Below, piece after piece: positions 1 through 64,000 of a stretch of DNA of 64,000 nt. Position 1 is the stretch's first letter; the number at the start of each line of letters is the position of its first letter. The stretch lies in the NCBI GenBank assembly GCA_029552745.1, contig JAKPDK010000184.1:62001-126000 (forward strand). The letters run 5' to 3'. The position numbers and the translations under genes are program-made. A model generated the notes under the pieces. The model was not told the DNA's origin. It searched no databases and saw nothing but the letters and a program-made list of their open reading frames with translations. Origin of the DNA: Candidatus Hydrogenedentota bacterium (GTDB lineage: Bacteria > Hydrogenedentota > Hydrogenedentia > Hydrogenedentales > SLHB01).

Positions 1-148
1 CGAACTAGATTGCCCCGTACATATTCCACCCTTGCCACTTTGCATGGACAACGGCGCCATGATTGCCGCCGCGGCTTACTCTCGCCTCCAGCATGGTTTT
101 TCGGGCAATCTGTCAGCGACAGCCGATTCATCTCTGCCACTAACATGA
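1..148 (+). CDS. tsaD: TsaD (tRNA N6-threonylcarbamoyladenosine synthase subunit), C-terminal fragment
   Basis: The last 48 codons of a gene that begins left of the window; the reading frame starts at base 2 and ends with TGA at 146-148. The visible peptide contains PPLPLCMDNGAMIAAAAYSRL and ends in SLPLT. This matches the conserved C terminus of the TsaD/Gcp/YgjD ASKHA ATPase, where the DNxAMIA segment belongs to the metal and nucleotide site and the protein usually ends in a similar SLPL tail. TsaD transfers the threonylcarbamoyl group to A37 of ANN-decoding tRNAs. The family call rests on this C-terminal motif alone, because the rest is outside the window. Confidence 0.85.
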   Translation, partial: ELDCPVHIPPLPLCMDNGAMIAAAAYSRLQHGFSGNLSATADSSLPLT

Positions 149-359
149 GCCTGAACACATCAGATACTGTACATTTTTGTGCAATAACGGTAGTTTTCTT
201 TTTATATTGTACAAAATTGTGCAAAGCATTTTTCGCCTGTTTTTCATAACATATTGTGCAAAAAAGAGATAGACAATTAGCATTTCGGGCACAAATATTG
301 CTCCCTTTTTTAGAGTGTGCTATGTGCGTGTTTTGATTTTCCAGCAAAAGAAGGATACT
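149..359. promoter_or_regulatory. AT-rich control region with repeated TTGTGCAA boxes
   Basis: This stretch lies between the tsaD stop and the kinase gene starting at 360. TTGTGCAA occurs three times on the + strand, at 177-184, 217-224 and 254-261 (start-to-start spacings 40 and 37), with a palindromic relative TTGTACAA at 207-214. The region is AT-rich, as promoters are, but I cannot pick one clear -35/-10 pair. The repeated box suggests a multi-site operator, perhaps controlling the downstream regulator; the binding protein is unknown. Confidence 0.45.
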
Positions 360-1547
360 ATGGCAGAAATGACCCTTGACCAAAAGACGAGAGGGAGGGT
401 TCCTGTGTCTTCGGAAAAAAATGAGTTCATGCGAAAGGAAAACGGGAGAAAAGGTTCTGTATTGGTTGTAGATGATGAGAATGGTCCCCGCCAGTCTCTC
501 AGGGTGTTACTCAAGGAAGATTTTGACGTATATCTAGCAAACGACGTGGAATCCGCCCGCGAATTACTCCAACACCAGCCCATCGACGTCATAATCACGG
601 ACCTTCGTATGCCGAAAGAGTCGGGGCTTAATCTCTTAGAGTACGTGCGCGAGAATTACCCCGATGTGCAAGTTATTATTCTGACCGGTTACGGACAGCT
701 GGAGTCCGCAATGAAAGCCGTGGAATACGGCGCCTTCGCGTACCTAGAAAAACCTTTTGATAACGCGGCGATGTTCCAGTATGTTCAAAAGGCAGTTGAG
801 AAACGGCGCAAAGAATTGGAACGCCGTCAATTGGAACATCTCGCTCTGGAAGCCAACCGGTTTGAAACGCTTGGCCGTTTCGTCTCCGGTATGCTTCACG
901 ACTTATCCACGCCTCTCTCTGTCATCGACAGTTACATTGAGCTCCTGCAAACGGATCCCGAACGCAAGAATATGGAACGAAAACTTCAGGTCATGCACGA
1001 ACAGGCGAAGTTGTGTACGGACCTCATACGCTCCGCAATGAACTTTTTGCGCCACGAGAGCGGCCGCATCGCCCCTGTTAATCTAAACGAAGCCGTTGAG
1101 GCATGCATCTTGGTAAGCAGCCCCGTCTTAAACCGCCAACAAGTTACCTTAGAACACGAACTACAGCCCAATTTGCCCTTGCTTAAAGGCGACTTTGTCC
1201 TCATACGCCAAGCCATATTGAACCTTATCATGAATGCGGTCCAGGCGATGGACGGGCAGGAAACACCTCGTGAGATCCACCTGCGCACTTGGAGCTCTGA
1301 AGATTCGGTTTGGTTCTCGGTTCAAGATACGGGACCCGGAGTACCCGATCCGATACGCCAAAAGATTTTTAATGCCTTTTTTACAACAAAAGGCACAAAA
1401 GGCACAGGCCTCGGTCTCGCCGTGGTGAAATACGTCATGAATCGTCACGGCGGCGAAGTCGTACTGAACGACACCGGGCTTCAAGGCGCCCATTTCGCGC
1501 TGCGTTTCCCTATTGGGACAAATTTTGACGCAATGCCAACCAATTAA
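360..1547 (+). CDS. Receiver-histidine kinase (response regulator fused N-terminally to a kinase core)
   Basis: A 395-aa cytoplasmic signalling protein without membrane segments. A receiver domain spans about residues 35-155: acidic pair in VVDDENG, phospho-acceptor Asp81 in IITDLRMP, Lys in the YLEKPF segment. A short helical linker follows, then a HisKA helix with His180 in GMLHDLSTPLS, and an HATPase domain with N box (NLIMNAVQA), G1 (DTGPGVP) and G2 (GTGLGLAVV). The start at 360 is chosen because AAGGA sits 7 bases upstream; an in-frame start at 315 lacks such a site. With the receiver ahead of the kinase, an upstream kinase probably phosphorylates Asp81 and so tunes the kinase. Its partner is not adjacent. 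The stop overlaps the convergent gene by four bases. Confidence 0.88.
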   Translation: MAEMTLDQKTRGRVPVSSEKNEFMRKENGRKGSVLVVDDENGPRQSLRVLLKEDFDVYLANDVESARELLQHQPIDVIITDLRMPKESGLNLLEYVRENYPDVQVIILTGYGQLESAMKAVEYGAFAYLEKPFDNAAMFQYVQKAVEKRRKELERRQLEHLALEANRFETLGRFVSGMLHDLSTPLSVIDSYIELLQTDPERKNMERKLQVMHEQAKLCTDLIRSAMNFLRHESGRIAPVNLNEAVEACILVSSPVLNRQQVTLEHELQPNLPLLKGDFVLIRQAILNLIMNAVQAMDGQETPREIHLRTWSSEDSVWFSVQDTGPGVPDPIRQKIFNAFFTTKGTKGTGLGLAVVKYVMNRHGGEVVLNDTGLQGAHFALRFPIGTNFDAMPTN

Positions 1548-3469
1548 GATACGCTCAGAACCGCCTGCGACTCTGAGGTACTCGTGGCTACACGTTCCAA
1601 GGCAGCCTCGATAATTTTCCTTAACAGGTCCGCGTATCGCATACCCGCCATACCCGCCATAATGTTAAACTTGCCGTCCCAGCACCAACCCGGGTTCGGA
1701 TTCACTTCCAAGAGTTTGATTTCGCCTTGCGCATCCGCCCGAAAATCAAACCGTGCGTAGTCTCGACAACCGAGTCGTTCAAAAAGTTCTTTCGAGTAAT
1801 CATGGAGCTTACGCACTTTGTCCTCATCCAGACGCGCCTCACGGTACCGAATATCTGTCCAATAAGGCGAGCTCGGCATCCACTTGGATTCGTACCCCAA
1901 AATACAAGGCAAATCCGACGGCAAGCCCGAATAATCCACTTCAAGGACAGGCAGCACGTCATACGAAAGTCCCGGATTGCCAATGATTCCCACACTATAT
2001 TCCGTTCCCGTCAGAAACTCTTGAATCAGCAAGGCACGCCCTGGAAGAGTCTCCTGAAGATGTCGCAAATAAGCCACAAGCTCTTCGGGCGTGTTCACTA
2101 CCGCATCCTTCGTAATTCCCAGGCTGCTGTCACCACAATTCGGTTTCACCAATGCCGGAAAAGTGGATGGCAACGTTGCCGCCTGGTCATCAGGGTCGAA
2201 ATACGTCTCTAAGGGAACCGGAATATCCAGAGATGCCGCTACCGCCCGCACAAGCGACTTGTTGTAACAAATGCCCAAGCAGGCCGGCCCCGCCCCCGTA
2301 TAAGGTATCCCCAACATATCTAAATACGCGGGGACATGCAGTTCCTTAAAAGCGTCGTTGTTGAATCCTTCATCACACAGATTTAGGACAAATTCGGGGG
2401 GCTCCGCTCGAAGACGTGCCAGCATCACCGAATGATTGTCCAGATAAGAAAACGAAAACTCACCGATCTCCGAAAGTGCTTTCTTCAGTCGGTAAAGGGT
2501 GTCAAAATCTTCTTCATTAAACTGGCCATTGAGTTTGACTTCGTCCGGTAAACGTGGGTCACCCAGAAGAACGGTTATTTGGCGGGGCTGAAAAGAACGG
2601 CGCTCGACGAAGTGAACCGCGCGGCGTTTTTGAGCCGTTAGAAAAATGCGGTTCGCCATCAATCCCAAATCCTGATTGCGCTCCGAATGGCTCTCCACAA
2701 TCCCGTGATCTCGAATCGATTCAAAGCCCGCCTCCTTAAGTAAATCCATCAAATGGGCGCGCGAATAGAGCCGTTCTGCATAGAACTGGTCTACAATCAC
2801 CCCCCGTTCCGCGTGAACCACCACTTCGCGGGAAATCAACCGATCGCCATCCGACGAAAGTGAACGCTCCCGGCACACAAACTGGTTTTCATCTATCCAT
2901 TCCCACGAACGACGATCAAAATGTTCCCGCACCCACTCTCCGTTCGCTACGTCAAGGACAAGCGTACCTCCTGACCGCAAAACTCGATACACACTTCTTA
3001 AAACGGCAAGATCGTCTTCTTCCCGCGCAAAATACCCAAATGAGTTGCCTAAAATCGCCACACAGTGAAAACGGGACTCCGGCAATTTGAACTTGCGCGC
3101 ATCCCCCTCGTGAAACTCTACCGAAAGCCCAAGTTCCGTTGCGCGTTTCCGGGCGAGTCGAATTAAAGACCTTGACCTATCAATTCCCACCACGTTGCGA
3201 AAGCCCCGACGTGCCAACTCAATACTGTGTCGTCCTTGTCCACAACACAGGTCCAAGATGTGGTCATTCGGTTCCAGCGCCGCTACCTCAATAAGAAGGT
3301 CTACATCGCGGCGCGTGTTGTGACCATTCTCAACAACATCCCCATCCGTTTTAAGATATATAGAATTGAACAACGTCCTCCACCAATCGGAAGGAAGATG
3401 ACGTTCCAGATCAGATACTGGACCCAGCGTGCGCGGACTGACCGGCAGCGGTTTCGTCTTTTTCGCCAT
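1544..3469 (-). CDS. Fusion of SAM methyltransferase and D-Ala-D-Ala-ligase-like ATP-grasp enzyme
   Basis: A 641-aa, two-enzyme fusion. Residues about 30-285 form a class I SAM methyltransferase with motif I at about 70-80 (ILDLCCGQGRHSIELA) and an acidic motif II (VVGIDRS). Residues about 300-625 form an ATP-grasp ligase related to Ddl: ATP-binding strands PALVKPNCGDSSLGI and LLIQEFLTGTEYSVG, and a metal site ending in KLLEVNPNPGW, where Ddl has the same Glu/Asn pair. Start 3469 (MAKKTKP) was preferred to an in-frame start 13 codons upstream because it begins the lysine-rich N terminus directly. Ddl-like enzymes couple two amino acids; the methyltransferase half could modify the substrate or product. 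The substrate is unknown. No mur or ddl neighbours support a peptidoglycan role. The fusion is read directly, the function is inferred. Confidence 0.8.
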   Translation of the reverse strand: MAKKTKPLPVSPRTLGPVSDLERHLPSDWWRTLFNSIYLKTDGDVVENGHNTRRDVDLLIEVAALEPNDHILDLCCGQGRHSIELARRGFRNVVGIDRSRSLIRLARKRATELGLSVEFHEGDARKFKLPESRFHCVAILGNSFGYFAREEDDLAVLRSVYRVLRSGGTLVLDVANGEWVREHFDRRSWEWIDENQFVCRERSLSSDGDRLISREVVVHAERGVIVDQFYAERLYSRAHLMDLLKEAGFESIRDHGIVESHSERNQDLGLMANRIFLTAQKRRAVHFVERRSFQPRQITVLLGDPRLPDEVKLNGQFNEEDFDTLYRLKKALSEIGEFSFSYLDNHSVMLARLRAEPPEFVLNLCDEGFNNDAFKELHVPAYLDMLGIPYTGAGPACLGICYNKSLVRAVAASLDIPVPLETYFDPDDQAATLPSTFPALVKPNCGDSSLGITKDAVVNTPEELVAYLRHLQETLPGRALLIQEFLTGTEYSVGIIGNPGLSYDVLPVLEVDYSGLPSDLPCILGYESKWMPSSPYWTDIRYREARLDEDKVRKLHDYSKELFERLGCRDYARFDFRADAQGEIKLLEVNPNPGWCWDGKFNIMAGMAGMRYADLLRKIIEAALERVATSTSESQAVLSVS

Positions 3470-3720
3470 GCGCTTAAATCTCCTCGACTTGATTTTTCCG
3501 CAATACACCCCTGTTGTTCCGTATGACGTTGGACAAAGAATACACCCGCACTGGGCTATGGCGGCTCCCCCGTTGGACTAGGCACGTGAGAGGTTTCTCT
3601 ATCTGATTTCCCGTCTGACATCTTAGGCGTCCGAAGAATGGTAAGCTTGCAATAAAATAGCACAAATACTCAAAAATCAAAACAAAAAAAACGTCGCATC
3701 GTTAATCCGTTCGGCCTGGT

Positions 3721-6423
3721 TTATTCAACCACAAGATGAAAATCGTCTAAATAGAAAACTGCTGCAACGTCTGCGTTGGCAATGAAACCCAACCACCCCA
3801 AATTACGAAAACGTGGGCTGGGAAGTGCAGGTTCGCCTTCAGCCACCACCGCACCCGATTTGTCCTTGACCTGAAAACGAAACGTACGCGTTGCCTGTCG
3901 CCCCAAACCACAGCTTATCTCAAAAACATACCACTCCCCATGATTAAGATGAGCCACTTGATTCCCAGCCACCGTCAATGTGCCGTCCTCGGCAATGGTC
4001 AAACTCGGACCCACTTTATAAGGATGTCCGGCACTTCTCCATTCATGAACTATTTGGGCGCCTTGCTCTGCCCTTAGAGTAAACTGTTCGCGCGCAACCC
4101 CTCGGACCCAGTTCGGTGTATATACGAGGTGCGGATTAAAGAGATGGTCAAGACCTTGGGCATCCACAAATTTCAAGCAGCGGGACCCACTCGCCGCCGT
4201 TTCATTGGTTACACGAATCTGCGCGACATCCGTCTCCCCAAGCGTCTGCGCGTGTTGCGGACCAGACCCCACTTCCGTGTCTTCAAAGTCGTCTCGGATC
4301 TCTTGAACCACCTTTCGAACAAAAAAGTCTTCCCCTGTGCGCAACACTTGCCCCGGCAAACTCGTCCATTCTTCTGACCCATACAGCCCAACATGGGTAA
4401 CGTCGATAGGCCGAAATCCAAGTTGGAAAACAGGCGACAAGGGATTCAGCCGGAAATCAAAATTCGTTGCGTCCCGAAACAGGGGATCCGCGATGATAGA
4501 GTTCTGATCATGCCCTTCAGCGCGCCACTCGTCAAAACTCCTACCTGCAAAATCAATTTCCGTGTCCTCCGTATTCCAATAACAGTTATAATCCATAGCA
4601 AACTTGCCGTTTTTCCAAGTGCTGCTAAGCAAAATTCCTTGGTCGTAATACACGATGTTGCGCTCAAAGAAAAACGAAATATGGTCTTCTTCACGAGAAC
4701 GCTGAACCTGCCCCTCCAAGGCGAACGCAAATATGTTGTTGCGAACGCGGTTCTCTTTTCCATAGTGCTGGTGGAACCCACCCGTTTTCGTGTTGTAAAC
4801 GACATTGTTTTCGATTAGTAAGTCCGAACTACCTTCGTCGGGATAAATCCCCCACCCACCGTACGAGAACGAATAAACGTCGTGAATGAGATTGTTCCGC
4901 ACGAGCGTCCCCGGAGCAATACCTAATAGATAGACGCCTCCCATATCGCTCAACAGTCCTTTGCCTATATGATGGATATGGTTGTATTCGATAATGTTGT
5001 GGTTGGCAGAACTTGGCGCATACCCCCACGACCATCCCACCGAGACCCCAGTATAATAGAAGTCCGATATATCATTATGCGACACCGTGTTGTAAGAACT
5101 TCGTCCAATCCATACGCCGACGCCCGCAGGAAACACCTTTCCGCCGTCATGTATCCAGTTGTTGTCCACAACGTTCCACGACGTTTCCATTTGTTCGTTG
5201 TCAGGACTTGCCCCATTGCCCAATCGTACTCCCCCCGCCCCTAAATCATGAATGTGATTCTGAATGAGCCGGTTGTACCGGCAGCCTTGGTCAAACCAAA
5301 CCCCATAGTTGCTCGTCCGAGAAACTTCGCACTGTTGAAAGACACAGTGAAGAGCACCCACGGCTTGAATAGCAGCGTCCACGCTGTACGCCGCTTGTTC
5401 ATCGCGCATACCGTCTATTGAAATAGTGTAGTCTGTGTGCTGAAATGACAGTCCTTCAAAGCGGATGTATTGAACATATCGGCCTTCCTCCGGCTTTCCT
5501 TCCAATCGCACAATATTCCGGATGACAGGCGCCACCACCTCCACGGTTTCCGGTTTCTCTCCAGGACGCGGGATGTAATACAGAAGTCCCTGAGAACGGT
5601 CAAGATACCACTCCCCCGGTGCGTCCAATGCTTCATAGACGTTTTCCACAAAATACCGCTGATTCGGGCCCCAATACTCAAAAGCCCACGTTACCGGTTT
5701 TTTGAATGTCACAATTCGGTTTGCTTCATCCAATTCTGCTATACGGCTATAAGAAACGTCCCAAGAGTGATACACAACCACCAACGCATTCTCGAGGTCA
5801 GTCCAAGGTTTGATTTCTCCCTCACGGTAAACAAAAGCCAACTTTTCGCGATCCAATTCCTCTCCTGTTGTTGGATCTTTTACCTTGCCCACCTTACCTG
5901 CCGTATAGTAAAACCCGTCGTTCGGAGTCCTCGCAGGCCGCAGATGTTCCCCGTTGACCCACAAAGTTGAAAACTGCCATTCACCGGCTTTGACTTCAGG
6001 CAACTCCGCAACCCAACGATCTCCTTCAACCCGCCAATTACGTATAACCCTACCCCCGCTGATTACAGGACGCTCGCCAGGGTAGGCCACGTAGCAAATA
6101 GGAGCGTCCCAACTACCGGAGTCTTCGGAGGTCAACACAAACGGGTGCTCGAGACGATACACACCTCCCCGAATAAGAACACGCACTCCTTCAGACAATT
6201 TGCCCTCGCCACCCTTCAGTTGGCGAATCCGCTGACGTGCCCCTTCCAGTGTCGCTAAAGGCCCATCGCTCTTGTCCGCCAGAGGACTGTCATAGCGGCC
6301 GCTCCATTGATCATCACCGTCAGGCGCCATATAAAAAACCTGCTCCGCACCGGTACACGTCTGCCCAAACGCCACCAGACATCCAGCAACCATAAGAATT
6401 ATCCACCCCAAATCATTACGCAT
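3721..6423 (-). CDS. Secreted right-handed parallel beta-helix protein
   Basis: About 900 aa. An N-terminal signal peptide (hydrophobic GWIILMVAGCLVAFG, then a CTGA-E cleavage-like site) is followed by YMAPDGDDQWSG, the usual opening of pectate-lyase-like beta-helix proteins. Residues about 340-620 contain repeated short N-rich rungs (NNWIHDGG, YNHIHHIG, ENNVVYNT) typical of the solenoid. The last ~210 residues look like a jelly-roll domain starting near IRDDFEDTEVGSGP. Such proteins bind or cleave acidic polysaccharides; no catalytic residues can be assigned. The start at 6423 is chosen because GGAGG lies nine bases upstream, while the ATG at 6432 abuts it. It overlaps the LOG gene by eight bases, so the two are probably cotranscribed. 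Confidence 0.75.
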   Translation of the reverse strand: MRNDLGWIILMVAGCLVAFGQTCTGAEQVFYMAPDGDDQWSGRYDSPLADKSDGPLATLEGARQRIRQLKGGEGKLSEGVRVLIRGGVYRLEHPFVLTSEDSGSWDAPICYVAYPGERPVISGGRVIRNWRVEGDRWVAELPEVKAGEWQFSTLWVNGEHLRPARTPNDGFYYTAGKVGKVKDPTTGEELDREKLAFVYREGEIKPWTDLENALVVVYHSWDVSYSRIAELDEANRIVTFKKPVTWAFEYWGPNQRYFVENVYEALDAPGEWYLDRSQGLLYYIPRPGEKPETVEVVAPVIRNIVRLEGKPEEGRYVQYIRFEGLSFQHTDYTISIDGMRDEQAAYSVDAAIQAVGALHCVFQQCEVSRTSNYGVWFDQGCRYNRLIQNHIHDLGAGGVRLGNGASPDNEQMETSWNVVDNNWIHDGGKVFPAGVGVWIGRSSYNTVSHNDISDFYYTGVSVGWSWGYAPSSANHNIIEYNHIHHIGKGLLSDMGGVYLLGIAPGTLVRNNLIHDVYSFSYGGWGIYPDEGSSDLLIENNVVYNTKTGGFHQHYGKENRVRNNIFAFALEGQVQRSREEDHISFFFERNIVYYDQGILLSSTWKNGKFAMDYNCYWNTEDTEIDFAGRSFDEWRAEGHDQNSIIADPLFRDATNFDFRLNPLSPVFQLGFRPIDVTHVGLYGSEEWTSLPGQVLRTGEDFFVRKVVQEIRDDFEDTEVGSGPQHAQTLGETDVAQIRVTNETAASGSRCLKFVDAQGLDHLFNPHLVYTPNWVRGVAREQFTLRAEQGAQIVHEWRSAGHPYKVGPSLTIAEDGTLTVAGNQVAHLNHGEWYVFEISCGLGRQATRTFRFQVKDKSGAVVAEGEPALPSPRFRNLGWLGFIANADVAAVFYLDDFHLVVE

Positions 6424-7282
6424 GGTTTTCATCCTCCGAATGTTGCGGCTTTCCCGTCAGATACCGTTCCGTCAGATCCTCTTTCAAAAACTCGAAGGCA
6501 CTATCCACATCATCGCAAAACCGAAACAAATCCAAATCGCTTTGACTGATCATCCCCCACTTCGCCAGAGCGCCAAAATTGATTACTTCATTCCAGAACG
6601 AGGTGCCATAGATCACGATAGGGATCTGTTTCTCCAGCTTGTGAGTCTGCACCAATGTAAGAAGCTCGAAAAGTTCATCGAACGTACCAAACCCGCCGGG
6701 GAAAATCACCATGGCTTTTGCCAGATAAACAAACCAAAACTTGCGCACAAAAAAGTAATGAAATTCGAACATCAAATCTCGGGTGAGATAGGGGTTTGGT
6801 TTTTGTTCATACGGCAGACTGATATTCAACCCTATAGAGAACCCATTTGCCATCGCGGCACCACGATTTGCCGCCTCCATAATACCAGGCCCCCCTCCCG
6901 TAATGATGTGAAACCGCTTGGAACGCTGAGGTATGGTTTTGGACCACGCCGTCAGGCGCCGGGCAAGCTCCACAGCGTCGGCGTAATATCGAGAAAGACG
7001 TACCGTCCGACGTGCCTCTTCCAAAGCCGAACGCGCTTCTAACGTAGCGCCCTTGGCACACGCCAAACGGGCTTCTTTCAGTGACTTTTTGGCTTCCTCA
7101 GGTTCCCGAATACGTGCGGAACCAAAAAAACAAATCGTGTTTTCGATCTTGAACTTGCGGAAGCGCGAACCCGGCTCCAAGAATTCGCACAACACTCGCA
7201 CCGGCCTCGCATCTCTTCCTGTTAAAAACTCAATATTGCGATAGGCTTTTATCGGCCATGTTTTGACGTCTGTTTTCTTCAT
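6416..7282 (-). CDS. LOG family protein (TIGR00730-type Rossmann fold)
   Basis: A 288-aa protein with the two signatures of the LOG (LONELY GUY) family: GGGPGIMEAANRGA for the nucleotide-binding loop and PGGFGTFDELFE carrying the catalytic-type Glu. Family members cleave cytokinin ribotides or nucleoside monophosphates to a free base and ribose 5-phosphate, although older annotations say lysine decarboxylase. The N-terminal ~60 residues are an extension compared with ~190-aa minimal LOG proteins. AGAAGG lies seven bases before the ATG. The physiological substrate cannot be told from the sequence, and its overlap with a secreted beta-helix gene gives no obvious metabolic link. Confidence 0.85.
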   Translation of the reverse strand: MKKTDVKTWPIKAYRNIEFLTGRDARPVRVLCEFLEPGSRFRKFKIENTICFFGSARIREPEEAKKSLKEARLACAKGATLEARSALEEARRTVRLSRYYADAVELARRLTAWSKTIPQRSKRFHIITGGGPGIMEAANRGAAMANGFSIGLNISLPYEQKPNPYLTRDLMFEFHYFFVRKFWFVYLAKAMVIFPGGFGTFDELFELLTLVQTHKLEKQIPIVIYGTSFWNEVINFGALAKWGMISQSDLDLFRFCDDVDSAFEFLKEDLTERYLTGKPQHSEDENHA

Positions 7283-7376
7283 AAGAGGACCTTCTCCTCG
7301 AACTGGCAGTTAGGATGTAGAAACGGTGAGAGTGTACAACAAAGAAGGGTATTTTTACATTTTCAAGTTACTGCAC

Positions 7377-8243
7377 TCAGAACGCCTGAGTGGCGATCGC
7401 GCTCATAATGTCACGTTGCCGTTCCAGCCTATCCCCCACGCGATGGACCAGATCGTCGGAGAACTGACCTTTATTTTCATCGGCATGCGATATTTCCCCC
7501 TCAAACACGACGGCGGGTATTTCCAAACGGTAACAAAGCAAATCCGCCTTATATACTAATTCCACCAAGGGCTGCATGTCATTGGCTTTGTCAGGCGTCT
7601 GATGCAAACGTATCGCTTCCACAATCGGGATCGGTAACTTCCAGCGGTCGGCCAACCAGGCGCCTATGTCACAATGCGTCACCCCATTCATTATTTCAAT
7701 TTCTGCCTCGTATGCCGAAACGCGTTTCTTCTTCATGAAAGACATTAGGTTCGCATAAATATCAGGAAAATGCTGACACAGAACAGCCTTCCCAATATCA
7801 TGCAACAACCCCGCTACGCGAATACCTGCGTACTGAGAACCCGAAAGTCCGTCAAATTCCACCAAAGATTCCGCCACAACACTTGCTGCCAAGCTATGTC
7901 GCCACAGTTGCGTGAGGGCACGAGCGTACTCGCGTTTTGACCCTAAAACGCTGATTACAGCAATCGCAAGAGCAATTCGCTCGACCTCGGTGAATCCAAG
8001 CAACACAACAGCATCCGAAACCGTTTGAATCCGCCGATTGAAACCATAAAAACTCGAATTCACCGTGCGCAACACCTTTAACGTTAACGCAGGGTCCTTC
8101 ACGATTTCGGCAGCAAGATCCAGGGCAGTGGAGTGGGGGTTTTGCGTGACCATCAAAATCCGCGTCACAGCAGAAGGAAGCGTAGCAATTTCCCGTATGG
8201 AGTAAAGCCGCTCACGCAAATATGTCGCATCGACCTTTGGCAT
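7377..8243 (-). CDS. HDOD domain signalling protein
   Basis: 288 aa, all-helical. Residues about 20-215 fit the HDOD domain: it starts with RLYSIREIATLPSAVTRIL, continues with an ALTLKVLRTVNSSFYGF segment, and has the HD-like LLHDIGKAVLCQHFP, followed by ITHCDIGAWLADRWKLP-type helices. HDOD proteins are non-enzymatic relatives of HD-GYP phosphodiesterases and often act in chemotaxis, motility or two-component signalling. Start 8243 has GGAAGG nine bases upstream, better than the in-frame start at 8285. The gene diverges from the flagellar cluster, which fits a role in motility signalling; that link is an inference from position only. Confidence 0.82.
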   Translation of the reverse strand: MPKVDATYLRERLYSIREIATLPSAVTRILMVTQNPHSTALDLAAEIVKDPALTLKVLRTVNSSFYGFNRRIQTVSDAVVLLGFTEVERIALAIAVISVLGSKREYARALTQLWRHSLAASVVAESLVEFDGLSGSQYAGIRVAGLLHDIGKAVLCQHFPDIYANLMSFMKKKRVSAYEAEIEIMNGVTHCDIGAWLADRWKLPIPIVEAIRLHQTPDKANDMQPLVELVYKADLLCYRLEIPAVVFEGEISHADENKGQFSDDLVHRVGDRLERQRDIMSAIATQAF

Positions 8244-8430
8244 GAAATCCCTTCCGAAGTGCAGCCTCCCGACGGGACCTCCCAAATACGGGTACTACAG
8301 GCTAATGATGACAGAATACTCCCTTTTGTAAGAGTCTGTCAACTGAAAATCTCGCAACAATCTTCTGCTCTTTTCTGCCTGATAGCGTTTTAATCTATTT
8401 CTAGGAAACAACATGCTCGTCCAAGTTTCC

Positions 8431-8459
8431 TTGCGGCGCTCTCGCCCCTATGTTATACT
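8431..8459 (+). promoter_or_regulatory. Predicted sigma-70-type promoter for the fliM cluster
   Basis: TTGCGG at 8431-8436, a 17-base spacer and TATACT at 8454-8459 resemble a housekeeping promoter. A 5' leader of about 45 bases would precede the fliM start at 8511. It lies in the divergent gap between the HDOD gene and fliM. No sigma-28 or sigma-54 box is evident, so the cluster may be expressed early and carry its own alternative sigma gene. Confidence 0.5.
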
Positions 8460-8510
8460 CGCTATGAGGTATCCATAGGGGTAAACATGGTTTAGTGAGA
8501 CACTTAGGTC

Positions 8511-9500
8511 ATGGCAGACATTCTAAGCCAAGAAGAAGTTGACCTCCTACTTAGTGCTGTTTCCAAGGGCGAAATAGAGACGGAACAACAAACACCCTAT
8601 GAGCCCGTCCAAGCACAAGACGTCGCCGCGTACGATTTTAGGCGCCCAGAACGGGTCTCCAAGGAACAACTGAAAGGACTCCAAAGCCTTTTCGAGGCGT
8701 TAGCCCGGGAACTTAGTATCGCGCTGCCCCCATTTTTAAGGACCGTCGTTCGTGTTGACTTAGTTTCTATAGACCAACTTACTTACGATGAATTCATCTT
8801 GTCTGTGTCAAGACCTACCTCACTTACCGTAATTAATATGGCTCCACTAGAGGGAAATGCCGTCATTGAACTCAGTCCGCTGATTGTTTTCCCGATAGTC
8901 GACCGAATCCTCGGCGGAAAAGGAGCGATGATCAGCGAACCTCGCGAACCTACCGAAATCGAGAATCGCATTATCTATCGAATTGTTTTAATGATTTTAG
9001 AAAGCCTCAAACGTTCTTGGGAACAGCTCATCGAATTTAAGATGAGTATTGTCTCTCAAGAGAGCGACCCGTTAATTGTACAAATCGTGGCCGGAAGTGA
9101 CATGGTCATTCTTGTGGGCTATGAAATCCATATTGGTAATGCGGTCGGTTCCATGAATATGTGCATCCCTTTGATTTTTCTTAATCCGATTTTGGACCAA
9201 ATCTCTCAACAAACCCGATTTATCCGGCGCATGACTACCGAGGTCGCCGAGCAGACCCGCGCCCGCATCTTCAAAGCAATACGATCGGCTATCGTGCCCT
9301 TGGACGTCATTCTGGGTAAAGCCCGGTTAAACGTCTCCGACCTTATGAAATTGCAGGTTGGTGATATTCTTCAGCTCGATACAAACAAAGATCAGCTTCT
9401 CCCTGTGGAAGTCGGCGGTGTTGACCGGTTCCGCGCACGTCCGGGCCGAATCGGCGAACGTGCCGCAGTTCAACTCGTCGCTCTGAAACGCGATGAATAA
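8511..9500 (+). CDS. fliM: Flagellar motor switch protein FliM
   Basis: 329 aa, the usual FliM length. The N terminus MADILSQEEVDLLLSAVS is the conserved CheY-P-binding EIDALL-like helix. The middle domain (about 40-240) is CheC/CheX-like, including FDFRRPERVSKEQL-type and NPILDQIS segments, and the C-terminal SpoA domain (about 255-325) contains LGKARLNVSDLMKLQVGDILQLD. FliM forms the cytoplasmic C ring with FliG and FliN and switches rotation direction. It is the first gene of a seven-gene cluster on the + strand. Confidence 0.95.
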   Translation: MADILSQEEVDLLLSAVSKGEIETEQQTPYEPVQAQDVAAYDFRRPERVSKEQLKGLQSLFEALARELSIALPPFLRTVVRVDLVSIDQLTYDEFILSVSRPTSLTVINMAPLEGNAVIELSPLIVFPIVDRILGGKGAMISEPREPTEIENRIIYRIVLMILESLKRSWEQLIEFKMSIVSQESDPLIVQIVAGSDMVILVGYEIHIGNAVGSMNMCIPLIFLNPILDQISQQTRFIRRMTTEVAEQTRARIFKAIRSAIVPLDVILGKARLNVSDLMKLQVGDILQLDTNKDQLLPVEVGGVDRFRARPGRIGERAAVQLVALKRDE

Positions 9501-9569
9501 GGAAGTCATGTCCGATCCTCAAAGAACAAAAAATCTAAAACGGAAACATCAAACACTTTGGAAAACAAC

Positions 9570-10457
9570 ATGAACAACGCATCTGCTAAAGACTTCGCCA
9601 CCGGGTTTGTCACGGGTTTTTTTGACATGTTAAATACTATGCTCGGGGGAAAGTCCTCTTTCGAGATACGGGATCCAATACCATTGGACCAAAAGGCGGC
9701 ATCCGATATGGAGGCACAGTTTGGAAGTATCCTCTCTGCATCCGTCGTTGAAGGAGGTGCTCTCGCGATGCTCCTCCCTTGTCAGGATGTGTACACAATC
9801 GCCGCCGTGTTTCTTTCCCAAGAAATGCAAGCCAAAGACCGCATCGCCCCCGAAGATGCCGCAACATTACGGGAAGTCTTCGAACCTTGTCTAGGCGCTG
9901 GCGCGAGCTATTTCAAGGAAAAGTTAGGCAAAATTTTGACCCTTTCCAATATCCAAGTGACGGCGGAGGGACTGGCAGCACTCCCTTGGGGAGGACAAAC
10001 TACCGCGGTTCCATTTAGCTACAATGCTCCTTCCGACATATCGGGCTCGGGCGTGTTTGTCTTTGCTCAGAAAACGGTTGCACTCGTCTATCCAGAATCC
10101 GCCGCCTCGCTTGACCAGGCAGAGGTCAACAACATCCTTTCCGCCGTTGGAATACCCGCGGCACCCGGAGCCTCGGAGGCAAAGACCCCTCCAACGCATC
10201 AAAATCTGGACATGATACTGGACATTGAATTGACTGTGAAAGCGCGATTGGGGCGCGTGGAAATGCCCATCGGGGAAATCCTTGCTCTTGGTCCCGGTTC
10301 CATCATAGACGTTGGGCACCTGGTAGACGAGCCCATCGAGTTACTCGTAAATGACAAACTCATCGCCCGAGGTGACGTTGTCGTGGTCGATGAGAAATTC
10401 GGCCTACGCATCACGGAAATCGTCAGTCCCAAACAACGTATCGAGAGTCTCCGTTGA
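9570..10457 (+). CDS. fliY: Flagellar motor switch protein FliN/FliY type
   Basis: 295 aa, far longer than a minimal FliN (~140 aa). Residues about 10-195 resemble a degenerate CheC/FliM-middle-like region, as in FliY. A Pro/Ala linker follows, then a SpoA domain (about 205-290) with LDMILDIELTVKARLGR, IGEILALGPGSIIDVGHLVDEPIELLVN split by short turns, and RGDVVVVDEKFGLRI. I see no CheC phosphatase signature in the N-terminal half, so it may be purely structural. The ATG at 9570 is preferred to a TTG four codons earlier. The TGA stop overlaps the TTG start of the next gene. Confidence 0.85.
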   Translation: MNNASAKDFATGFVTGFFDMLNTMLGGKSSFEIRDPIPLDQKAASDMEAQFGSILSASVVEGGALAMLLPCQDVYTIAAVFLSQEMQAKDRIAPEDAATLREVFEPCLGAGASYFKEKLGKILTLSNIQVTAEGLAALPWGGQTTAVPFSYNAPSDISGSGVFVFAQKTVALVYPESAASLDQAEVNNILSAVGIPAAPGASEAKTPPTHQNLDMILDIELTVKARLGRVEMPIGEILALGPGSIIDVGHLVDEPIELLVNDKLIARGDVVVVDEKFGLRITEIVSPKQRIESLR

Positions 10458-11212
10458 GTACGAACGACGAAAAAGAACTCTGGATTCGCTGGAGAGAAAA
10501 GGGCGATGAAACCGCCCGAGAAACGATTATTCTGAACTATATGCGCGTGGTGAAGTTCATCGCGGGCAGGATGGCTATTCACGTTCCACCGTCTATCGAC
10601 ATGGGCGACCTGATCAGCTGGGGAGTAATCGGACTACTGGACGCTGTCGATAAGTACGATTACAAACAAGACATCAAGTTCACCACCTATGCCGCCATCC
10701 GTGTGCGCGGCGCTATCCTTGACCACATCCGGTCATTGGACTGGGCGCCTCGTTCTTTGCGAGCGCTAGCCCGGCGCATCGCCGCAACACGAGACACCTT
10801 GCGCCACCGCCTAAGTCGGGAACCTCATCCTGAAGAAATCGCCTCGGAATTGGGTATTGACGTCGAACAAATAGAGGACGCCATCTCCCAGCTGCAGACA
10901 ACACAAATTCTTGCGCTTGATGACTACTTGCCCGGCAATGATGACCCGGACAAACGACGACTTGACCTTACGAGCGACCCCACAGCGCAATCGCCCGAAG
11001 CCCTTGCCGCGGACGAAGAACTGCAAGAACGGATCGTCCAGGCCATTCTTCGCTTACCCGAACAGCAACAAAAAGTGTTACACTTATATTACTATGAAAA
11101 GTTGACGTTGAAAGAAATCGGCGTTGTGCTTAATGTGACAGAATCGCGCATTTGTCAAATTCATACAGCTGCCATGAAGACGTTGCGCAAGATGTTACGG
11201 AGCGCCACATAA
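10454..11212 (+). CDS. fliA: FliA/WhiG-family RNA polymerase sigma factor (sigma-28 type)
   Basis: 252 aa. Region 2 contains NYMRVVKFIAGRMAIHVP, DMGDLISWGVIGLLDAVDKYD and FTTYAAIRVRGAILDHIRSLDW, all diagnostic of FliA/WhiG factors. Region 3 (ALARRIAATRDTLRHRL) and region 4 (LPEQQQKVLHLYYYEKLTLKEIG plus the helix-turn-helix ending ESRICQIHTAAMKTLR) are complete. It would direct transcription of late flagellar genes, normally held back by the anti-sigma factor FlgM, which is not in the window. The start is TTG at 10454, overlapping the stop of the previous gene, so translational coupling is likely. GAGAG lies just upstream. Confidence 0.92.
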   Translation: MSTNDEKELWIRWREKGDETARETIILNYMRVVKFIAGRMAIHVPPSIDMGDLISWGVIGLLDAVDKYDYKQDIKFTTYAAIRVRGAILDHIRSLDWAPRSLRALARRIAATRDTLRHRLSREPHPEEIASELGIDVEQIEDAISQLQTTQILALDDYLPGNDDPDKRRLDLTSDPTAQSPEALAADEELQERIVQAILRLPEQQQKVLHLYYYEKLTLKEIGVVLNVTESRICQIHTAAMKTLRKMLRSAT

Positions 11213-11550
11213 TGCCTCAACCGATTGACTTTAATACCGAAGTTGCAAAAGTAAATGCCGCCGAGCGCGCACAAGAAGTCCTGGCACGTGTCTCGCTTGC
11301 AGCCCAACAGCGGCAGGCTGCAACCGAGCAACAAAACCAAATCCAGACCGAGACCCAGGTTATTCAGACAACCCACACTGAAAATCTTGCAGTCGAAGAA
11401 GAAGCAAAACGGAAAAACCCATTCGTCGGAAGGCGACGCCGTAGAAACCCCGAGCGCCCCGAAACGCAAGATGAAACTTCCGCTGGTGCAACGCCCATCA
11501 TCGTCTCACAAGAACCAAACGAAGAACACCGTCTGGACGTCACGGTTTAG
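11212..11550 (+). CDS. Small hypothetical protein of the flagellar cluster
   Basis: 112 aa, overlapping the sigma-factor stop by one base (TAATG). It begins MPQPIDFNTEVAKVNAAERAQ, is rich in Gln, Glu and Ala through residue 65 with a probable helical or coiled region, then has a basic stretch GRRRRRNPERP and an acidic tail. There is no signal peptide or membrane segment. Small genes at this position between fliA and fliK are common in flagellar operons, but I do not recognise a family. The overlap and shared strand support it as a real gene. Confidence 0.6.
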   Translation: MPQPIDFNTEVAKVNAAERAQEVLARVSLAAQQRQAATEQQNQIQTETQVIQTTHTENLAVEEEAKRKNPFVGRRRRRNPERPETQDETSAGATPIIVSQEPNEEHRLDVTV

Positions 11551-11631
11551 ATTAGGGCATCCTGAAACGGGTATAGATAGAAAAGATAGAGGGGATAAGC
11601 CAAAGACCTCCCCGGAAGTTGACACCAAAAA

Positions 11632-12495
11632 ATGAGTGCGCTGTCGTTCACTACACTCTTGCAAAACAGCCTGTTTGTGGCGGGTGCTTCTGCCACCGTG
11701 ATCGCTTTGGTTTTGCTCGGTGTACTTGTTCGCCAAATTCGCCGTAATTCGGTGGAACCGCATGCACGCGCCACGCAAGCCGATCTCGCCCACATGATGA
11801 TCCTCCTACAAACCATGAGAGACATCCTTGAAGAGCAGAAAAAAGTCGCCAGGCATATTAACGAACAGATCGATAAGAAGATGTCTCAAATCAATCAGAT
11901 GATCGACGGTGCTTTGGAAAAAGCGCGTCATTTGCATGAGATGATCGACCATGCTGCCGAAACTTCGTCCACAGCGCCCGCGTTGCGCCGCGACGCTTCC
12001 TCGTCCGCAATTTCCGAAACCCCGCCGCATTCCGAAATCCAAGCCACGGGAACTCGTGTTGAGCGAAATACCGCCAAACCGGCTGCAGCCAAAGCCGAAC
12101 CGGTCGAGAAATCCGAACTACACATTGTGGCCGATCCCACCGTGGCAACAGCCAGCGAAAGCTTGCTCGATAATTGGGTCGGAATCGAATTGGAAGAAGA
12201 CGAACCTGAAATAGACGGCGTGTATATTCAAGACCAGCCTCCGGAGAAACCGGAAGATGCCGAAAAAGCTCGCCAAGCATTCCGTACACTCCTCAATCTC
12301 ACCCAGGACAAGGAACACCCTTCTTCTGTTACCCCGCCAAAAACCGGGAACGGCCGCAGACGAACAAGCCCTCTCCAGGCTCGCGTTTACGAATATCGAG
12401 ATGCTGGAATGACTATTGCCCAAATCGCAAAAGAACTGGGGATTGGTAAGGGAGAGGTGCGCTTAATCTTAAGCCTCAGAAAGAACACAGGATAA
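11632..12495 (+). CDS. Membrane-anchored coiled-coil protein with C-terminal HTH-like segment (DUF6115-like)
   Basis: 287 aa. One N-terminal membrane segment (residues about 8-30, LLQNSLFVAGASATVIALVL) precedes a coiled coil (about 40-110: LAHMMILLQTMRDILEEQKK and IDKKMSQINQMIDGALEKA). A low-complexity Ala/Glu/Pro linker follows, then a C-terminal helix-turn-helix-like segment, YEYRDAGMTIAQIAKELGI, ending in GEVRLILSLRK. This layout matches the DUF6115-type proteins found beside fliK in several phyla; the function is unknown. It sits four bases before fliK. Confidence 0.65.
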   Translation: MSALSFTTLLQNSLFVAGASATVIALVLLGVLVRQIRRNSVEPHARATQADLAHMMILLQTMRDILEEQKKVARHINEQIDKKMSQINQMIDGALEKARHLHEMIDHAAETSSTAPALRRDASSSAISETPPHSEIQATGTRVERNTAKPAAAKAEPVEKSELHIVADPTVATASESLLDNWVGIELEEDEPEIDGVYIQDQPPEKPEDAEKARQAFRTLLNLTQDKEHPSSVTPPKTGNGRRRTSPLQARVYEYRDAGMTIAQIAKELGIGKGEVRLILSLRKNTG

Positions 12496-12499
12496 CACG

Positions 12500-13852
12500 A
12501 TGGCGGGTTTTGTCCAGCCTTATTCCTTTTTAGCGCCTCTATCGCAGGAAGCCGCTATTGCCCGTCTCACATGGCCGATTCAAGCTACCATCGAAGCCAC
12601 GCCTCAAGGACTTGTTGTCCAGACCGACAATTTCCGAATCCCCATCGATCCTCAAACAGGACTCAAAGCAGGGCAAATGGTCTTAGTGGAATTAGTAACA
12701 AGACCTGAGGGAGCTCGCATTCAGATCACTCCACTCAACGAGACAAGTCTTCCCACCCCGCCAAGTCAAGAAACCTTCCAAGCCCCCTCAGCGCAAGCCG
12801 CACAGCAATCAACGGCGGATGTCTTTCAACTCCAGACAAGTTCTCCGGCAGCGCCCACTGCGGGATTGGTAGCCGTGACGCCTCCAGCAACAACCGAAAC
12901 AAACCAGGATGCGCTAACGAGTATCCTGCGCACCGCCCTGGAGGCACTCCAAGTTGCAGGAGTTCAGGTCAACCTTCCGACGGAAACGTTGGAAGTCGCC
13001 ATTCCTCCTGCGATCCCAACAAAATCTGAAATCATCCAAAGCATCTTCACCCTTCTTGCAACGCAAACCAATCTGGGCAAGGATCTTCCAACGGTTTTCT
13101 CCTTGTTACAGGAAGCTGCAACCGCAGGGGTGATCCAACTACCGCCCGAACTCGAACTATTGGCAAGAACGGAACTACTGTTATCGTCCAGTGAGACAGA
13201 GTTTAAGCAGAGGTTTGACCGTTTGGTGCAAATGCTGACCACATCGTCGGAGGCAAAATTGGCACAATCTCTGCGAGAGGGACAGACGGTCTCGACGCAA
13301 CAAATACTAGAGGACAATCTGCCCGCGGTTCTGGAAAAGATCCGAACCGACCCCGCTCTTTTGAGGTTTCTTGAAAGCCGGGGACAGTCTCAGAATTTTC
13401 TCTACGCGGTAGACAGGATCATCGAACGGTGCACGGCTGGCCAACTCCAAAATCTGTGGTCTCTTCATGATGCGTATCTTTTTGTGGAACTGCCTTTTTC
13501 TGTTGAAAATGCCGTCCGCTCCTGCAGAATTCACATCCTGTCAGACCGAGAAGGAAGCGGTCGCCGTTTTGATGCTGAAAACAGCACAGTAATCTTTGAC
13601 CTTTCGACCACGCGCCTCGGAGAACTCTGGATACGGCTCGCAAGAACAGGGAAACAGTGTTCCTGCACCTTCTTGACCACGCGGGAAGATGCTGCAGCGG
13701 CAATCCGCGCGGAGTCGAACTCCCTGATAGAATCGATGAAGCAGGTGGGTTTCGCACACGTACAAGTCCGCGTAGGGTTGTGGGACGGCGACAGCCTTCG
13801 CGAAACTGTTAAACTCCTACGTCGGTTTAAGGGGTTAAATGTCAAAACATGA
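12500..13852 (+). CDS. fliK: FliK-like flagellar hook-length control protein
   Basis: 450 aa. The N-terminal ~110 residues precede a Gln/Ala/Pro-rich stretch (about 85-140), as expected for the ruler part of FliK. A helical middle region follows. The C-terminal ~110 residues contain YLFVELPFSVENAVRSCRIH, STTRLGELWIRLARTGKQCS and a final VGFAHVQVRVG, which fit the Flg_hook (FliK C-terminal) domain that signals the FlhB substrate switch. FliK homologues diverge strongly; the call rests on this C-terminal pattern plus the position just before an FlhB-like gene. Confidence 0.7.
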   Translation: MAGFVQPYSFLAPLSQEAAIARLTWPIQATIEATPQGLVVQTDNFRIPIDPQTGLKAGQMVLVELVTRPEGARIQITPLNETSLPTPPSQETFQAPSAQAAQQSTADVFQLQTSSPAAPTAGLVAVTPPATTETNQDALTSILRTALEALQVAGVQVNLPTETLEVAIPPAIPTKSEIIQSIFTLLATQTNLGKDLPTVFSLLQEAATAGVIQLPPELELLARTELLLSSSETEFKQRFDRLVQMLTTSSEAKLAQSLREGQTVSTQQILEDNLPAVLEKIRTDPALLRFLESRGQSQNFLYAVDRIIERCTAGQLQNLWSLHDAYLFVELPFSVENAVRSCRIHILSDREGSGRRFDAENSTVIFDLSTTRLGELWIRLARTGKQCSCTFLTTREDAAAAIRAESNSLIESMKQVGFAHVQVRVGLWDGDSLRETVKLLRRFKGLNVKT

Positions 13853-14151
13853 GTAAAGAAAACCGAAATGCCTACCGTAGAGCCGTCGCATTAAGGTATG
13901 ACCCCACGCGCGACTCCGCACCCAAAGTCACTGCCAAAGGCGACCGATTGCTCGCGGAAAAAATTATCGCACTCGCCCGCGAACATGGCATCCACATACA
14001 TGAAGACCCCGACCTTGTGGCAGTGCTCGCCAAAGTCGGGGTCGATTTATACATTCCTGAAGACTTGTATCGTGCCGTTGCGGAAATCCTCGCCTTCGTG
14101 TATCGGCTTAATAACAAGATACCGCCAGCAATCCGCCCGCAAAACCCGTGA
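13849..14151 (+). CDS. FlhB C-terminal-domain-like protein (FhlX type)
   Basis: 100 aa, overlapping fliK by four bases (ATGA). It aligns by eye with the cytoplasmic tail of FlhB after the autocleavage site: AVALRYDPTRDSAPKVTAKG, LLAEKIIALAREHGIHIHED and IPEDLYRAVAEILAFVYRLN. The NPTH autocleavage motif and membrane domain are absent. Stand-alone proteins of this kind can partly replace the FlhB C-terminal fragment in the export gate. It is the last gene of the cluster and ends 10 bases from the convergent DUF4432 gene. Confidence 0.85.
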   Translation: MSKENRNAYRRAVALRYDPTRDSAPKVTAKGDRLLAEKIIALAREHGIHIHEDPDLVAVLAKVGVDLYIPEDLYRAVAEILAFVYRLNNKIPPAIRPQNP

Positions 14152-14161
14152 CGATATTCAA

Positions 14162-15289
14162 TTAGGGTTTCTTGACAAACTCCTTGTAGCTTTTCACGAT
14201 CGAAGTCTTCACCTTGTTGCGGCTGGCTTTCAACGCCTTAACTTCCGCCTCCGACGTGATAGGACCGAACTCCAAACGAAACGTCTTGCTTTCCCCAGGA
14301 CGTATGGTATGCAGCAAACCGAGCTGTTCATCGATGTGGCGCCCTTCCACACCACAATTGCAGGGCTCGAAACCTAATACATAGTCCTGCTCGCCCATCA
14401 TCTTCCATTCGGTAAAACGCGGCAACTCTTTCTTATAGTACTTGACATATACCCCAAACCCCTCGCCCCGCTTGAATCCGTCGTTTACAATGGCACAAGT
14501 CACCGTGCCGTCGCGCTCGGGCACCATCTCGTGGTAATAACACTTCTCCGCATAGTTATGAATCGGCGGATCCAATTTCCACCAGTCTTCCTTTCCATCT
14601 TCCGCTGCGGCATCTCGCGGGGCAACGAATCGGCTTGGAGTGATAATCTCCGAACCTTCGTCAACCGCAGGCCAGCCAATATTGCAGTGGTACAACAACT
14701 GGAACTTGGTAGGCTTGAAGCCTTCATTCGTCACCACATCGTGAATCCAGAACCGCTTCTCACCTAGCTTGGTAAGAACCGTGCGCGTCAACGTCAAATT
14801 CTCTCCAAAAACAACCGTCTCCCGCATCGTCCCCGTGATTGCCAATACATAATCCTGCCCTTGCCACTCTTGAGTGACCTTGACGTTCTTTGCCGGCGTG
14901 TTGCCGATACGCCCGTGAAGCCCCGTACCAAGTAACCCACTTTCCGGCGTAGGCGCCCCCACGTTCATCAAGCCACACGTGGTGACCAGACCGCCAAAAT
15001 AACTGCGCAACCAGCGCAACCATTCCGGCTCAAAATACTGAGGCGCCACATCCCCCGTCGTCGAACGCCACCCCATTGCCTTCCCACAATAGGACGCTGA
15101 CGCAATGTCAAGACAACGATCAATAAGGACCGTCAACTCCAGACCTGTACCTGTGTGAATTAGTGCCGCGCGTGTAGGGCGTTCGTTTCCATCATCGAGT
15201 TGGACGGTGCGAATAGCCGCAATTTGATCCATATTACCCACACGGCGGCGAAGGTCTTTCACGCTGTATTTCTTACCGTAAATTTCCAT
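14162..15289 (-). CDS. DUF4432 family protein (aldose-1-epimerase-like fold)
   Basis: 375 aa, cytoplasmic. Sequence such as LIDRCLDIASASYCGKAMGW near residue 60, FGGLVTTCGLMNVGAP and LYHCNIGWPAVDEGS is typical of DUF4432, a galactose-mutarotase-like beta-sandwich family often found in sugar catabolism loci. The catalytic role is not established. AAGGAGG lies eight bases before the ATG at 15289, deciding this start over longer in-frame choices. It has no operon partner: the gene to the right is on the same strand but 86 bases away. Confidence 0.8.
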   Translation of the reverse strand: MEIYGKKYSVKDLRRRVGNMDQIAAIRTVQLDDGNERPTRAALIHTGTGLELTVLIDRCLDIASASYCGKAMGWRSTTGDVAPQYFEPEWLRWLRSYFGGLVTTCGLMNVGAPTPESGLLGTGLHGRIGNTPAKNVKVTQEWQGQDYVLAITGTMRETVVFGENLTLTRTVLTKLGEKRFWIHDVVTNEGFKPTKFQLLYHCNIGWPAVDEGSEIITPSRFVAPRDAAAEDGKEDWWKLDPPIHNYAEKCYYHEMVPERDGTVTCAIVNDGFKRGEGFGVYVKYYKKELPRFTEWKMMGEQDYVLGFEPCNCGVEGRHIDEQLGLLHTIRPGESKTFRLEFGPITSEAEVKALKASRNKVKTSIVKSYKEFVKKP

Positions 15290-15375
15290 AACTATCCCCT
15301 CCTTCTCGCTTGTGATAAACAGCAAAACACCCCCAAGCGTACTCTTTAAGACACGGAAATTGCAATTCAGAAGGA

Positions 15376-16317
15376 CTAAACGGTAGCGCCGGAGGGCGTC
15401 AAGTGGCGCACGACCAATCGCCGGGACACGGGATTGCTTTTCGCTTGTAACAAGCAAACCATTGCCTGTCCCAAAATGTCTGACGCGGCAATGGATTGCG
15501 ACGCATTACAAGCCGCAATTCCAACCGCCAATCTCGCCGTGGTCGGAAAAGCAGGATCGGCAAAAATCGTGCTGTCCACTTCTTCCGTGATCTTCGTCGC
15601 ATACAGGACAGCATCGTTCACATTACAATGAGGAAGGACCGCGGCCAACACGGTGTTGTCATAACGCGCCAAAATATCCCCACACCGTGAATGATTGCGC
15701 AGGACTATTGCAATGTCCAATAACAAGTCATCTAACGAAACCGCGCCCAAATCCTCATCCATCGGATTCACTTCTACTACGTCAAATACCACACACGCCA
15801 AAGGATACTTGTAACGACTCGCTTTTGTCGCCTCTTCTTGGAGTCTCTGCATTAAATGCCGCTCGTTCCCCAATCCAGTCAACGGGTCTGTACACGCGGG
15901 GTCTTCCAGTTCGTCGGGAGCAAAACCCCGAAACGTCTTCAACGCCCTTCGGACAGACATCATCACCATCGGTAGGTTAAAAGGCTTGGTAATATAATCC
16001 ACCGCGCCCAACTCATAACCCCGCGCGATATCTTCTTTGGAATCTTTCACGGTAACAAAAATGACGATGATGTCTCGAGTTCGCGGATTCTCTTTCAGGA
16101 GTCGGCAGACTTCATAGCCATCCATTTCCGGCATACAGACATCCAAAAGCACCAAGTCGATGTCCCCTTCATTACAAACCTGGAGGGCCTGCTCCCCGGA
16201 TGTTGCGACCACTGCTTCGAAGTCTATCTGCCGAAGCCCCTCACACAACACGCACGCGGTTTCATATGAATCGTCTACAACACAAACTTTTATTGCTGCC
16301 ACCGTTCTGCCCACCAA
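15376..16317 (-). CDS. Response regulator with degenerate GGDEF output domain
   Basis: About 313 aa. The receiver (residues about 9-128) is intact: KVCVVDDSYET, phospho-Asp in LVLLDVCMPEMDG, Thr in IFVTVKDS, Lys in YITKPF. The second half begins TDPLTGLGNERHLMQRL, the classic entry to a GGDEF domain, but the active-site loop reads RYDNTVLAAVLP where RYGGDEFAVLLP is expected, so diguanylate cyclase activity is unlikely. It may bind nucleotide or act by protein contact. The start is uncertain: TTG at 16317, GTG at 16314 or GTG at 16302, none with a strong ribosome site. Confidence 0.8.
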   Translation of the reverse strand: MVGRTVAAIKVCVVDDSYETACVLCEGLRQIDFEAVVATSGEQALQVCNEGDIDLVLLDVCMPEMDGYEVCRLLKENPRTRDIIVIFVTVKDSKEDIARGYELGAVDYITKPFNLPMVMMSVRRALKTFRGFAPDELEDPACTDPLTGLGNERHLMQRLQEEATKASRYKYPLACVVFDVVEVNPMDEDLGAVSLDDLLLDIAIVLRNHSRCGDILARYDNTVLAAVLPHCNVNDAVLYATKITEEVDSTIFADPAFPTTARLAVGIAACNASQSIAASDILGQAMVCLLQAKSNPVSRRLVVRHLTPSGATV

Positions 16318-16890
16318 CGTTATTAAACTATTAAGATATCCTACATAAGTTTACCCAACTTCAAAAAAATTTGCCAAACCATCAGCATAAATCCTTAGTA
16401 GAAAGATGCAAGTGCTTCCTCCTCTTTTCAGATTTGAAACCTCGCAATGACCCACCGCCTACGCCCTGAAAAAACCTACAGACCTTCTTGTACAACCACG
16501 GTTCAATTGTACCACAAAAACAAGACTCCCGTGGGGACCTCCTGTTGCATAACCTCACAAGCGTTTGGACTACACCCAGAAGATAGACCTGGGCCTATAC
16601 GCCCCGTTTCGATTGCGAGGAGCGAGTCCCCGAAGCGACGAAGCAATCCGCTCAATCGCACAGCGCAAGAGGGCCTAGTGCAGAGACATGGACTTCCTCT
16701 AAATCCGGTGGGGATTGCCACCTCGCCCCTTCGGGGCGCCTCGCAATGACACACCAGGAAAACGGTATGTATCCTGACGCTAACAAAAATACTATCCCAC
16801 TGCTTCATTTCTCCCCTGTTAGACATCCTTTTTTCTTTGTGTTAAAGTTTATTCGCGGAACCAGAAACCAGTGACTTGGGAGGTCGAATC
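16318..16890. other. Intergenic region holding repeat copy 1
   Basis: 573 bases between divergent genes. The only recognisable element is the inverted-repeat element at 16612-16751. GGGAGG at about 16878-16883 is the ribosome site for the gene starting at 16891. No convincing ORF was seen. Confidence 0.6.
16612..16751 (+). repeat. Intergenic inverted-repeat element, copy 1
   Basis: About 140 bp, starting ATTGCGAGGAGCGAGTC with GAAGCGACGAAGCAATCC inside the left arm, and ending GCCTCGCAATGACA. The ends are imperfect inverted repeats of about 45 bases, and the right arm holds the small hairpin CGCCCCTTCGGGGCG. The outermost TGTC of the left end is lost here. Same orientation as copies 2, 4 and 5. 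Confidence 0.85.
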
Positions 16891-18783
16891 ATGAAACATA
16901 AACTCCTGTTCGTTTGGGTTGGATTGGTAAGTCTCAGCATGCTGTGTGTTTCTGCCCAAGAACCGACATCTCCTCCAGCAGAGCAGCCGGCGCAGGCGCC
17001 CGCCGAACAACCAGCGCCCGTCCCACCCATAAAATCCCTGACTTTTGGAGTCCCAAACCCCACCGCACCCTTTCACCACATAATAATGATCATCGACGCT
17101 GAAGCTTTGCCGAAAGGGTTGGTTACGCAAGTCGAAGTAGACGGCAAACCTCTTTTCGAGAAATGGGTCAACGACGTCCAATTTCTGAACGTCGGGAAAG
17201 ATCAGCCCATTGCCGCCGGCGTCGGAATAGGAACTGACAAGACCGAAGGGCAAGTGGTAGGAGGACATGACTTTCAAGTGTTGGCGCCGTGCAACTGGGT
17301 CAATGGCTCTTCTCACACCATGCGGGTCGCCATCAAATCCGAGTCCGGCGAGGAACGGGTATTTGAAGGACAAGCTAGCGCACCCGAAAAAGGCGGTTAT
17401 TGGAACCCGGCTTGGCAGCGGTTTATGTCTTTTGTACTTAAAGAGACCGCCGGCATTCCGAGAGAACAGGACCCCGTGACTGTGACATTGGGAGTGTTTG
17501 CCGATGACCTCGCAAATCCCGATGAAGAAATTCGTGTGGTCACGTACGCACCTGATAATCCTAAAGCTCAACCCGATGGATACGTCGTCGTTCCAGCCCA
17601 AGTGATTTCTGTCACCGAGTGGCGCGATGAAAAGATAATGGCTATCGAAGAGCACGACCCCGAAACCAACGAACGAGTTCATCGGTACGACCCAACTAAG
17701 ACTGTGGAACTCGTCTTTCTGGCGGACCTACAACCTTATGAAACACGCGTCTATCAAGTACTCTATGGAAATCCGGCAGCAGAACCAGCACCGCTGGAAA
17801 CCGATCTAGCCGTTACCAAAGGCGAAGGACTAGCCCGAATAGTTAAAAACAAATTCTACGAGTTTGGTCTATCCACCAACAGCGGCATGGTTGAAACGGT
17901 GAAAGTTCTCGGCAACGGCGAACCGGTTCTCCTGGAACACCGAATCGAGACCAACGGGGCTGTTCATTGGAACCCGGGCTGCTACTCCCCGCCAACCCCC
18001 TGGGTCCACGCCAGTGACTGGGAGAATCCCGAATTCGAAGAAATCACGGGACCGATAGTCCACCTCGATCGCCGCTACGCTCCTCTGCCCCACATGACTC
18101 AAGCGGTGGCAAATGTTTCTTATTCGTTTTACGCAGGAAAACCGTACGTTTTGATGTCCACCTTGCTGGATGTGCAAGAAGACCTTTTCGTCAAAGCGCT
18201 GCGTAATATGGAAATCGTCTTCAACCACGCCGTCTTGGACGAATTTGTATGGCAAGATCATGAAGGGCAAATGCACGCCCTTCCAATTGAGACCGCAAAA
18301 AAACACCCCATTCACGCGTTAGAAATCGCGCCAGACACCCCGTGGATGGCATTTATCAGCAGAAAACATAAGGTCGGTTTCGCCAACATCCTTTTGGCAT
18401 ACCAAAACACGAACCGTTTTGGCGCTCCTGTTTCGGAACTCCAGCCTTATATCTATGTGCAAAATGGACCATGGATTTACTGGTCGCGCGGACTCGTGTA
18501 TCCGTTTGGTGGGAAAAACATCAGCCGGATGGTTCGCGTTCGTAAAGGAAGCATGTATTACGAGAAAAACGCATGGGTACCCTTCCGGTTTGCAGAGGGT
18601 GACAATCCGTTTGCAGGTATTCAAAACCTTCAAAAGCAGTTGACCAACCCACCCGAAATCGTCGAATGGGCGCCCCTGGATGACCGCACACCAGCGAAAT
18701 GGGTTATGCTTATTCTAACGATGCCTTTTGATGAAGGAGTGGCTGGAGCTGTGAGCGGTCACAAGGAAGTAAAAAACCAGTGA
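16891..18783 (+). CDS. Large secreted protein of unknown function
   Basis: 630 aa. A signal peptide (KHKLLFVWVGLVSLSMLCVSA) is followed by a Pro/Ala/Glu-rich linker (about 25-50, repeated PAEQPA units), then a beta-rich body of about 570 residues with no motif I recognise. The segment WNPGCYSPPTPWVHASDW and the frequent aromatic beta strands suggest a galactose-mutarotase-like or carbohydrate-processing beta-sandwich protein, as in lyase-type enzymes; this is a weak inference. GGGAGG eight bases upstream supports the start at 16891. The gene stands alone and converges on bioY. Confidence 0.7.
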   Translation: MKHKLLFVWVGLVSLSMLCVSAQEPTSPPAEQPAQAPAEQPAPVPPIKSLTFGVPNPTAPFHHIIMIIDAEALPKGLVTQVEVDGKPLFEKWVNDVQFLNVGKDQPIAAGVGIGTDKTEGQVVGGHDFQVLAPCNWVNGSSHTMRVAIKSESGEERVFEGQASAPEKGGYWNPAWQRFMSFVLKETAGIPREQDPVTVTLGVFADDLANPDEEIRVVTYAPDNPKAQPDGYVVVPAQVISVTEWRDEKIMAIEEHDPETNERVHRYDPTKTVELVFLADLQPYETRVYQVLYGNPAAEPAPLETDLAVTKGEGLARIVKNKFYEFGLSTNSGMVETVKVLGNGEPVLLEHRIETNGAVHWNPGCYSPPTPWVHASDWENPEFEEITGPIVHLDRRYAPLPHMTQAVANVSYSFYAGKPYVLMSTLLDVQEDLFVKALRNMEIVFNHAVLDEFVWQDHEGQMHALPIETAKKHPIHALEIAPDTPWMAFISRKHKVGFANILLAYQNTNRFGAPVSELQPYIYVQNGPWIYWSRGLVYPFGGKNISRMVRVRKGSMYYEKNAWVPFRFAEGDNPFAGIQNLQKQLTNPPEIVEWAPLDDRTPAKWVMLILTMPFDEGVAGAVSGHKEVKNQ

Positions 18784-18823
18784 AGAAACAGTTTGAATCG
18801 GCGCTTAAATAGCGTGGAGAACG

Positions 18824-19336
18824 CTAACCCCTAGAAAAACGGCATGCGAGGCGGTGAGCAATCACCGCCTTTATGATGTCCCCGGGCACAAAAGGCAACA
18901 CGCCCAGAAGTGTGGCATCCAAAAACGAGAGATGTGTCCAAAACATCAACCACGATAAACCGCACCCGTAAATCAAACCTAAAGACAACAACATGCCCAC
19001 GGCACGGTTTTCCAAAGACGACACCACCCACGGCACCATCACAAAAGCTACAATATAACCGAAGGTCGGTCCAAAAGGCACCGCAAACACCGGAGCGCCC
19101 GCCATACCACAAAGCAAATAAATCCCCATGCCCAAAGAGGCTTCTCCTGGAGGCAGCACTGCAGCGGCCAGCAAAACCGCCAAGGTCTGCATCGTCACGG
19201 GCACAGGCGTGAACGGTAACGGAACCTTCACCCACGCAGATAACATCACAAGCCCCGCTACGGCTAATGCCGTTCCGAAGGCATTAAAAAGTTTCGAACG
19301 TGTTGCAATCTCTTGAAAAGTAATTTCTGTATTCAT
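18824..19336 (-). CDS. bioY: BioY, biotin-specific S component of an ECF transporter
   Basis: 170 aa and strongly hydrophobic, with about six membrane helices. The segments AWVKVPLPFTPVPVTMQTLAV and PFGPTFGYIVAFVMVPWVV are diagnostic of BioY, and the C-terminal FVPGDIIKAVIAHRLA carries the conserved Asp/Lys involved in biotin uptake. BioY binds biotin and works alone or with the shared EcfA/A'/T module, which is not nearby. No BirA operator is visible upstream. The start codon sits about eight bases after a -10 box, so the transcript may be leaderless. Confidence 0.92.
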   Translation of the reverse strand: MNTEITFQEIATRSKLFNAFGTALAVAGLVMLSAWVKVPLPFTPVPVTMQTLAVLLAAAVLPPGEASLGMGIYLLCGMAGAPVFAVPFGPTFGYIVAFVMVPWVVSSLENRAVGMLLSLGLIYGCGLSWLMFWTHLSFLDATLLGVLPFVPGDIIKAVIAHRLACRFSRG

Positions 19337-19344
19337 GACGCGAG

Positions 19345-19373
19345 AGTATATCGAAAATGTCCTCCCGGTTCAA
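19345..19373 (-). promoter_or_regulatory. Predicted bioY promoter
   Basis: On the minus strand, TTGAAC (19368-19373), a 17-base spacer and TATACT (19345-19350) form a near-consensus housekeeping promoter. The -10 box ends only eight bases before the bioY ATG at 19336, so transcription would begin at or next to the start codon. Confidence 0.6.
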
Positions 19374-19509
19374 AAGATTCAATGCGATAATCTTCCCAAC
19401 TGCGGACTGCGCCACTCCCCCTGGACGATTTTCCAAAAGACCCTAAACCCGTCTTTTCATTTTGAAATACTTGTACCGCTGCGAAACGACGCGTAAACGG
19501 CAACAACTT

Positions 19510-19815
19510 TCAGGAAGGCGCTGACCCCGTCAAATGTAACTTGTAAGCGGCGCGAAGATGACTCAAAAGCAGACTCTTTGTCCAAACAGAAGACTGCGCC
19601 GCTGCTTCGTCACTGGATAAAGCAGAACGCAGCGCTTCCAACGTCAGATCTTCCGCAAGCCGACGGTCGTTCTTTGCGTAACGCATCGCGACAGCAAACA
19701 TCATATCCATATACGAAACAAACTCGCGCTCCTTATCCGGCGCTAGGATGTAATCTGTGTTTTCAGATGCCTGCAATACCCCGTCTGTCCCTTTCCCCTC
19801 CATGGCTCTATTCAT
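19510..19815 (-). CDS. Small protein resembling an isolated sigma-70 region 2
   Basis: 101 aa. The core MDMMFAVAMRYAKNDRRLAEDLTLEALRSAL follows the pattern of ECF sigma region 2 (hydrophobic-A-R, then AEDL..EA), and WTKSLLLSHLRAAYKLHL follows the later region 2 helix. No region 4 follows, and there is no membrane segment. AAGGAG nine bases before the ATG supports a real gene. It lies 58 bases downstream of the Rrf2 regulator on the same strand and is probably cotranscribed. Whether it binds core RNA polymerase, acts as a decoy or is a decayed sigma factor cannot be decided from the sequence. Confidence 0.55.
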   Translation of the reverse strand: MNRAMEGKGTDGVLQASENTDYILAPDKEREFVSYMDMMFAVAMRYAKNDRRLAEDLTLEALRSALSSDEAAAQSSVWTKSLLLSHLRAAYKLHLTGSAPS

Positions 19816-19873
19816 CCTGCCTCACTCCTTACCACGTTAGCCCTAACTCAGATTTCTAGTACTTCCAAACAAT

Positions 19874-20371
19874 TCAGGCGTGCCCAGAACACGAATGGAC
19901 TCCTGCTTGACACAAACAAATCCGCACCGCGCCCTGTTTGTCCATCGCGTTCGCACCCCGAGCAGCAAATTCCAGAAGATCGCCCAATGTCTTTTGACGA
20001 AGTTCTTCCACCAAACGGCTCTTAAATGGCGCCCAAGCATCATGCAACGGACATGGATTATGACGTCCACACATGGACAATCCCATAGCACACACATCAA
20101 AGGCGTGTTCCCCATCAATCGCCAACACAACATCTAAAAGGCTTATCTCGGAGACAGGGCGTGCAAACTCATAGCCACCTCCGGGACCACGCAACGCCTT
20201 CAAAATTCCGGCTTGTACCAACGATTGAAAAACCTTACGGGTAAACGGCTCGGGAATTTCAGCCAACTCACACAACGCCGCCGCCTGAAATCTCACGGGA
20301 TTGCCAAGTCTCGGCAATTGACACAACGCACGCAACGCATACTCACAAGCTTTGGAATAAAGGTGTAACAT
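19874..20371 (-). CDS. Rrf2-family transcriptional regulator with a cysteine cluster
   Basis: 165 aa. The N-terminal winged helix is typical of Rrf2 (KACEYALRALCQL, AELAEIPEPFTRKVFQSLVQ-like helix, GPGGGYEFARP). A C-x5-C-x5-C motif, CAMGLSMCGRHNPC, matches the IscR/NsrR/RsrR-type arrangement that binds an Fe-S cluster. Such regulators sense iron-sulfur status, NO or redox changes. The ribosome site AGAGG lies eight bases before the ATG. Its promoter contains a GATAA..TTATC dyad over the -10 box, suggesting autoregulation. Extra Cys/His near the C terminus (CLCQAGVHSCSGH) are unusual and may bind metal. Confidence 0.9.
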   Translation of the reverse strand: MLHLYSKACEYALRALCQLPRLGNPVRFQAAALCELAEIPEPFTRKVFQSLVQAGILKALRGPGGGYEFARPVSEISLLDVVLAIDGEHAFDVCAMGLSMCGRHNPCPLHDAWAPFKSRLVEELRQKTLGDLLEFAARGANAMDKQGAVRICLCQAGVHSCSGHA

Positions 20372-20401
20372 AAATTGGACCTCTTTGTCGCCAATATTTT
20401 A

Positions 20402-20436
20402 GATAAGATTATCCACAATTTATACGCATTTGTCAA
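20402..20436 (-). promoter_or_regulatory. rrf2 promoter with overlapping dyad
   Basis: On the minus strand, TTGACA (20431-20436), a 17-base spacer and GATAAT (20408-20413) form a strong promoter about 35 bases before the rrf2 start. The perfect dyad GATAAGATTATC (20402-20413) covers the -10 box, a fitting place for an autorepressor. The upstream remainder of the gap to the tRNA shows nothing else clear. Confidence 0.6.
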
Positions 20437-20693
20437 GTACTTTGTTCCACTTGAAAAAACCCGACAGAAAATTACAGATAAACTATTTCCAATAAAAGAC
20501 TTATGAAATTACCACCGAAAAGATTTGGAGAGAAGACTGACACAACACAGTAGCCCGGCGACCGAAGTTTTCCCCAAGGAGCGAGTCAAAAGAAAGGTTT
20601 TTTGGACGATAGAAGCAGAGAAGATGAAAAAGAGAAGCTTCACACAAGGTAGGAAATCAGGCAAGTTGAAAGTGGACTGCTCACGGCGGTGTA

Positions 20694-20770
20694 TGGCGTA
20701 CCCGGAGGGACTCGAACCCCCAGCCTCTTGGTCCGTAGCCAAGCGCTCTATCCAATTGAGCTACGGGTAC
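20694..20770 (-). tRNA. tRNA-Arg (anticodon ACG)
   Basis: A complete cloverleaf read on the minus strand: acceptor GTACCCG paired with CGGGTAC, D stem GCTC, anticodon stem CTTGG/CCAAG with loop CTACGGA (anticodon ACG), T arm with TTCGAGT, discriminator G and genomically encoded CCA. It lies alone, and its own promoter is predicted just upstream. Confidence 0.95.
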
Positions 20771-20782
20771 GCAACTTCGGAT

Positions 20783-20811
20783 AGTCTATCATGGGCGAAA
20801 CGTTATTTCAA
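20783..20811 (-). promoter_or_regulatory. Predicted tRNA-Arg promoter
   Basis: Minus strand TTGAAA (20806-20811), 17-base spacer, TAGACT (20783-20788). The -10 box ends 12 bases before the mature tRNA 5' end, leaving a short leader for RNase P. Confidence 0.5.
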
Positions 20812-21510
20812 CTTGGTGTATTCGTCCAAAACTTCTGGTTCCAAAGATCCTTTCTGAAACGATAAGGCAATTACTTGTTAAACTCTCTCGAAACAAGGCT
20901 CCAGCGTCTTAGACCTCCCACAAAGACCGGTACGTTTCCGAAGGCGGAACCATGTGCGGGTATAGCCACGGGATGTGACCGCAAGCTGCCCGAGCTCTTT
21001 TATACAGAAGCGCAAGGTCTTACGCCCTACCACGTTCCTAAACCGTTGTCCTCCTTCCTCCCAGGTCCTTCATCTGTCATTGCGAGGAGCGAGTCCCTAA
21101 AGCGACGAAGCAATCCCCTCAACGGCGTAGGGTAAGAGGACTCCGTACAAAGACACGGTTCTCCCCGCATCTTCAAGTGGATTGCCACGTCGTGCCTACG
21201 GCACTCCTCGCAATGACAATACCCAGGCACAAGGCAAGAAGACGTGACATCAACCTAATGTAAATCCAACCTTTTGACATTATTCTGTCTCAGCAGAGGA
21301 TCTTCCCACCAGACTCACCATTGACGCCCGCACATGTCGTTTTGCATTTGGCATTTAAGCAATCCTGGGTGTAGTGTTTTGGTCAGGAAACTTTTCGTAA
21401 AGCCGTTGACTTTACGACGGGCAAAATCATCCAACCGATAAGCTCATGCTCAAAAAAGGGTAAAAGAAACCAACCCACCCTCATTCCGGGATATGCACAT
21501 TCAACAAAGT
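20812..21510. other. Intergenic region holding repeat copy 2
   Basis: About 700 bases between tRNA-Arg and the glycyl radical enzyme gene. Apart from the repeat element at 21075-21218 I see no gene, terminator or promoter with confidence. A short open frame near 20875-21135 reads into the repeat and has no coding signature. Confidence 0.5.
21075..21218 (+). repeat. Intergenic inverted-repeat element, copy 2
   Basis: 144 bp, from TGTCATTGCGAGGAGCG to ACTCCTCGCAATGACA, with perfectly complementary outer ends (TGTCATTGCGAGGAG and its complement). The left arm contains AAAGCGACGAAGCAATCCCC and the right arm ATTGCCACGTCGTGCC. Confidence 0.9.
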
Positions 21511-24417
21511 TTAGGATATGATTTGTTGCGTGCGATTGATGATCATGTCTTGCCAGTCTTTATCCAAGGTGGCGAAGCGCGCTGACCAACCGGCAACTCG
21601 GACGGCAAGGTTCGGATATTTTTCCGGATGACGCTGCGCGTCGAGCAACATGGCGGAATCCACGACATCAACGTGCATGTAGAAGCCGCCGAGACGCACA
21701 AACCCTTTCAATAAACCCACCATCGCCGAAAGCCCTTCCTCACCCTTCACGCTTTGAGGGTGAATCTTTAATTCGATGGTGGCTCCATTCGGCACACGCG
21801 TCAAATCCATTTTGCAATAGGACTTGATGACCGCCGTGGGACCGGAGAAATCGGTACCGGGCGATGGCGAAAAGTTTGTAGCAAGAATCTCGCCTCGATG
21901 ATGACCATCGGGCGAAGCGCCCCGCCCGTCCAGCCTCCAACCTATTTCCCGACCAAACGTACTAATGCCAGGTGGCCGCAGGACACCATTGCGTTCCGGA
22001 ACACGCGCCGCGAGCGCTGTGTAGTCATTGAATAGCCGCTCCATTATCTCATCTGCTTCGTCGTCATCGTTTCCGTAGAACACAAACCGACTCAAAATAA
22101 GCCGCCGCAAGGCTTCTTCACCTTCGTAATCTCTCCGCAAAATGTCCACAAATTCGGAAAGGGTCAGATATTTCTGTTCATAAACCAACTTCTTGATAAC
22201 CAAGAGACTATTGGCGACATTTGCCATACCGCCGGCATGCGGCGCCAAAACATTATAGTGCGCCCCCCGGTAATGATAACCCCTGCCACGTTCGATACAA
22301 TCATCTACAAACATAGACAAAAGCGGCGCAGGAAGGCTTGTGTTCCAAAAGTTATCGGCGCCAGCGTGGAATCCATCCAGGTGTTCTCTCAGACGATCCA
22401 AGAAACGGGCATAGAGCGTCTCGAAGTCGGGAAACTCGGGAGGTGGTTGGGTTGAATCATGTAGCCCAAGCACGCCGTGCAAAAGGGCAAGCATATCAAA
22501 CGGTGCGTAAATAAAAGCCGTCTTGCCTGGTACAAGCACTTCCCAGCATCCGTCGTTTGTGAATCGGCGGGCTTCACGCAGAGAATAGCCGAACTTCACA
22601 AGACCCTCAATTACGGTGTCTTCGTTGTATACGGCTACAATACCGCCCCCGTGGCGCTGCACCTCTGCAATTCGCCGTAGAAGCTTTTCGCCGGTACGCC
22701 GGTTGATACGCACTGCAATAGGAAAGTCACTGATGTGCAGCTCTTCAACGATGTCGAGAACCAGGTAGGTCACCTCATTCGTGACGTCATTACCGTCCTC
22801 ATCCACGCCGCTCAAAATAATATTCTGGTAGAATTGTGCGTCGCCCGTGCCGCCAAAATGATGAGCGCCGGTCCATTCGCAACCTTTGATCCAAAAATGA
22901 GCGAGGATTTCACGTGCCTCATCAAGCGTGATTCGTCCCTCGGCAAGGTCTTTTTTGAGATAAGGACCCAACATCTCATCAATACGGCCGATGCCTGACC
23001 AGTTACCCATTAACCGCTGAAACACATACATGAACCACAGCGATTGCACCGCCTCGTAAAACGTGGAAGGCGGGTTCTCCGGCACGTTACGGAGATTCTC
23101 CATCACCTTCAGATAGGTTTCACGTTCTTCACCCGTTGATCCAGCCGCAAGACGTGCCAACTCTTCCATATGCCGTTTGTGCCAAATAGCAGCAGCGTCC
23201 AAGCAGATCAACATCGACTCCAGAAGGTCTTTTCCTCCCTCCACCAAGACCACAGGAGCCGTATTATTCGTCCCCAATTTCTCTTCAAAAACAGGCCGGC
23301 CGTCGCGGAAGTCTACTTGCCATACACCAAGTAGGTTCTGCGACGAGGATGACGCTTTTGCATTGGGGTCGATGGGCAACACGCCTCTCGACAAGCGAAC
23401 TTCACTGATAGCCCCTTCGCAACCCAAACTCTCCGGGGGATACCCCCCTATGTAAAATAGCCCGGGTGCCTCATCTTGCGTTGGAGAAAGCGTAATATTT
23501 TCGGACGCAACGCACTCTCCGTCCACGTAGAGGCTCAACCGATCAGCGGCAAACGTCATCGCCACGTGATGCCATTTGCCATCCACGATGTTCCGTTTAG
23601 AAACTATCTCACACGGCGAACATGCCGGGACATATGCCGCCAAAAATCCCGTGCCGGCTTGGGTGTACAGTTCCCAATGTCCGCTAGAACTCTTGTTTCG
23701 GTTCAAAACCAGCACATTAACCGGACCGGCAAAATCCACTTTTGCCCAACACTCCACCGTGATGGGAGGCATCGCGTATTCTGGTTGACTCAGCCCCTCC
23801 GCCCACACGCGACCGTCCCCCACGAATCGTACCGCACTAACGACATCTTTCGGACCGGAAATTATGGGCACAAGCGGACTTACCGGCTCGAAATTTCCGC
23901 GCGCTAGCCGTTGCCTTATTTGCTCGCGCAGCCCGCGATATCCCATCTTTAAGACACGGTCAAACCCTATCGTAGTATGGCTGGTACTTGGCACATTGGC
24001 AACCGGCGTAGCATGTCCCGCAGCTTCGCGAAGCGTCGCTGACCCGACGACACGTTCCCCCGGCAGTATACGCAGCGGGGCTTTTTCGGCGACGGCTTTA
24101 CATGCAAATGCATACCGCTTGTCGGCAGAACAACCGAACACCTCGAGCTCATTCAAGGAAAACTCAGCGTTTCGGAGAGCCCGGCCATGTTCTCCTGAAA
24201 GTGCCCGCGCCGCAAGCGCATGCGTCACTTCCGAAAGTCGTCTCGGGGGGCTAGGTCGCCAAACATCACCGAACGGCAACGTACTTTTGGATTCGTGGGA
24301 TTTACCCACTTTAGCCATTAAGACCCCTCCTCCCAACATCGCGGCTGTGGAAGATGAGGTAATGAACTCTCGCCGAGAGAGACTCTTCGATTGCGTGGGG
24401 TGGGTATGCTCTTCCAT
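21511..24417 (-). CDS. Tat-signal glycyl radical enzyme (PFL-like) with inserted LamG/ConA-like domain
   Basis: 968 aa. Residues 1-35 hold a twin-arginine signal (SRREFI at 14-19, then a hydrophobic Ala/Gly stretch). Residues about 50-185 and 395-968 form a pyruvate-formate-lyase-like glycyl radical enzyme: ILPGERVVG near 117-125, catalytic-loop Cys624 in NDGCWEVLVPGKT, and the C-terminal radical loop RVAGWSARF with Gly943, followed by QDMIINRT. Residues about 190-350 are a LamG-type beta-sandwich (VECWAKVDF, KWHHVAMTFAADRLSLYVDG, GAISEVRLSRG) inserted into the fold. AGGAGG seven bases upstream fixes the start at 24417. No radical-SAM activase is adjacent. Export of this oxygen-sensitive class is unexpected: Tat would have to move a folded, perhaps already activated enzyme. 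Substrate unknown; a carbohydrate-linked one is inferred from the LamG domain. Confidence 0.85.
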   Translation of the reverse strand: MEEHTHPTQSKSLSRREFITSSSTAAMLGGGVLMAKVGKSHESKSTLPFGDVWRPSPPRRLSEVTHALAARALSGEHGRALRNAEFSLNELEVFGCSADKRYAFACKAVAEKAPLRILPGERVVGSATLREAAGHATPVANVPSTSHTTIGFDRVLKMGYRGLREQIRQRLARGNFEPVSPLVPIISGPKDVVSAVRFVGDGRVWAEGLSQPEYAMPPITVECWAKVDFAGPVNVLVLNRNKSSSGHWELYTQAGTGFLAAYVPACSPCEIVSKRNIVDGKWHHVAMTFAADRLSLYVDGECVASENITLSPTQDEAPGLFYIGGYPPESLGCEGAISEVRLSRGVLPIDPNAKASSSSQNLLGVWQVDFRDGRPVFEEKLGTNNTAPVVLVEGGKDLLESMLICLDAAAIWHKRHMEELARLAAGSTGEERETYLKVMENLRNVPENPPSTFYEAVQSLWFMYVFQRLMGNWSGIGRIDEMLGPYLKKDLAEGRITLDEAREILAHFWIKGCEWTGAHHFGGTGDAQFYQNIILSGVDEDGNDVTNEVTYLVLDIVEELHISDFPIAVRINRRTGEKLLRRIAEVQRHGGGIVAVYNEDTVIEGLVKFGYSLREARRFTNDGCWEVLVPGKTAFIYAPFDMLALLHGVLGLHDSTQPPPEFPDFETLYARFLDRLREHLDGFHAGADNFWNTSLPAPLLSMFVDDCIERGRGYHYRGAHYNVLAPHAGGMANVANSLLVIKKLVYEQKYLTLSEFVDILRRDYEGEEALRRLILSRFVFYGNDDDEADEIMERLFNDYTALAARVPERNGVLRPPGISTFGREIGWRLDGRGASPDGHHRGEILATNFSPSPGTDFSGPTAVIKSYCKMDLTRVPNGATIELKIHPQSVKGEEGLSAMVGLLKGFVRLGGFYMHVDVVDSAMLLDAQRHPEKYPNLAVRVAGWSARFATLDKDWQDMIINRTQQIIS

Positions 24418-24782
24418 GAACCGTCCTCCTTCTCCGGCTTGGTGGCCGCAAAAGACATGGAACATTTTGTCGTCTCGTGGCTTCATTCTGAGATGCTCTT
24501 TCAAGAAAGTCAAACAAATTCGATGCCTATTGTAGCGACGGACAGGAAATTCCATTTTACCCATCTGCAGTCTTTCCAACACAAGCCAAAGCCAAAAGGT
24601 ATCAACACCAAGAAGAATCCGGTTCACATCCAGCATATCTGTGAATCGCAGCATGCCACATACATGAAGAGATACCAATCGGTAATGTCTAGTTTTCTGC
24701 TTTATTTGTTATTTTTTTACTCGTTTGTGAAAATAGTACACTTGCGTCCTGTGTTACTTAGGAAGAAGGAAATTTTTTATAC
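24418..24782. other. Divergent intergenic region between the glycyl radical enzyme and ubiE/menG
   Basis: 365 bases, AT-rich toward the ubiE side. It must contain promoters for both directions, but no clear consensus pair stands out. No gene is evident. Confidence 0.45.
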
Positions 24783-25478
24783 ATGGAACATGTAGGTGCG
24801 ATAGTACAATTCTTCGAGTCGGTCGCACAACGCTACGATCGTTTGAACCGTTTTTTGTCTTTTTTTTCTGACATTGGATGGCGAAAACGCCTCATCCAGA
24901 CCCTACCCAAAGACCATCATCTCCAATTGTTAGACCTTGCCACCGGCACTGGAGAGGTTTTACTGAGCGCGACGAAGGTCAAAGGGCTAATTGGTAAGAG
25001 CATTGGCGTTGACATCTCCCCAGCCATGTTAAGCCAAGCAAGCCAAAAGACGAGAGAATTAAAAGATCCGCACATAGGATTTGCCTGCGCAGATGGATTG
25101 AATTTGGCGTTCGCAGACCAAAGCTTTGACGCGGTAACGATTGCGTTTGGCATACGCAACATGCCTGATACAAAGAAAGCCCTTGACGAAGTGTACCGGG
25201 TTCTACGTCCCGGCGGGCACCTCGCCATTTTGGAGTTTTCTCTTCCCGAATGCGCGTATGTCCGGTGCCTTTATTTTGTTTATCTTCGCTATGCGGTGCC
25301 TTTTTTGGGAGGCGTTTTTACCGGAAATTGGAAGGCATATCGTTACCTGCAGCAAAGCATCGAAAGATTCCCCTACGGGAATGCTTTCTGCCAGATACTC
25401 GAAGAAAGTGGTTTTCGTAACATAACCGCAAAGTCAGTCGATTGCGGGATAGTGACTATCTACACGGCAAGCAAGTAG
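24783..25478 (+). CDS. ubiE: Demethylmenaquinone methyltransferase
   Basis: 231 aa, normal length for MenG/UbiE. It has FESVAQRYDRLNRFLSFFSD at the N terminus, SAM motif I LLDLATGTGEVLL, GVDISPAML, the family signature FDAVTIAFGIRNMPD and the later YRVLRPGGHLAILEFS. It methylates demethylmenaquinone in the last step of menaquinone synthesis. GAAGGAAA lies upstream of the ATG. menF starts six bases after the stop and menD follows, so menaquinone rather than ubiquinone is the product (symbol menG would also fit). Confidence 0.93.
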   Translation: MEHVGAIVQFFESVAQRYDRLNRFLSFFSDIGWRKRLIQTLPKDHHLQLLDLATGTGEVLLSATKVKGLIGKSIGVDISPAMLSQASQKTRELKDPHIGFACADGLNLAFADQSFDAVTIAFGIRNMPDTKKALDEVYRVLRPGGHLAILEFSLPECAYVRCLYFVYLRYAVPFLGGVFTGNWKAYRYLQQSIERFPYGNAFCQILEESGFRNITAKSVDCGIVTIYTASK

Positions 25479-25484
25479 CAGAAC

Positions 25485-26867
25485 ATGAGAGTGCCAAACC
25501 TAACTGCGACGTTGGAGACAGCCCCGGTAATTATCTTGGAAGAACTCCAAAAGGGTGCCATTCGCCATTCGTTTCTTAAGCAGATAGAACTACCCATCCA
25601 ACCTCTAGACCTTGTTTCATGGCTTGCCTCTCGCAGGGAAATCCCAAAATTGTACTGGGCAACACGGTCCGGACAATATGAAACCGCTGGCGTCGAAAGC
25701 GCGTACGAAATACGCTCCGAAATCACCTCTAAAGAAGAATTCTTACGTGATCTTTCCATATTCCAACAAAAAGCGGAAGGTATATCATCTTTTGTTGCCA
25801 TCGCTTTCGATAGCTCCAACGGTATTGACAAGACGTGGAACGGTTTTGGATGCGCCAGAATCATCGTCCCCCGAGTTGAAATCCGTCGAAAAGAAAACCG
25901 TTTCACTTTGGTATTCACCTGTACCGGCGATGAAGCCAGCAATGGTACTATGCAGAAGCTTGTAAACAAGTACTTTCCAAATCAAGAGAACCGCGACATA
26001 GTTCCGTCGTCCTATAATCCACCTCTTACATGCACTCATGAACCCGATTTCCAGAACTGGCAACAAGACGTTGAAAAATCGCTGGACCTCATCCGACGAG
26101 GCGTGCTTAAGAAGATTGTACTCGCACGCAAGACCACCGTGCGTTTTTCTGAGGATTTGGATCCCTTGGAGGTATTTCGGCAATTCGCCCTTATGACTCC
26201 CCGTTGTTTCAAGTTCTATCTGCAAGAAACGACAAGGTCTGCTTTCTTTGCGGCATCTCCGGAACGCCTGTATAAGAGACGCCACCGCTTTATTCAAACG
26301 GAGGCATTGGCTGGAACACGTCCGCGTCATTCACACCGCAAAGAAGATCAAGCCCTTAAACGCGAGCTCATTCAGGATGCTAAAGAGCAACTCGAACACG
26401 CCGTCGTAGTCGAAATGATCCAGTCTCGTCTGGCTGCGCTTTGCGAGTCTCTCCGAGTCGACCGCGACCCGCAACTTATGCGGCTGCCTGGTTGTCAACA
26501 TCTATACACGAGATTCTCGGGCTTGCTTCATGAAGGCGTAAAGGACATCGCGATTTTAACGGCACTTCATCCAACTCCCGCTGTTGGCGGTTTCCCAGCG
26601 GATGAGGCTTTAAGACAAATCCGTTCCATAGAGCCGTTCTCTCGCGGGTTCTATGCCGGACCGGTCGGTATTTTGAGTCAAGAAGAATCGGAGTTTGCTG
26701 TAGGGATTCGCTCAGCCGTTATCCAAGGTGACCAATTGCACCTGTTCGCGGGAGCCGGTATCGTCGAAGGATCAAAACCAGAACAGGAATGGCTGGAACT
26801 AGACACGAAACTGTCCACATATTCAAACCTCTTTGAACAAATCCATGCAAGATTTGAAAAACCTTAA
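25485..26867 (+). CDS. menF: Isochorismate synthase MenF
   Basis: 460 aa, chorismate-binding enzyme. C-terminal signatures include KIVLARKTTVRF, FFAASPERLYKR, TEALAGTRPR, the LHPTPAVGGFP loop and the Mg-binding Glu residues near HAVVVEMIQ. It turns chorismate into isochorismate, the first committed step of menaquinone synthesis. The N-terminal ~150 residues are variable, as in the family. It sits between ubiE and menD, and its stop overlaps the menD start by 23 bases, suggesting coupled translation. Confidence 0.93.
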   Translation: MRVPNLTATLETAPVIILEELQKGAIRHSFLKQIELPIQPLDLVSWLASRREIPKLYWATRSGQYETAGVESAYEIRSEITSKEEFLRDLSIFQQKAEGISSFVAIAFDSSNGIDKTWNGFGCARIIVPRVEIRRKENRFTLVFTCTGDEASNGTMQKLVNKYFPNQENRDIVPSSYNPPLTCTHEPDFQNWQQDVEKSLDLIRRGVLKKIVLARKTTVRFSEDLDPLEVFRQFALMTPRCFKFYLQETTRSAFFAASPERLYKRRHRFIQTEALAGTRPRHSHRKEDQALKRELIQDAKEQLEHAVVVEMIQSRLAALCESLRVDRDPQLMRLPGCQHLYTRFSGLLHEGVKDIAILTALHPTPAVGGFPADEALRQIRSIEPFSRGFYAGPVGILSQEESEFAVGIRSAVIQGDQLHLFAGAGIVEGSKPEQEWLELDTKLSTYSNLFEQIHARFEKP

Positions 26868-28647
26868 TTACGAGTGGGCGCGGTTCATCGTCGAAGAATT
26901 GGCGCGAACCGGTGTACACATGTTCTTTATTTCCCCGGGGGCACGAAGTGCGCCATTGACTGCAGCTGTTGCGGCGAATCAACGTGTCAAAACTGTTGTC
27001 CACTATGACGAACGCGGCGCGGCCTTCTGCGCCCTGGGCTACGCTAAATCCACCAAAAGCCCCGCTGCGTTGATCTGTACATCGGGGACAGCCACAGCCA
27101 ATTATTTCCCCGCGGTTATCGAGGCTTCCTACGCCAATGTTCCCCTCATTATCCTTACCGCAGATAGACCGCCGGAACTCATCGACTCGGGTGCTAATCA
27201 AACCATACGACAACACGGTCTTTACGGAGAACATGTTCGCTTTGCCATTACATTGGCTTGTCCCACTTCGTCCGTGCCTCCGGAAACCCTTCTCACCGCG
27301 ATCGACGACGCTGTACGCAGAGCTTTGAAACCGAAGCCCGGGCCTGTACACATCAATTGCCCGTTTAGGGAACCTTTGCTTTTTACATCTAAACCCGAAT
27401 CCTACCCCGTACGGTCGAAAAATTCCCGTCAATGGCAATCAGGTACGGCGCCTTTCACAACCTGGTTACCACACGCTACGAACGTTTCAAGTCTTCCAAT
27501 TGACAAGGAAGTGCAAGAAATCGCCGACTCACTTTCCAAAACACAAAAAGGTCTTGTGATTGCCGGACATCTCTCGTCACGGGCGGAGCGCGAGGCTGTG
27601 GTCGCAATTGCAGAGACAATCCAATGGCCTATTTTCCCCGACATTTGTTCCGGCTTACGACTCGGAACCCAACACGAGTTGCTGTTCCCCTATTATGACC
27701 TTGTATTGGACTCCAAGGACTGGAGCAGAGAATTCACGCCCGATGCCGTACTTCATGTTGGTGGCGCGCTAACAAGCAAACGTCTCTTGTCATTTCTCAA
27801 GGCGTCCGCCCCAAAAACGTATTTGCAAATTTGTACCGAGATTTCCAGATATGATCCATTAGGTATGGTGACACACCGCATCGATGCCGAAATCCCACCA
27901 TTCGTGGAACTGGTTCTCCGCCACGTCGGAAAAAAACAAAAAAAGTCCCACAGAAAACTTTATAAAACGGTGCCGACAAGAGGTGTCCCCATGGTTCAGA
28001 CGCTTTCTCTCGTCGTAGAGCACAAGCTCGACGAATTAATGGAAGAGAGAGAGGAAATAACCGAACCTGCTGTGTGCCGCGCGCTCTCAAAACTTGTCCC
28101 GGAAAACCACAACCTATTCTTGGGAAACAGCTTACCCATCCGCGAGATGGACACCTTCGGCTCCAATCGGGGAAGCTCCGTCTCTGTATTCGCCAACCGC
28201 GGAGCAAGCGGCATTGACGGGAACATCGCCACTGCCGTAGGAATTGCCAAGGGGACTTCTTCCGGTGTTACGGTTTTACTGGGCGACTTGGCGTTTTTGC
28301 ACGACCTCAATTCCCTCGCCCTTCTGAAAACAATACGCACACCTTTTGTGATCATCGTACTAAACAATGACGGTGGAGGAATTTTTCATTTTTTGGACGT
28401 GGCGAAATTACGCGGGGATTTTGAACCCTACTTTGTAACCCCCCATGGAATGACCTTTTCTCCTGCAGCAGACCTGTTCGACCTGGGATATTTCTGCCCA
28501 AAAACGCTGACAGAGTTCCGCAAAATCTATCAAAAAATGTCAGCCGCGCCTCATGCCTCAATTATTGAGGTCCGCACGAACAGAGAGGAGACCGTCAAGA
28601 TCCATGAGCGATGGCGCACCGAAATTCTCCGTGCCCTTCCCCGATAA
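26845..28647 (+). CDS. menD: SEPHCHC synthase MenD (thiamine diphosphate enzyme)
   Basis: 600 aa. The N-terminal domain has FFISPGARSAPLTAAV and HYDERGAAFCALGYAKS (Glu of the ThDP site), a CTSGTATANYFPAVIEAS segment and DRPPELIDSGANQTI. The C-terminal domain has NRGASGIDGNIATAVGIA and VLLGDLAFLHDLNSL, with IVLNNDGGGIFHFL completing the ThDP/Mg motif. It joins isochorismate and 2-oxoglutarate. The ATG at 26845 is preferred to a TTG four codons earlier. menH, menC, menE, menB and menA are not adjacent; a tRNA-Ser gene lies convergent 10 bases after the stop. Confidence 0.95.
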   Translation: MQDLKNLNYEWARFIVEELARTGVHMFFISPGARSAPLTAAVAANQRVKTVVHYDERGAAFCALGYAKSTKSPAALICTSGTATANYFPAVIEASYANVPLIILTADRPPELIDSGANQTIRQHGLYGEHVRFAITLACPTSSVPPETLLTAIDDAVRRALKPKPGPVHINCPFREPLLFTSKPESYPVRSKNSRQWQSGTAPFTTWLPHATNVSSLPIDKEVQEIADSLSKTQKGLVIAGHLSSRAEREAVVAIAETIQWPIFPDICSGLRLGTQHELLFPYYDLVLDSKDWSREFTPDAVLHVGGALTSKRLLSFLKASAPKTYLQICTEISRYDPLGMVTHRIDAEIPPFVELVLRHVGKKQKKSHRKLYKTVPTRGVPMVQTLSLVVEHKLDELMEEREEITEPAVCRALSKLVPENHNLFLGNSLPIREMDTFGSNRGSSVSVFANRGASGIDGNIATAVGIAKGTSSGVTVLLGDLAFLHDLNSLALLKTIRTPFVIIVLNNDGGGIFHFLDVAKLRGDFEPYFVTPHGMTFSPAADLFDLGYFCPKTLTEFRKIYQKMSAAPHASIIEVRTNREETVKIHERWRTEILRALPR

Positions 28648-28657
28648 CAATGAAAAG

Positions 28658-28751
<94 letters not shown>

Positions 28752-28875
28752 GCTGGGTCAGTGTTACAATACCACGCAAGGCATACTATATGCAAAATGC
28801 ATATGACATGGATAAAGAAAACGCCGGCATCCTCTACTGAGTTATATTCAAGATGCTCTTCATTCTTTTGGTGTT

Positions 28876-29322
28876 TTAGTAAAAATCCCCGCTACGAAGA
28901 ATCTTCCCCTTTTCCTCTTGCTCCATCTCGACAAGACATAGAAGCGTAGAACGTAATTCCGGATGATCTGTGCGCTCAACGAGTTCTTTCAAACTCTTTT
29001 CTAATTCCTCGCCGATCAAGATTGCCGCATCCATAATCTCATCGCGGGAAACATTGTTGTCAGTGGGAACATGGTGCAAAAGTTTGGAAAGATCAAAATC
29101 CGGCGCACACTTTACCCAAGATTCGCGCAGAGACTTGGGCGCCGTGTGAGCGTATTCGTGAATACAATGCTCCATGTACTGTTCCATACGACATAGATGG
29201 GCAAAGAATAGCTTCGCATCTTCGCGGGTAGCAGCAACACTGCACTCGGAATAACGTTCGGACAAGCACCGATGCAGCTCTGCTAACTCGTGCAATAGAT
29301 CATCCAGCCGTTTCGGTCCCAT
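28876..29322 (-). CDS. Helical hypothetical protein
   Basis: 148 aa, almost entirely helical and acidic, without a signal or membrane segment. Repeated H/E positions in helices (ELAELHRCLSERYSE, LCRMEQYMEHCIHEYAH, LVEMEQEEKGK) recall small ferritin-like four-helix proteins, and the last helix resembles the E-x-E-E metal helices of rubrerythrins. No clean ExxH pair is seen, so metal binding is speculative. GGGGGAA lies seven bases before the ATG. The gene is isolated between tRNA-Ser and the mta genes. Confidence 0.6.
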   Translation of the reverse strand: MGPKRLDDLLHELAELHRCLSERYSECSVAATREDAKLFFAHLCRMEQYMEHCIHEYAHTAPKSLRESWVKCAPDFDLSKLLHHVPTDNNVSRDEIMDAAILIGEELEKSLKELVERTDHPELRSTLLCLVEMEQEEKGKILRSGDFY

Positions 29323-29670
29323 ATTTGTTCCCCCAAAGTTTTCACTCGGGAACCAGAAACCACTTTCGCCACTTCAAGTCTACCACACGGGAAAGAATTT
29401 GCCAAGAGCATAACATATCCGTAAAACAGTGCTGGTAATTCTCGAGGTATGCCCCAAAGAATCGCACAAGAGTTTCATCAATCACGTGTAAAGAAGCGGA
29501 TTTCCCAGCATAGGCGATGCAAGACGAGGATGGCATTCCCCCAGAAGACGCTTCATCGCCCCACTTGTCATCGTGGGGAGAAGAGCCTTCGTAAGGACTA
29601 AGCAATTTCCTCCCTCGCAAAGAACGAAAAGCCCGACGAAACCTCCGACAGACAAAATAGACTCAACCGA
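29323..29670. other. Intergenic region, no gene recognised
   Basis: 348 bases between the helical protein gene and mtaB. One open frame of 92 codons (29342-29620, minus) has no recognisable domain or convincing ribosome site, and I do not call it. No terminator hairpin with a T run was seen after mtaB. Confidence 0.4.
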
Positions 29671-31035
29671 TCAAAGCCCATACTCACTTGGAATAAAGTC
29701 CGGATAAAACGCAGCGTAGTGATCGACCGCCTTGCCTGAACTTGACTGTACCGGTTCAAGCCCAAGCTTCATCTGGTCCAGCCAAACGAGTTCCGACTCG
29801 GGCACTTGGCTCGTCCCGTTTGCTACCGCCTCTTCAATGATGGCTATCGCTTCTACAGCCGCGCGCAATGCCCGCTCCAGATAGTCTTCACTGGAAATAA
29901 TGGCGCGTGAAATTCGAATCACCGATTCCGGTGCGAGCATGAGTGCCTCCACGCTTGTCCGCACATCCGATGAAACCAAAAGGTCGCGCAGCACACGTTC
30001 CTGACCATGTCGTCGAGATTCATTTAATAGTTTGCAGTCGTACCAAAGCTCCTCCAGACATACCTCCGGCGAGTATCCTCCGAAAAGCCGCACGTAAGGT
30101 ACCGACTCGTTGCTCCAGAGGTCGCAGCAACTCATTGCAACGTTCCCGATTCGACTGGAATGGGCACAAGCTGCGGACTTGCCCTCCATGGCGATGGGAA
30201 TTCCCGCAATCGCCTTCAGCATAGGACCTTCGTAGGCGCAGTCTTTATCGGGTCCCGTTGCGCCACATTCCACAGCAACAAGCGAACGTGCCGCTCCCAC
30301 CGCACGTACCATCGCCGCAAAAACTGTCGGTATCATCCGTTTGTTGGCAAGTTGCATCGCCGTGTTGGCAAAACCGCACGCTGCGTCGCCCCCAGCGATC
30401 TTCCCATGCTTCTTGGCTATCGAAACAATCTTTTCCCAAAGAAACGCCATATCTCGCGACGCCAACTCCCCCAAAGCAAAAACCACCCCACCGGAGTCGC
30501 ACATCAAAAGCGCAGGGTCGTGCACCTCTTTGCCACCGGTAGATTCTATCGCCAAGATGTCAGCGTACGGCGCACACCGCTCAAATGACTCCAGTACCAA
30601 GCTTGTCTCTGTGCTTGTCCGGTTACGGGGCGGCCTAACGCGATCGCGGATATCCGCAATGGTCATGCGCAATGCCGCATGAACCCCTTTATCTTCATAT
30701 TGTTGGATAGCTTCGCGGGTCACGCGAGCGATACGTTCACCCCACTCGGGGTAGGCTGTCATCTCAAACACCTGCTCAACTTCAATGACAAAATGCTCGA
30801 TACCGAGCCGAGCGGCGCGTTCCAACGCTCCCTTCGCCATCTCTCCATATACATGCTCCACTTGGTCCATCGTGGCGTGACTTACTTCAGAGCCGTGTGG
30901 CAAGATGTAGTTCAACTCCGGAAACGTTTCTCCCGCCCCAACCACAAATCCCGGCTTTACTTCGACGGGATTCGGCGAAACTCCGAAAACCAACTCATCC
31001 GCTTTGGATATCGCCAAACTGCTGAACTTTTTCAT
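29671..31035 (-). CDS. mtaB: Methanol--corrinoid protein methyltransferase MtaB
   Basis: 454 aa, close to archaeal MtaB length. It begins KKFSSLAISKADELVFGVSP, as in the family, and has the zinc-site region GGDAACGFANTAMQLANK and the signature VAVECGATGPDKDCAYEGP followed by IAMEGKSAACAHSS. MtaB cleaves the methanol C-O bond with zinc and passes the methyl group to the Co(I) corrinoid of MtaC. AAAGGGG eight bases upstream fixes the start. An intrinsic terminator separates it from mtaC, so it probably has its own promoter or depends on read-through. In a bacterium the final methyl acceptor is expected to be tetrahydrofolate rather than coenzyme M. Confidence 0.92.
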   Translation of the reverse strand: MKKFSSLAISKADELVFGVSPNPVEVKPGFVVGAGETFPELNYILPHGSEVSHATMDQVEHVYGEMAKGALERAARLGIEHFVIEVEQVFEMTAYPEWGERIARVTREAIQQYEDKGVHAALRMTIADIRDRVRPPRNRTSTETSLVLESFERCAPYADILAIESTGGKEVHDPALLMCDSGGVVFALGELASRDMAFLWEKIVSIAKKHGKIAGGDAACGFANTAMQLANKRMIPTVFAAMVRAVGAARSLVAVECGATGPDKDCAYEGPMLKAIAGIPIAMEGKSAACAHSSRIGNVAMSCCDLWSNESVPYVRLFGGYSPEVCLEELWYDCKLLNESRRHGQERVLRDLLVSSDVRTSVEALMLAPESVIRISRAIISSEDYLERALRAAVEAIAIIEEAVANGTSQVPESELVWLDQMKLGLEPVQSSSGKAVDHYAAFYPDFIPSEYGL

Positions 31036-31126
31036 GGTAGCCCCTTTCCATGCGCTTTTGGCTTTTAAAGAACACACCAAGTCTTAACAGACATAACATG
31101 TGACTGCTCTCTGTTATTCCGTGGAG

Positions 31127-31162
31127 AAAAAAAAGCCGAATCCACAATTTATGGACTCGGCT
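31127..31162 (-). terminator. Intrinsic terminator after mtaC
   Basis: Minus strand: an 11-bp stem AGCCGAGTCCA / TGGATTCGGCT with one mismatched pair and a 7-base loop, followed by eight T residues. It lies 21 bases after the mtaC stop and 92 bases before the mtaB start. Confidence 0.8.
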
Positions 31163-31183
31163 CTACGTTAAGACTAGAAAAAC

Positions 31184-31852
31184 CTAGTTGGTGCGATTAA
31201 GGAATTCTAAAGCGCCTTGCGGATCGGGCGAATAGGCGTCGGCGCCGATTTTGTCGGCGAATTCTTGCGTCAGCGGCGCACCTCCAACAATAACTTTCGT
31301 GCCCGGCATCGCTTCCTTCACCAGCTTGACCGTCTTCTCCATATTAATCATGGTGGTTGTCAGCAACGCACTTAGCCCCACGCTGGCGCCCGGATTCTGC
31401 TTCACCGCGTCCACAAACTTCTCAGGAGAAACGTCAACGCCGAGGTCGACAACCTTGTAACCACCCCCTTCAATCACCATGGCCACCAGATTCTTGCCGA
31501 TGTCATGCAAGTCTCCCTGGACCGTACCAATAATGAAGGTCCCCCGATGTTTTGCCTCGCCGGAGTCGAAGAATGGACGCAGGTGTTTCATCGCTGCTTG
31601 CATCGCTTTGGCAGCCATCAAGACATCCGGAACAAACACCTCGTTCCTACTGAATTTCTGTCCGATCGCACTCATCCCGACAATTAGCGCTTTTTCGAGA
31701 ATCTCGCTCGCCGGAATACCCTGGTCCAACGCCTTCTTGACCAGTTCATCCGCTCCCTCCTTCCCTTTCATGTCAGGGGGATACGGAGACGCAGCATTCA
31801 CTTTGCCTCGTTCAATACAGGTTGCAATCTCTTTGAGCAATTCCGTTGACAT
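31184..31852 (-). CDS. mtaC: Corrinoid (B12-binding) methyltransferase partner, MtaC type
   Basis: 222 aa. An N-terminal helical B12-cap domain (about 1-90) precedes a Rossmann B12-binding domain with the base-off/His-on motif D-L-H-D-I-G; His116 is the expected lower cobalt ligand. Further B12-loop motifs are VVDLGVDVSPEKF, GLSALLTTTM and VIVGGAPLTQEFADKIGADAY. It carries the methyl group between MtaB and a UroD-family transferase. It lies between the UroD-family genes and mtaB. No RamA-like reductive activase is seen in the window. Confidence 0.93.
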   Translation of the reverse strand: MSTELLKEIATCIERGKVNAASPYPPDMKGKEGADELVKKALDQGIPASEILEKALIVGMSAIGQKFSRNEVFVPDVLMAAKAMQAAMKHLRPFFDSGEAKHRGTFIIGTVQGDLHDIGKNLVAMVIEGGGYKVVDLGVDVSPEKFVDAVKQNPGASVGLSALLTTTMINMEKTVKLVKEAMPGTKVIVGGAPLTQEFADKIGADAYSPDPQGALEFLNRTN

Positions 31853-31883
31853 AGCTGAAACCCCTTCTTCCTAAACGTTTGCC

Positions 31884-32957
31884 TTAATAATGCCCTAATT
31901 CAAGCCCGCGTTCAACAAAAAATCGGTAACTGTCATATTCTACTTGATCCGGGATACTGTGATCCGAATGCAAGGCATAGCCATATCCCCGTTTCACGAT
32001 CGGTATCTTCGACGACAATTCCTGTTCGATTAACCCTTTGTCATTGGAATACAGCACCCGAACATCGATGCCCCCCATGAAGGAAAGTCGATCGCCGAAA
32101 TCCTTATATAACTGTACCAAATCCATTCCCGCCTTCACTTCAATCACTTGCAGGCAATCAATACCCGCCTCTATCATGCCGGGCACCAAGGGCGCCACAT
32201 ACCCGCACGAATGCATGATCACCGGCAACCCCCGGGACTTGGCAAAATCGATCGTTCGTCTATGTCCCGGCAGGATGATGTCTCGATACATGTCCAGCGA
32301 AACAAACGGGCGCGCCTTCAGCCCCATGTCTTCGTAAAACCACACGCCATCGGGATCCCCTTCTTCGGCAAAAAGTATCTCCATAAGACTTACAGTTAGT
32401 TCCGAATAAGTTTTGACCATGTCCTTGATCCAGTCGGGATCCGTCAACATACCCATCAACATGGCTTCATGACCACAGACAGGATGCATCAACTCAAAAA
32501 CGTTCACTCCACTCCAAACAAAAAATCGGCCCTTTTCCCGTGCCGCACGCTTTACATTCCGATATGCTTCAAAATTGATCCGCTCCCGCTGCGGCAACAA
32601 GAACGGCTTGACATGTTCTTCCCACAAACGCCTGTCTTTAACCAAGAAGTCCACATGTTCTGGCGTAGCATCGTGAAGCTTGTGGCGACGCAAAAGCGCA
32701 CCGTTTCCATCACGCGTCAGAATGGTTTCTTCCGTTTCCTCCACCACCTCTGGCTTGAAATCCAGCCGTGCCACTAGATTAAAAGGCCAGCACTCCATCA
32801 AGTCAAACCCAAAATGGTCATCTACCGGCTCCCCTTCCTTCAAATGCCCCTCTCGCGTCCATTTCTTGTGCGTATCCCCCCAGAAATGTTCATAAAGCCC
32901 GATGCGGTCCACCGGCTTTCGGCGCAAAATGTTTTGCATGCGTTCGTAACTAGTCAT
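31884..32957 (-). CDS. UroD/MtaA-family methyltransferase with H-x-C motif
   Basis: 357 aa, uroporphyrinogen-decarboxylase-like TIM barrel. It has MIMHSCGYVAPLVPGM-type sequence (H-S-C, the first two zinc ligands of MtaA-like methyltransferases) and ends near ALHSDHSIPDQVEYDSYRF. In MtaA the third zinc ligand is a Cys at this last place; here Asp or His stands there. Such proteins demethylate the corrinoid or methylate it from another donor; they are not haem enzymes in this setting. The ATG at 32957 has GGAAGGG upstream. It overlaps nothing but lies 23 bases after the preceding UroD-family gene, in the same transcription unit. Confidence 0.8.
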   Translation of the reverse strand: MTSYERMQNILRRKPVDRIGLYEHFWGDTHKKWTREGHLKEGEPVDDHFGFDLMECWPFNLVARLDFKPEVVEETEETILTRDGNGALLRRHKLHDATPEHVDFLVKDRRLWEEHVKPFLLPQRERINFEAYRNVKRAAREKGRFFVWSGVNVFELMHPVCGHEAMLMGMLTDPDWIKDMVKTYSELTVSLMEILFAEEGDPDGVWFYEDMGLKARPFVSLDMYRDIILPGHRRTIDFAKSRGLPVIMHSCGYVAPLVPGMIEAGIDCLQVIEVKAGMDLVQLYKDFGDRLSFMGGIDVRVLYSNDKGLIEQELSSKIPIVKRGYGYALHSDHSIPDQVEYDSYRFFVERGLELGHY

Positions 32958-32980
32958 GATGGCACCCTTCCACAGCACAT

Positions 32981-34228
32981 TTAGTATTTCGGCTCTCCAC
33001 CCACACCGAACCACTCCCGTTTTCTGTCCATATAATGCTTATAATGATCCAACGGTACATCCGCAGGTACACGATGGTCCACAGTTGGGATAAACCCACC
33101 TTGTTCTACGACCGGAAGTATGCGCTGTAGCTCCGCGTCGATTGCCTGCTTCGATTTGATAAGCGCCATCTTGTCCACGCCACCCCACAACCGAATCCGT
33201 TTGCCATACCTTCGACGTAATAAGACCGGATCCGACCCCGCATGAACCTCCACGGGAAACATTGTATTCAACCCATTATCGAGAAAAATCTCCACAACCG
33301 GAAGAATGTTGCCGTCCGTATCCGTAGAATAAATGCAACAACCGTGCGCCACCAGCAAATCGGCGATCCGCCGGTACCACGGTCCCGCCACTCTCCTCAA
33401 CACATCCGGACTCACCACAGGCCCCTGATTAAAACAAAAATCTTCCCATCCTAAGCAAAAGTCCACTTGAAACAACGGCAACACGCGTTCCAACACACCG
33501 CATATACATTCACCAAACGTATTCACAATCTCCTCAAAAAACTCCGGATCTTCATAAGGTAATACCGCAATATGTTCAAAACCAATCAGATTTCTCGGAA
33601 CTCCAATCAGGCTACCACCGGATACCCCTACCGGAAGGTCCGAAGAACGCAAACGTTCCAGGTCTTCCCGAAGCGACACACGACGCAAAATAGACCTGGC
33701 GACAAGACTTGAGATACGCGGTTCTTCACCAGCGGCCCACAAATGCGCATACCGCCTCGGATCGTCCGGGTCTAGCGCTTTTTTGAAGGGCTGCCAGGTC
33801 TCTCGGTTCTTTATCGGAAAATCGAGATAATGCGGGATCGAGCGATCTCCCTTTTTGTTGATTTGAGCGACACATCCCGATTCATCTCGATACGTAATGT
33901 ATTCTTCCGTTTCCTCCAACACCTTATACTCAAACACGGGCGTCAGAGACGTGTTCACCGGCAACCACGTCCAGTTCTCAATACCAAAATACTCGTAAGC
34001 CGTTCTCTCGTCCACCACCCAATCCGGCAGGCCTTGTCGGCGCCAGTTCTCCAAGGTCCGGTCCCAATACCCAAACTCGAAGTTAGGCAGCTTGTCCACC
34101 TCTTGGAAAAACATGACTCGCCGAAAACGTTCACGAACACTCAGTTTATTGTCCGATACCTTTTGGGAACCATCCCCCGTCCAGACCCGTTTTCTCATTG
34201 ACGCCATGCTGAAATCTTCTGCATCCAT
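32981..34228 (-). CDS. Second UroD-family protein, lacking the H-x-C zinc motif
   Basis: 415 aa, longer than its neighbour at 31884-32957. The barrel is recognisable by SVRERFRRVMFFQEVDKLPNF at the start, the IYSTDTDGN segment and the closing GGFIPTVDHRVPADVPLDHY. Where MtaA-like proteins have H-S-C-G this one has YSTDTDGN, so the classical zinc site is missing; an AHGCC sequence lies just before. The role is uncertain: a methyltransferase for another substrate, or a subunit partner of the second UroD protein. GAGG seven bases upstream supports ATG 34228. It is the first gene of the methyl-transfer operon. Confidence 0.78.
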   Translation of the reverse strand: MDAEDFSMASMRKRVWTGDGSQKVSDNKLSVRERFRRVMFFQEVDKLPNFEFGYWDRTLENWRRQGLPDWVVDERTAYEYFGIENWTWLPVNTSLTPVFEYKVLEETEEYITYRDESGCVAQINKKGDRSIPHYLDFPIKNRETWQPFKKALDPDDPRRYAHLWAAGEEPRISSLVARSILRRVSLREDLERLRSSDLPVGVSGGSLIGVPRNLIGFEHIAVLPYEDPEFFEEIVNTFGECICGVLERVLPLFQVDFCLGWEDFCFNQGPVVSPDVLRRVAGPWYRRIADLLVAHGCCIYSTDTDGNILPVVEIFLDNGLNTMFPVEVHAGSDPVLLRRRYGKRIRLWGGVDKMALIKSKQAIDAELQRILPVVEQGGFIPTVDHRVPADVPLDHYKHYMDRKREWFGVGGEPKY

Positions 34229-34724
34229 AGACAACCTCTATTATGCCGTTGGATATGCCTCTTTCTAATCAAGAGATCACGCTATGCTACTTGTCTAAAC
34301 AACGCGATGCAAACCAATGCACTCGTCTGGTATCCTCATCGCTGCACCACGTTCCCATGCGCTACATCCCCCCGGTGTCATTGCGAGGAGCCCCGAAGGG
34401 GCGACGCGGCAATCCCCTCGGCTGTCCGGAGAGTACCACACCCCTGCTCCACGTCCCCTCTGCGCTACGCGGACAAGGGGATTGCTTCGTCGCTTCGAAG
34501 ACTCCGCTCCTCGCAATGACAACCGGTCGTATAAGCCTAGTCTTCCTCGTCGATGCAGTGCCAAAGGTTTATGAATTTATGCAAACAATGCATACATTCT
34601 TGCGATGTATAGCCTCTTTGCTCCTTTCGGGAAAGCCTAAGGAATCGCATTTCCTTCCACATAATCTTGCATCTCGCTGCAAACTCTCGTACCATGAAGA
34701 TAATCTAATGAAGGTGGATGTTTT
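34229..34724. other. Divergent intergenic region holding repeat copy 3
   Basis: About 500 bases between the methyl-transfer operon and a lipoprotein gene. It contains the inverted-repeat element at 34376-34521. No B12 riboswitch fold, promoter consensus or additional gene was recognised. Confidence 0.5.
34376..34521 (-). repeat. Intergenic inverted-repeat element, copy 3 (inverted)
   Basis: 146 bp with ends TGTCATTGCGAGGAGC and GCTCCTCGCAATGACA. The GCGACGAAGCAATCC arm is on the right here (as its complement GGGATTGCTTCGTCGCTTCG), so this copy is reversed relative to copies 1, 2, 4 and 5. Its left arm carries the CCCCGAAGGGG mini-hairpin that copy 1 has on its right. Confidence 0.88.
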
Positions 34725-35168
34725 ATGAAAAAGTGCAAATCAAGTTTGATGGTACTATGTCTTCTCGTCTTCTGCGGTTGTGCCATCGGAAACTTGCATT
34801 CGGAGAAAGAACGGCGCATGACACTCGGACTCGTACAAAGGGAAATCAAAGTCGGCATGTCTCAGGCAGATGTAGCCGCCGCATTGGGCTCGCCAAACAT
34901 CGTCACCCGAGATAAGGATGGCAAGGAATCGTGGATCTATGACAAAATCGCCACGGAAGCATCCTACCGAGACAGCAAAGGCAACGTCTCGGGGTCGGTG
35001 GCTGGCACCACCTTCGTGGCGGACACATTGCTTCTCGGCATGATCGGCGGTAGCCAAAGCCGCAGTAGCGGCGCCTCTGCAACGACCCAAAAGACCCTCA
35101 CCGTTATCATCCGATTCAACAACGAAGGATTGGTGGACTCGTTTTCTTATCACAGCAGCACGTTCTGA
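34725..35168 (+). CDS. BamE/SmpA-like lipoprotein
   Basis: 147 aa. A lipoprotein signal with lipobox LVFCGC is followed by REIKVGMSQADVAAALGSPN and WIYDK, the SmpA/OmlA (BamE) pattern in which a short protein helps outer-membrane assembly. The C-terminal ~70 residues, with a Ser/Gly-rich stretch and TLTVIIRFNNEGLVDSFSYH, fit the domain's last strands. AAGGTGG upstream supports the ATG. It precedes another lipoprotein by 16 bases. It may be a BamE-like protein without strict BamE function. Confidence 0.7.
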   Translation: MKKCKSSLMVLCLLVFCGCAIGNLHSEKERRMTLGLVQREIKVGMSQADVAAALGSPNIVTRDKDGKESWIYDKIATEASYRDSKGNVSGSVAGTTFVADTLLLGMIGGSQSRSSGASATTQKTLTVIIRFNNEGLVDSFSYHSSTF

Positions 35169-35184
35169 CGGGGAGCTCTGGACG

Positions 35185-35685
35185 ATGCGTGTAACAGTGG
35201 GCTGGTTTATACTATTCACGACAACATTTCTGGCGTGTTCCACGTCAGAGAATGAGCCCCCTCCGACTCCGCCGCAACTCGAACTTCGCAACGCACAGAC
35301 TCGGACGTACGCTACCAACGACGTGAAAACTGTCATGAAAGCCATAGTCAATGTCCTCCAGGACTTGGGCTTTGTCTTAAAATCCGCCGACAGCGCCCTC
35401 GGCGTCATCACGGCTGAAAAATGGTCGGATATCCCCCATACCTCGAAGGAATTGCGCCGTGCACAAAAAGATGGCAAAGTCCTGCCCCAGAATCTCGTCT
35501 TGGAATGTACGCTGAATATCTCTCCCTTCGGAGACCAGGTCCGTATCCGCGCGTCCTTCCAACGAAAAACATACGCAGCCGGCGGAACGGTGCTGGAAGC
35601 CCGTCCAATCGCCGACTTAAGATTCTATCAAGAGTTTTTCAGCAAAGTGGATAAAAGTGTATTTCTGGAGTTAGAAGGGGTTTAA
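35185..35685 (+). CDS. Lipoprotein of unknown function
   Basis: 166 aa. Signal with lipobox TFLACS, then a Pro-rich linker (PPPTPPQ) and a folded region: QTRTYATNDVKTVMKAIVN, LQDLGFVLKSADSALGVITA and a later VRIRASFQRK. The LQDLGF..K.AD..LGVI pattern is widespread in small outer-membrane lipoproteins of unknown role. It follows the BamE-like gene and precedes the giant hybrid kinase by 30 bases, so it may belong to the same transcription unit. Confidence 0.7.
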   Translation: MRVTVGWFILFTTTFLACSTSENEPPPTPPQLELRNAQTRTYATNDVKTVMKAIVNVLQDLGFVLKSADSALGVITAEKWSDIPHTSKELRRAQKDGKVLPQNLVLECTLNISPFGDQVRIRASFQRKTYAAGGTVLEARPIADLRFYQEFFSKVDKSVFLELEGV

Positions 35686-35715
35686 GCGTTCCTTTTTCGT
35701 GGGGAACTTCGCCAC

Positions 35716-38700
35716 ATGGACAGTGAAGACCAAACCAAAAGCACGCCGCAACAATTGGCAAATCCTGGGGCATTGAGCGCCATGGCCGCAATCTTGATCG
35801 GCGGCGTCTTACTGGCCTTTTGGTCGGTTCGACAAGAAGACCGTAACGTCCGCGAGGAACTACTGGAACAAGCTGTGCTTGTTTCCCAAAGTATCAATCC
35901 AGAACTATTTGCCGACCTTCAATTCAACGCAGCAGATGAAGAGAATCCGTCTTTCCAGCGCATACGAACTTACCTGACAACCTACGCAAAACTGCTCATT
36001 TCTGAGTGGGCGCCGGCAAAGAAACATATTGATATATACATAATGCAAAAAAAAGACAACCAAATCATATTCGGGCCATCAAGCCTCCTTCCCTGGGAAG
36101 ACCCTTCGACTGGAGTGCCTGGCTTGGCGTATGATGAACCACCCCCAGAACTCGAGAGTATTTTCCGTCATCCCTATAGCACTGTGATCGGACCCTATAC
36201 GGACGAATATGGGACCTTTCTTAGCGCCTTCTTGCCCTTACCATCGAGTGGGAAAAAATCACCCTTAGTTATTGGTATGGACATCCTGGCAACAAACTGG
36301 CGAACCAGGAAAAATCTTGCGGCGCTGCCCCCGCTTACGTTGACTATCATCACGCTCGTGGTTTTTGTGGTCGCTCGCATACTCTTTGAACGTCGTAAGC
36401 TCAAACAAACACTTTCTCTTTATCGCTCCGCTGCGCTGGAAGTCTTTCTCGCCTTGGCAATTGGCTCCATCATTACAGCCGGGGTGACCTGGGTAATCTG
36501 GCAACAGGAACATGCCTCCCACGAGGATGTTTTTGAATCGTTGGCAACCCAGTCTTCTTTTTTATTGGTCAATGAAGCCCAAGATTCCGTACAACTAACT
36601 CTAAAAACATTAGAGGGATTTTTCCGTGAAAGTGACTATGTAAAGCCGGAAGAGTTCAGAGGGTTTTCCAAGATTCTTTTCCAAGAGATTGAACCGCTTG
36701 AAGGGTTGATGTGGGCGCCCATCATCGCAAGAGAAAACCTCCAAGACTTTGAGAACCAAATCGCTCGACAAATGCCCCAGTTTAAAATCTGGACGCTCAA
36801 CCCTGACAAGAGCGAACGGAATCGGGATGGTTCCATCAGCTGTCCCGTCCTGTACGCCAGCTTCAGAGATACGGAAAGTGCAGAACTCGTCGGTTGCGAC
36901 CTCTTCTCCGACCCGGCCTGTGCCGACGCTATCAGTCGCTGTCTCACTTCAGGACTGCGGACAGCCACGCGCAAGCCTCTGACGCTTCGCATAGGTCAAG
37001 AAACATCCAGCACGTTGATGTTTCAACCTGTATATTTAGGCGACAACCTTTCTCAGCCCGCAGCTTTTATTGTGGCCTGGCTGAATTGGAAAGTCCTTTT
37101 GAACACCGTCTCGCGCGTCCATGACGCCGTTTCCACGGCGCCTGAATTTGACCTAGCCATTTTTCAACTCGATGAAGAAGACGCAACACCAACCTTGATA
37201 GCCAGCACAGGCGGAGGAAACAGCCGTCTTTCATCTCCAAAACAAACCTCTTTCCATCGTCCCCTTTTCTTGTTCGGAAATGTATACGTCGTTACCGCGG
37301 AACCTACGTCTGAATTCAAAGCCGCTCATCCTCTGTACGCCACGTGGTTTTCCTTGCTGGGCACCTCGGCAATCACAGTTGCCGTGACAATCATTATCTA
37401 CTTAATCAGCCGCCAACGCCGCGAATTAGAGTCACGCGTCGAGGAGCGTACCCGAGAACTCCGCCTTAGCGAAGGAAAACTGCTAGCAACGCTTCATTCC
37501 ATTGGCGATGCCGTGATTAGCACGGATAGCGAGGGACGTATCGTCCATATGAACGCGGTTGCCGAGCAACTGACAGGGTACAAGGCGCCCGAAGTACTAG
37601 GAAGAATCTGTCCTGATGTTCTGAAACTTCTTAACGGTAACACTCGGGAACCTCTTGAATGTCCGATTTGCCCCGTCCTACGGGAAAAGAAAAGCTTCTA
37701 TTTAAAAAATGACACTATTCTCATTGCGCGCGATGGTTCTGAACGAATCATTGCGGACAGCGCGGCGCCCATCATCGACTCCGAGAATCAGGTCATCGGG
37801 GCAGTTTTGGTATTTCGCGATGTGACGATGGAACATACAATGCGGCGGCAACTTCTGGAAGCGGACAAACGCTACAATCAACTCGCTGCATTCAGTCGTT
37901 CCGTTGCATGGGAAGTAGATACAGAAGGTAAATATACGTTTGTCAGTCCCACTGCGCTGCAAGTCTACGGGTATGCGCCGGAAGAACTGGTAAACAAAGT
38001 CTATTTCTACGACCTCCACCCCGAAGAAGGCAGAGAGGCTTTTCGGGCTGCCTGTTTGGAAATCTTCCAACGAAAAGAGACGTTCCGGGATTTCCTCAAT
38101 CCCATTCGTACTAAAGAAGGAAATGTTATTTGGGTCAGCACAAACGCTTTTCCCATCCTCAATGAAAAAGGCGAACTCTTGGGGTACCGAGGCATCGATA
38201 CCGACATCACCGAACGTCACCAAGCGGAGCTGGAACTTCAACAAAAAACTGAGGAGCTGGACCGATTCTTCAGTCTTGGGCTTGACCTATTCGCTGTCAT
38301 GGATGTTCAAGGGCGCTTCCTACGGCTCAATGGCGAGTGGAAAAACGTACTCGGGTATGAACTTCAGGAGCTGGGCACAAAGACCCTCCTGGAATTAGCA
38401 CACCCCGACGACCTTGACAAGACCATCGCTATGCTGACCACCTTGGCACAGCAAGAGAACGTCAAGAGTTTCGAAAACCGATGTTGCGGCAAAGACGGAA
38501 CCTGCAAATGGTTGGAATGGAATGCCATTCCGCTCGGCAATACCGCCTACGTTGCCGTTCGCGACATTACCCAGCGCAAACAGATGGAAAAAACAGTCCG
38601 CGAAAGCGAAGAAGCCTACCGCGCGTTGTTCGAGTATTCCTACGACGCCATCGCCACTCTTGCCGCTCCCGAGTTTTGTTTTACAACCGTAAACGGCGCC

Positions 38701-41073
38701 ATGGTGAGGCTATTTCGCGCTGAAACCCCCAAAGACTTAATAGGGATACCACCGTGGTCACTATCACCCGAATATCAGCCTGATGGCCAATCCTCTCGAG
38801 AGAAAGCCCAACAAATGATAGAGACTGCCCTGACAAAAGGCGTGAACTTCTTGGAATGGACCCATCGCAAATTGGATGGGACAGATTTCCCTTGTACGGT
38901 GTTGCTCTCTACCGTGTATATTCAAGATAAAACTTTCCTTCTTTCAACCATTCGGGACATCACCGATCAGAAAAAAAGAGAGCAAGAGCTGCAAGACATG
39001 AACGCGCAGCTTGAAAGAGCCATCGCCCGTGCCAACGAACTCGCCATGCAAGCCGAACTCGCCAGCGCCGCAAAAAGCGAGTTCTTAGCCAACATGAGTC
39101 ATGAGATACGTACACCCCTCAACGGGGTTATCGGAATGACCGGCTTGATGTTGGAGACCCCACTGTCTGAAGAACAACGCCGGTACGCGGAAGTAATTCG
39201 ATCCAGCGCCGAAGCCTTACTGGGGATCATCAACGACATATTAGACTTTTCCAAGATCGAAGTCGGCAAACTCGAACTGGAAATTCTAGATTTCGATTTG
39301 CTCAATCTTTTGGACGACTTCGCGGCGACGCTCGCCTTGCGCGCCCATGAAAAAGGCTTAGAACTTATCTGCGACGCCGACCCCAACGTACCGGCCTTGC
39401 TACGCGGCGATCCCGGGAGGTTACGCCAAATTCTCACGAATTTAGCCGGCAATGCCGTGAAGTTTACCCAACAAGGCGAAGTGGTCATCAGCGTCTCGCC
39501 CGAGTCCGAAACCGAAAAAGATGTGTTGCTGCGGTTCACCGTGAAAGACACCGGTATCGGCATACCAAAAGAAAAACTGCCTCTCCTGTTCAACAAGTTT
39601 ACTCAGCTGGACGCATCCACAACCCGCCAATTCGGAGGCACAGGTCTGGGACTTGCCATTTCCAAAGAACTGGCTCAACTCATGGGCGGAACTGTCGGCG
39701 TCGAGAGCGAAGTTGGCAAGGGGTCTACATTCTGGTTCACCGCCCGCTTTGAAAAACAAACCGAGCCTCACGCCAAGGTTTCTCCCGTCTCGGTGGACTT
39801 GCATGGAATTCGTGTTCTAATTGTCGATGACAACGAGACCAACCGCGAAATCCTAATGAAGCGGCTCTCTTCTTGGGGGATGCGTCCGACCGCGGTACCC
39901 GACGGAGAACAGGCTTTGGAAGCATTGCGGCATGCGAAACAGGAAAACGATCCGTATCAGGTAGCCCTCATTGACATGCAAATGCCGAACATGGATGGCG
40001 AAATGCTGGGGAAAGCCATCAAATCCGACCCCGAAATCTCTCGTACCCGTCTCATCATGTTGACCTCCCTCGGAACACGGGGACAAGCCCGGTATTTCGA
40101 AGAAATCGGATTTGCCGGTTATCTTACAAAACCCACGCAACACCACGAACTCTACGACGTGTTAACCAATGTGTGCGCTCTGAGAATGGAACCTGCCAAA
40201 ACCGGCGTTTCCACACCCCAGATCATCACTCGACACAGCGCCCGCGAACGGCGAAAATCCGCGCTCGTGGTGCAACCCAACATGTTTGCAGATGTCAAAG
40301 CCCGTATTCTTCTCGTCGAGGACAATCCGACCAATCAACAAGTGGCTTTGTCTATTCTGAAAAAGCTCGGACTACACGCTGATGCCGTCGCCAACGGCAA
40401 AGAAGCCATTGAGTCCCTACGTACCGTACCCTATGACCTCGTACTCATGGACGTCCAAATGCCCGTCTTGGATGGGTACGAAGCCACTCGTATCATCCGC
40501 AAACCCAACTCGAACGTCCTAAACCCCGATGTCACGATCATTGCCATGACCGCCCACGCCCTTCAAGGGGACCGCGAGAAATGTATCGAGGCGGGCATGA
40601 ACGATTACGTTTCGAAACCCATTACGCCGCAGGCACTGGTAGAAGTTCTTGACCGCTGGCTAAAAGACAAACCCCGCGTGGAACCCGTGCCAGAAATGTC
40701 GGCTCCTGCGATCAACCCCGAAACTCCCCAGTCGGATTCCGACATTTTCGACCGCCAGGCTGTCTTAGAACGCACGATGAGTGATGAAGAATTGATGCGC
40801 ACCGTTATAACGGTGTTTCTGGAAGACATGCCCAAACAAATAAAGGCGTTGGGCGACGCGCTTGCCGCGGGGGATTGCGCGACGGCCGAACGAACGGCAC
40901 ATAGCATTAAGGGTGCGTCAGCCAACGTTGGGGGAAAACAAGTTCAACAAGAAGCTCTCGCCATAGAAAAGGCCGCAAAAAACGGCGATTTGGCGACCGC
41001 AAAAGCATCCTTTGAGAAACTACAAACGTATTATGAAACGCTCCGCACAATCCTAGAAAAGGAAGTCGAGTGA
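35716..41073 (+). CDS. Giant hybrid histidine kinase (CHASE-PAS x4-HisKA-HATPase-REC-REC-HPt)
   Basis: 1785 aa. Membrane segments near residues 20-42, 200-222, 238-260 and 545-565 frame an N-terminal extracytoplasmic region and a CHASE-like domain (about 270-530). At least four PAS domains follow (about 585-700, 715-840, 850-960, 965-1090). The kinase core has His1129 in NMSHEIRTPLNG, and an HATPase domain with NAVKFT, DTGIGIP and GGTGLGLAIS. Two receivers carry Asp1420 (LIDMQMPNMDG) and Asp1579 (LMDVQMPVLDG), and an HPt domain ends the protein with His1729 in TAHSIKGAS. A whole His-Asp-His relay is in one chain, so it needs an outside response regulator; none is adjacent. Confidence 0.92.
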   Translation: MDSEDQTKSTPQQLANPGALSAMAAILIGGVLLAFWSVRQEDRNVREELLEQAVLVSQSINPELFADLQFNAADEENPSFQRIRTYLTTYAKLLISEWAPAKKHIDIYIMQKKDNQIIFGPSSLLPWEDPSTGVPGLAYDEPPPELESIFRHPYSTVIGPYTDEYGTFLSAFLPLPSSGKKSPLVIGMDILATNWRTRKNLAALPPLTLTIITLVVFVVARILFERRKLKQTLSLYRSAALEVFLALAIGSIITAGVTWVIWQQEHASHEDVFESLATQSSFLLVNEAQDSVQLTLKTLEGFFRESDYVKPEEFRGFSKILFQEIEPLEGLMWAPIIARENLQDFENQIARQMPQFKIWTLNPDKSERNRDGSISCPVLYASFRDTESAELVGCDLFSDPACADAISRCLTSGLRTATRKPLTLRIGQETSSTLMFQPVYLGDNLSQPAAFIVAWLNWKVLLNTVSRVHDAVSTAPEFDLAIFQLDEEDATPTLIASTGGGNSRLSSPKQTSFHRPLFLFGNVYVVTAEPTSEFKAAHPLYATWFSLLGTSAITVAVTIIIYLISRQRRELESRVEERTRELRLSEGKLLATLHSIGDAVISTDSEGRIVHMNAVAEQLTGYKAPEVLGRICPDVLKLLNGNTREPLECPICPVLREKKSFYLKNDTILIARDGSERIIADSAAPIIDSENQVIGAVLVFRDVTMEHTMRRQLLEADKRYNQLAAFSRSVAWEVDTEGKYTFVSPTALQVYGYAPEELVNKVYFYDLHPEEGREAFRAACLEIFQRKETFRDFLNPIRTKEGNVIWVSTNAFPILNEKGELLGYRGIDTDITERHQAELELQQKTEELDRFFSLGLDLFAVMDVQGRFLRLNGEWKNVLGYELQELGTKTLLELAHPDDLDKTIAMLTTLAQQENVKSFENRCCGKDGTCKWLEWNAIPLGNTAYVAVRDITQRKQMEKTVRESEEAYRALFEYSYDAIATLAAPEFCFTTVNGAMVRLFRAETPKDLIGIPPWSLSPEYQPDGQSSREKAQQMIETALTKGVNFLEWTHRKLDGTDFPCTVLLSTVYIQDKTFLLSTIRDITDQKKREQELQDMNAQLERAIARANELAMQAELASAAKSEFLANMSHEIRTPLNGVIGMTGLMLETPLSEEQRRYAEVIRSSAEALLGIINDILDFSKIEVGKLELEILDFDLLNLLDDFAATLALRAHEKGLELICDADPNVPALLRGDPGRLRQILTNLAGNAVKFTQQGEVVISVSPESETEKDVLLRFTVKDTGIGIPKEKLPLLFNKFTQLDASTTRQFGGTGLGLAISKELAQLMGGTVGVESEVGKGSTFWFTARFEKQTEPHAKVSPVSVDLHGIRVLIVDDNETNREILMKRLSSWGMRPTAVPDGEQALEALRHAKQENDPYQVALIDMQMPNMDGEMLGKAIKSDPEISRTRLIMLTSLGTRGQARYFEEIGFAGYLTKPTQHHELYDVLTNVCALRMEPAKTGVSTPQIITRHSARERRKSALVVQPNMFADVKARILLVEDNPTNQQVALSILKKLGLHADAVANGKEAIESLRTVPYDLVLMDVQMPVLDGYEATRIIRKPNSNVLNPDVTIIAMTAHALQGDREKCIEAGMNDYVSKPITPQALVEVLDRWLKDKPRVEPVPEMSAPAINPETPQSDSDIFDRQAVLERTMSDEELMRTVITVFLEDMPKQIKALGDALAAGDCATAERTAHSIKGASANVGGKQVQQEALAIEKAAKNGDLATAKASFEKLQTYYETLRTILEKEVE

Positions 41074-41100
41074 GGTCTGTTGTCTAATTCCCCGAAAAAC

Positions 41101-41538
41101 CTACTCGGCAGGGGGTTGCATCGCGTCAGACAGAATCTGATCGCTAGGTCCATACCAATACCACGAATACGTATTGCCCCAATAGAGCGACACTCCGGGC
41201 ATTCTTTCGACAACCCGCCGCGGTATTCCCTCGTACACTTCAGATGCAGTTAGCATATATTCAATTTCCAAATTGTACACTCCGTTCAGTAGACCCGGAA
41301 CAACCAGATTCTCATTAGGCGGCAACCCTCCCAACTCTTCAATATAATTCATGCCTCGGCCCGGCTGCCCTTGTTTGATCACAAACAGGGCCAACAGTGG
41401 CCTATCCCCCCGATTGCGCATGACTACCGTGTTATATCCGTACACATCCTCAAAACGCAGAGGCGGACACCCCAACAAGATCACCAGCAAAAGCACCGGT
41501 AACGCATATATACCCCACAACACAACCCGTCGTTTCAT
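41101..41538 (-). CDS. Small predicted lipoprotein
   Basis: 145 aa from MKRRVVLWG. A signal with lipobox LVILLGC is followed by PPLRFEDVYGYNTVVMRNRG and beta-rich sequence with several Tyr/Trp, ending SWYWYGPSDQILSDAMQPP. No family recognised. The ATG at 41538 is chosen because the hydrophobic signal starts right after it; an in-frame start at 41589 would leave 17 extra residues before it. It converges on the giant kinase gene. Confidence 0.65.
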   Translation of the reverse strand: MKRRVVLWGIYALPVLLLVILLGCPPLRFEDVYGYNTVVMRNRGDRPLLALFVIKQGQPGRGMNYIEELGGLPPNENLVVPGLLNGVYNLEIEYMLTASEVYEGIPRRVVERMPGVSLYWGNTYSWYWYGPSDQILSDAMQPPAE

Positions 41539-41598
41539 GTTGACCTCGCTATGGTTCGATAACACCACGTCTCTTCGGAATATTAACAACCTACCTTA

Positions 41599-41604
41599 AT
41601 TATA
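41599..41604 (-). promoter_or_regulatory. Predicted -10 box for the small lipoprotein gene
   Basis: TATAAT on the minus strand, about 60 bases before the ATG at 41538. A -35 partner is not clear (weak CTTTGC 17 bases upstream). Confidence 0.35.
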
Positions 41605-41649
41605 CTATCTTCCCTATTGGCGCAAAGTTCCCTGTTTTGATTTGTTCGT

Positions 41650-42237
41650 TTACGACCCTTGCTGAACAGTGATTAAGTCTGCATCCATGAGCGGCACGCC
41701 AGCAGCACATAACGGACAATTCTCCGGCTGATAACTTTCCATCGCAATACGCGCCAGCGGTTCCAAACGGCACCCGAACTGCGCCTCGCCCCCGCTGCGA
41801 TCAATAAGCACACCAACTCCGACCACCTCTGCGCCACGAGATTGTAGATGACGGATACTCTTTTTGACGGAACCACCGGTAGTCGTGATGTCCTCTACGA
41901 CCAGAACGCGCTCCCCCGCACGTAAGAGAAACCCTCGGCGCAACACCATATTCCCGTCTTCATCTTTTTCCGTATAGGCTGCCCTGCACCCAAGACACCG
42001 CGCCACCTCATAGGCTAACACGATGCCGCCGGTCGCCGGACCACAAACTAGGTCGATCTGGTCGTCCGCGAACCGTTCGGCTAATGCCCGACAAAGCTGC
42101 TCAGCATGTTGGGGATATTGCAGTACCCGCGCCGCTTGAAGAAACTGTTTGCCGTGGCGTCCGCTGGTGTACAAAAAGTGGCCCTCCAGCAACGCACCGG
42201 TTTTCTTAAACAGGGAAATGACTTCCTCTTGGATCAT
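41650..42237 (-). CDS. pyrE: Orotate phosphoribosyltransferase
   Basis: 195 aa. The PRPP motif is VLVVEDITTTGGS, preceded by LVCGPATGGIVLAYEVAR and AAYTEKDEDGNMVLRRGF. The cysteine-rich end (PENCPLCAAGVPLMD) fits the thermophile/archaeal-like PyrE subfamily. It forms OMP from orotate and PRPP. It is the last gene of the run radA-disA-pyrK-pyrD-pyrF-pyrE, 31 bases after pyrF. Confidence 0.93.
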   Translation of the reverse strand: MIQEEVISLFKKTGALLEGHFLYTSGRHGKQFLQAARVLQYPQHAEQLCRALAERFADDQIDLVCGPATGGIVLAYEVARCLGCRAAYTEKDEDGNMVLRRGFLLRAGERVLVVEDITTTGGSVKKSIRHLQSRGAEVVGVGVLIDRSGGEAQFGCRLEPLARIAMESYQPENCPLCAAGVPLMDADLITVQQGS

Positions 42238-42268
42238 GATGCTATCCTTTTGTATGGTCTGAACCCCT

Positions 42269-42952
42269 TCAACCCATAAGGTCTTCCACTACCTGACGCG
42301 CCGCCAAAGCCGGGTCTTTGTGGCGTAAAATAGGCCTACCCACCACCACATAATCCGCGCCAGCTACCGCAGCCTCTCGCGGTGTCAATGTTCTCGCCTG
42401 ATCATCCTGCGCCGCCCAAATAGGACGCACACCCGGCACAACGATCAGCGCATCTTCCCCTACGGCTTGACGAATTCTTGAAATCTCTTTCGGGCTGCAA
42501 ACAATGCCATGGGCGCCGGCTTCCACTGCCATGGACGCATAACGCGCCGCAGCGTCCTCCGCCGACTCGTTTAGCCCAATCTCGGATCGCACCGCCGCAT
42601 CATCCAGACTCGTCAAAACCGTAACCGCCAGCAGGCGCGTCTTCGTCCGTTCCACGGCTTCCCTCGCCGCAGCAATCATCTTTCTGCCGCCTGCCGCATG
42701 AAGCGTTATAAAATCCACCCCCAGATCCGCCGCCGCCCGCGCTGCCTGAGCCACCGTATTGGGAATATCATGAAACTTGAGGTCAAGGAAGACCTGTTTT
42801 CCGGCAGCCCGGATCACATCCACAATATCAGGACCACACCGAGTGAATAATTGCAAACCCACCTTAAAACACGGACACGCCTCGATCTTCCGTACCATGA
42901 ACATGGCAGACTCTCGCGTGTCCACATCCAACGCAACAATGAGATATGTCAT
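42269..42952 (-). CDS. pyrF: Orotidine 5'-phosphate decarboxylase
   Basis: 227 aa, standard for bacterial PyrF. It starts IVALDVDTRESAM, has the catalytic DLKFHDIPNTVAQA motif, LLAVTVLTSLDD, CSPKEISRIRQ and the phosphate-gripper ending DYVVVGRPILRHKDPA. It makes UMP from OMP. It lies 42 bases after pyrD in the pyrimidine run. Confidence 0.96.
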   Translation of the reverse strand: MTYLIVALDVDTRESAMFMVRKIEACPCFKVGLQLFTRCGPDIVDVIRAAGKQVFLDLKFHDIPNTVAQAARAAADLGVDFITLHAAGGRKMIAAAREAVERTKTRLLAVTVLTSLDDAAVRSEIGLNESAEDAAARYASMAVEAGAHGIVCSPKEISRIRQAVGEDALIVVPGVRPIWAAQDDQARTLTPREAAVAGADYVVVGRPILRHKDPALAARQVVEDLMG

Positions 42953-42994
42953 TGTTCTCCTTTCTCGAAATCCTTCCCAGCCGCAAGCACAAAT

Positions 42995-43942
42995 CTATAA
43001 CCTTACTTTCCCGACGATTTGACAAACATCAGAGAATCCATGCCGTACCAGATAGTCCGAGATACCCCGTATAATGGCCACCGCCGCATCGGGCTGACGA
43101 AACGACATGGACCCCACTGCCACCGCTGTTGCGCCAGCCAACAGAAACTCGACCGCATCTTCCGCCCTGCAAATCCCGCCCATGCCAATGATCGGGATCT
43201 TCAATACTTGCGCTGCATCCCATACCATTTTAACGGCGATAGGACGAATCGCAGGACCACTCAAGCCGCCCACCACATTCGAAAGCTTCGGACGGCGGGT
43301 CTCCGGATCAATCGCCATACCCAAAAGAGTGTTAATAAGGCAGACGGCATCCGCACCGCTTTCTTGTGCTGCCAAAGCCGGCTCGCGAATGTCGACAACG
43401 TTGGGGGTAAGTTTCACAAAAAGCGGCAGGCGTGTCGCGGAGCGAATGACCCGGGTATATTGAGCCACCGCGTCACAATCTTGAGAAACCAACACCGCAC
43501 CGCGCGCCCGCCGTGCGTCATGAACATTAGGACAAGAGAGATTCGCTTCAATAGCGTCCGCCGCTCCCGCCTCTTCCAAACGCCTCGCCAGTTCCGCGTA
43601 CTCATCGGCAGACTTGCCATAAATATTCGCAATAATCGGCACCTGTTTCGCCCGCAAAAAAGGCACCTTCTCCGCTAAATAAGCGTCCAATCCCACATTT
43701 TGCAAGCCGATGGCATTTAACAATCCCGCCGGCGTTTCCACCAAACGCGGCGGCTTATTACCGGGGCGGGGTTGCAGCGTAATGCTTTTCGTAGTGACGG
43801 CTCCCAAACACGAAACATCGAAATACCGATCATATTCTTGGCCATAACCGAACGTCCCGGAGGCAGTCGTCACCGGGTTTTTCATCCGCAACCCACCAAC
43901 GCACACTTCGAGCCGGGGCAGATCAGTCGGCGTCGTTGTCAT
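42995..43942 (-). CDS. pyrD: Dihydroorotate dehydrogenase, class 1B catalytic subunit
   Basis: 315 aa. It has NPVTTASGTFGYGQEY, AVTTKSITLQPRPGNKPPR split by the FMN loop, and the active-site Cys in ANLSCPNV, as in class 1B enzymes that work with PyrK. IIGMGGICRAEDAVEFLLAG closes the FMN phosphate site. Electrons pass to NAD through the adjacent PyrK. The start overlaps the end of pyrK by 20 bases. Confidence 0.95.
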   Translation of the reverse strand: MTTTPTDLPRLEVCVGGLRMKNPVTTASGTFGYGQEYDRYFDVSCLGAVTTKSITLQPRPGNKPPRLVETPAGLLNAIGLQNVGLDAYLAEKVPFLRAKQVPIIANIYGKSADEYAELARRLEEAGAADAIEANLSCPNVHDARRARGAVLVSQDCDAVAQYTRVIRSATRLPLFVKLTPNVVDIREPALAAQESGADAVCLINTLLGMAIDPETRRPKLSNVVGGLSGPAIRPIAVKMVWDAAQVLKIPIIGMGGICRAEDAVEFLLAGATAVAVGSMSFRQPDAAVAIIRGISDYLVRHGFSDVCQIVGKVRL

Positions 43943-44774
43943 CTTGCGCCTCCCAATCGATCACGCGGGCGTCGAACACCGGGCCATCAAGACAAACCCG
44001 AACCATTCGCTCTCCTTCTCGTTCCTCTTTGGCCTGAACCACACATCCCAAACACGCCCCATCGCCGCAAGCCATCTGCGCCTCGAGCGAAACAAAACAC
44101 ATGGCTCCTGACGCTGCCGTCAAGGCCGCCACAGCACGCATCATCGGCATCGGACCGCATGCATAGACACAGTCCTGCGCCTCCGGTTTCAATTGCTCGA
44201 GCAAGTCGGTTGCTAGCCCGCGATGTCCCCAAGAACCGTCATCCGTTGCACACTGCACGTGACAACCCAATTCGCGGAAAAACGCCTCGTTTATGACATC
44301 GTCGCGCGTTCGCGCCGCCAAGACCACCTCAGGTACCGCCGCAAACCGGCGAACCAATTCTTCCGCCAATGCCGGCATAGCCGCCACGCCAATCCCCCCA
44401 GCCACCAAAATGTGTCGGCGGACTCCCGAACAAATCGGAAATCCTTTCCCCAAAGGTCCCTGAACCGAGATCCGCTGCCCCGGCAGAAACTGGCTCAAGA
44501 GCCTTGTGCCTTCTCCCTCGACCTTATACAACACATCAAACGTCGGCGGATGAATCCGCTCAAAACACATCGGCCTACGCAAAAAAGGCTGCAAGGTTTT
44601 GGAAACCTCCAGCATGCAAAACTGACCACACACCGCAGCAGCGGCAATTTCAGGCCCATGAAGGCGCATCCGATAGTGCGACGGCGCTACGGGATCATTG
44701 CTCACCACCGCACATTCCAAAAGGAACCGCTGCTCTCGAATGGAAGGGCTACACACAAAAACCTCCTCTGTCAT
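43923..44774 (-). CDS. pyrK: Dihydroorotate dehydrogenase electron-transfer subunit
   Basis: 283 aa. An FAD-binding domain with PFLRRPMCF is followed by an NAD domain with LVAGGIGVAAMPALAEEL. The C-terminal [2Fe-2S] site is CGDGACLGC and a further Cys in RVCLDGPVF. PyrK passes electrons from PyrD to NAD+. It starts one base after the disA stop and overlaps pyrD, showing coupled expression. Confidence 0.94.
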   Translation of the reverse strand: MTEEVFVCSPSIREQRFLLECAVVSNDPVAPSHYRMRLHGPEIAAAAVCGQFCMLEVSKTLQPFLRRPMCFERIHPPTFDVLYKVEGEGTRLLSQFLPGQRISVQGPLGKGFPICSGVRRHILVAGGIGVAAMPALAEELVRRFAAVPEVVLAARTRDDVINEAFFRELGCHVQCATDDGSWGHRGLATDLLEQLKPEAQDCVYACGPMPMMRAVAALTAASGAMCFVSLEAQMACGDGACLGCVVQAKEEREGERMVRVCLDGPVFDARVIDWEAQDDNDAD

Positions 44775-44775
44775 G

Positions 44776-45861
44776 TCATCTCCGAGCTCTATCCAACGCC
44801 AGTTGGCTGCGCAGACTATTCAGGCTCAATCGAATACGTTCCGCCAACACCTCACCTACACCCTCCACCTGGCACAATTCTTCTTTCGGCGCCCTCATGA
44901 TCTGCTGCAACGATCCAAACCGCTGCACCAGATTCTCGATCAATTGCGGCGTCAACCGCCGCGTCATCGTCAGCAACCGGTATCCCCGCGGCGACAAGTA
45001 GGTGTCTATCGCCTTCATGTTCGCGCCATATCCCAATGCCTGACTGATGTTCTCCAAATTCAGCAGGTCTTGTTGCGATATCTCGATAATCCTTTCGTGC
45101 AGGTCTTCATAGGTCATTCCCGGTTTCAACCGCGCGTAGTCTCGAATCACCAGCTCCGCATCCTCCAACGGAATGATCAGTTCCTTAAGCTGCATGTCGA
45201 TCAACCGCCCCTCCGTGCCCAACTCCACAATGTACGGCTCGATTTCCTGCGTAATGCGCACCACCATGACGTAGCGTTGCACGGTCTTGCAAACATCAAA
45301 AATCGTCACCATATCCTCAAACTCACGCGTGCTCAAGTCTATCGTCGCCTGGTTCAGCGCATTGATGTACTTTTCGAGCGTCTGGATCGCTTGCGTGGCT
45401 TTGCTCAACAACGTGGGGATATTTTCCAACACATGTTTCGTGTCGCACACATATAGCGTCACCGTGGCGCGACGCTCCGAAACGGCTATCACGATACATT
45501 TCGCCTGTTTCGCCAACCGTTCCGCAGCGCGGTGTCTTGTGCCCGTTTCATCCGTAGGAATTCGGTCATCGGGTTTCAAAAACCGATTCGCAAACAGAAT
45601 GCGCGAGGCATCCTCATTCAGAATAATCGCACCATCCATTTTCGACAGTTCGTAGAGCAGCTGCGGCGTATACGGCGCGTTTAACTCCACGCCGCCTTCC
45701 GACAATTCCGCCAAACGTTTCGGGTCCCCGATGCAAATCAAAGCGCCGTTACCACTCTGCCGAATCGCAAATATCGCCTCGCGCAACTTCGTGCCCGGCG
45801 CCACCATCACCACTGCATCGCTGTAATCAAATTTGCTGCTCTTCCGTTTCCCCTTTGTCAT
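44776..45861 (-). CDS. disA: DisA, DNA integrity scanning diadenylate cyclase
   Basis: 361 aa, full DisA length. The N-terminal DAC domain has DGA at 76-78 and RHR at 109-111, the catalytic motifs for c-di-AMP synthesis. A linker helical domain follows, then a helix-hairpin-helix DNA-binding end (LCQVEGVGEVLAERIR). DisA senses branched DNA and makes c-di-AMP. It lies directly after radA, a neighbour pair known from Bacillus, and directly before pyrK, which is less usual. Confidence 0.95.
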   Translation of the reverse strand: MTKGKRKSSKFDYSDAVVMVAPGTKLREAIFAIRQSGNGALICIGDPKRLAELSEGGVELNAPYTPQLLYELSKMDGAIILNEDASRILFANRFLKPDDRIPTDETGTRHRAAERLAKQAKCIVIAVSERRATVTLYVCDTKHVLENIPTLLSKATQAIQTLEKYINALNQATIDLSTREFEDMVTIFDVCKTVQRYVMVVRITQEIEPYIVELGTEGRLIDMQLKELIIPLEDAELVIRDYARLKPGMTYEDLHERIIEISQQDLLNLENISQALGYGANMKAIDTYLSPRGYRLLTMTRRLTPQLIENLVQRFGSLQQIMRAPKEELCQVEGVGEVLAERIRLSLNSLRSQLALDRARR

Positions 45862-45889
45862 ATTTCACTCCATCCTTCGCTGTCTCGTT

Positions 45890-47248
45890 CTAGCAAAACG
45901 CCGCCTCAATCGCCTCCGTCAACCTCTCTACCGCCACGACCTCAAGGTCCGACACATCGATATCTTTGGCACAACTTTTGGGCACAAGGCACCGGGTGAA
46001 ACCGAATTTTCCAACCTCCCCCACCCGACGCCGCGCCATGTCCGCCGCACGTATCTCTCCCGCCAAACCCACTTCGCCAAAAACCGCCAGGTTCTCGGGC
46101 AAAGGCTTGTCCAACAGACTCGACACAAGCGCCAACGCAACCGCCAAGTCGGACGCGGGCTCATCCAGTCTCACCCCACCCGCTACGTTAACAAAAACAT
46201 CCCGATCAGAAAAATGATAAGCCGCACGTTTCTCCAAAACAGCAAGAATCAGCGCCACCCGATTCCCACTCACGCCCGATACCGTCCGCCGCGGGGAACC
46301 AAACGCCGGCTCTCCCACCAGCCCCTGCACCTCCACCAATAATGGCCTGGTCCCTTCCATGCTAGGAAATACCACCGACCCACTCGCTCCCCGCGCTCGC
46401 TCGCTCAAAAACAACGCACTCGGGTCCGGAACCTCGCACAAACCCTGCTCCGTCATCTCAAACACGCCAATTTCATACGTCGAACCGAATCGGTTTTTCA
46501 CGGATCGGAGAATGCGTAACGCATGTCGTCCTTCGCCCTCAAAATACAGCACCGTGTCCACCAAATGTTCCAACAGACGTGGCCCCGCAATCGCCCCGTC
46601 TTTGGTCACATGACCTACCAGAAATATGGGAATCGTACATCCTTTTGCGAGCCGCAAAAACTCGTTGGCGCACTCCCTCACTTGTGCCACACTCCCCGGC
46701 ACCCCTTCCAAATCGGAGGAATACATGGATTGTATCGAGTCCACAACCGCCAACGAATACTCGCCATCTCGAATGCAGTCCCGCACGCGACTCAACTCTG
46801 TCTCGGGCAAGATAAACAGGTTTTCCGCCAACCTCCCCAACCTACGCGCCCGCAACCGCGTTTGCGCAAAGGACTCCTCACCCGAAACATAAAGAACTTT
46901 GCCCACCTCCTCCGCCACAAAGTGCGACACCTGCAACATCAGCGTGGACTTGCCAATGCCCGGGTCCCCGCCAATCAGTGTTAACGAACCCGGCACAATT
47001 CCCCCGCCCAGAACTCGGTCGCACTCCCCACTCCCCGTTGAAATCCGCGCGGTAATATCCGAAACCTGCTCCGTAATCGAAACAGGCGACGTCATATCCG
47101 ATAACGAAAGCCGCTTGTGAATGCCCGGACGCGATACTTCCCCCTCAGCAATCGTATTCCACTCGCCACACTCGCTGCACCGCCCCATCCACCTCATGAA
47201 CGATGCGCCGCAGCTCTGACATACATACGTTGTCTTTGATTTCACCAT
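45890..47248 (-). CDS. radA: DNA repair protein RadA (Sms)
   Basis: 452 aa. A zinc finger with Cys10, Cys13, Cys24 and Cys27 (CQSCGASF, CSECGEW), Walker A at about 93-101 (GGDPGIGKS), the KNRFG motif (LRSVKNRFGSTYEIGVFEM) and the C-terminal LonB-like domain with VNVAGGVRLDEPASDLAVA are all present. RadA drives branch migration in recombination. The ATG at 47248, with GGAG six bases upstream, gives the zinc finger directly at the N terminus; a start at 47392 would add 48 unsupported residues. First gene of the radA-disA-pyr run. Confidence 0.95.
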   Translation of the reverse strand: MVKSKTTYVCQSCGASFMRWMGRCSECGEWNTIAEGEVSRPGIHKRLSLSDMTSPVSITEQVSDITARISTGSGECDRVLGGGIVPGSLTLIGGDPGIGKSTLMLQVSHFVAEEVGKVLYVSGEESFAQTRLRARRLGRLAENLFILPETELSRVRDCIRDGEYSLAVVDSIQSMYSSDLEGVPGSVAQVRECANEFLRLAKGCTIPIFLVGHVTKDGAIAGPRLLEHLVDTVLYFEGEGRHALRILRSVKNRFGSTYEIGVFEMTEQGLCEVPDPSALFLSERARGASGSVVFPSMEGTRPLLVEVQGLVGEPAFGSPRRTVSGVSGNRVALILAVLEKRAAYHFSDRDVFVNVAGGVRLDEPASDLAVALALVSSLLDKPLPENLAVFGEVGLAGEIRAADMARRRVGEVGKFGFTRCLVPKSCAKDIDVSDLEVVAVERLTEAIEAAFC

Positions 47249-47854
47249 CACCAACTCCAGGACTTGCGCTAGAATAACAAATCCCCATCCCCGGATTGAA
47301 CTGGAACCCGATTCTCCCTTTTTCGACATCAAATTGACAACCAATATGCAAATCCATTTTGGCTTTTGGACCAGCCTCTTTCTTATCACCACACAAAACG
47401 CGCCAACGTTCGGTACATAGGATCACGCCAGATACATAGGATCACGCCCACTCTTCCACCCATTGCCCTACCGGACTGCCATTGCGAAGAGTGGAGTCCC
47501 CAACGTTTCCGTAAGGGCGAGGCCGCGTGCTCCCCCTACAGGGGATAATGGGGAGGGGTTACACCCTATCCCGTTGGGTTTGGTGTCCCCCCACGGTTGT
47601 CATTGCGAGGAGCGAGTCTTCGAAGCGACGAAGCAATCCCCTCAACCGCGTAGCGCAAGAGGACAACGAGCATGGTTATGCCCGAAATCCCAAAGGGATT
47701 GCCGCGTCGTGCATGGCGGCACCCCTCGCAATGTCACGGATTAGGGTACGGGATGAATGCGCGGGTTTGACCCTTAAGCTGCGTTTTGGCATACTCGACC
47801 AGACCCGACGTCTGACTGAAACACGGGGTATCGTTTACAGACAGGTGAATCACT
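47249..47854. other. Divergent intergenic region with short tandem repeat and repeat copy 4
   Basis: 606 bases between radA and the symporter gene. TACATAGGATCACGCC occurs twice with a 19-base period (47414-47429, 47433-47448). A fragment like the left end of the inverted-repeat element, CATTGCGAAGAGTGGAGTCCC, lies near 47479-47500, and the full copy 4 is at 47598-47736. AGGTGA just before 47855 is the symporter ribosome site. Confidence 0.55.
47598..47736 (+). repeat. Intergenic inverted-repeat element, copy 4
   Basis: 139 bp, from TGTCATTGCGAGGAGCG to CCTCGCAATGTCA; the last end has a changed base relative to the usual CAATGACA. The left arm has CGAAGCGACGAAGCAATCCCC, the right arm GGGATTGCCGCGTCGTGC. 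Confidence 0.88.
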
Positions 47855-49417
47855 ATGGATCAAGTTACTACAGGACTCCATCCCATCGACCTTATCACCA
47901 TTACCACATACATGGTGGGCGTCTTCATTTTAGGGACGTTTTACGGGAAATATGTGAACAATTCTAAGGACTTCTTCCTAGCCAGTCGAACTCTTCCGTT
48001 TTGGGCAATCGGCATGTCCATTGTGGTGTCGGACATCGGCGCTATGGACTTTGTGGCTGTGGCGGGAAGTGCATACACCCACGGAATTGCTGTAGCCAAT
48101 TTCGATTGGATCGGCTCCATGCCTGCAATGGTATTCGCGGCTTTTCTCTTCATACCCTATTTCTGGCGGTCAGGGGTTTACAGTGTGCCGGAGTTTCTCG
48201 GACGCCGCTACAACACGGCTGTCCAGATGTTGCACGCCTTCATTTGGGGCGTATTTCTTTTGACCATGCTCGCGCTTATGCTATGGGTCACCGGAAACAA
48301 TATCTTGAACACCATTCTCGGTTGGAATACTCAAACCGTTATTTGGATGACGGTGTTTGTGTGCGGTGTCTACACTTTCTCGGGGGGCCTTTCCGCCGTG
48401 GTGATGACAGACGTGGTGCAGCTCATTGTCATGTTTGTAGGCGGCCTTGCCCTGCTATTCCTTAGCATGTGGGAGGTTGGCGGCTGGTTCGAAATGAAAC
48501 AAAAGATCCTCGCGCTGGGTCCGGAATATCAAGAGCATTTCCGCATCTTATTACCGCACGACACGCCAAAACCCTACCCGTGGACAGGCATCGTTTTCGG
48601 ATTGGGATTCGTGCTTGCCGTAGCCTACATGAGTGGAAACCAAGTCATTGTGCAGCGCACATTCGGTGCTCGGTCTGAATGGGACGCAAAAGGCGGCATG
48701 CTTTTCGGGGGATTCTTGAAGTCGTTTATCCCGCTGATGGTTGCTATTCCTGGATTGTGCGCGATTCTTATCGTGCCTGGGCTCGAAACCGGTGACCTCG
48801 CGGTACCCAACATGATCAAAATCTTGATGCCGCCCGGGCTTCGCGGCCTCATGTTCATCGCCTTATTTGCCGCGCTGATGTCCAGCGTGGATTCCACGCT
48901 TAACTCGGCTACAACCATCTGGACGACCGACCTTTACGGCAAAGTGTTGGGATGGATAACTGGAAAACCCATTTCCGACCGCCACATTTTGGTCATGGGT
49001 CGTCTGTTCACCGCAGTTTTCATCATTACCGGCGGCATACTGGCTCCTGTGGTCGGGAAAGCAGAAAGCCTATACGTGTTCATCCAATCCGCGCTTTCTA
49101 TGTTTCAGGGGCCCACGTTGGCCATTCTGCTACTCGGTGTCATCTGGCGTCGCGCCACGGGCTGGGGCGCTTTCGCGGGACTTTCCCTCGGAGTAGTTTT
49201 CACCACAGTGCTCAACAACGTGGAAAACCTTTTCCCGTCTGACGATCCGTTCTTGTTTGTTGCGTGGTGGTCGTTTGTCTTTTCATGTATCGTCACGATC
49301 GTAATCAGCCTTCTCACCCAACCGGAACCGGAGGAGAAAATCCGCGGATTAGTTTGGGGACAAGTCATGCAAGATGAAACAGCACAACACGTACTTCGGG
49401 AAAGGACTGGCTCATGA
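47855..49417 (+). CDS. Sodium:solute symporter (SSS family)
   Basis: 520 aa with about 13 membrane segments. The SSS pattern is clear: FFLASRTLPFWAIGMSIVVSD early, then a long core with SGGLSAVVMTDVVQLIVMFVGG, GLRGLMFIALFAALMSSVDSTLNSA (the Na2-site region) and a final hydrophobic pair. The solute cannot be predicted. The TGA stop overlaps the ATG of the next gene, and three small genes follow on the same strand, so the four may form an operon. Confidence 0.92.
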   Translation: MDQVTTGLHPIDLITITTYMVGVFILGTFYGKYVNNSKDFFLASRTLPFWAIGMSIVVSDIGAMDFVAVAGSAYTHGIAVANFDWIGSMPAMVFAAFLFIPYFWRSGVYSVPEFLGRRYNTAVQMLHAFIWGVFLLTMLALMLWVTGNNILNTILGWNTQTVIWMTVFVCGVYTFSGGLSAVVMTDVVQLIVMFVGGLALLFLSMWEVGGWFEMKQKILALGPEYQEHFRILLPHDTPKPYPWTGIVFGLGFVLAVAYMSGNQVIVQRTFGARSEWDAKGGMLFGGFLKSFIPLMVAIPGLCAILIVPGLETGDLAVPNMIKILMPPGLRGLMFIALFAALMSSVDSTLNSATTIWTTDLYGKVLGWITGKPISDRHILVMGRLFTAVFIITGGILAPVVGKAESLYVFIQSALSMFQGPTLAILLLGVIWRRATGWGAFAGLSLGVVFTTVLNNVENLFPSDDPFLFVAWWSFVFSCIVTIVISLLTQPEPEEKIRGLVWGQVMQDETAQHVLRERTGS

Positions 49418-49872
49418 GCTCGGAACATTCAGATTTCGAAAGCCGCCTCGCGCGCCTCGAAAGATTACAGAACACGGTGGTGGCAATTCAGGTGATTTCT
49501 TTATTCCTCGCAGGGATGATCGTTTTGGTTCTCTTCGTACCCGAACTCAGCACAGCACTGCGTGCAGGCCTCTCGCCCGACCGGGTGTCCTCGGCAATCA
49601 ATGAGGCATTCGGTCCCTTGCTCCGCCCCATTTTCAAACCCATCGACACGTTCTTAAGCGGTCTGAGCGCTTTTCCCAGGGCATCGAGAATCGTTCCGTC
49701 GTTGGTTGCAATCGGGTACTTCGTTGGCACCATGGTTTGGGTCTTCGTAGGACTTAAAAAGCAATTCGTCAATCTGGATGCCCCAAGCCAACGGATATGG
49801 CATGACTTAAGATTTTGGACCATCGTATCCATGCTTCCCCACGTGGTCGTCTATCTTTATTTTATCGGATGA
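49414..49872 (+). CDS. Hypothetical membrane protein next to the symporter
   Basis: 152 aa, overlapping the symporter stop (ATGA). An N-terminal amphipathic helix (SDFESRLARLERLQNTV) leads to a membrane segment (VVAIQVISLFLAGMIVLVLF), a loop with SPDRVSSAINEAFGPLLRPI, a second segment (SLVAIGYFVGTMVWVFVGL) and a third near the C terminus (WTIVSMLPHVVVYLYF). Family unknown. Position and coupling suggest a partner of the symporter. Confidence 0.65.
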   Translation: MSSEHSDFESRLARLERLQNTVVAIQVISLFLAGMIVLVLFVPELSTALRAGLSPDRVSSAINEAFGPLLRPIFKPIDTFLSGLSAFPRASRIVPSLVAIGYFVGTMVWVFVGLKKQFVNLDAPSQRIWHDLRFWTIVSMLPHVVVYLYFIG

Positions 49873-49908
49873 CATGACAAATCGATTTGTCCGGAGAAAG
49901 AAAATGCT

Positions 49909-50160
49909 ATGAACGAAGAAAAACCAAATACTTCCCCTTCGCAGCCTGCGCGTGAACACACGCGCCGTGATGCAGAGACGGCACTGCTCTTGGGTGGTTT
50001 CGTCTTTCTTATCTCCCTTCCCGTTTTGATTGGAACTTTCTTCGCCCAACAAACCCACGCTCAAATCGTCAACTTCATCGCCGGGATGGTTCTTTTGGGC
50101 GTCGGCGCGGGTATTGCAGCATGGGGTTGGCTGACAATACAGAAAACCTCATGCCGTTAA
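49909..50160 (+). CDS. Small two-helix membrane protein
   Basis: 83 aa. A charged N-terminal tail (residues 1-24, ending TRRDAETA) precedes two membrane helices (LLLGGFVFLISLPVLIGTFF and VNFIAGMVLLGVGAGIAAWGW). GGAGAAAG lies upstream of the ATG. It ends within the start region of the next gene, overlapping by 10 bases. No family recognised. Confidence 0.6.
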   Translation: MNEEKPNTSPSQPAREHTRRDAETALLLGGFVFLISLPVLIGTFFAQQTHAQIVNFIAGMVLLGVGAGIAAWGWLTIQKTSCR

Positions 50161-50750
50161 AGAGATATGTGCCCCCCACGGTCTCCCGCGAAGATGCTTT
50201 GCTCATCTTCCAGACAAGAAGAAACCGATGGATCGACTTTCTCAGGCGTCTGACTCATTTCTCGCGGCGCTGCGATTCAAAACCCCTGCTGGTCGAAATG
50301 GTGTGGCTTCCCCACTATCTAGTTACGTTCCAAGCTCGCCGCGGCTCCAACCTAGGAACCCTATACACTGTCGTTGAGTCCTATTCCAGCACATTTTCCA
50401 TACTCGAAAGTGAACCAACATTGACCGAAGCCCCGTTGATTGAAAATGTACTACCCGTAGGTTCATCCCCCGAAACTGCCGCAAAAACAGCTCGGGAATC
50501 GCTTGCGATTGCGACCTTACGAAACCACGAAATGAAAAAGGTATCCATTGCATCCCTTCTCCAAATTGCCCTCATCTATCTTCCTTTTTGGGTGTGTCAT
50601 TATGAACGTCGGCGTGACCGGCGGGACTTTGTCGCGATTGACGCCCAATCAGGCAAAATAGTGCCCGCAAAACTCAAAAACGCAATCATGAACGGATTTA
50701 TCGCAGCTTACAAACAGAAAAACAACGGCACCCTCACGCGTCGCGGTTGA
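50151..50750 (+). CDS. Hypothetical protein of the symporter cluster
   Basis: 199 aa from MPLKRY. A mixed, folded-looking protein with VEMVWLPHYLVTFQARRG, TLYTVVESYSSTFSIL and a terminal ALIYLPFWVCHYERRRDRRDFVAIDAQSGKIV. The W-x-P-x-Y/H and PFWVCHYER patterns resemble domains that recognise metal or small ligands, but I cannot name one. The ATG at 50151 overlaps the previous gene by 10 bases. It overlaps the convergent SDR gene by 17 bases. Confidence 0.55.
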   Translation: MPLKRYVPPTVSREDALLIFQTRRNRWIDFLRRLTHFSRRCDSKPLLVEMVWLPHYLVTFQARRGSNLGTLYTVVESYSSTFSILESEPTLTEAPLIENVLPVGSSPETAAKTARESLAIATLRNHEMKKVSIASLLQIALIYLPFWVCHYERRRDRRDFVAIDAQSGKIVPAKLKNAIMNGFIAAYKQKNNGTLTRRG

Positions 50751-51582
50751 GATCGCCTCTGCGACGCCGCTCCAATACCCCCATCCGTCTTTTCGTCGCT
50801 AAACGTACCATCCAACGCCAAGTGCGAGGAAAATGACGCGAAAGCAGAATCATTAACTTGGCGTGATGGGTGACGATTACCTCAGGACGTTTTTTATAAA
50901 TGCCACGAACAATGATCTTCGCTGCTCGTTCCGCCGGCATCACCAACCACGACGGTGCCGGATCGGGCATATCTTCGTGCACAACCCCACGATTGTCCGT
51001 ACGTCGTATGTCGCTCTCTACCAGTCCTGGCAAAATACATGTCACAGCAATGCCGTACTCAGCCAATTCGTAGTACAGGCACTCCGCCAACCCGCACAGA
51101 GCGAATTTGCTGGCACCATAAGGAGTTCCCGTCGGCAAACCTACACGTCCCATCAGGCTGGAAACGATCGCTACGCGTCCGCGGGAGGCTTTCAAGAACG
51201 GCAAAACCGCGTATATCGTGTCAATCACCCCAAAAACATTTGTGGCAAATTGACGTCTGAAATCATCGGTCGTCAACCGTTCGAACATCCCCGTCACACC
51301 AAACCCCGCATTTGCCACCGCAACATCAATCTTGCCGAATCGCGCTACGGTAGTCTTCACCGCTTCATCCAGACTGTTACGATCCGTGACATCACAAACG
51401 CACACTTCGGCTTGGCCGGCTTTTGACTCAATTTCCCGCTTCAACTCGCGTAGGCGATCTTCACGGCGGGCAACTAGCGAAACGGAAGCGCCCTGTTGGG
51501 AAAACTCCCGCGCCAATGCCGCCCCAATTCCTGAAGACGCCCCCGTCAAAAACACAACATGGCCATCAAATAACGCTTTCAT
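50734..51582 (-). CDS. Short-chain dehydrogenase/reductase
   Basis: 282 aa, classical SDR. Nucleotide motif FLTGASSGIGAALAREF, NAG motif VAVANAGFG, catalytic Ser in VAIVSSLMGR and Y-x-x-x-K in TPYGASKFAL. The long C-terminal helical tail (about 240-282) with many Arg may contact a membrane or large substrate. Substrate unknown. The start at 51582 gives the usual short N terminus; an ATG at 51609 is the alternative. It lies 19 bases after the isocitrate/isopropylmalate-dehydrogenase-like gene on the same strand. Confidence 0.85.
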   Translation of the reverse strand: MKALFDGHVVFLTGASSGIGAALAREFSQQGASVSLVARREDRLRELKREIESKAGQAEVCVCDVTDRNSLDEAVKTTVARFGKIDVAVANAGFGVTGMFERLTTDDFRRQFATNVFGVIDTIYAVLPFLKASRGRVAIVSSLMGRVGLPTGTPYGASKFALCGLAECLYYELAEYGIAVTCILPGLVESDIRRTDNRGVVHEDMPDPAPSWLVMPAERAAKIIVRGIYKKRPEVIVTHHAKLMILLSRHFPRTWRWMVRLATKRRMGVLERRRRGDLNRDA

Positions 51583-51601
51583 TTCCCGGTGTTTCCCATC
51601 T

Positions 51602-52615
51602 TCAACCATTCATTGCTCGAATAACGGCCTCTGTAAACGTTTTAGTTGTCCCACGCCCCCCGATATCCGGAGTAAGATCTTCCAGACGACGCCGCCCCAA
51701 AACATGGTTGTATGCATTCTTAATTCGTTCCGCAGCTGCGGTCTCCCCCAAGTAGTTGAGCATCATCACCGCAGACATGATCAAAGCCAACGGATTTGCC
51801 ACATTCTTTCCGGCGATGTCCGGTGCACTACCATGAACGGCCTCGAATACGGCGCATGTGTCTCCGATGTTTGCCCCCGGCACAACTCCCAATCCCCCCA
51901 CCAGCCCAGCACACAAATCACTCACCATATCGCCATAAAGATTTTCCAAAAGCAACATGTCAAACTGCGAAGGGTCTTTCACCAGCTGCATGCACCCGTT
52001 ATCGATAATCAGTTCGTTATATTCAATGTCCGGCGCCTCCGCAGTCCGCACGGCTCGCGCACATTCCAAAAACAAGCCGTCCGTCATTTTCATGATATTG
52101 GCTTTGTGAAAAACCGTCACCTTCTTGCGGCCCCGCTCGTGCGCGTAACGGAACGCAAAACGGGCAATCCGCTCGCACGCCTTCCGTGTGGTGACCTTCA
52201 GACTCGTCACGACACCTTCGGTCACTTCATTCTCAATACCCGAATAAAGCCCCTCCGTGTTTTCCCGAATGACCACCAATTCTACATTGTCATAACGTGT
52301 TTGAATACCCGGCATACTCCGTACAGGCCGCACTGCGGCATAGAGGTTCAGTTTCTTTCGGAGCTGGACGTTTACACTCTTAAACCCGCCACCAATTGGA
52401 GTCGTGACGGGACCTTTTAATGCGACTTGATAGCGCTGGATTGCTTCCAACGTCTCTTGAGGCAAAACGTCACCATATTTCGCTACAGCGCCCGCACCCG
52501 CTGCAAGCTCCAACCAATTTATTTCCGCTCCAGAAGCATCTACAACCAATCGCGCGGCTCTGGCAACCTCGGGACCTATGCCATCTCCAGGAATCAGACA
52601 TACTGTGTGTTTCAA
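51602..52615 (-). CDS. Isocitrate/isopropylmalate dehydrogenase family (NAD-type isocitrate dehydrogenase likely)
   Basis: 337 aa. It begins HTVCLIPGDGIGPEVARAA and has the VVIRENTEGLYSGIE phosphorylation-loop-like substrate motif, HKANIMKMTDGLFLE and the C-terminal NAD loop FEAVHGSAPDIAGKNVANPLAL. The ENTEGLYSG motif fits NAD-dependent isocitrate or homoisocitrate dehydrogenase better than LeuB. No citrate synthase, aconitase or leucine genes are adjacent to decide. It precedes the SDR gene as its likely operon partner. Confidence 0.85.
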   Translation of the reverse strand: MKHTVCLIPGDGIGPEVARAARLVVDASGAEINWLELAAGAGAVAKYGDVLPQETLEAIQRYQVALKGPVTTPIGGGFKSVNVQLRKKLNLYAAVRPVRSMPGIQTRYDNVELVVIRENTEGLYSGIENEVTEGVVTSLKVTTRKACERIARFAFRYAHERGRKKVTVFHKANIMKMTDGLFLECARAVRTAEAPDIEYNELIIDNGCMQLVKDPSQFDMLLLENLYGDMVSDLCAGLVGGLGVVPGANIGDTCAVFEAVHGSAPDIAGKNVANPLALIMSAVMMLNYLGETAAAERIKNAYNHVLGRRRLEDLTPDIGGRGTTKTFTEAVIRAMNG

Positions 52616-52943
52616 CCCGAAACCCTCCTAACCTTCAAGCGAATCTCGCTTTCGCTACTTCAACAACTATCGTAAAACAAACAATCGCGACACAAAAACT
52701 CTTTCCGAAAACGTCCATGTTCTTTTTGGCATCCCGCTCAGTCCAAAACATGCTACAGGAAACCGACTGGCAAAATCGCCACTCTTCTTAAGCGGTTCCC
52801 CCCCAACTTTTCATCTTGAGATTTTCCCTCGGCATTGATAAGATGAAAAGTGTTGTTTGGGAGGCGTAGAATATCATCGCGGACAGTACTACCCCATGGG
52901 AAAGTACGTGTTTTGAGTTTCATAACCTGTGGAGATACGGAAA
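52616..52943. other. Divergent intergenic region with a 12-bp inverted repeat
   Basis: 328 bases between the isocitrate-dehydrogenase-like gene and a BamD-like gene. A perfect inverted repeat ACTTTTCATCTT / AAGATGAAAAGT (52806-52817, 52840-52851) with a 22-base loop stands out. No clear promoter pair could be chosen. Confidence 0.55.
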
Positions 52944-53939
52944 ATGCAAAGATGTAGATTTGCTGCCGCGTTTCTTGTGGCCATCTTTTTGGGCATCCAA
53001 GTGGCAGCCGTCGCTCAATGGACATGGACCCCTCAGACCAAGCGCTGGATAAACCTGAAAAGACTCCCGAAAGAAACCCCGGAACTTCAAGTGGAGTACG
53101 CCCGAAGCCTCATGCTCCAAGGAGAATACAAGAAAGCCTTGCGGGAAACGAATAAGTTCAAGAGCTTCTATGGGGACACCGCCTTCGCAGATGAAAACCA
53201 GTTTCTGCGGGGAGAAATCCGCATGGCGCAGGGCGATTACAAAGACGCAGCCAAGGAATTTCAACAAGTCATTACCGGGTACCCCGACACAGACCGTTTC
53301 CAAGACGTCATAAAAAAACAATATGAAATCGGAGATTTGCTTTTTGAAAAAGGGCAAAAACGTCTCAAACGGGGCTGGTGGATTCCATTCCGCAAACGTC
53401 CCTTCTCTGCGGCCATCGAGGTCTATCGGATGGTGATTGATAACCAGCCCTTTACCGAGGCTGCCGCAGAAGCTCAGTACAAAGTAGGTTTGTGTCATTT
53501 CACGTTGAAAGAGTACGTCGAAGCCGCATACGAGTATCGGCGCGTTGTCGAAGAATATGGAAACTCCGAATGGGTAGACGAGGCAGCTTACGGTTTGGCT
53601 GAGTGCTATTATGCCGCGTCGCGTCCTCCTGAATATGACCAATCACCCAGTCTGCTGGCTATCACCGCTATTGACGACTTCAAACGCAGGTTTCCTAGCG
53701 ACGAACGCTTACAAACCCTAGAACCCAAACGAACTGAAATGAGGGAACGCGTGGCGCAACAGCGGCTTAAGACAGCCCAGTTTTACGAAAAAAGACGTAA
53801 GTTCGATGCGGCACGGATCTGCTACGAGGTTGTAGTCGAGCAATTCCCCGAAACCACTGCAGCGGAAAAAGCCAAAACATGGCTCACAGAACATCCTAAA
53901 CCGGTTTCCGGTGACACAACAGCCCAGGCATCACTATGA
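52944..53939 (+). CDS. BamD-like TPR outer-membrane assembly factor
   Basis: 331 aa. A Sec signal (CRFAAAFLVAIFLGIQVAAVAQ) has no lipobox cysteine, unusual because BamD is normally a lipoprotein. The body is a run of TPR helices: VEYARSLMLQGEYKKALRET, FLRGEIRMAQGDYKDAAKEFQ, AQYKVGLCHFTLKEYVEAAYEY and a final IRARICYEVVVEQFPETTAA-like pair. The TPR fit to BamD is by pattern only; a YbgF/CpoB-like role is possible. It overlaps the lptE start by four bases (ATGA). Confidence 0.7.
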   Translation: MQRCRFAAAFLVAIFLGIQVAAVAQWTWTPQTKRWINLKRLPKETPELQVEYARSLMLQGEYKKALRETNKFKSFYGDTAFADENQFLRGEIRMAQGDYKDAAKEFQQVITGYPDTDRFQDVIKKQYEIGDLLFEKGQKRLKRGWWIPFRKRPFSAAIEVYRMVIDNQPFTEAAAEAQYKVGLCHFTLKEYVEAAYEYRRVVEEYGNSEWVDEAAYGLAECYYAASRPPEYDQSPSLLAITAIDDFKRRFPSDERLQTLEPKRTEMRERVAQQRLKTAQFYEKRRKFDAARICYEVVVEQFPETTAAEKAKTWLTEHPKPVSGDTTAQASL

Positions 53940-54511
53940 GTCGTTGCACGCGTCATTTGCTTTGGTTTTCTCTCGTGTGGATCGTCCTGATTGCCATCGT
54001 GGGCTGTGGCTACACCACACGTAGCACGCTAGACCCCAAATATCGCACCATTTACGTTCCGGCTTTCCAAAACGAAAGCCGCGACTATGACCTCCAAGCC
54101 CCGCTGACGAATGCAATCCGCAGAAAGTTTATCACCGACGGTAGGCTGCAAGTAGCCGACCGTTCCAACGCAGACTTGATCCTGGAAGGCACTATCCGCG
54201 ACATCAAACTGAAAGGGCTGACGTACGATGCAAAGGATGAGACGGTTCAGTTCTTGTGCGTCGTCATCGCCAAGGTAAAATGTACAGAAGCCGCAACAGG
54301 CAAAACCCTGTGGGAAGATCCCGCAATGACCGGCGAAACTACCTTCTATACCCGCGCAGCCGGCCAATCTTCTGACCGCCTACGCGGCAATGCCGAAGCG
54401 TTCTTGTCCACGGTACGTTCCTTCTCCACAGAAGAAGAAAACCGCGGCGTATCCGAAGCGCTGGAGCAATTGGCATCCGACATTTTTTATCGAACCATCG
54501 AACCTTGGTGA
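53936..54511 (+). CDS. lptE: LPS assembly lipoprotein LptE
   Basis: 191 aa. Signal with lipobox LIAIVGC followed by GYTTRSTLDPKYRTIYVPAF, then LTNAIRRKFITDGRLQVADR and DLILEGTIRDIKLKGLTYD, matching LptE, which plugs the LptD barrel for LPS export. VSEALEQLASDIFYRTIEPW ends the fold. It lies between the BamD-like gene and holA; lptE-holA adjacency is common in diderms. Confidence 0.85.
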   Translation: MSRCTRHLLWFSLVWIVLIAIVGCGYTTRSTLDPKYRTIYVPAFQNESRDYDLQAPLTNAIRRKFITDGRLQVADRSNADLILEGTIRDIKLKGLTYDAKDETVQFLCVVIAKVKCTEAATGKTLWEDPAMTGETTFYTRAAGQSSDRLRGNAEAFLSTVRSFSTEEENRGVSEALEQLASDIFYRTIEPW

Positions 54512-54518
54512 AGTACCT

Positions 54519-55571
54519 GTGAAACCCCAAGATTTTCTGGCGGCAATCGAAACCCAAGAAGTCCAGCCGTTTTACTTGTTTTGCCCCTGCAAATCACCCA
54601 GTGGGCGGACAGAGTCTTTTGAACCGCTGTTGGCGCAAGAAGTCATACAGTGCGCCGTGGATCGCTTCGTGGAACCCTCTCTTCGTGACTTGGCTTACTC
54701 CGTTTTCTATGCCGACGAAGCCGACCCGCGCGACATTGCCGGCACTGCAAACACCGTGCCCTTCCTTTCAGAAAAGCGCCTGGTTGTTGTTCAACGTGCC
54801 GAGGCTTATCTTTCTGAAAACACCGCCAAACCCATTCTCCATTACCTGGAAAACCCCGCAGAAACGACCTTGCTGATCTTCGTGGCTAACCAGATCGACC
54901 GAAGGTCTAAATTCTATAAGTTTTTTGACAAAGCCGGTACCGTCGTGGAATGCGGCGAATTAAAAAAATCGGAAATCGCATCTTGGGCAAGAGGGAAAAT
55001 CAATAGCCAGGGAAAATCTATCACCCCCGAGGCGCTGGAAAAACTCGTCGACCGTAGCGGCACCCGCCTCAGCGACATTTACAACTCCATTCAGATCGTG
55101 TGTGCCTACGTGGGTGAAAATGAAAAAATACAACTCAGCGACGTCGAAACCGCATGCTCCTCTGTTCGAGACGAAGAAATCTGGGCGTTGACCGACGCTA
55201 TCGCGGCCTCAGATACATCTCGAGCATTGCGTGTCCTGCATGAAATCCTCGATGCCGGCACCCACGAAATGCAGATCTTGGGCTCTATCAACTGGCTCCT
55301 GGAAAGCGCCTATGCTCTTGCCGCGAACAACACCTCCAGCAAAAAACTGCATTCTTTCGCAGCCGAAAAAATACGCCCTCTTGCAAGAAAAATACCTCTT
55401 AAAAAATTTCCCGCAGCGTTTTCCCTGTGCATGGAAACCGACCTGATGCTAAGAACGACCGGAACCAACAAAACCCTCGCATATCTCGCACTAGAACTGC
55501 TCATTGTCAAGCTTTCAGCACCAAGAACTCGGGCAGCAGCCGAAACACCCAATTCCTCTTACTCCCCTTGA
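54519..55571 (+). CDS. holA: DNA polymerase III delta subunit
   Basis: 350 aa, starting with GTG at 54519, eight bases after the lptE stop; an in-frame ATG at 54390 inside lptE is rejected because of the long overlap. It has FSEKRLVVVQRAEAYLSEN, TLLIFVANQIDRRSKFYKFF, LVDRSGTRLSDIYNSIQI and the C-terminal helical collar. HolA opens the sliding clamp as part of the clamp loader. Confidence 0.9.
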   Translation: MKPQDFLAAIETQEVQPFYLFCPCKSPSGRTESFEPLLAQEVIQCAVDRFVEPSLRDLAYSVFYADEADPRDIAGTANTVPFLSEKRLVVVQRAEAYLSENTAKPILHYLENPAETTLLIFVANQIDRRSKFYKFFDKAGTVVECGELKKSEIASWARGKINSQGKSITPEALEKLVDRSGTRLSDIYNSIQIVCAYVGENEKIQLSDVETACSSVRDEEIWALTDAIAASDTSRALRVLHEILDAGTHEMQILGSINWLLESAYALAANNTSSKKLHSFAAEKIRPLARKIPLKKFPAAFSLCMETDLMLRTTGTNKTLAYLALELLIVKLSAPRTRAAAETPNSSYSP

Positions 55572-55708
55572 CACCCTCTGCGCGCGTGTCACGCCCGAAA
55601 GGAAACATCGCCGTACCCCAAAAATCCCCGCTTGATGCTTTTCTCTGTTGCGGTATAGTATGGCGGTTTCGCCTGAAAAGTCTGAAAGTAGTAGAAAGGT
55701 AATTCTCC

Positions 55709-58441
55709 ATGTCCTTCGTTCTTCTTCTTTGCGCCCTTTGTCCAGCACAAGTCCAAGACGCCGGAAACCCCTGCACAGAATCATTAGCCCCTTGGCAGAA
55801 AAGATTTGAGTCGCCACCAGCCGAATCCCGAATTTTACCTATCCAACACGGCCTGCCTCTCTCCCGAGAACAACAGGACGCATATCTCGACTATCTCGCA
55901 AATTGTGGTTTCGGCGGCATGGTCACCAATGTGTGTTTCAATGACTACTTGCAAAACGAGGAGTACTGGCAAGCTTTTGTCCGCGGTATCCAGGAAGCCA
56001 AGAAGCGCGGTTTTGTACTTTGGTTATACGACGAACACGGATACCCTTCCGGAACGGCAGCCGGCTTGACGCTCCAAGATCATCCCGAATGGGAAGCACG
56101 CGGGTTACTCATTGTCCAGACCAGAACACGGGGCGGTATGCTTGAATTGAATTGCCCTCCGTGTAAACTGGTTTTTGCGACGGCATATCCTATGAGCGAC
56201 GGAGCGTTCGTCATGGAAAACCCTGTTGACTTAACACAGTTTATTAATGAAGGGATCGTTCGGTGGGAAGCACCCCCAGGTGATTGGCATGTTTTCGTCG
56301 TATCTGAATCGACGCTTTACAAAGGCACTCATGCGCAGTTGAGCCTCTGTGACAAACTACCTTATATTAATCTTCTCATGCCCGAACCCACCGCCCGTTT
56401 TCTTCAGATCACCCATGACGCCTACGCCAGCCGTTTGGGGATAGACCTCGGCAAGTGGTTCGTCTCCACGTTCACCGATGAACCCTCTCTCATGAGTCTG
56501 TTCCTTGAACCTCAGCCATGGAGCGTCATTCCCTGGGCACCCAATCTACCCGAAGTGTTCGAAAAACGTTGTGGCTATAAGTTAGAACCGGTTCTCCCCC
56601 TTATCCTTGCAGGAAAAGGCGCTAGAGAAAAGAAAGCAAGAGTGGATTTTTGGCAGACCGTTGCCCAGCTCGTGTCGGAGAATTACTTTGGCCAGATTCA
56701 ATCCTGGTGCAAGAATCATAATCTCCGGTCTGGCGGGCATCTTTTGTTGGAAGAACCAATTCTCACCCACGTTCCTTTGTACGGTAATTTCTTCCAATGC
56801 ATACGCCGACTCGACGCACCTAGCATGGACTGCCTCCATAGCATCCCCGAAGAAGTCCCTTGGCAAACAGCGCGGCTTATCTCCAGTGTGGCTGATTTGG
56901 AAAACCGAGACGTCACCATGTGTGAGACTTCGGACTTTGCCCAGCAGTACCGTGCTGAAGGAGACACCCGTCCCAAGTACCAAGTGTCCGAATTCGAAAT
57001 CCGCGGGACGTGCAACCGTCTCCTAGTCAATGGCATCACCATCATCACCAGCTACTACAATTGGCAACCCTTTCCACCTGAGACAATTCAACGAATCAAT
57101 TCATGGGTAGGACGATGCTCAACGGCTATGAAGAACACCAAACAGTTTTCGGATGTCGCTGTTCTTTATCCAGCCGAAAGCATGATGGCGCATTTCACCC
57201 CCTCAACCCAGTGGACACGTGAAGCTTCCCCTTCCGCCCAAATCATCCAAAAAGTATACGATAATCTCTCACATACGTTGTTCCATTCCGGTTGGGACTT
57301 CACATACATCGATGGGCAGGTGTTGGAGGAAGCGACCGTAGACAAAGGCGCCCTGTGCAAAGAGAGTTTTGCCTGGCGAATAATCGTTCTGCCCGCGGTC
57401 GACACACTTTCCACACGGGCATGGGAAAAACTTTTCGCATTCTGGCAATCCGGAGGTGTCATCCTTGCATTAGCGAAACTACCTGAAAACACCCTCGAAG
57501 ATTTCCCTTCTCCAACCGTACAAAACATGGCAAATACAATATTTTTGCAAGACGAACCCACACGTTTCTCGGCTAACGCCAACGGTGGGTACGGTGTTTA
57601 TCTTCCCCTGGGACAAGAATCTTACCTTAAGCACATCCTGAACCAACTGATAGAAAGGGATGTCCGGTTTCCCGAAAACGCTCCCCTACGTGCTACCCAC
57701 CGGCGCGGCGAAGACGGCGACATTTACTTCATTATTAACGACAGTCCGGAACCGTGGGAAGGGGAAATCTCCTTCCATTTCAAAGAGTCAGGCGAACAAT
57801 GGAACCCTGCCGACGGTTCCCAAGCCACTCTCACGGATCCAACATGCGTTCACGTGTGCTTCGAACCCTACGGCGGGGCGATTTTCCGATTCAAGAAAGT
57901 TCCACTAACAAAACGTCTTGAGAGGAAGACAATCGCTTTACTGCCTGAAAAAAGCCTCAAGAGGCTTCCCGAAACCACTCCCACCTTGTCCAAAGGCGAG
58001 AATGCAACAAACGCTCAGCTCGTCTCTTCTTCTGCGGGTGTGTATACGGCAAAAATTACCATTAAAGAAACTGGAAAAGACACCTTTGCTTTTCAATCGT
58101 TTTCTTATCCCGGAAATATCGATCTCTCTCAAGCAACCACATTAGTCCTTCACGTAGAGATTCCCTCAGAGCAACCCTGTAACCAAACTCTGCTGGTTAT
58201 CATTAAAAACAAAACCGGTTCAGAATACTTCGCAGATACCGGTATCCCGCTCTCACTTCCCGGTAAGTACGTAGCCCTTGTAGATCTCCGCAACCTCCGT
58301 CCCGTGCCCTGGAAATCTATACCTCAAACCCCTATTAAGCTTGAAGAGATCTCCGAAATCCTAGTGGGGTGGGGCGGCTACCTCGGCAAAGAGCAAGAAG
58401 AGGTGGAATTTTCTGTCTCGACGCCGTCAGTACACCAATAA
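55709..58441 (+). CDS. Secreted GH106-like alpha-L-rhamnosidase-type protein
   Basis: 910 aa with a short signal (FVLLLCALCPAQ). Near residues 100-115, LWLYDEHGYPSGTAAGL matches the start of the GH106 catalytic barrel, where WxYDExxxPSG is typical. Later FTDEPSL, LLLEEPI and a C-terminal beta-rich part with FEPYGGAIFRFKK also fit. GH106 removes terminal rhamnose. The last ~180 residues look like a carbohydrate-binding jelly roll. No sugar-uptake genes adjoin. A weak AAAGGTAA lies upstream of the ATG, and the gene is flanked by holA and repeat copy 5. Confidence 0.75.
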   Translation: MSFVLLLCALCPAQVQDAGNPCTESLAPWQKRFESPPAESRILPIQHGLPLSREQQDAYLDYLANCGFGGMVTNVCFNDYLQNEEYWQAFVRGIQEAKKRGFVLWLYDEHGYPSGTAAGLTLQDHPEWEARGLLIVQTRTRGGMLELNCPPCKLVFATAYPMSDGAFVMENPVDLTQFINEGIVRWEAPPGDWHVFVVSESTLYKGTHAQLSLCDKLPYINLLMPEPTARFLQITHDAYASRLGIDLGKWFVSTFTDEPSLMSLFLEPQPWSVIPWAPNLPEVFEKRCGYKLEPVLPLILAGKGAREKKARVDFWQTVAQLVSENYFGQIQSWCKNHNLRSGGHLLLEEPILTHVPLYGNFFQCIRRLDAPSMDCLHSIPEEVPWQTARLISSVADLENRDVTMCETSDFAQQYRAEGDTRPKYQVSEFEIRGTCNRLLVNGITIITSYYNWQPFPPETIQRINSWVGRCSTAMKNTKQFSDVAVLYPAESMMAHFTPSTQWTREASPSAQIIQKVYDNLSHTLFHSGWDFTYIDGQVLEEATVDKGALCKESFAWRIIVLPAVDTLSTRAWEKLFAFWQSGGVILALAKLPENTLEDFPSPTVQNMANTIFLQDEPTRFSANANGGYGVYLPLGQESYLKHILNQLIERDVRFPENAPLRATHRRGEDGDIYFIINDSPEPWEGEISFHFKESGEQWNPADGSQATLTDPTCVHVCFEPYGGAIFRFKKVPLTKRLERKTIALLPEKSLKRLPETTPTLSKGENATNAQLVSSSAGVYTAKITIKETGKDTFAFQSFSYPGNIDLSQATTLVLHVEIPSEQPCNQTLLVIIKNKTGSEYFADTGIPLSLPGKYVALVDLRNLRPVPWKSIPQTPIKLEEISEILVGWGGYLGKEQEEVEFSVSTPSVHQ

Positions 58442-58536
58442 GAGCACTCCGGTAAGACTACGGAAGATTTTGAAGTACAAGTTCACAAACATCTGCCGCC
58501 GCATCGAGGATGTGGACTAGCACTTATATGCCCCGT

Positions 58537-58690
58537 TGTCATTGCGAGGAGCGAGGCTTCGAAGCGACGAAGCAATCCCCTCATCTTCTGTAGGGGCGCA
58601 ACGTCTTGCGTCCTATCCCGCCCCCCAGCTTTCCTCCTGATTTCCGAGGGGATTGCCACGTCGTGCCTATCGGCACTCCTCGCAATGACA
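58537..58690 (+). repeat. Intergenic inverted-repeat element, copy 5
   Basis: 154 bp, from TGTCATTGCGAGGAGCGAGG to CACTCCTCGCAATGACA; the left arm has GAAGCGACGAAGCAATCCCC and the right arm GGGATTGCCACGTCGTGCC. The longest of the five copies, because of a longer unpaired centre. Confidence 0.88.
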
Positions 58691-58909
58691 GCGGGGGCGG
58701 CTTTCTATCCCCTGTGCACGCGTCAGCCCCCTGTATCCCCCCGCACGCGGAGGGACTTAGCTTCAAGCTGCCATCGAGCAGTTGACCCGTGATGCATCGC
58801 CCCAGCATGGGAAGGGACCAAGGGGGGCATACCACTCGCCAAAATCCCCTCTTCAATTCCTCATCCAACATAACAAAAAGTGCCAAACGTACTGGACTCA
58901 TACACCGAT

Positions 58910-58940
58910 TTGACTAATCCCTCCCATCTTAAGGTAAAAT
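58910..58940 (+). promoter_or_regulatory. Weak predicted rpmG promoter
   Basis: TTGACT (58910-58915) and TAAAAT (58935-58940) with a 19-base spacer, which is long. A leader of about 78 bases would precede rpmG. Confidence 0.35.
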
Positions 58941-59023
58941 AGCACTTGTTCGGAGTCTCCCGAACGTTTCCTGATAGTTACGTGCGCAAGCTCACGCGCC
59001 TGATCCTGTAAGGAGAGATAGAT

Positions 59024-59194
59024 ATGGCAAAAGCAAAAGGAAATCGACAACAAGTGATCCTCGAGTGCACCGAAGCGCCAGGTACTTCACGCTATGCTAC
59101 GGAAAAGAACGTCAAAAACACGACTGGACGTCTTGAATTGCGGAAGTATAACCCAGTGCTACGCAAATATACACTCCATCGAGAAAAGAAATAA
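59024..59194 (+). CDS. rpmG: Ribosomal protein L33
   Basis: 56 aa, too short for a simple length cut-off but clear: [20 protein letters not shown], then [20 protein letters not shown] and a basic end. This is the L33 pattern. Only one Cys is present, so this is the zinc-independent (C-minus) form rather than the four-Cys form. AAGGAGAG lies seven bases before the ATG. An intrinsic terminator follows at once, and secE, nusG and tRNA-Trp, frequent neighbours, are absent, so rpmG is transcribed alone. Confidence 0.95.
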
Positions 59195-59218
59195 GAAAAC
59201 GTCCTTCGGTAATCGTCG

Positions 59219-59259
59219 CCCGACCGCGGCCAAAAAGCGAACGGTCGGGTTTGCTTTTT
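59219..59259 (+). terminator. Intrinsic terminator after rpmG
   Basis: Stem CCCGACCG / CGGTCGGG (59219-59226, 59242-59249), 15-base loop, then TTTGCTTTTT. It lies 24 bases after the rpmG stop. Confidence 0.8.
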
Positions 59260-59281
59260 AAGTGTAGGAATTCTACATTGT

Positions 59282-60208
59282 GTGACTACTATGTCAACAG
59301 ATGTCGTCATCGTTAGCTTCAATACGCGGGAACTATTGAAGAAATGTTTGGAGTCTCTCATCCGAGTCGCAGACGAACTCCAAGACGGTAAGATCATCGT
59401 TGTTGATAACGCCAGCGCAGATGGCTCTTCCGAAATGGTGGAACACCAATTCCCCCACGTACACTTGCTCCGACAATCCACAAACATCGGTTTCGGACCG
59501 GCTAACAATCGGGGTTTCGCCGCAGGTACTGCCCCTTATGTATTGTTCTTGAACTCAGACACTGTCGTACACCCCCTCGCTATCCTACGATTGCGAGAGT
59601 TTCTTGCACAGAACATTCGGTTCGCCGCCGTGGGGCCTCGCCTGGTTTTTCCAGACGGGAGTTTTCATCCATCGTGTCGGCGGTTCCCGACCGTTCTTAG
59701 AAATCTTTGGCAGCTGTCGGGAATGGAGGCACGGCTCGGTCATCCCCATTACCTCTGCAATTGGCTTTCGCAAAAGGAACACCGCTCTGGCATTGCCGCA
59801 GATATGGTAAGCGGCGCCTGCTTCATGATAAAACGCGCCATAATGGAGAAAATCGGCGGGTTCGACGAGAAAATATTCTTATACGAAGAAGAAATGGATA
59901 TCTTTCTGCGCGTACGGCGCTTAGGCCATCGCGTGGGATATATAAACCACGCCATTGTGGAACATCATCACGGAGCGAGCAGCGGGGAAAAACTGAAGAA
60001 CGACTTCCCTCTCTATCATCAGTTCAAGAGCAAATACTACTGCTTTCGCAAACATTACGGAGCTGCAAAAGCGAAACTTGTCTATCTATCTGATCAAGCT
60101 ATCCTCACCTGCTCGGCAACCCTAAATCGTTTCCGCGGCACGCCGTCCGATGCACAGCGCTTGGCAAAGCTATCACGAAAAGCCTACCTTGATGCGCGGC
60201 TCATTTGA
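59282..60208 (+). CDS. Family 2 glycosyltransferase
   Basis: 308 aa (GTG at 59282) or 305 aa (ATG at 59291); neither has a strong ribosome site. The GT-A signature is clear: VVIVSFNTRELLKKCLESL, VVDNASADGSSEMVE, GPANNRGFAAG, FLNSDTVVHPLAI (DxD-like) and the acceptor region DMVSGACFMIKRAIMEKIGGFDE with YEEEMDIFLRVRRLG. Likely a rhamnosyl- or hexosyl-transferase for surface polysaccharide. It overlaps the convergent rsgA by eight bases and has no partner gene on its own strand. Confidence 0.9.
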   Translation: MTTMSTDVVIVSFNTRELLKKCLESLIRVADELQDGKIIVVDNASADGSSEMVEHQFPHVHLLRQSTNIGFGPANNRGFAAGTAPYVLFLNSDTVVHPLAILRLREFLAQNIRFAAVGPRLVFPDGSFHPSCRRFPTVLRNLWQLSGMEARLGHPHYLCNWLSQKEHRSGIAADMVSGACFMIKRAIMEKIGGFDEKIFLYEEEMDIFLRVRRLGHRVGYINHAIVEHHHGASSGEKLKNDFPLYHQFKSKYYCFRKHYGAAKAKLVYLSDQAILTCSATLNRFRGTPSDAQRLAKLSRKAYLDARLI

Positions 60209-61253
60209 GATTACGTTCCTGATGTTCTTCGATGTCTTGACGGATTCTGCGGTAAGACTCGTAGCGCCGTCTTACAATTTCACCCCGCTCAAGCGCCTCC
60301 CGTATGGCACAAGAGGGTTCATGGATATGTGTACAGTCTCGAAAACAACACGAAAGCGCATACTCATGGAATTCCGGAAAATAATAGTCCAACTCTTCCG
60401 GAGAAACCCCCCATACCCCCAAGGTCTTGACACCCGGGGTATCGATAAGCCGGATATTTTCGCCGACGCGATACATCCGAGAGGCTGTAGTCGTGTGCCG
60501 TCCCTTTTCCCGCGTACGACTCACCTCACTCACGGCAATGTCCAATTCCGGCGCTAACGCCTTTATGAGAGATGATTTTCCAACACCACTCTGCCCACAC
60601 AGCACCGTTGTCGTGTTTTCCAATGCCTGCCGTAGTTCCGAAAGTCCGGCTCCCGTCACACAACTCGTCACTACCACGGTGAAACCTAGTTGGGCGTAGT
60701 CCTGAATTTCCTGCGGCACCGTTTCGACCAAGTCTATCTTGTTCAGACAAATGATCGTGGGCACCCCACACGCCTCGGCGGCAATGAGACAGCGATCAAC
60801 AAACCCCGGTTTGAATCGAGGTTTTAATGCAGAGGCGACCACAAGCAAACGGTCTACATTCGCTGCAATAATGCGGGTCTTCCCTTCTGAATAGTACTGC
60901 AACACACTCTTTAGCGGGGCAACCTCCCGTACCATCCATTGACCCGAAACCTGCTCTATCCAAACATAATCCCCCGGAGAAAGGATTGATGTCTTACCAT
61001 CCGTCAGACGATCGACCACACGGCAAAGACGTTCCACCCCCTCGTGCTCCACAAAAGCCAGTACTCCATAGGGAGACACCACAATCCCGTTGGTTTCTTT
61101 CGCTGTAAAATATTCTTGAGAAGTCAAGAGTCTTGACGTCTCGTTTACTGAACGCTGCCTTAATCGTCTAGGTTCTCGACTCGCCGCGTCTATATCTCTC
61201 TCTTCATCCCAGGAACGTTTTCGAAACGGCTTTTCCTTGCGCAAGCGTGACAT
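60201..61253 (-). CDS. rsgA: Ribosome small-subunit-dependent GTPase A
   Basis: 350 aa, circularly permuted GTPase: an OB-like N-terminal part (YFTAKETNGIVVSPYG), G4 ICLNKIDLV, G1 GQSGVGKSSLIKAL after it, G3 DTPGVKTLG, and a C-terminal zinc knuckle CCFRDCTHIHEPSC. RsgA checks late 30S maturation. The Arg/Lys-rich N-terminal ~35 residues are an extension. The start is the ATG at 61253. Confidence 0.95.
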   Translation of the reverse strand: MSRLRKEKPFRKRSWDEERDIDAASREPRRLRQRSVNETSRLLTSQEYFTAKETNGIVVSPYGVLAFVEHEGVERLCRVVDRLTDGKTSILSPGDYVWIEQVSGQWMVREVAPLKSVLQYYSEGKTRIIAANVDRLLVVASALKPRFKPGFVDRCLIAAEACGVPTIICLNKIDLVETVPQEIQDYAQLGFTVVVTSCVTGAGLSELRQALENTTTVLCGQSGVGKSSLIKALAPELDIAVSEVSRTREKGRHTTTASRMYRVGENIRLIDTPGVKTLGVWGVSPEELDYYFPEFHEYALSCCFRDCTHIHEPSCAIREALERGEIVRRRYESYRRIRQDIEEHQERNLK

Positions 61254-61361
61254 AATGCCGACTGCATTCCCTTCCGATTTAGCCCAAAAACCGAAACTTC
61301 GCCTTTCGCTTTACTCGGAAGAGTAGCACAACGCCCGCCTCAAAATATATTCACTTTTAGG

Positions 61362-61895
61362 TCAGTTTGCAGCCAGACTCGTTGAAAACGTGCCCGAGAA
61401 ACCGAACGGCTGGACGCCCGCCAATAAAAACGCCAAGTGCCACGTGCCAGAATAACTGTCCGCATGACCATCCGAATCACTATCCACCGCCGGTCCGTCC
61501 AGACTCAGGACAATACAAAATCCTGTTCCACAACCTCCAGATAGCAGAACAAGATGCCCATTATCCCCTAGCAAACCTGATACGTTAACCGTGGACGGCG
61601 GTACGGGGGGAAACCACTCCGGCCATTGAAAACAAGAGTAGTCAATTACCACAGTCCCTTGCACCCCATGGTCAGCGGGATAGCCAGCCGAAACGTCCTG
61701 CGTCAGTGTGATCTGAAGGGGACAAGCCGCCACTTCCTGCGCCTGGTTATCTTCCGATTGACCCCGCCAAGTCCCTGAATAGGAACCAGTTACGTCAAAC
61801 GGCGGTTTTGGCAAATCTACCGAACACTGCGACTGGCCCAGAAACCATACCGGCAGCACAATCCCCACAAACAAAAGGAACCACTTCTGTCTCAT
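61362..61895 (-). CDS. Secreted hypothetical protein
   Basis: 177 aa. A signal peptide (KWFLLFVGIVLPVWFLGQSQC) is followed by a beta-rich domain with GSYSGTWRGQ, LQITLTQDVS, SGLLGDNGHL and a closing SYSGTWHLAF; the repeated SYSGTW suggests a small beta barrel or lipocalin-like fold. Several Cys may form disulfides; the Cys after GQSQ could be lipidated. AGGAGG eight bases before the ATG fixes the start. Confidence 0.65.
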   Translation of the reverse strand: MRQKWFLLFVGIVLPVWFLGQSQCSVDLPKPPFDVTGSYSGTWRGQSEDNQAQEVAACPLQITLTQDVSAGYPADHGVQGTVVIDYSCFQWPEWFPPVPPSTVNVSGLLGDNGHLVLLSGGCGTGFCIVLSLDGPAVDSDSDGHADSYSGTWHLAFLLAGVQPFGFSGTFSTSLAAN

Positions 61896-62204
61896 CACAA
61901 CACCCTCCTCATCTGAATCTTGCGGTACATCCCTCTAATCGGGCTACCCTGCTACTTGTACAGCTGACATGAAAGAACGTTGCTAATGAAACAGCGACCG
62001 ACCCCGTCTGAAAGGCAAACGCTGAACCCATTCCCGCACCAAAGACCATACATTGAAACCTATTTCATAGATAGTTTTTTCACCCAAACACATGCAGAAA
62101 GCATTGCAGTTAACTGGAGTTTTGAGTTTGAAATAGCAGCGTCTTACAATCTAAAAAGCAAATTTGACTAGAGCACCAAAACAGAAATCAAGGCACAAAC
62201 TACT
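61896..62204. other. Intergenic region, no gene recognised
   Basis: 309 bases between divergent genes. A 63-codon frame starting at 61980 is compositionally poor and has no supporting site. No clear promoter was chosen for the pspB/pspC-like pair. Confidence 0.4.
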
Positions 62205-62438
62205 ATGGATGTGGCGAGAATTGCGGTGATTCTGTTTCTAGGAGTCCCTTTTCTCTTGCTTATCGGTGCAACCGTCTTCGGCGCTTTGAAAATCTATCGG
62301 CAACCGACTCAAAATAAGATTGATGATTCCCCGGATACTAATCGGTTGCTGCAAGAGTTACATGAAAGTCTCCAAAACCTGGAACGTCGAGTGGTCAACC
62401 TGGAAGAACGGTTGGAACAAAAACACGAAGAATCCTAA
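62205..62438 (+). CDS. PspB-like small membrane protein
   Basis: 77 aa. One N-terminal membrane helix (AVILFLGVPFLLLIGATVFGAL), then a coiled coil (LLQELHESLQNLERRVVNLEERLEQ) as in PspB of the phage-shock envelope stress system. It precedes the PspC gene by five bases. No PspA gene is in the window. Confidence 0.7.
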   Translation: MDVARIAVILFLGVPFLLLIGATVFGALKIYRQPTQNKIDDSPDTNRLLQELHESLQNLERRVVNLEERLEQKHEES

Positions 62439-62443
62439 ATAAA

Positions 62444-62761
62444 ATGGATACCTTGCTACCTCACAGAATCTATCGTTCGCGGCACGGCGTGGTGTTTGGG
62501 GTCTGCCGTGGCATTGCTGAGTATTTCGGGTTCTCCGTCTTCGGCGTACGAGCGATCACCTTGATTCTCTTATTCTGGACGGGTGTCTTGCCTGTTTTAT
62601 CGTTATATTTAGTTGCCGCCCTGCTTCTTCGCTTGGAACCCAGTGATCCACCCCAAGAATTGTTGAAAATACTGCACCGGTTCAAGAATTTGGAAGAGAG
62701 AATCAGTTATCTGGAACATAAAATGGGAGTTGCCATCGATTATCCGTCGACACGCGATTGA
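62444..62761 (+). CDS. pspC: PspC domain protein
   Basis: 105 aa. The PspC domain starts RIYRSRHGVVFGVCRGIAEYF and contains FGVRAITLILLFWTGVLPVL and LYLVAALLLRLEP. A short coiled coil (NLEERISYLEHKM) follows. PspC is the inner-membrane sensor of the phage-shock response. Cotranscribed with the PspB-like gene. Confidence 0.88.
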   Translation: MDTLLPHRIYRSRHGVVFGVCRGIAEYFGFSVFGVRAITLILLFWTGVLPVLSLYLVAALLLRLEPSDPPQELLKILHRFKNLEERISYLEHKMGVAIDYPSTRD

Positions 62762-62821
62762 CGAACTCTACGAGGCTTAAGCACGCCATCAATATAAAAC
62801 CGGTTTCATAAGCGTGGACGT

Positions 62822-63382
62822 CTAGGAGAGCCGCTGTTTCAAAATCTCTACCAACGCATGCTCGATGATCAAGTGGGCGTCTTCTATCTGTGCCATGCAT
62901 TGACACGGCACGTTCAGATGGATGTCAGCAAATTTGGAAACCTCCCCACCCTGGAATCCTGTCAGACACGCAACGGTCAGCCCATTCTTTCTTGCCGTCT
63001 TAGCCGCCTCAACCACGTTCGCAGAATTGCCGCTGCCCGAAAACACAATGAGCAAGTCCCCTTTACGTCCCAATGCCTCCACCTGCTTCGAAAAGATACT
63101 GGCATAACTTACGTCATTTGCATAAGCTGTAAACAAGGGAACACAGTCAACCAAACCAATGGCGCGAAAAGGACGGCAACCGCTCGCATCTGCCGGCGCT
63201 TTCACTAAATCATTCACCATGTGAGAGGCAGTTGCGGCACTGCCTCCGTTCCCACATATCAACACACAAGCATCTCGCCGATGAACATCGATTAAGGCAG
63301 CGAGAAGTCGGTCAACCATGCTCGGGTCAATTTTACACAGAACATCAGAAAGCCCATGGATGTATTCGGAAAACGAGGTCAT
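62822..63382 (-). CDS. gmhA: D-sedoheptulose-7-phosphate isomerase (SIS domain)
   Basis: 186 aa. Family signatures: LICGNGGSAATASHMVNDLVK, PLFTAYANDVSYASIFSKQVEAL, LLIVFSGSGNSANVVEAAK and a terminal AHLIIEHALVEILK. It makes the heptose precursor of LPS core or S-layer sugars. The ATG at 63382 has AAAGG seven bases upstream; an ATG at 63397 lies immediately after an AGGAG, too close. It lies 38 bases downstream of the truncated transporter gene. Confidence 0.88.
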   Translation of the reverse strand: MTSFSEYIHGLSDVLCKIDPSMVDRLLAALIDVHRRDACVLICGNGGSAATASHMVNDLVKAPADASGCRPFRAIGLVDCVPLFTAYANDVSYASIFSKQVEALGRKGDLLIVFSGSGNSANVVEAAKTARKNGLTVACLTGFQGGEVSKFADIHLNVPCQCMAQIEDAHLIIEHALVEILKQRLS

Positions 63383-63420
63383 TAAGGTACCTTTCATCTC
63401 CTTTAAGTCAGAAGAATCAC

Positions 63421-64000
63421 TCAACGAAGATACCGGAGAATTATGTAGACCGTAGAAATTAGCAAGGATACAAGTGCCACCGGCAACCCTACTCGCATAA
63501 AACCCAAGGGTGTAATTGTACGCCGATTGCTGCGCGCAATTTCCACCGCAACGATGTTGCATGCCGCCCCAAGAATCGTTCCATTGCCCCCCAGACAGGC
63601 GCCAAGAGACAGCGCCCACCAAAGCGCATAAGATACCGTTTGTGGATTTACACTCGCCGAGTGAGCTTGAATATCGGGGATAATATTTTTGACTATCGGG
63701 ATGAGCGCCGCCACCACAGGAATCGCTCCCACAAGAGCTGAGGCAATGGCTGAGAACCACAACAAAACAAGTGTCGTGACAAAAAGGCTATTCCCCGTCA
63801 GTGCAATCGCCGTTTTCGCCGCAAGGTCCATCGCACCCGAAGACACCAAACCGGAAATTGTCACAAACAACCCGATGAAAAAGAACAACATGGGCCACTC
63901 CACCACTTGAAAAACACCCACCGAGTCCTCGCGGGTCAACAGGATGAGTACAGCAGCGCCACCAAGCGCTATGGGGGCAGGTCCCAGCCCCAACATGTCG
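63421..64000 (-). CDS. ArsB/NhaD-family anion or Na+/H+ transporter, C-terminal part
   Basis: The gene continues beyond the right edge; about 193 C-terminal residues are visible, with about five membrane helices. WPMLFFFIGLFVTISGLVSSGAM, SAIASALVGAIPVVAALIPIV and WALSLGACLGGNGTILGAACNIV match the second half of the ArsB/NhaD/P-protein family. The transported ion cannot be told from this fragment. Confidence 0.82.
   Translation of the reverse strand, partial: DMLGLGPAPIALGGAAVLILLTREDSVGVFQVVEWPMLFFFIGLFVTISGLVSSGAMDLAAKTAIALTGNSLFVTTLVLLWFSAIASALVGAIPVVAALIPIVKNIIPDIQAHSASVNPQTVSYALWWALSLGACLGGNGTILGAACNIVAVEIARSNRRTITPLGFMRVGLPVALVSLLISTVYIILRYLR

Follow-up and report, generated by a model that had tools for sequence, protein, structure and literature searches.

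A glycyl radical enzyme with a conserved twin-arginine motif and a LamG insert, predicted to be exported, in Candidatus Hydrogenedentota

The gene described here (positions 21511–24417, minus strand) lies in a 64,000-nucleotide stretch of a Candidatus Hydrogenedentota genome, referred to as the window. It encodes a glycyl radical enzyme (GRE) that, on our estimate, has a probability of roughly 0.64 of being folded and activated in the cytoplasm and then exported across the inner membrane via the Tat pathway. GREs are oxygen-sensitive and carry out hard chemistry in anaerobes. To our knowledge, the characterised ones are cytoplasmic or enclosed in microcompartments, so that the protein, a GRE by every feature tested, has a predicted location for which we know of no precedent. 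No Tat-type or exported GRE was reported in the literature searched, which covered few subscription papers, so that an absence from those carries little weight; PMC5606693 and PMC7028382 mention GREs together with Tat or export, but for other proteins.

The minus-strand open reading frame 24417–21511 translates into 968 residues. The frame remains open beyond this ATG, the longest ORF being 24678–21511 on the same strand. The ATG at 24417 is preceded by a good ribosome site (AAGGAGGACGGTTCATG; GGAGGA at 24424–24429, minus strand), and the product begins MEEHTHPTQSKSLSRREFITSS. The putative Tat signal region (residues 1–27; 24337–24417, minus strand) contains the twin arginines at residues 15–16, followed by a weakly hydrophobic stretch that runs to about residue 37. 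The SRREFI motif was found just where the preliminary description had placed it, after a ribosome site, and the arginine pair is kept in 19/19 members of the clade described below. A wrongly assigned start codon was set aside because this pair is conserved while its codons change synonymously.

Pfam matched the window protein to a PFL-like catalytic barrel (PF02901, residues 396–819; 21961–23232, minus strand; E 3.6e-102) and to a Gly_radical domain (residues 846–948; E 4.4e-24). Together with the LamG domain discussed later, all three Pfam domains scored far above their cut-offs. The Cys loop, C624-W625-E626 in NDGCWE (22540–22548, minus strand), is the CXE motif with a family-specific Trp at position 625, and the glycyl radical residue is Gly943 in RVAGWSARF (21589–21591, minus strand). 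The CXE motif marks the GRE eliminases (PMC7077986), the group in which the Cys loop thus places the protein. When 45 sequences were aligned, NDGCWE, H147, R570, D641 and H727 were invariant (45/45 for the Cys loop), and so was G943 in every relative complete at the C-terminus (42/42). A loss of Cys624/Gly943 in all relatives, named beforehand as a reason for doubt, did not occur. An AlphaFold2 model built from the 45 sequences had a mean pLDDT of 87.5 and a pTM of 0.88; residues 1–51 were of low confidence and disordered, save for one predicted helix at 15–27. By Foldseek, the model fold was nearest to those of propanediol and glycerol dehydratases, CutC and HypD. The barrel and Gly_radical domain, the conserved Gly and Cys, and a partner activase in the genome assign the protein to the GRE superfamily. 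Pfam domains, fold and invariant residues thus agree with the earlier claim of an intact GRE, and the protein is predicted to be a catalytically competent member of an uncharacterised subfamily.

Forty-eight related GRE loci were found by scanning public genomes, in Hydrogenedentota, Planctomycetota, Armatimonadota, Lentisphaerota, Kiritimatiellota, Bacteroidota, Chloroflexota, Clostridia and others; the 45 relatives that were aligned are 45–67% identical to the window GRE. The subfamily was found in 15 of 68 Hydrogenedentota genomes. The window GRE reached no NCBIfam equivalog cut-off. Its best scores were 370 bits against 678 for PFL2-3 (a subfamily model) and 360 against 1100 for HypD, and the equivalogs for CutC, PFL, HpsG, indoleacetate and hydroxyphenylacetate decarboxylase and PRK09983 all lay far below cut-off. 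NDGCWE is a distinct signature of this subfamily, which makes a target for substrate discovery.

The best sequence match in the PDB was HypD, the trans-4-hydroxy-L-proline dehydratase (6vxc; E 1.5e-89 over residues 396–966). HypD shares the barrel, the CXE motif and the Gly loop with the window GRE, but its Asp278 aligns with Ser474, its Asp339 falls opposite a gap, it has Val at the position of Trp625, and it has neither a Tat signal nor a LamG domain. Both Asp278 and Asp339 are essential in HypD (PMC7077986). The best fold matches were the B12-independent glycerol and 1,2-propanediol dehydratases (1r8w and 5i2g; Foldseek E 2e-43 and 4e-44). These have the CXE motif and a YQN strand in common with the window GRE, but carry no signal peptide or LamG; their WHD segment after the Cys loop reads IYA in the window GRE, with Asp replaced by Ala638, and the aligned His of glycerol dehydratase is again Ser474. 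Function as HypD or as a diol dehydratase was rejected on the NCBIfam cut-offs and the lost acid–base residues. As the acid–base residues of HypD and glycerol dehydratase are not kept, the substrate likely differs from theirs. PflD/YbiW, deposited with 1,5-anhydro-sugar phosphates (8id0, 8id7), has the GRE fold and sugar-type ligands; it differs in being only about 30% identical, in the score of the window GRE below the NCBIfam PflD cut-off, and in having no signal and no LamG.

When the neighbours at the 48 loci were clustered, only the activase recurred strongly, and no substrate gene, partner transporter or downstream enzyme was consistently linked to the GRE in this set. Scattered neighbours included AraC-like regulators (seven loci), IclR-like or LacI regulators, sulfatases, a GH116-type glycosidase, an Fe-alcohol dehydrogenase and an enolase-superfamily protein, which hint at sugar-type catabolism. 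The substrate had been proposed to be a polymer or a sugar acid. The scattered neighbours hint at the latter, although none besides the activase is strongly recurrent; a polymer is unlikely, since the active site of a GRE is buried.

The case for export comes mainly from the relatives. In 19 of the 45 members (from Hydrogenedentota, Planctomycetota, Armatimonadota and Bacteroidota), the motif [SNDE]RRx[FL] lay among the first 20 residues and led into a weakly hydrophobic stretch; it was missing from the remaining 26. A tree was computed from the columns after residue 60 only, with gap-rich columns (the LamG insert) excluded. A single branch of this tree separates the 19 Tat members from the 26 others. 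The trait required one change on the tree, against a mean of 14.7 when the labels of the group without it were shuffled, and no shuffle was as ordered as the observed split. The branch uniting the Tat clade had modest support (81/29), so that a single origin of the Tat signal in this clade is likely, but not proven. In the alignment of the 19 Tat members, R15 and R16 were the sole invariant columns before R60, their codons varied among CGG, CGC, CGT, CGA, AGA and AGG, and the hydrophobic stretch held 0–2 acidic residues. C624, W625, E626, H147, R570 and G943 are identical in Tat and non-Tat members. A conserved twin-arginine pair and a weakly hydrophobic stretch, as expected of a Tat substrate, are thus both present.

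It is also conceivable that the protein is an ordinary cytoplasmic GRE with a tail that is no working signal, either because translation starts later or because the tail is a binding site for a cytoplasmic activase or chaperone. The location of the characterised GREs agrees with this, 26 close relatives do without the tail, and the window GRE scored 14.0 bits on TIGR01409, the curated Tat model, for which the cut-off is 16.7. Its signal is among the weaker ones; relatives matched better (best E 8e-5), and in a whole-genome scan the N-terminus of the window GRE was among 27 places that TIGR01409 picked up. The argument for a Tat signal therefore rests on conservation and not on the window sequence alone. 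Across the family, TIGR01409 matched 15 of the 19 Tat-type members and none of the 26 others (Fisher p about 1e-8, a value that ignores the relatedness of the sequences). Bacteroidota and Planctomycetota members carry textbook motifs such as RRDFLK, and the N-terminal part of an additional LamG-bearing GRE in genome G013 has NRREFM. The ribosome site stands before the upstream ATG in the window and in most relatives, and an arginine pair kept in all 19 members despite their wide divergence, across at least four phyla and with nothing else invariant before residue 60, is hard to explain by a cytoplasmic tail. We consider a cytoplasmic location quite unlikely. The homologues that start downstream of the pair, whose existence had been set out in advance as contrary evidence, do occur, but they all fall on the other side of one branch and hence look like a cytoplasmic sister group rather than a sign of a wrong start. 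Likewise, a sub-threshold Tat score had been named as damaging if the pair was not conserved; the score is indeed below cut-off, but the pair is fully conserved in the clade. The Tat trait is kept across a wide clade and is cleanly absent from the sister group, which makes the predicted signal more robust than one sequence could show. TatC is encoded in the window's genome (206 bits).

No clear AxA cleavage site was seen in the signal of the window GRE. Given this and the low signal score, the signal may stay as a membrane anchor. On this reading the Tat signal is real and recognised but uncleaved; the catalytic part of the tethered GRE would face outward from the inner membrane, and its chemistry would be the same. 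Several relatives also lack a clear AxA site, and in the model the predicted helix at 15–27 is followed by an unordered linker to about residue 51. Against tethering, AxA-like sites follow the hydrophobic stretch in several relatives (ARA in L010, for example), and the cleavage motifs of known Tat signals are often weak. Tethering appears unlikely to us.

An active GRE needs an activase, and a search of the genome for a matching one had been suggested. The window's genome has one GRE and one activase above cut-off; the latter (C102:523551-524414; TIGR02494, 316.7 bits) lies about 440 kb from the GRE on the same contig. Its identity to the linked activases is 42–49% for most relatives and 35–40% for three from Clostridia. 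ORF clustering placed a PFL-type radical-SAM activase beside the GRE in 16 loci, of which six are Tat-type (L009, L013, L014, L018, L020, L022); a seventh Tat-type locus (L008/G030) was recognised by coordinates, giving 17 in total. No signal peptide was seen in the sequences of these GRE-linked activases. Among 22 chosen Hydrogenedentota genomes, an activase above cut-off was found in 11/11 with the GRE and 0/11 without any GRE match; this count is supportive but is no test of independence, because the genomes are related and some of the 11 carry other GREs. COX1 (cytochrome oxidase subunit I) was not detected in the window's genome, which fits an anaerobe leading an oxygen-poor life.

The distance between the GRE and its activase in this genome, and the acquisition of a LamG domain, could suggest that the exported protein has lost its radical function and serves as a binding protein. 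All the radical and acid–base residues of the family are invariant and, in the above counts, activase and GRE are present or absent together. Such a loss of function is highly improbable, and a working radical enzyme is the reading retained here.

The LamG/concanavalin-like domain with its linkers occupies about residues 179–391 (23245–23883, minus strand), as judged from Pfam, the model and its absence in relatives. Laminin_G_3 matched residues 219–347 (E 7e-18; 65.7 bits, gathering cut-off 27.6), and AlphaFold2 gave a well-folded beta domain at about 195–391, flanked by helices at 152–173 and 395–425. The domain stands where other members have a loop of about 16 (16–30) residues between conserved core helices. 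The insert reported at first is thus real, but its boundaries lie nearer to 180–390 than to 190–350. Among the GREs, LamG was seen only in Hydrogenedentota, and two members from that phylum (L012/G034 and L053/G032) lack it while keeping the Tat signal. For these reasons LamG was rejected as the defining trait or a general part of the system, and the core trait of the predicted system is export, not carbohydrate binding. Of the two features to be looked for in homologues, the tree bore out the Tat signal for the clade of 19, but LamG for Hydrogenedentota only.

The LamG copies of the GREs formed one group in a tree (86/40), apart from the other LamG domains of the phylum. Several of the latter are parts of proteins whose N-termini are of Sec type, among them a GH2-type glycosidase; another Sec-type carrier in the phylum has an HZS_alpha domain and a beta-propeller. 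This grouping, and the Sec-type company of the other copies, make a single capture of the GRE LamG from secreted proteins most likely. It may be noted that a Hydrogenedentota relative (L076:4222-8319) encodes 1366 residues with a Sec-type N-terminus, LamG, a WD40-like repeat, a hydrazine-synthase-alpha middle part and a Mala_s_1-like region. Three non-Tat relatives from Lentisphaerota and Firestonebacteria (L028:9392-12028, L031:6131-8755, L037:2198-4933) lack a signal and carry, at another place in their N-terminal part, an insert unlike LamG; for the insert of L028, the one of the three that was searched, Pfam gave no match. Since these signal-less relatives carry an insert of another kind, accessory domains alone are no proof of export.

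Taken together, the following course of events is proposed. The GRE would fold in the cytoplasm, where the radical-SAM activase, recognised by sequence and devoid of a signal peptide, would place the radical on Gly943. The SRREFI signal, as its conservation predicts, would then take the folded enzyme out through the Tat translocase. Outside, the radical would pass from Gly943 to Cys624, and the thiyl would take a hydrogen from a small hydroxylated substrate; Glu626 and His147 would assist an elimination, most likely the loss of water, as the CXE motif suggests. LamG probably holds the GRE to a glycan or to the cell surface. Once lost outside, the radical could not be renewed by a cytoplasmic activase, so that each exported enzyme would have one charge only, a way of working that suits an anaerobe. 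With moderate confidence, we suggest that a pre-charged radical catalyst is exported in at least four phyla and is tied to glycans by LamG in Hydrogenedentota.

There is a parallel in Tat-exported cofactor enzymes such as glucose–fructose oxidoreductase, which are loaded in the cytoplasm and then exported as folded enzymes; the title of Halbig et al. 1999, as cited in PMC7317946, states that efficient export of this enzyme depends on cofactor binding. These enzymes, however, hold a bound nucleotide or metal centre, instead of the radical-SAM-made protein radical proposed here. If the GRE is exported, the order known for Tat cargo, in which cofactor loading precedes export, would extend to a free radical on the protein backbone, and radical elimination chemistry would take place outside the membrane, reaching substrates that need no import. 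As exported-type and non-exported-type members have identical catalytic residues, the reason for export is directly testable.

Other genes of the window were also noted. Beside the GRE gene, on the opposite strand, 24783–28647 likely holds menaquinone genes (UbiE/MenG type, an isochorismate-synthase-like ORF and MenD type). The minus-strand cluster at 29671–34234 contains an MtaB-type methanol:cobalamin methyltransferase (469 aa), a corrinoid protein (222 aa) and two URO-D/MtaA-type proteins, which suggests methyl-group metabolism. A 1785-residue hybrid sensor kinase with CHASE, several PAS, two receiver domains and Hpt is encoded at 35716–41073. For the 635-residue protein at 16876–18783, the N-terminus of which is of secretion type, Pfam gave no match at E 1e-5. 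At 55709–58441, about 31 kb from the GRE gene, lies the gene for a 910-residue GH106-type (alpha-L-rhamnosidase) protein.
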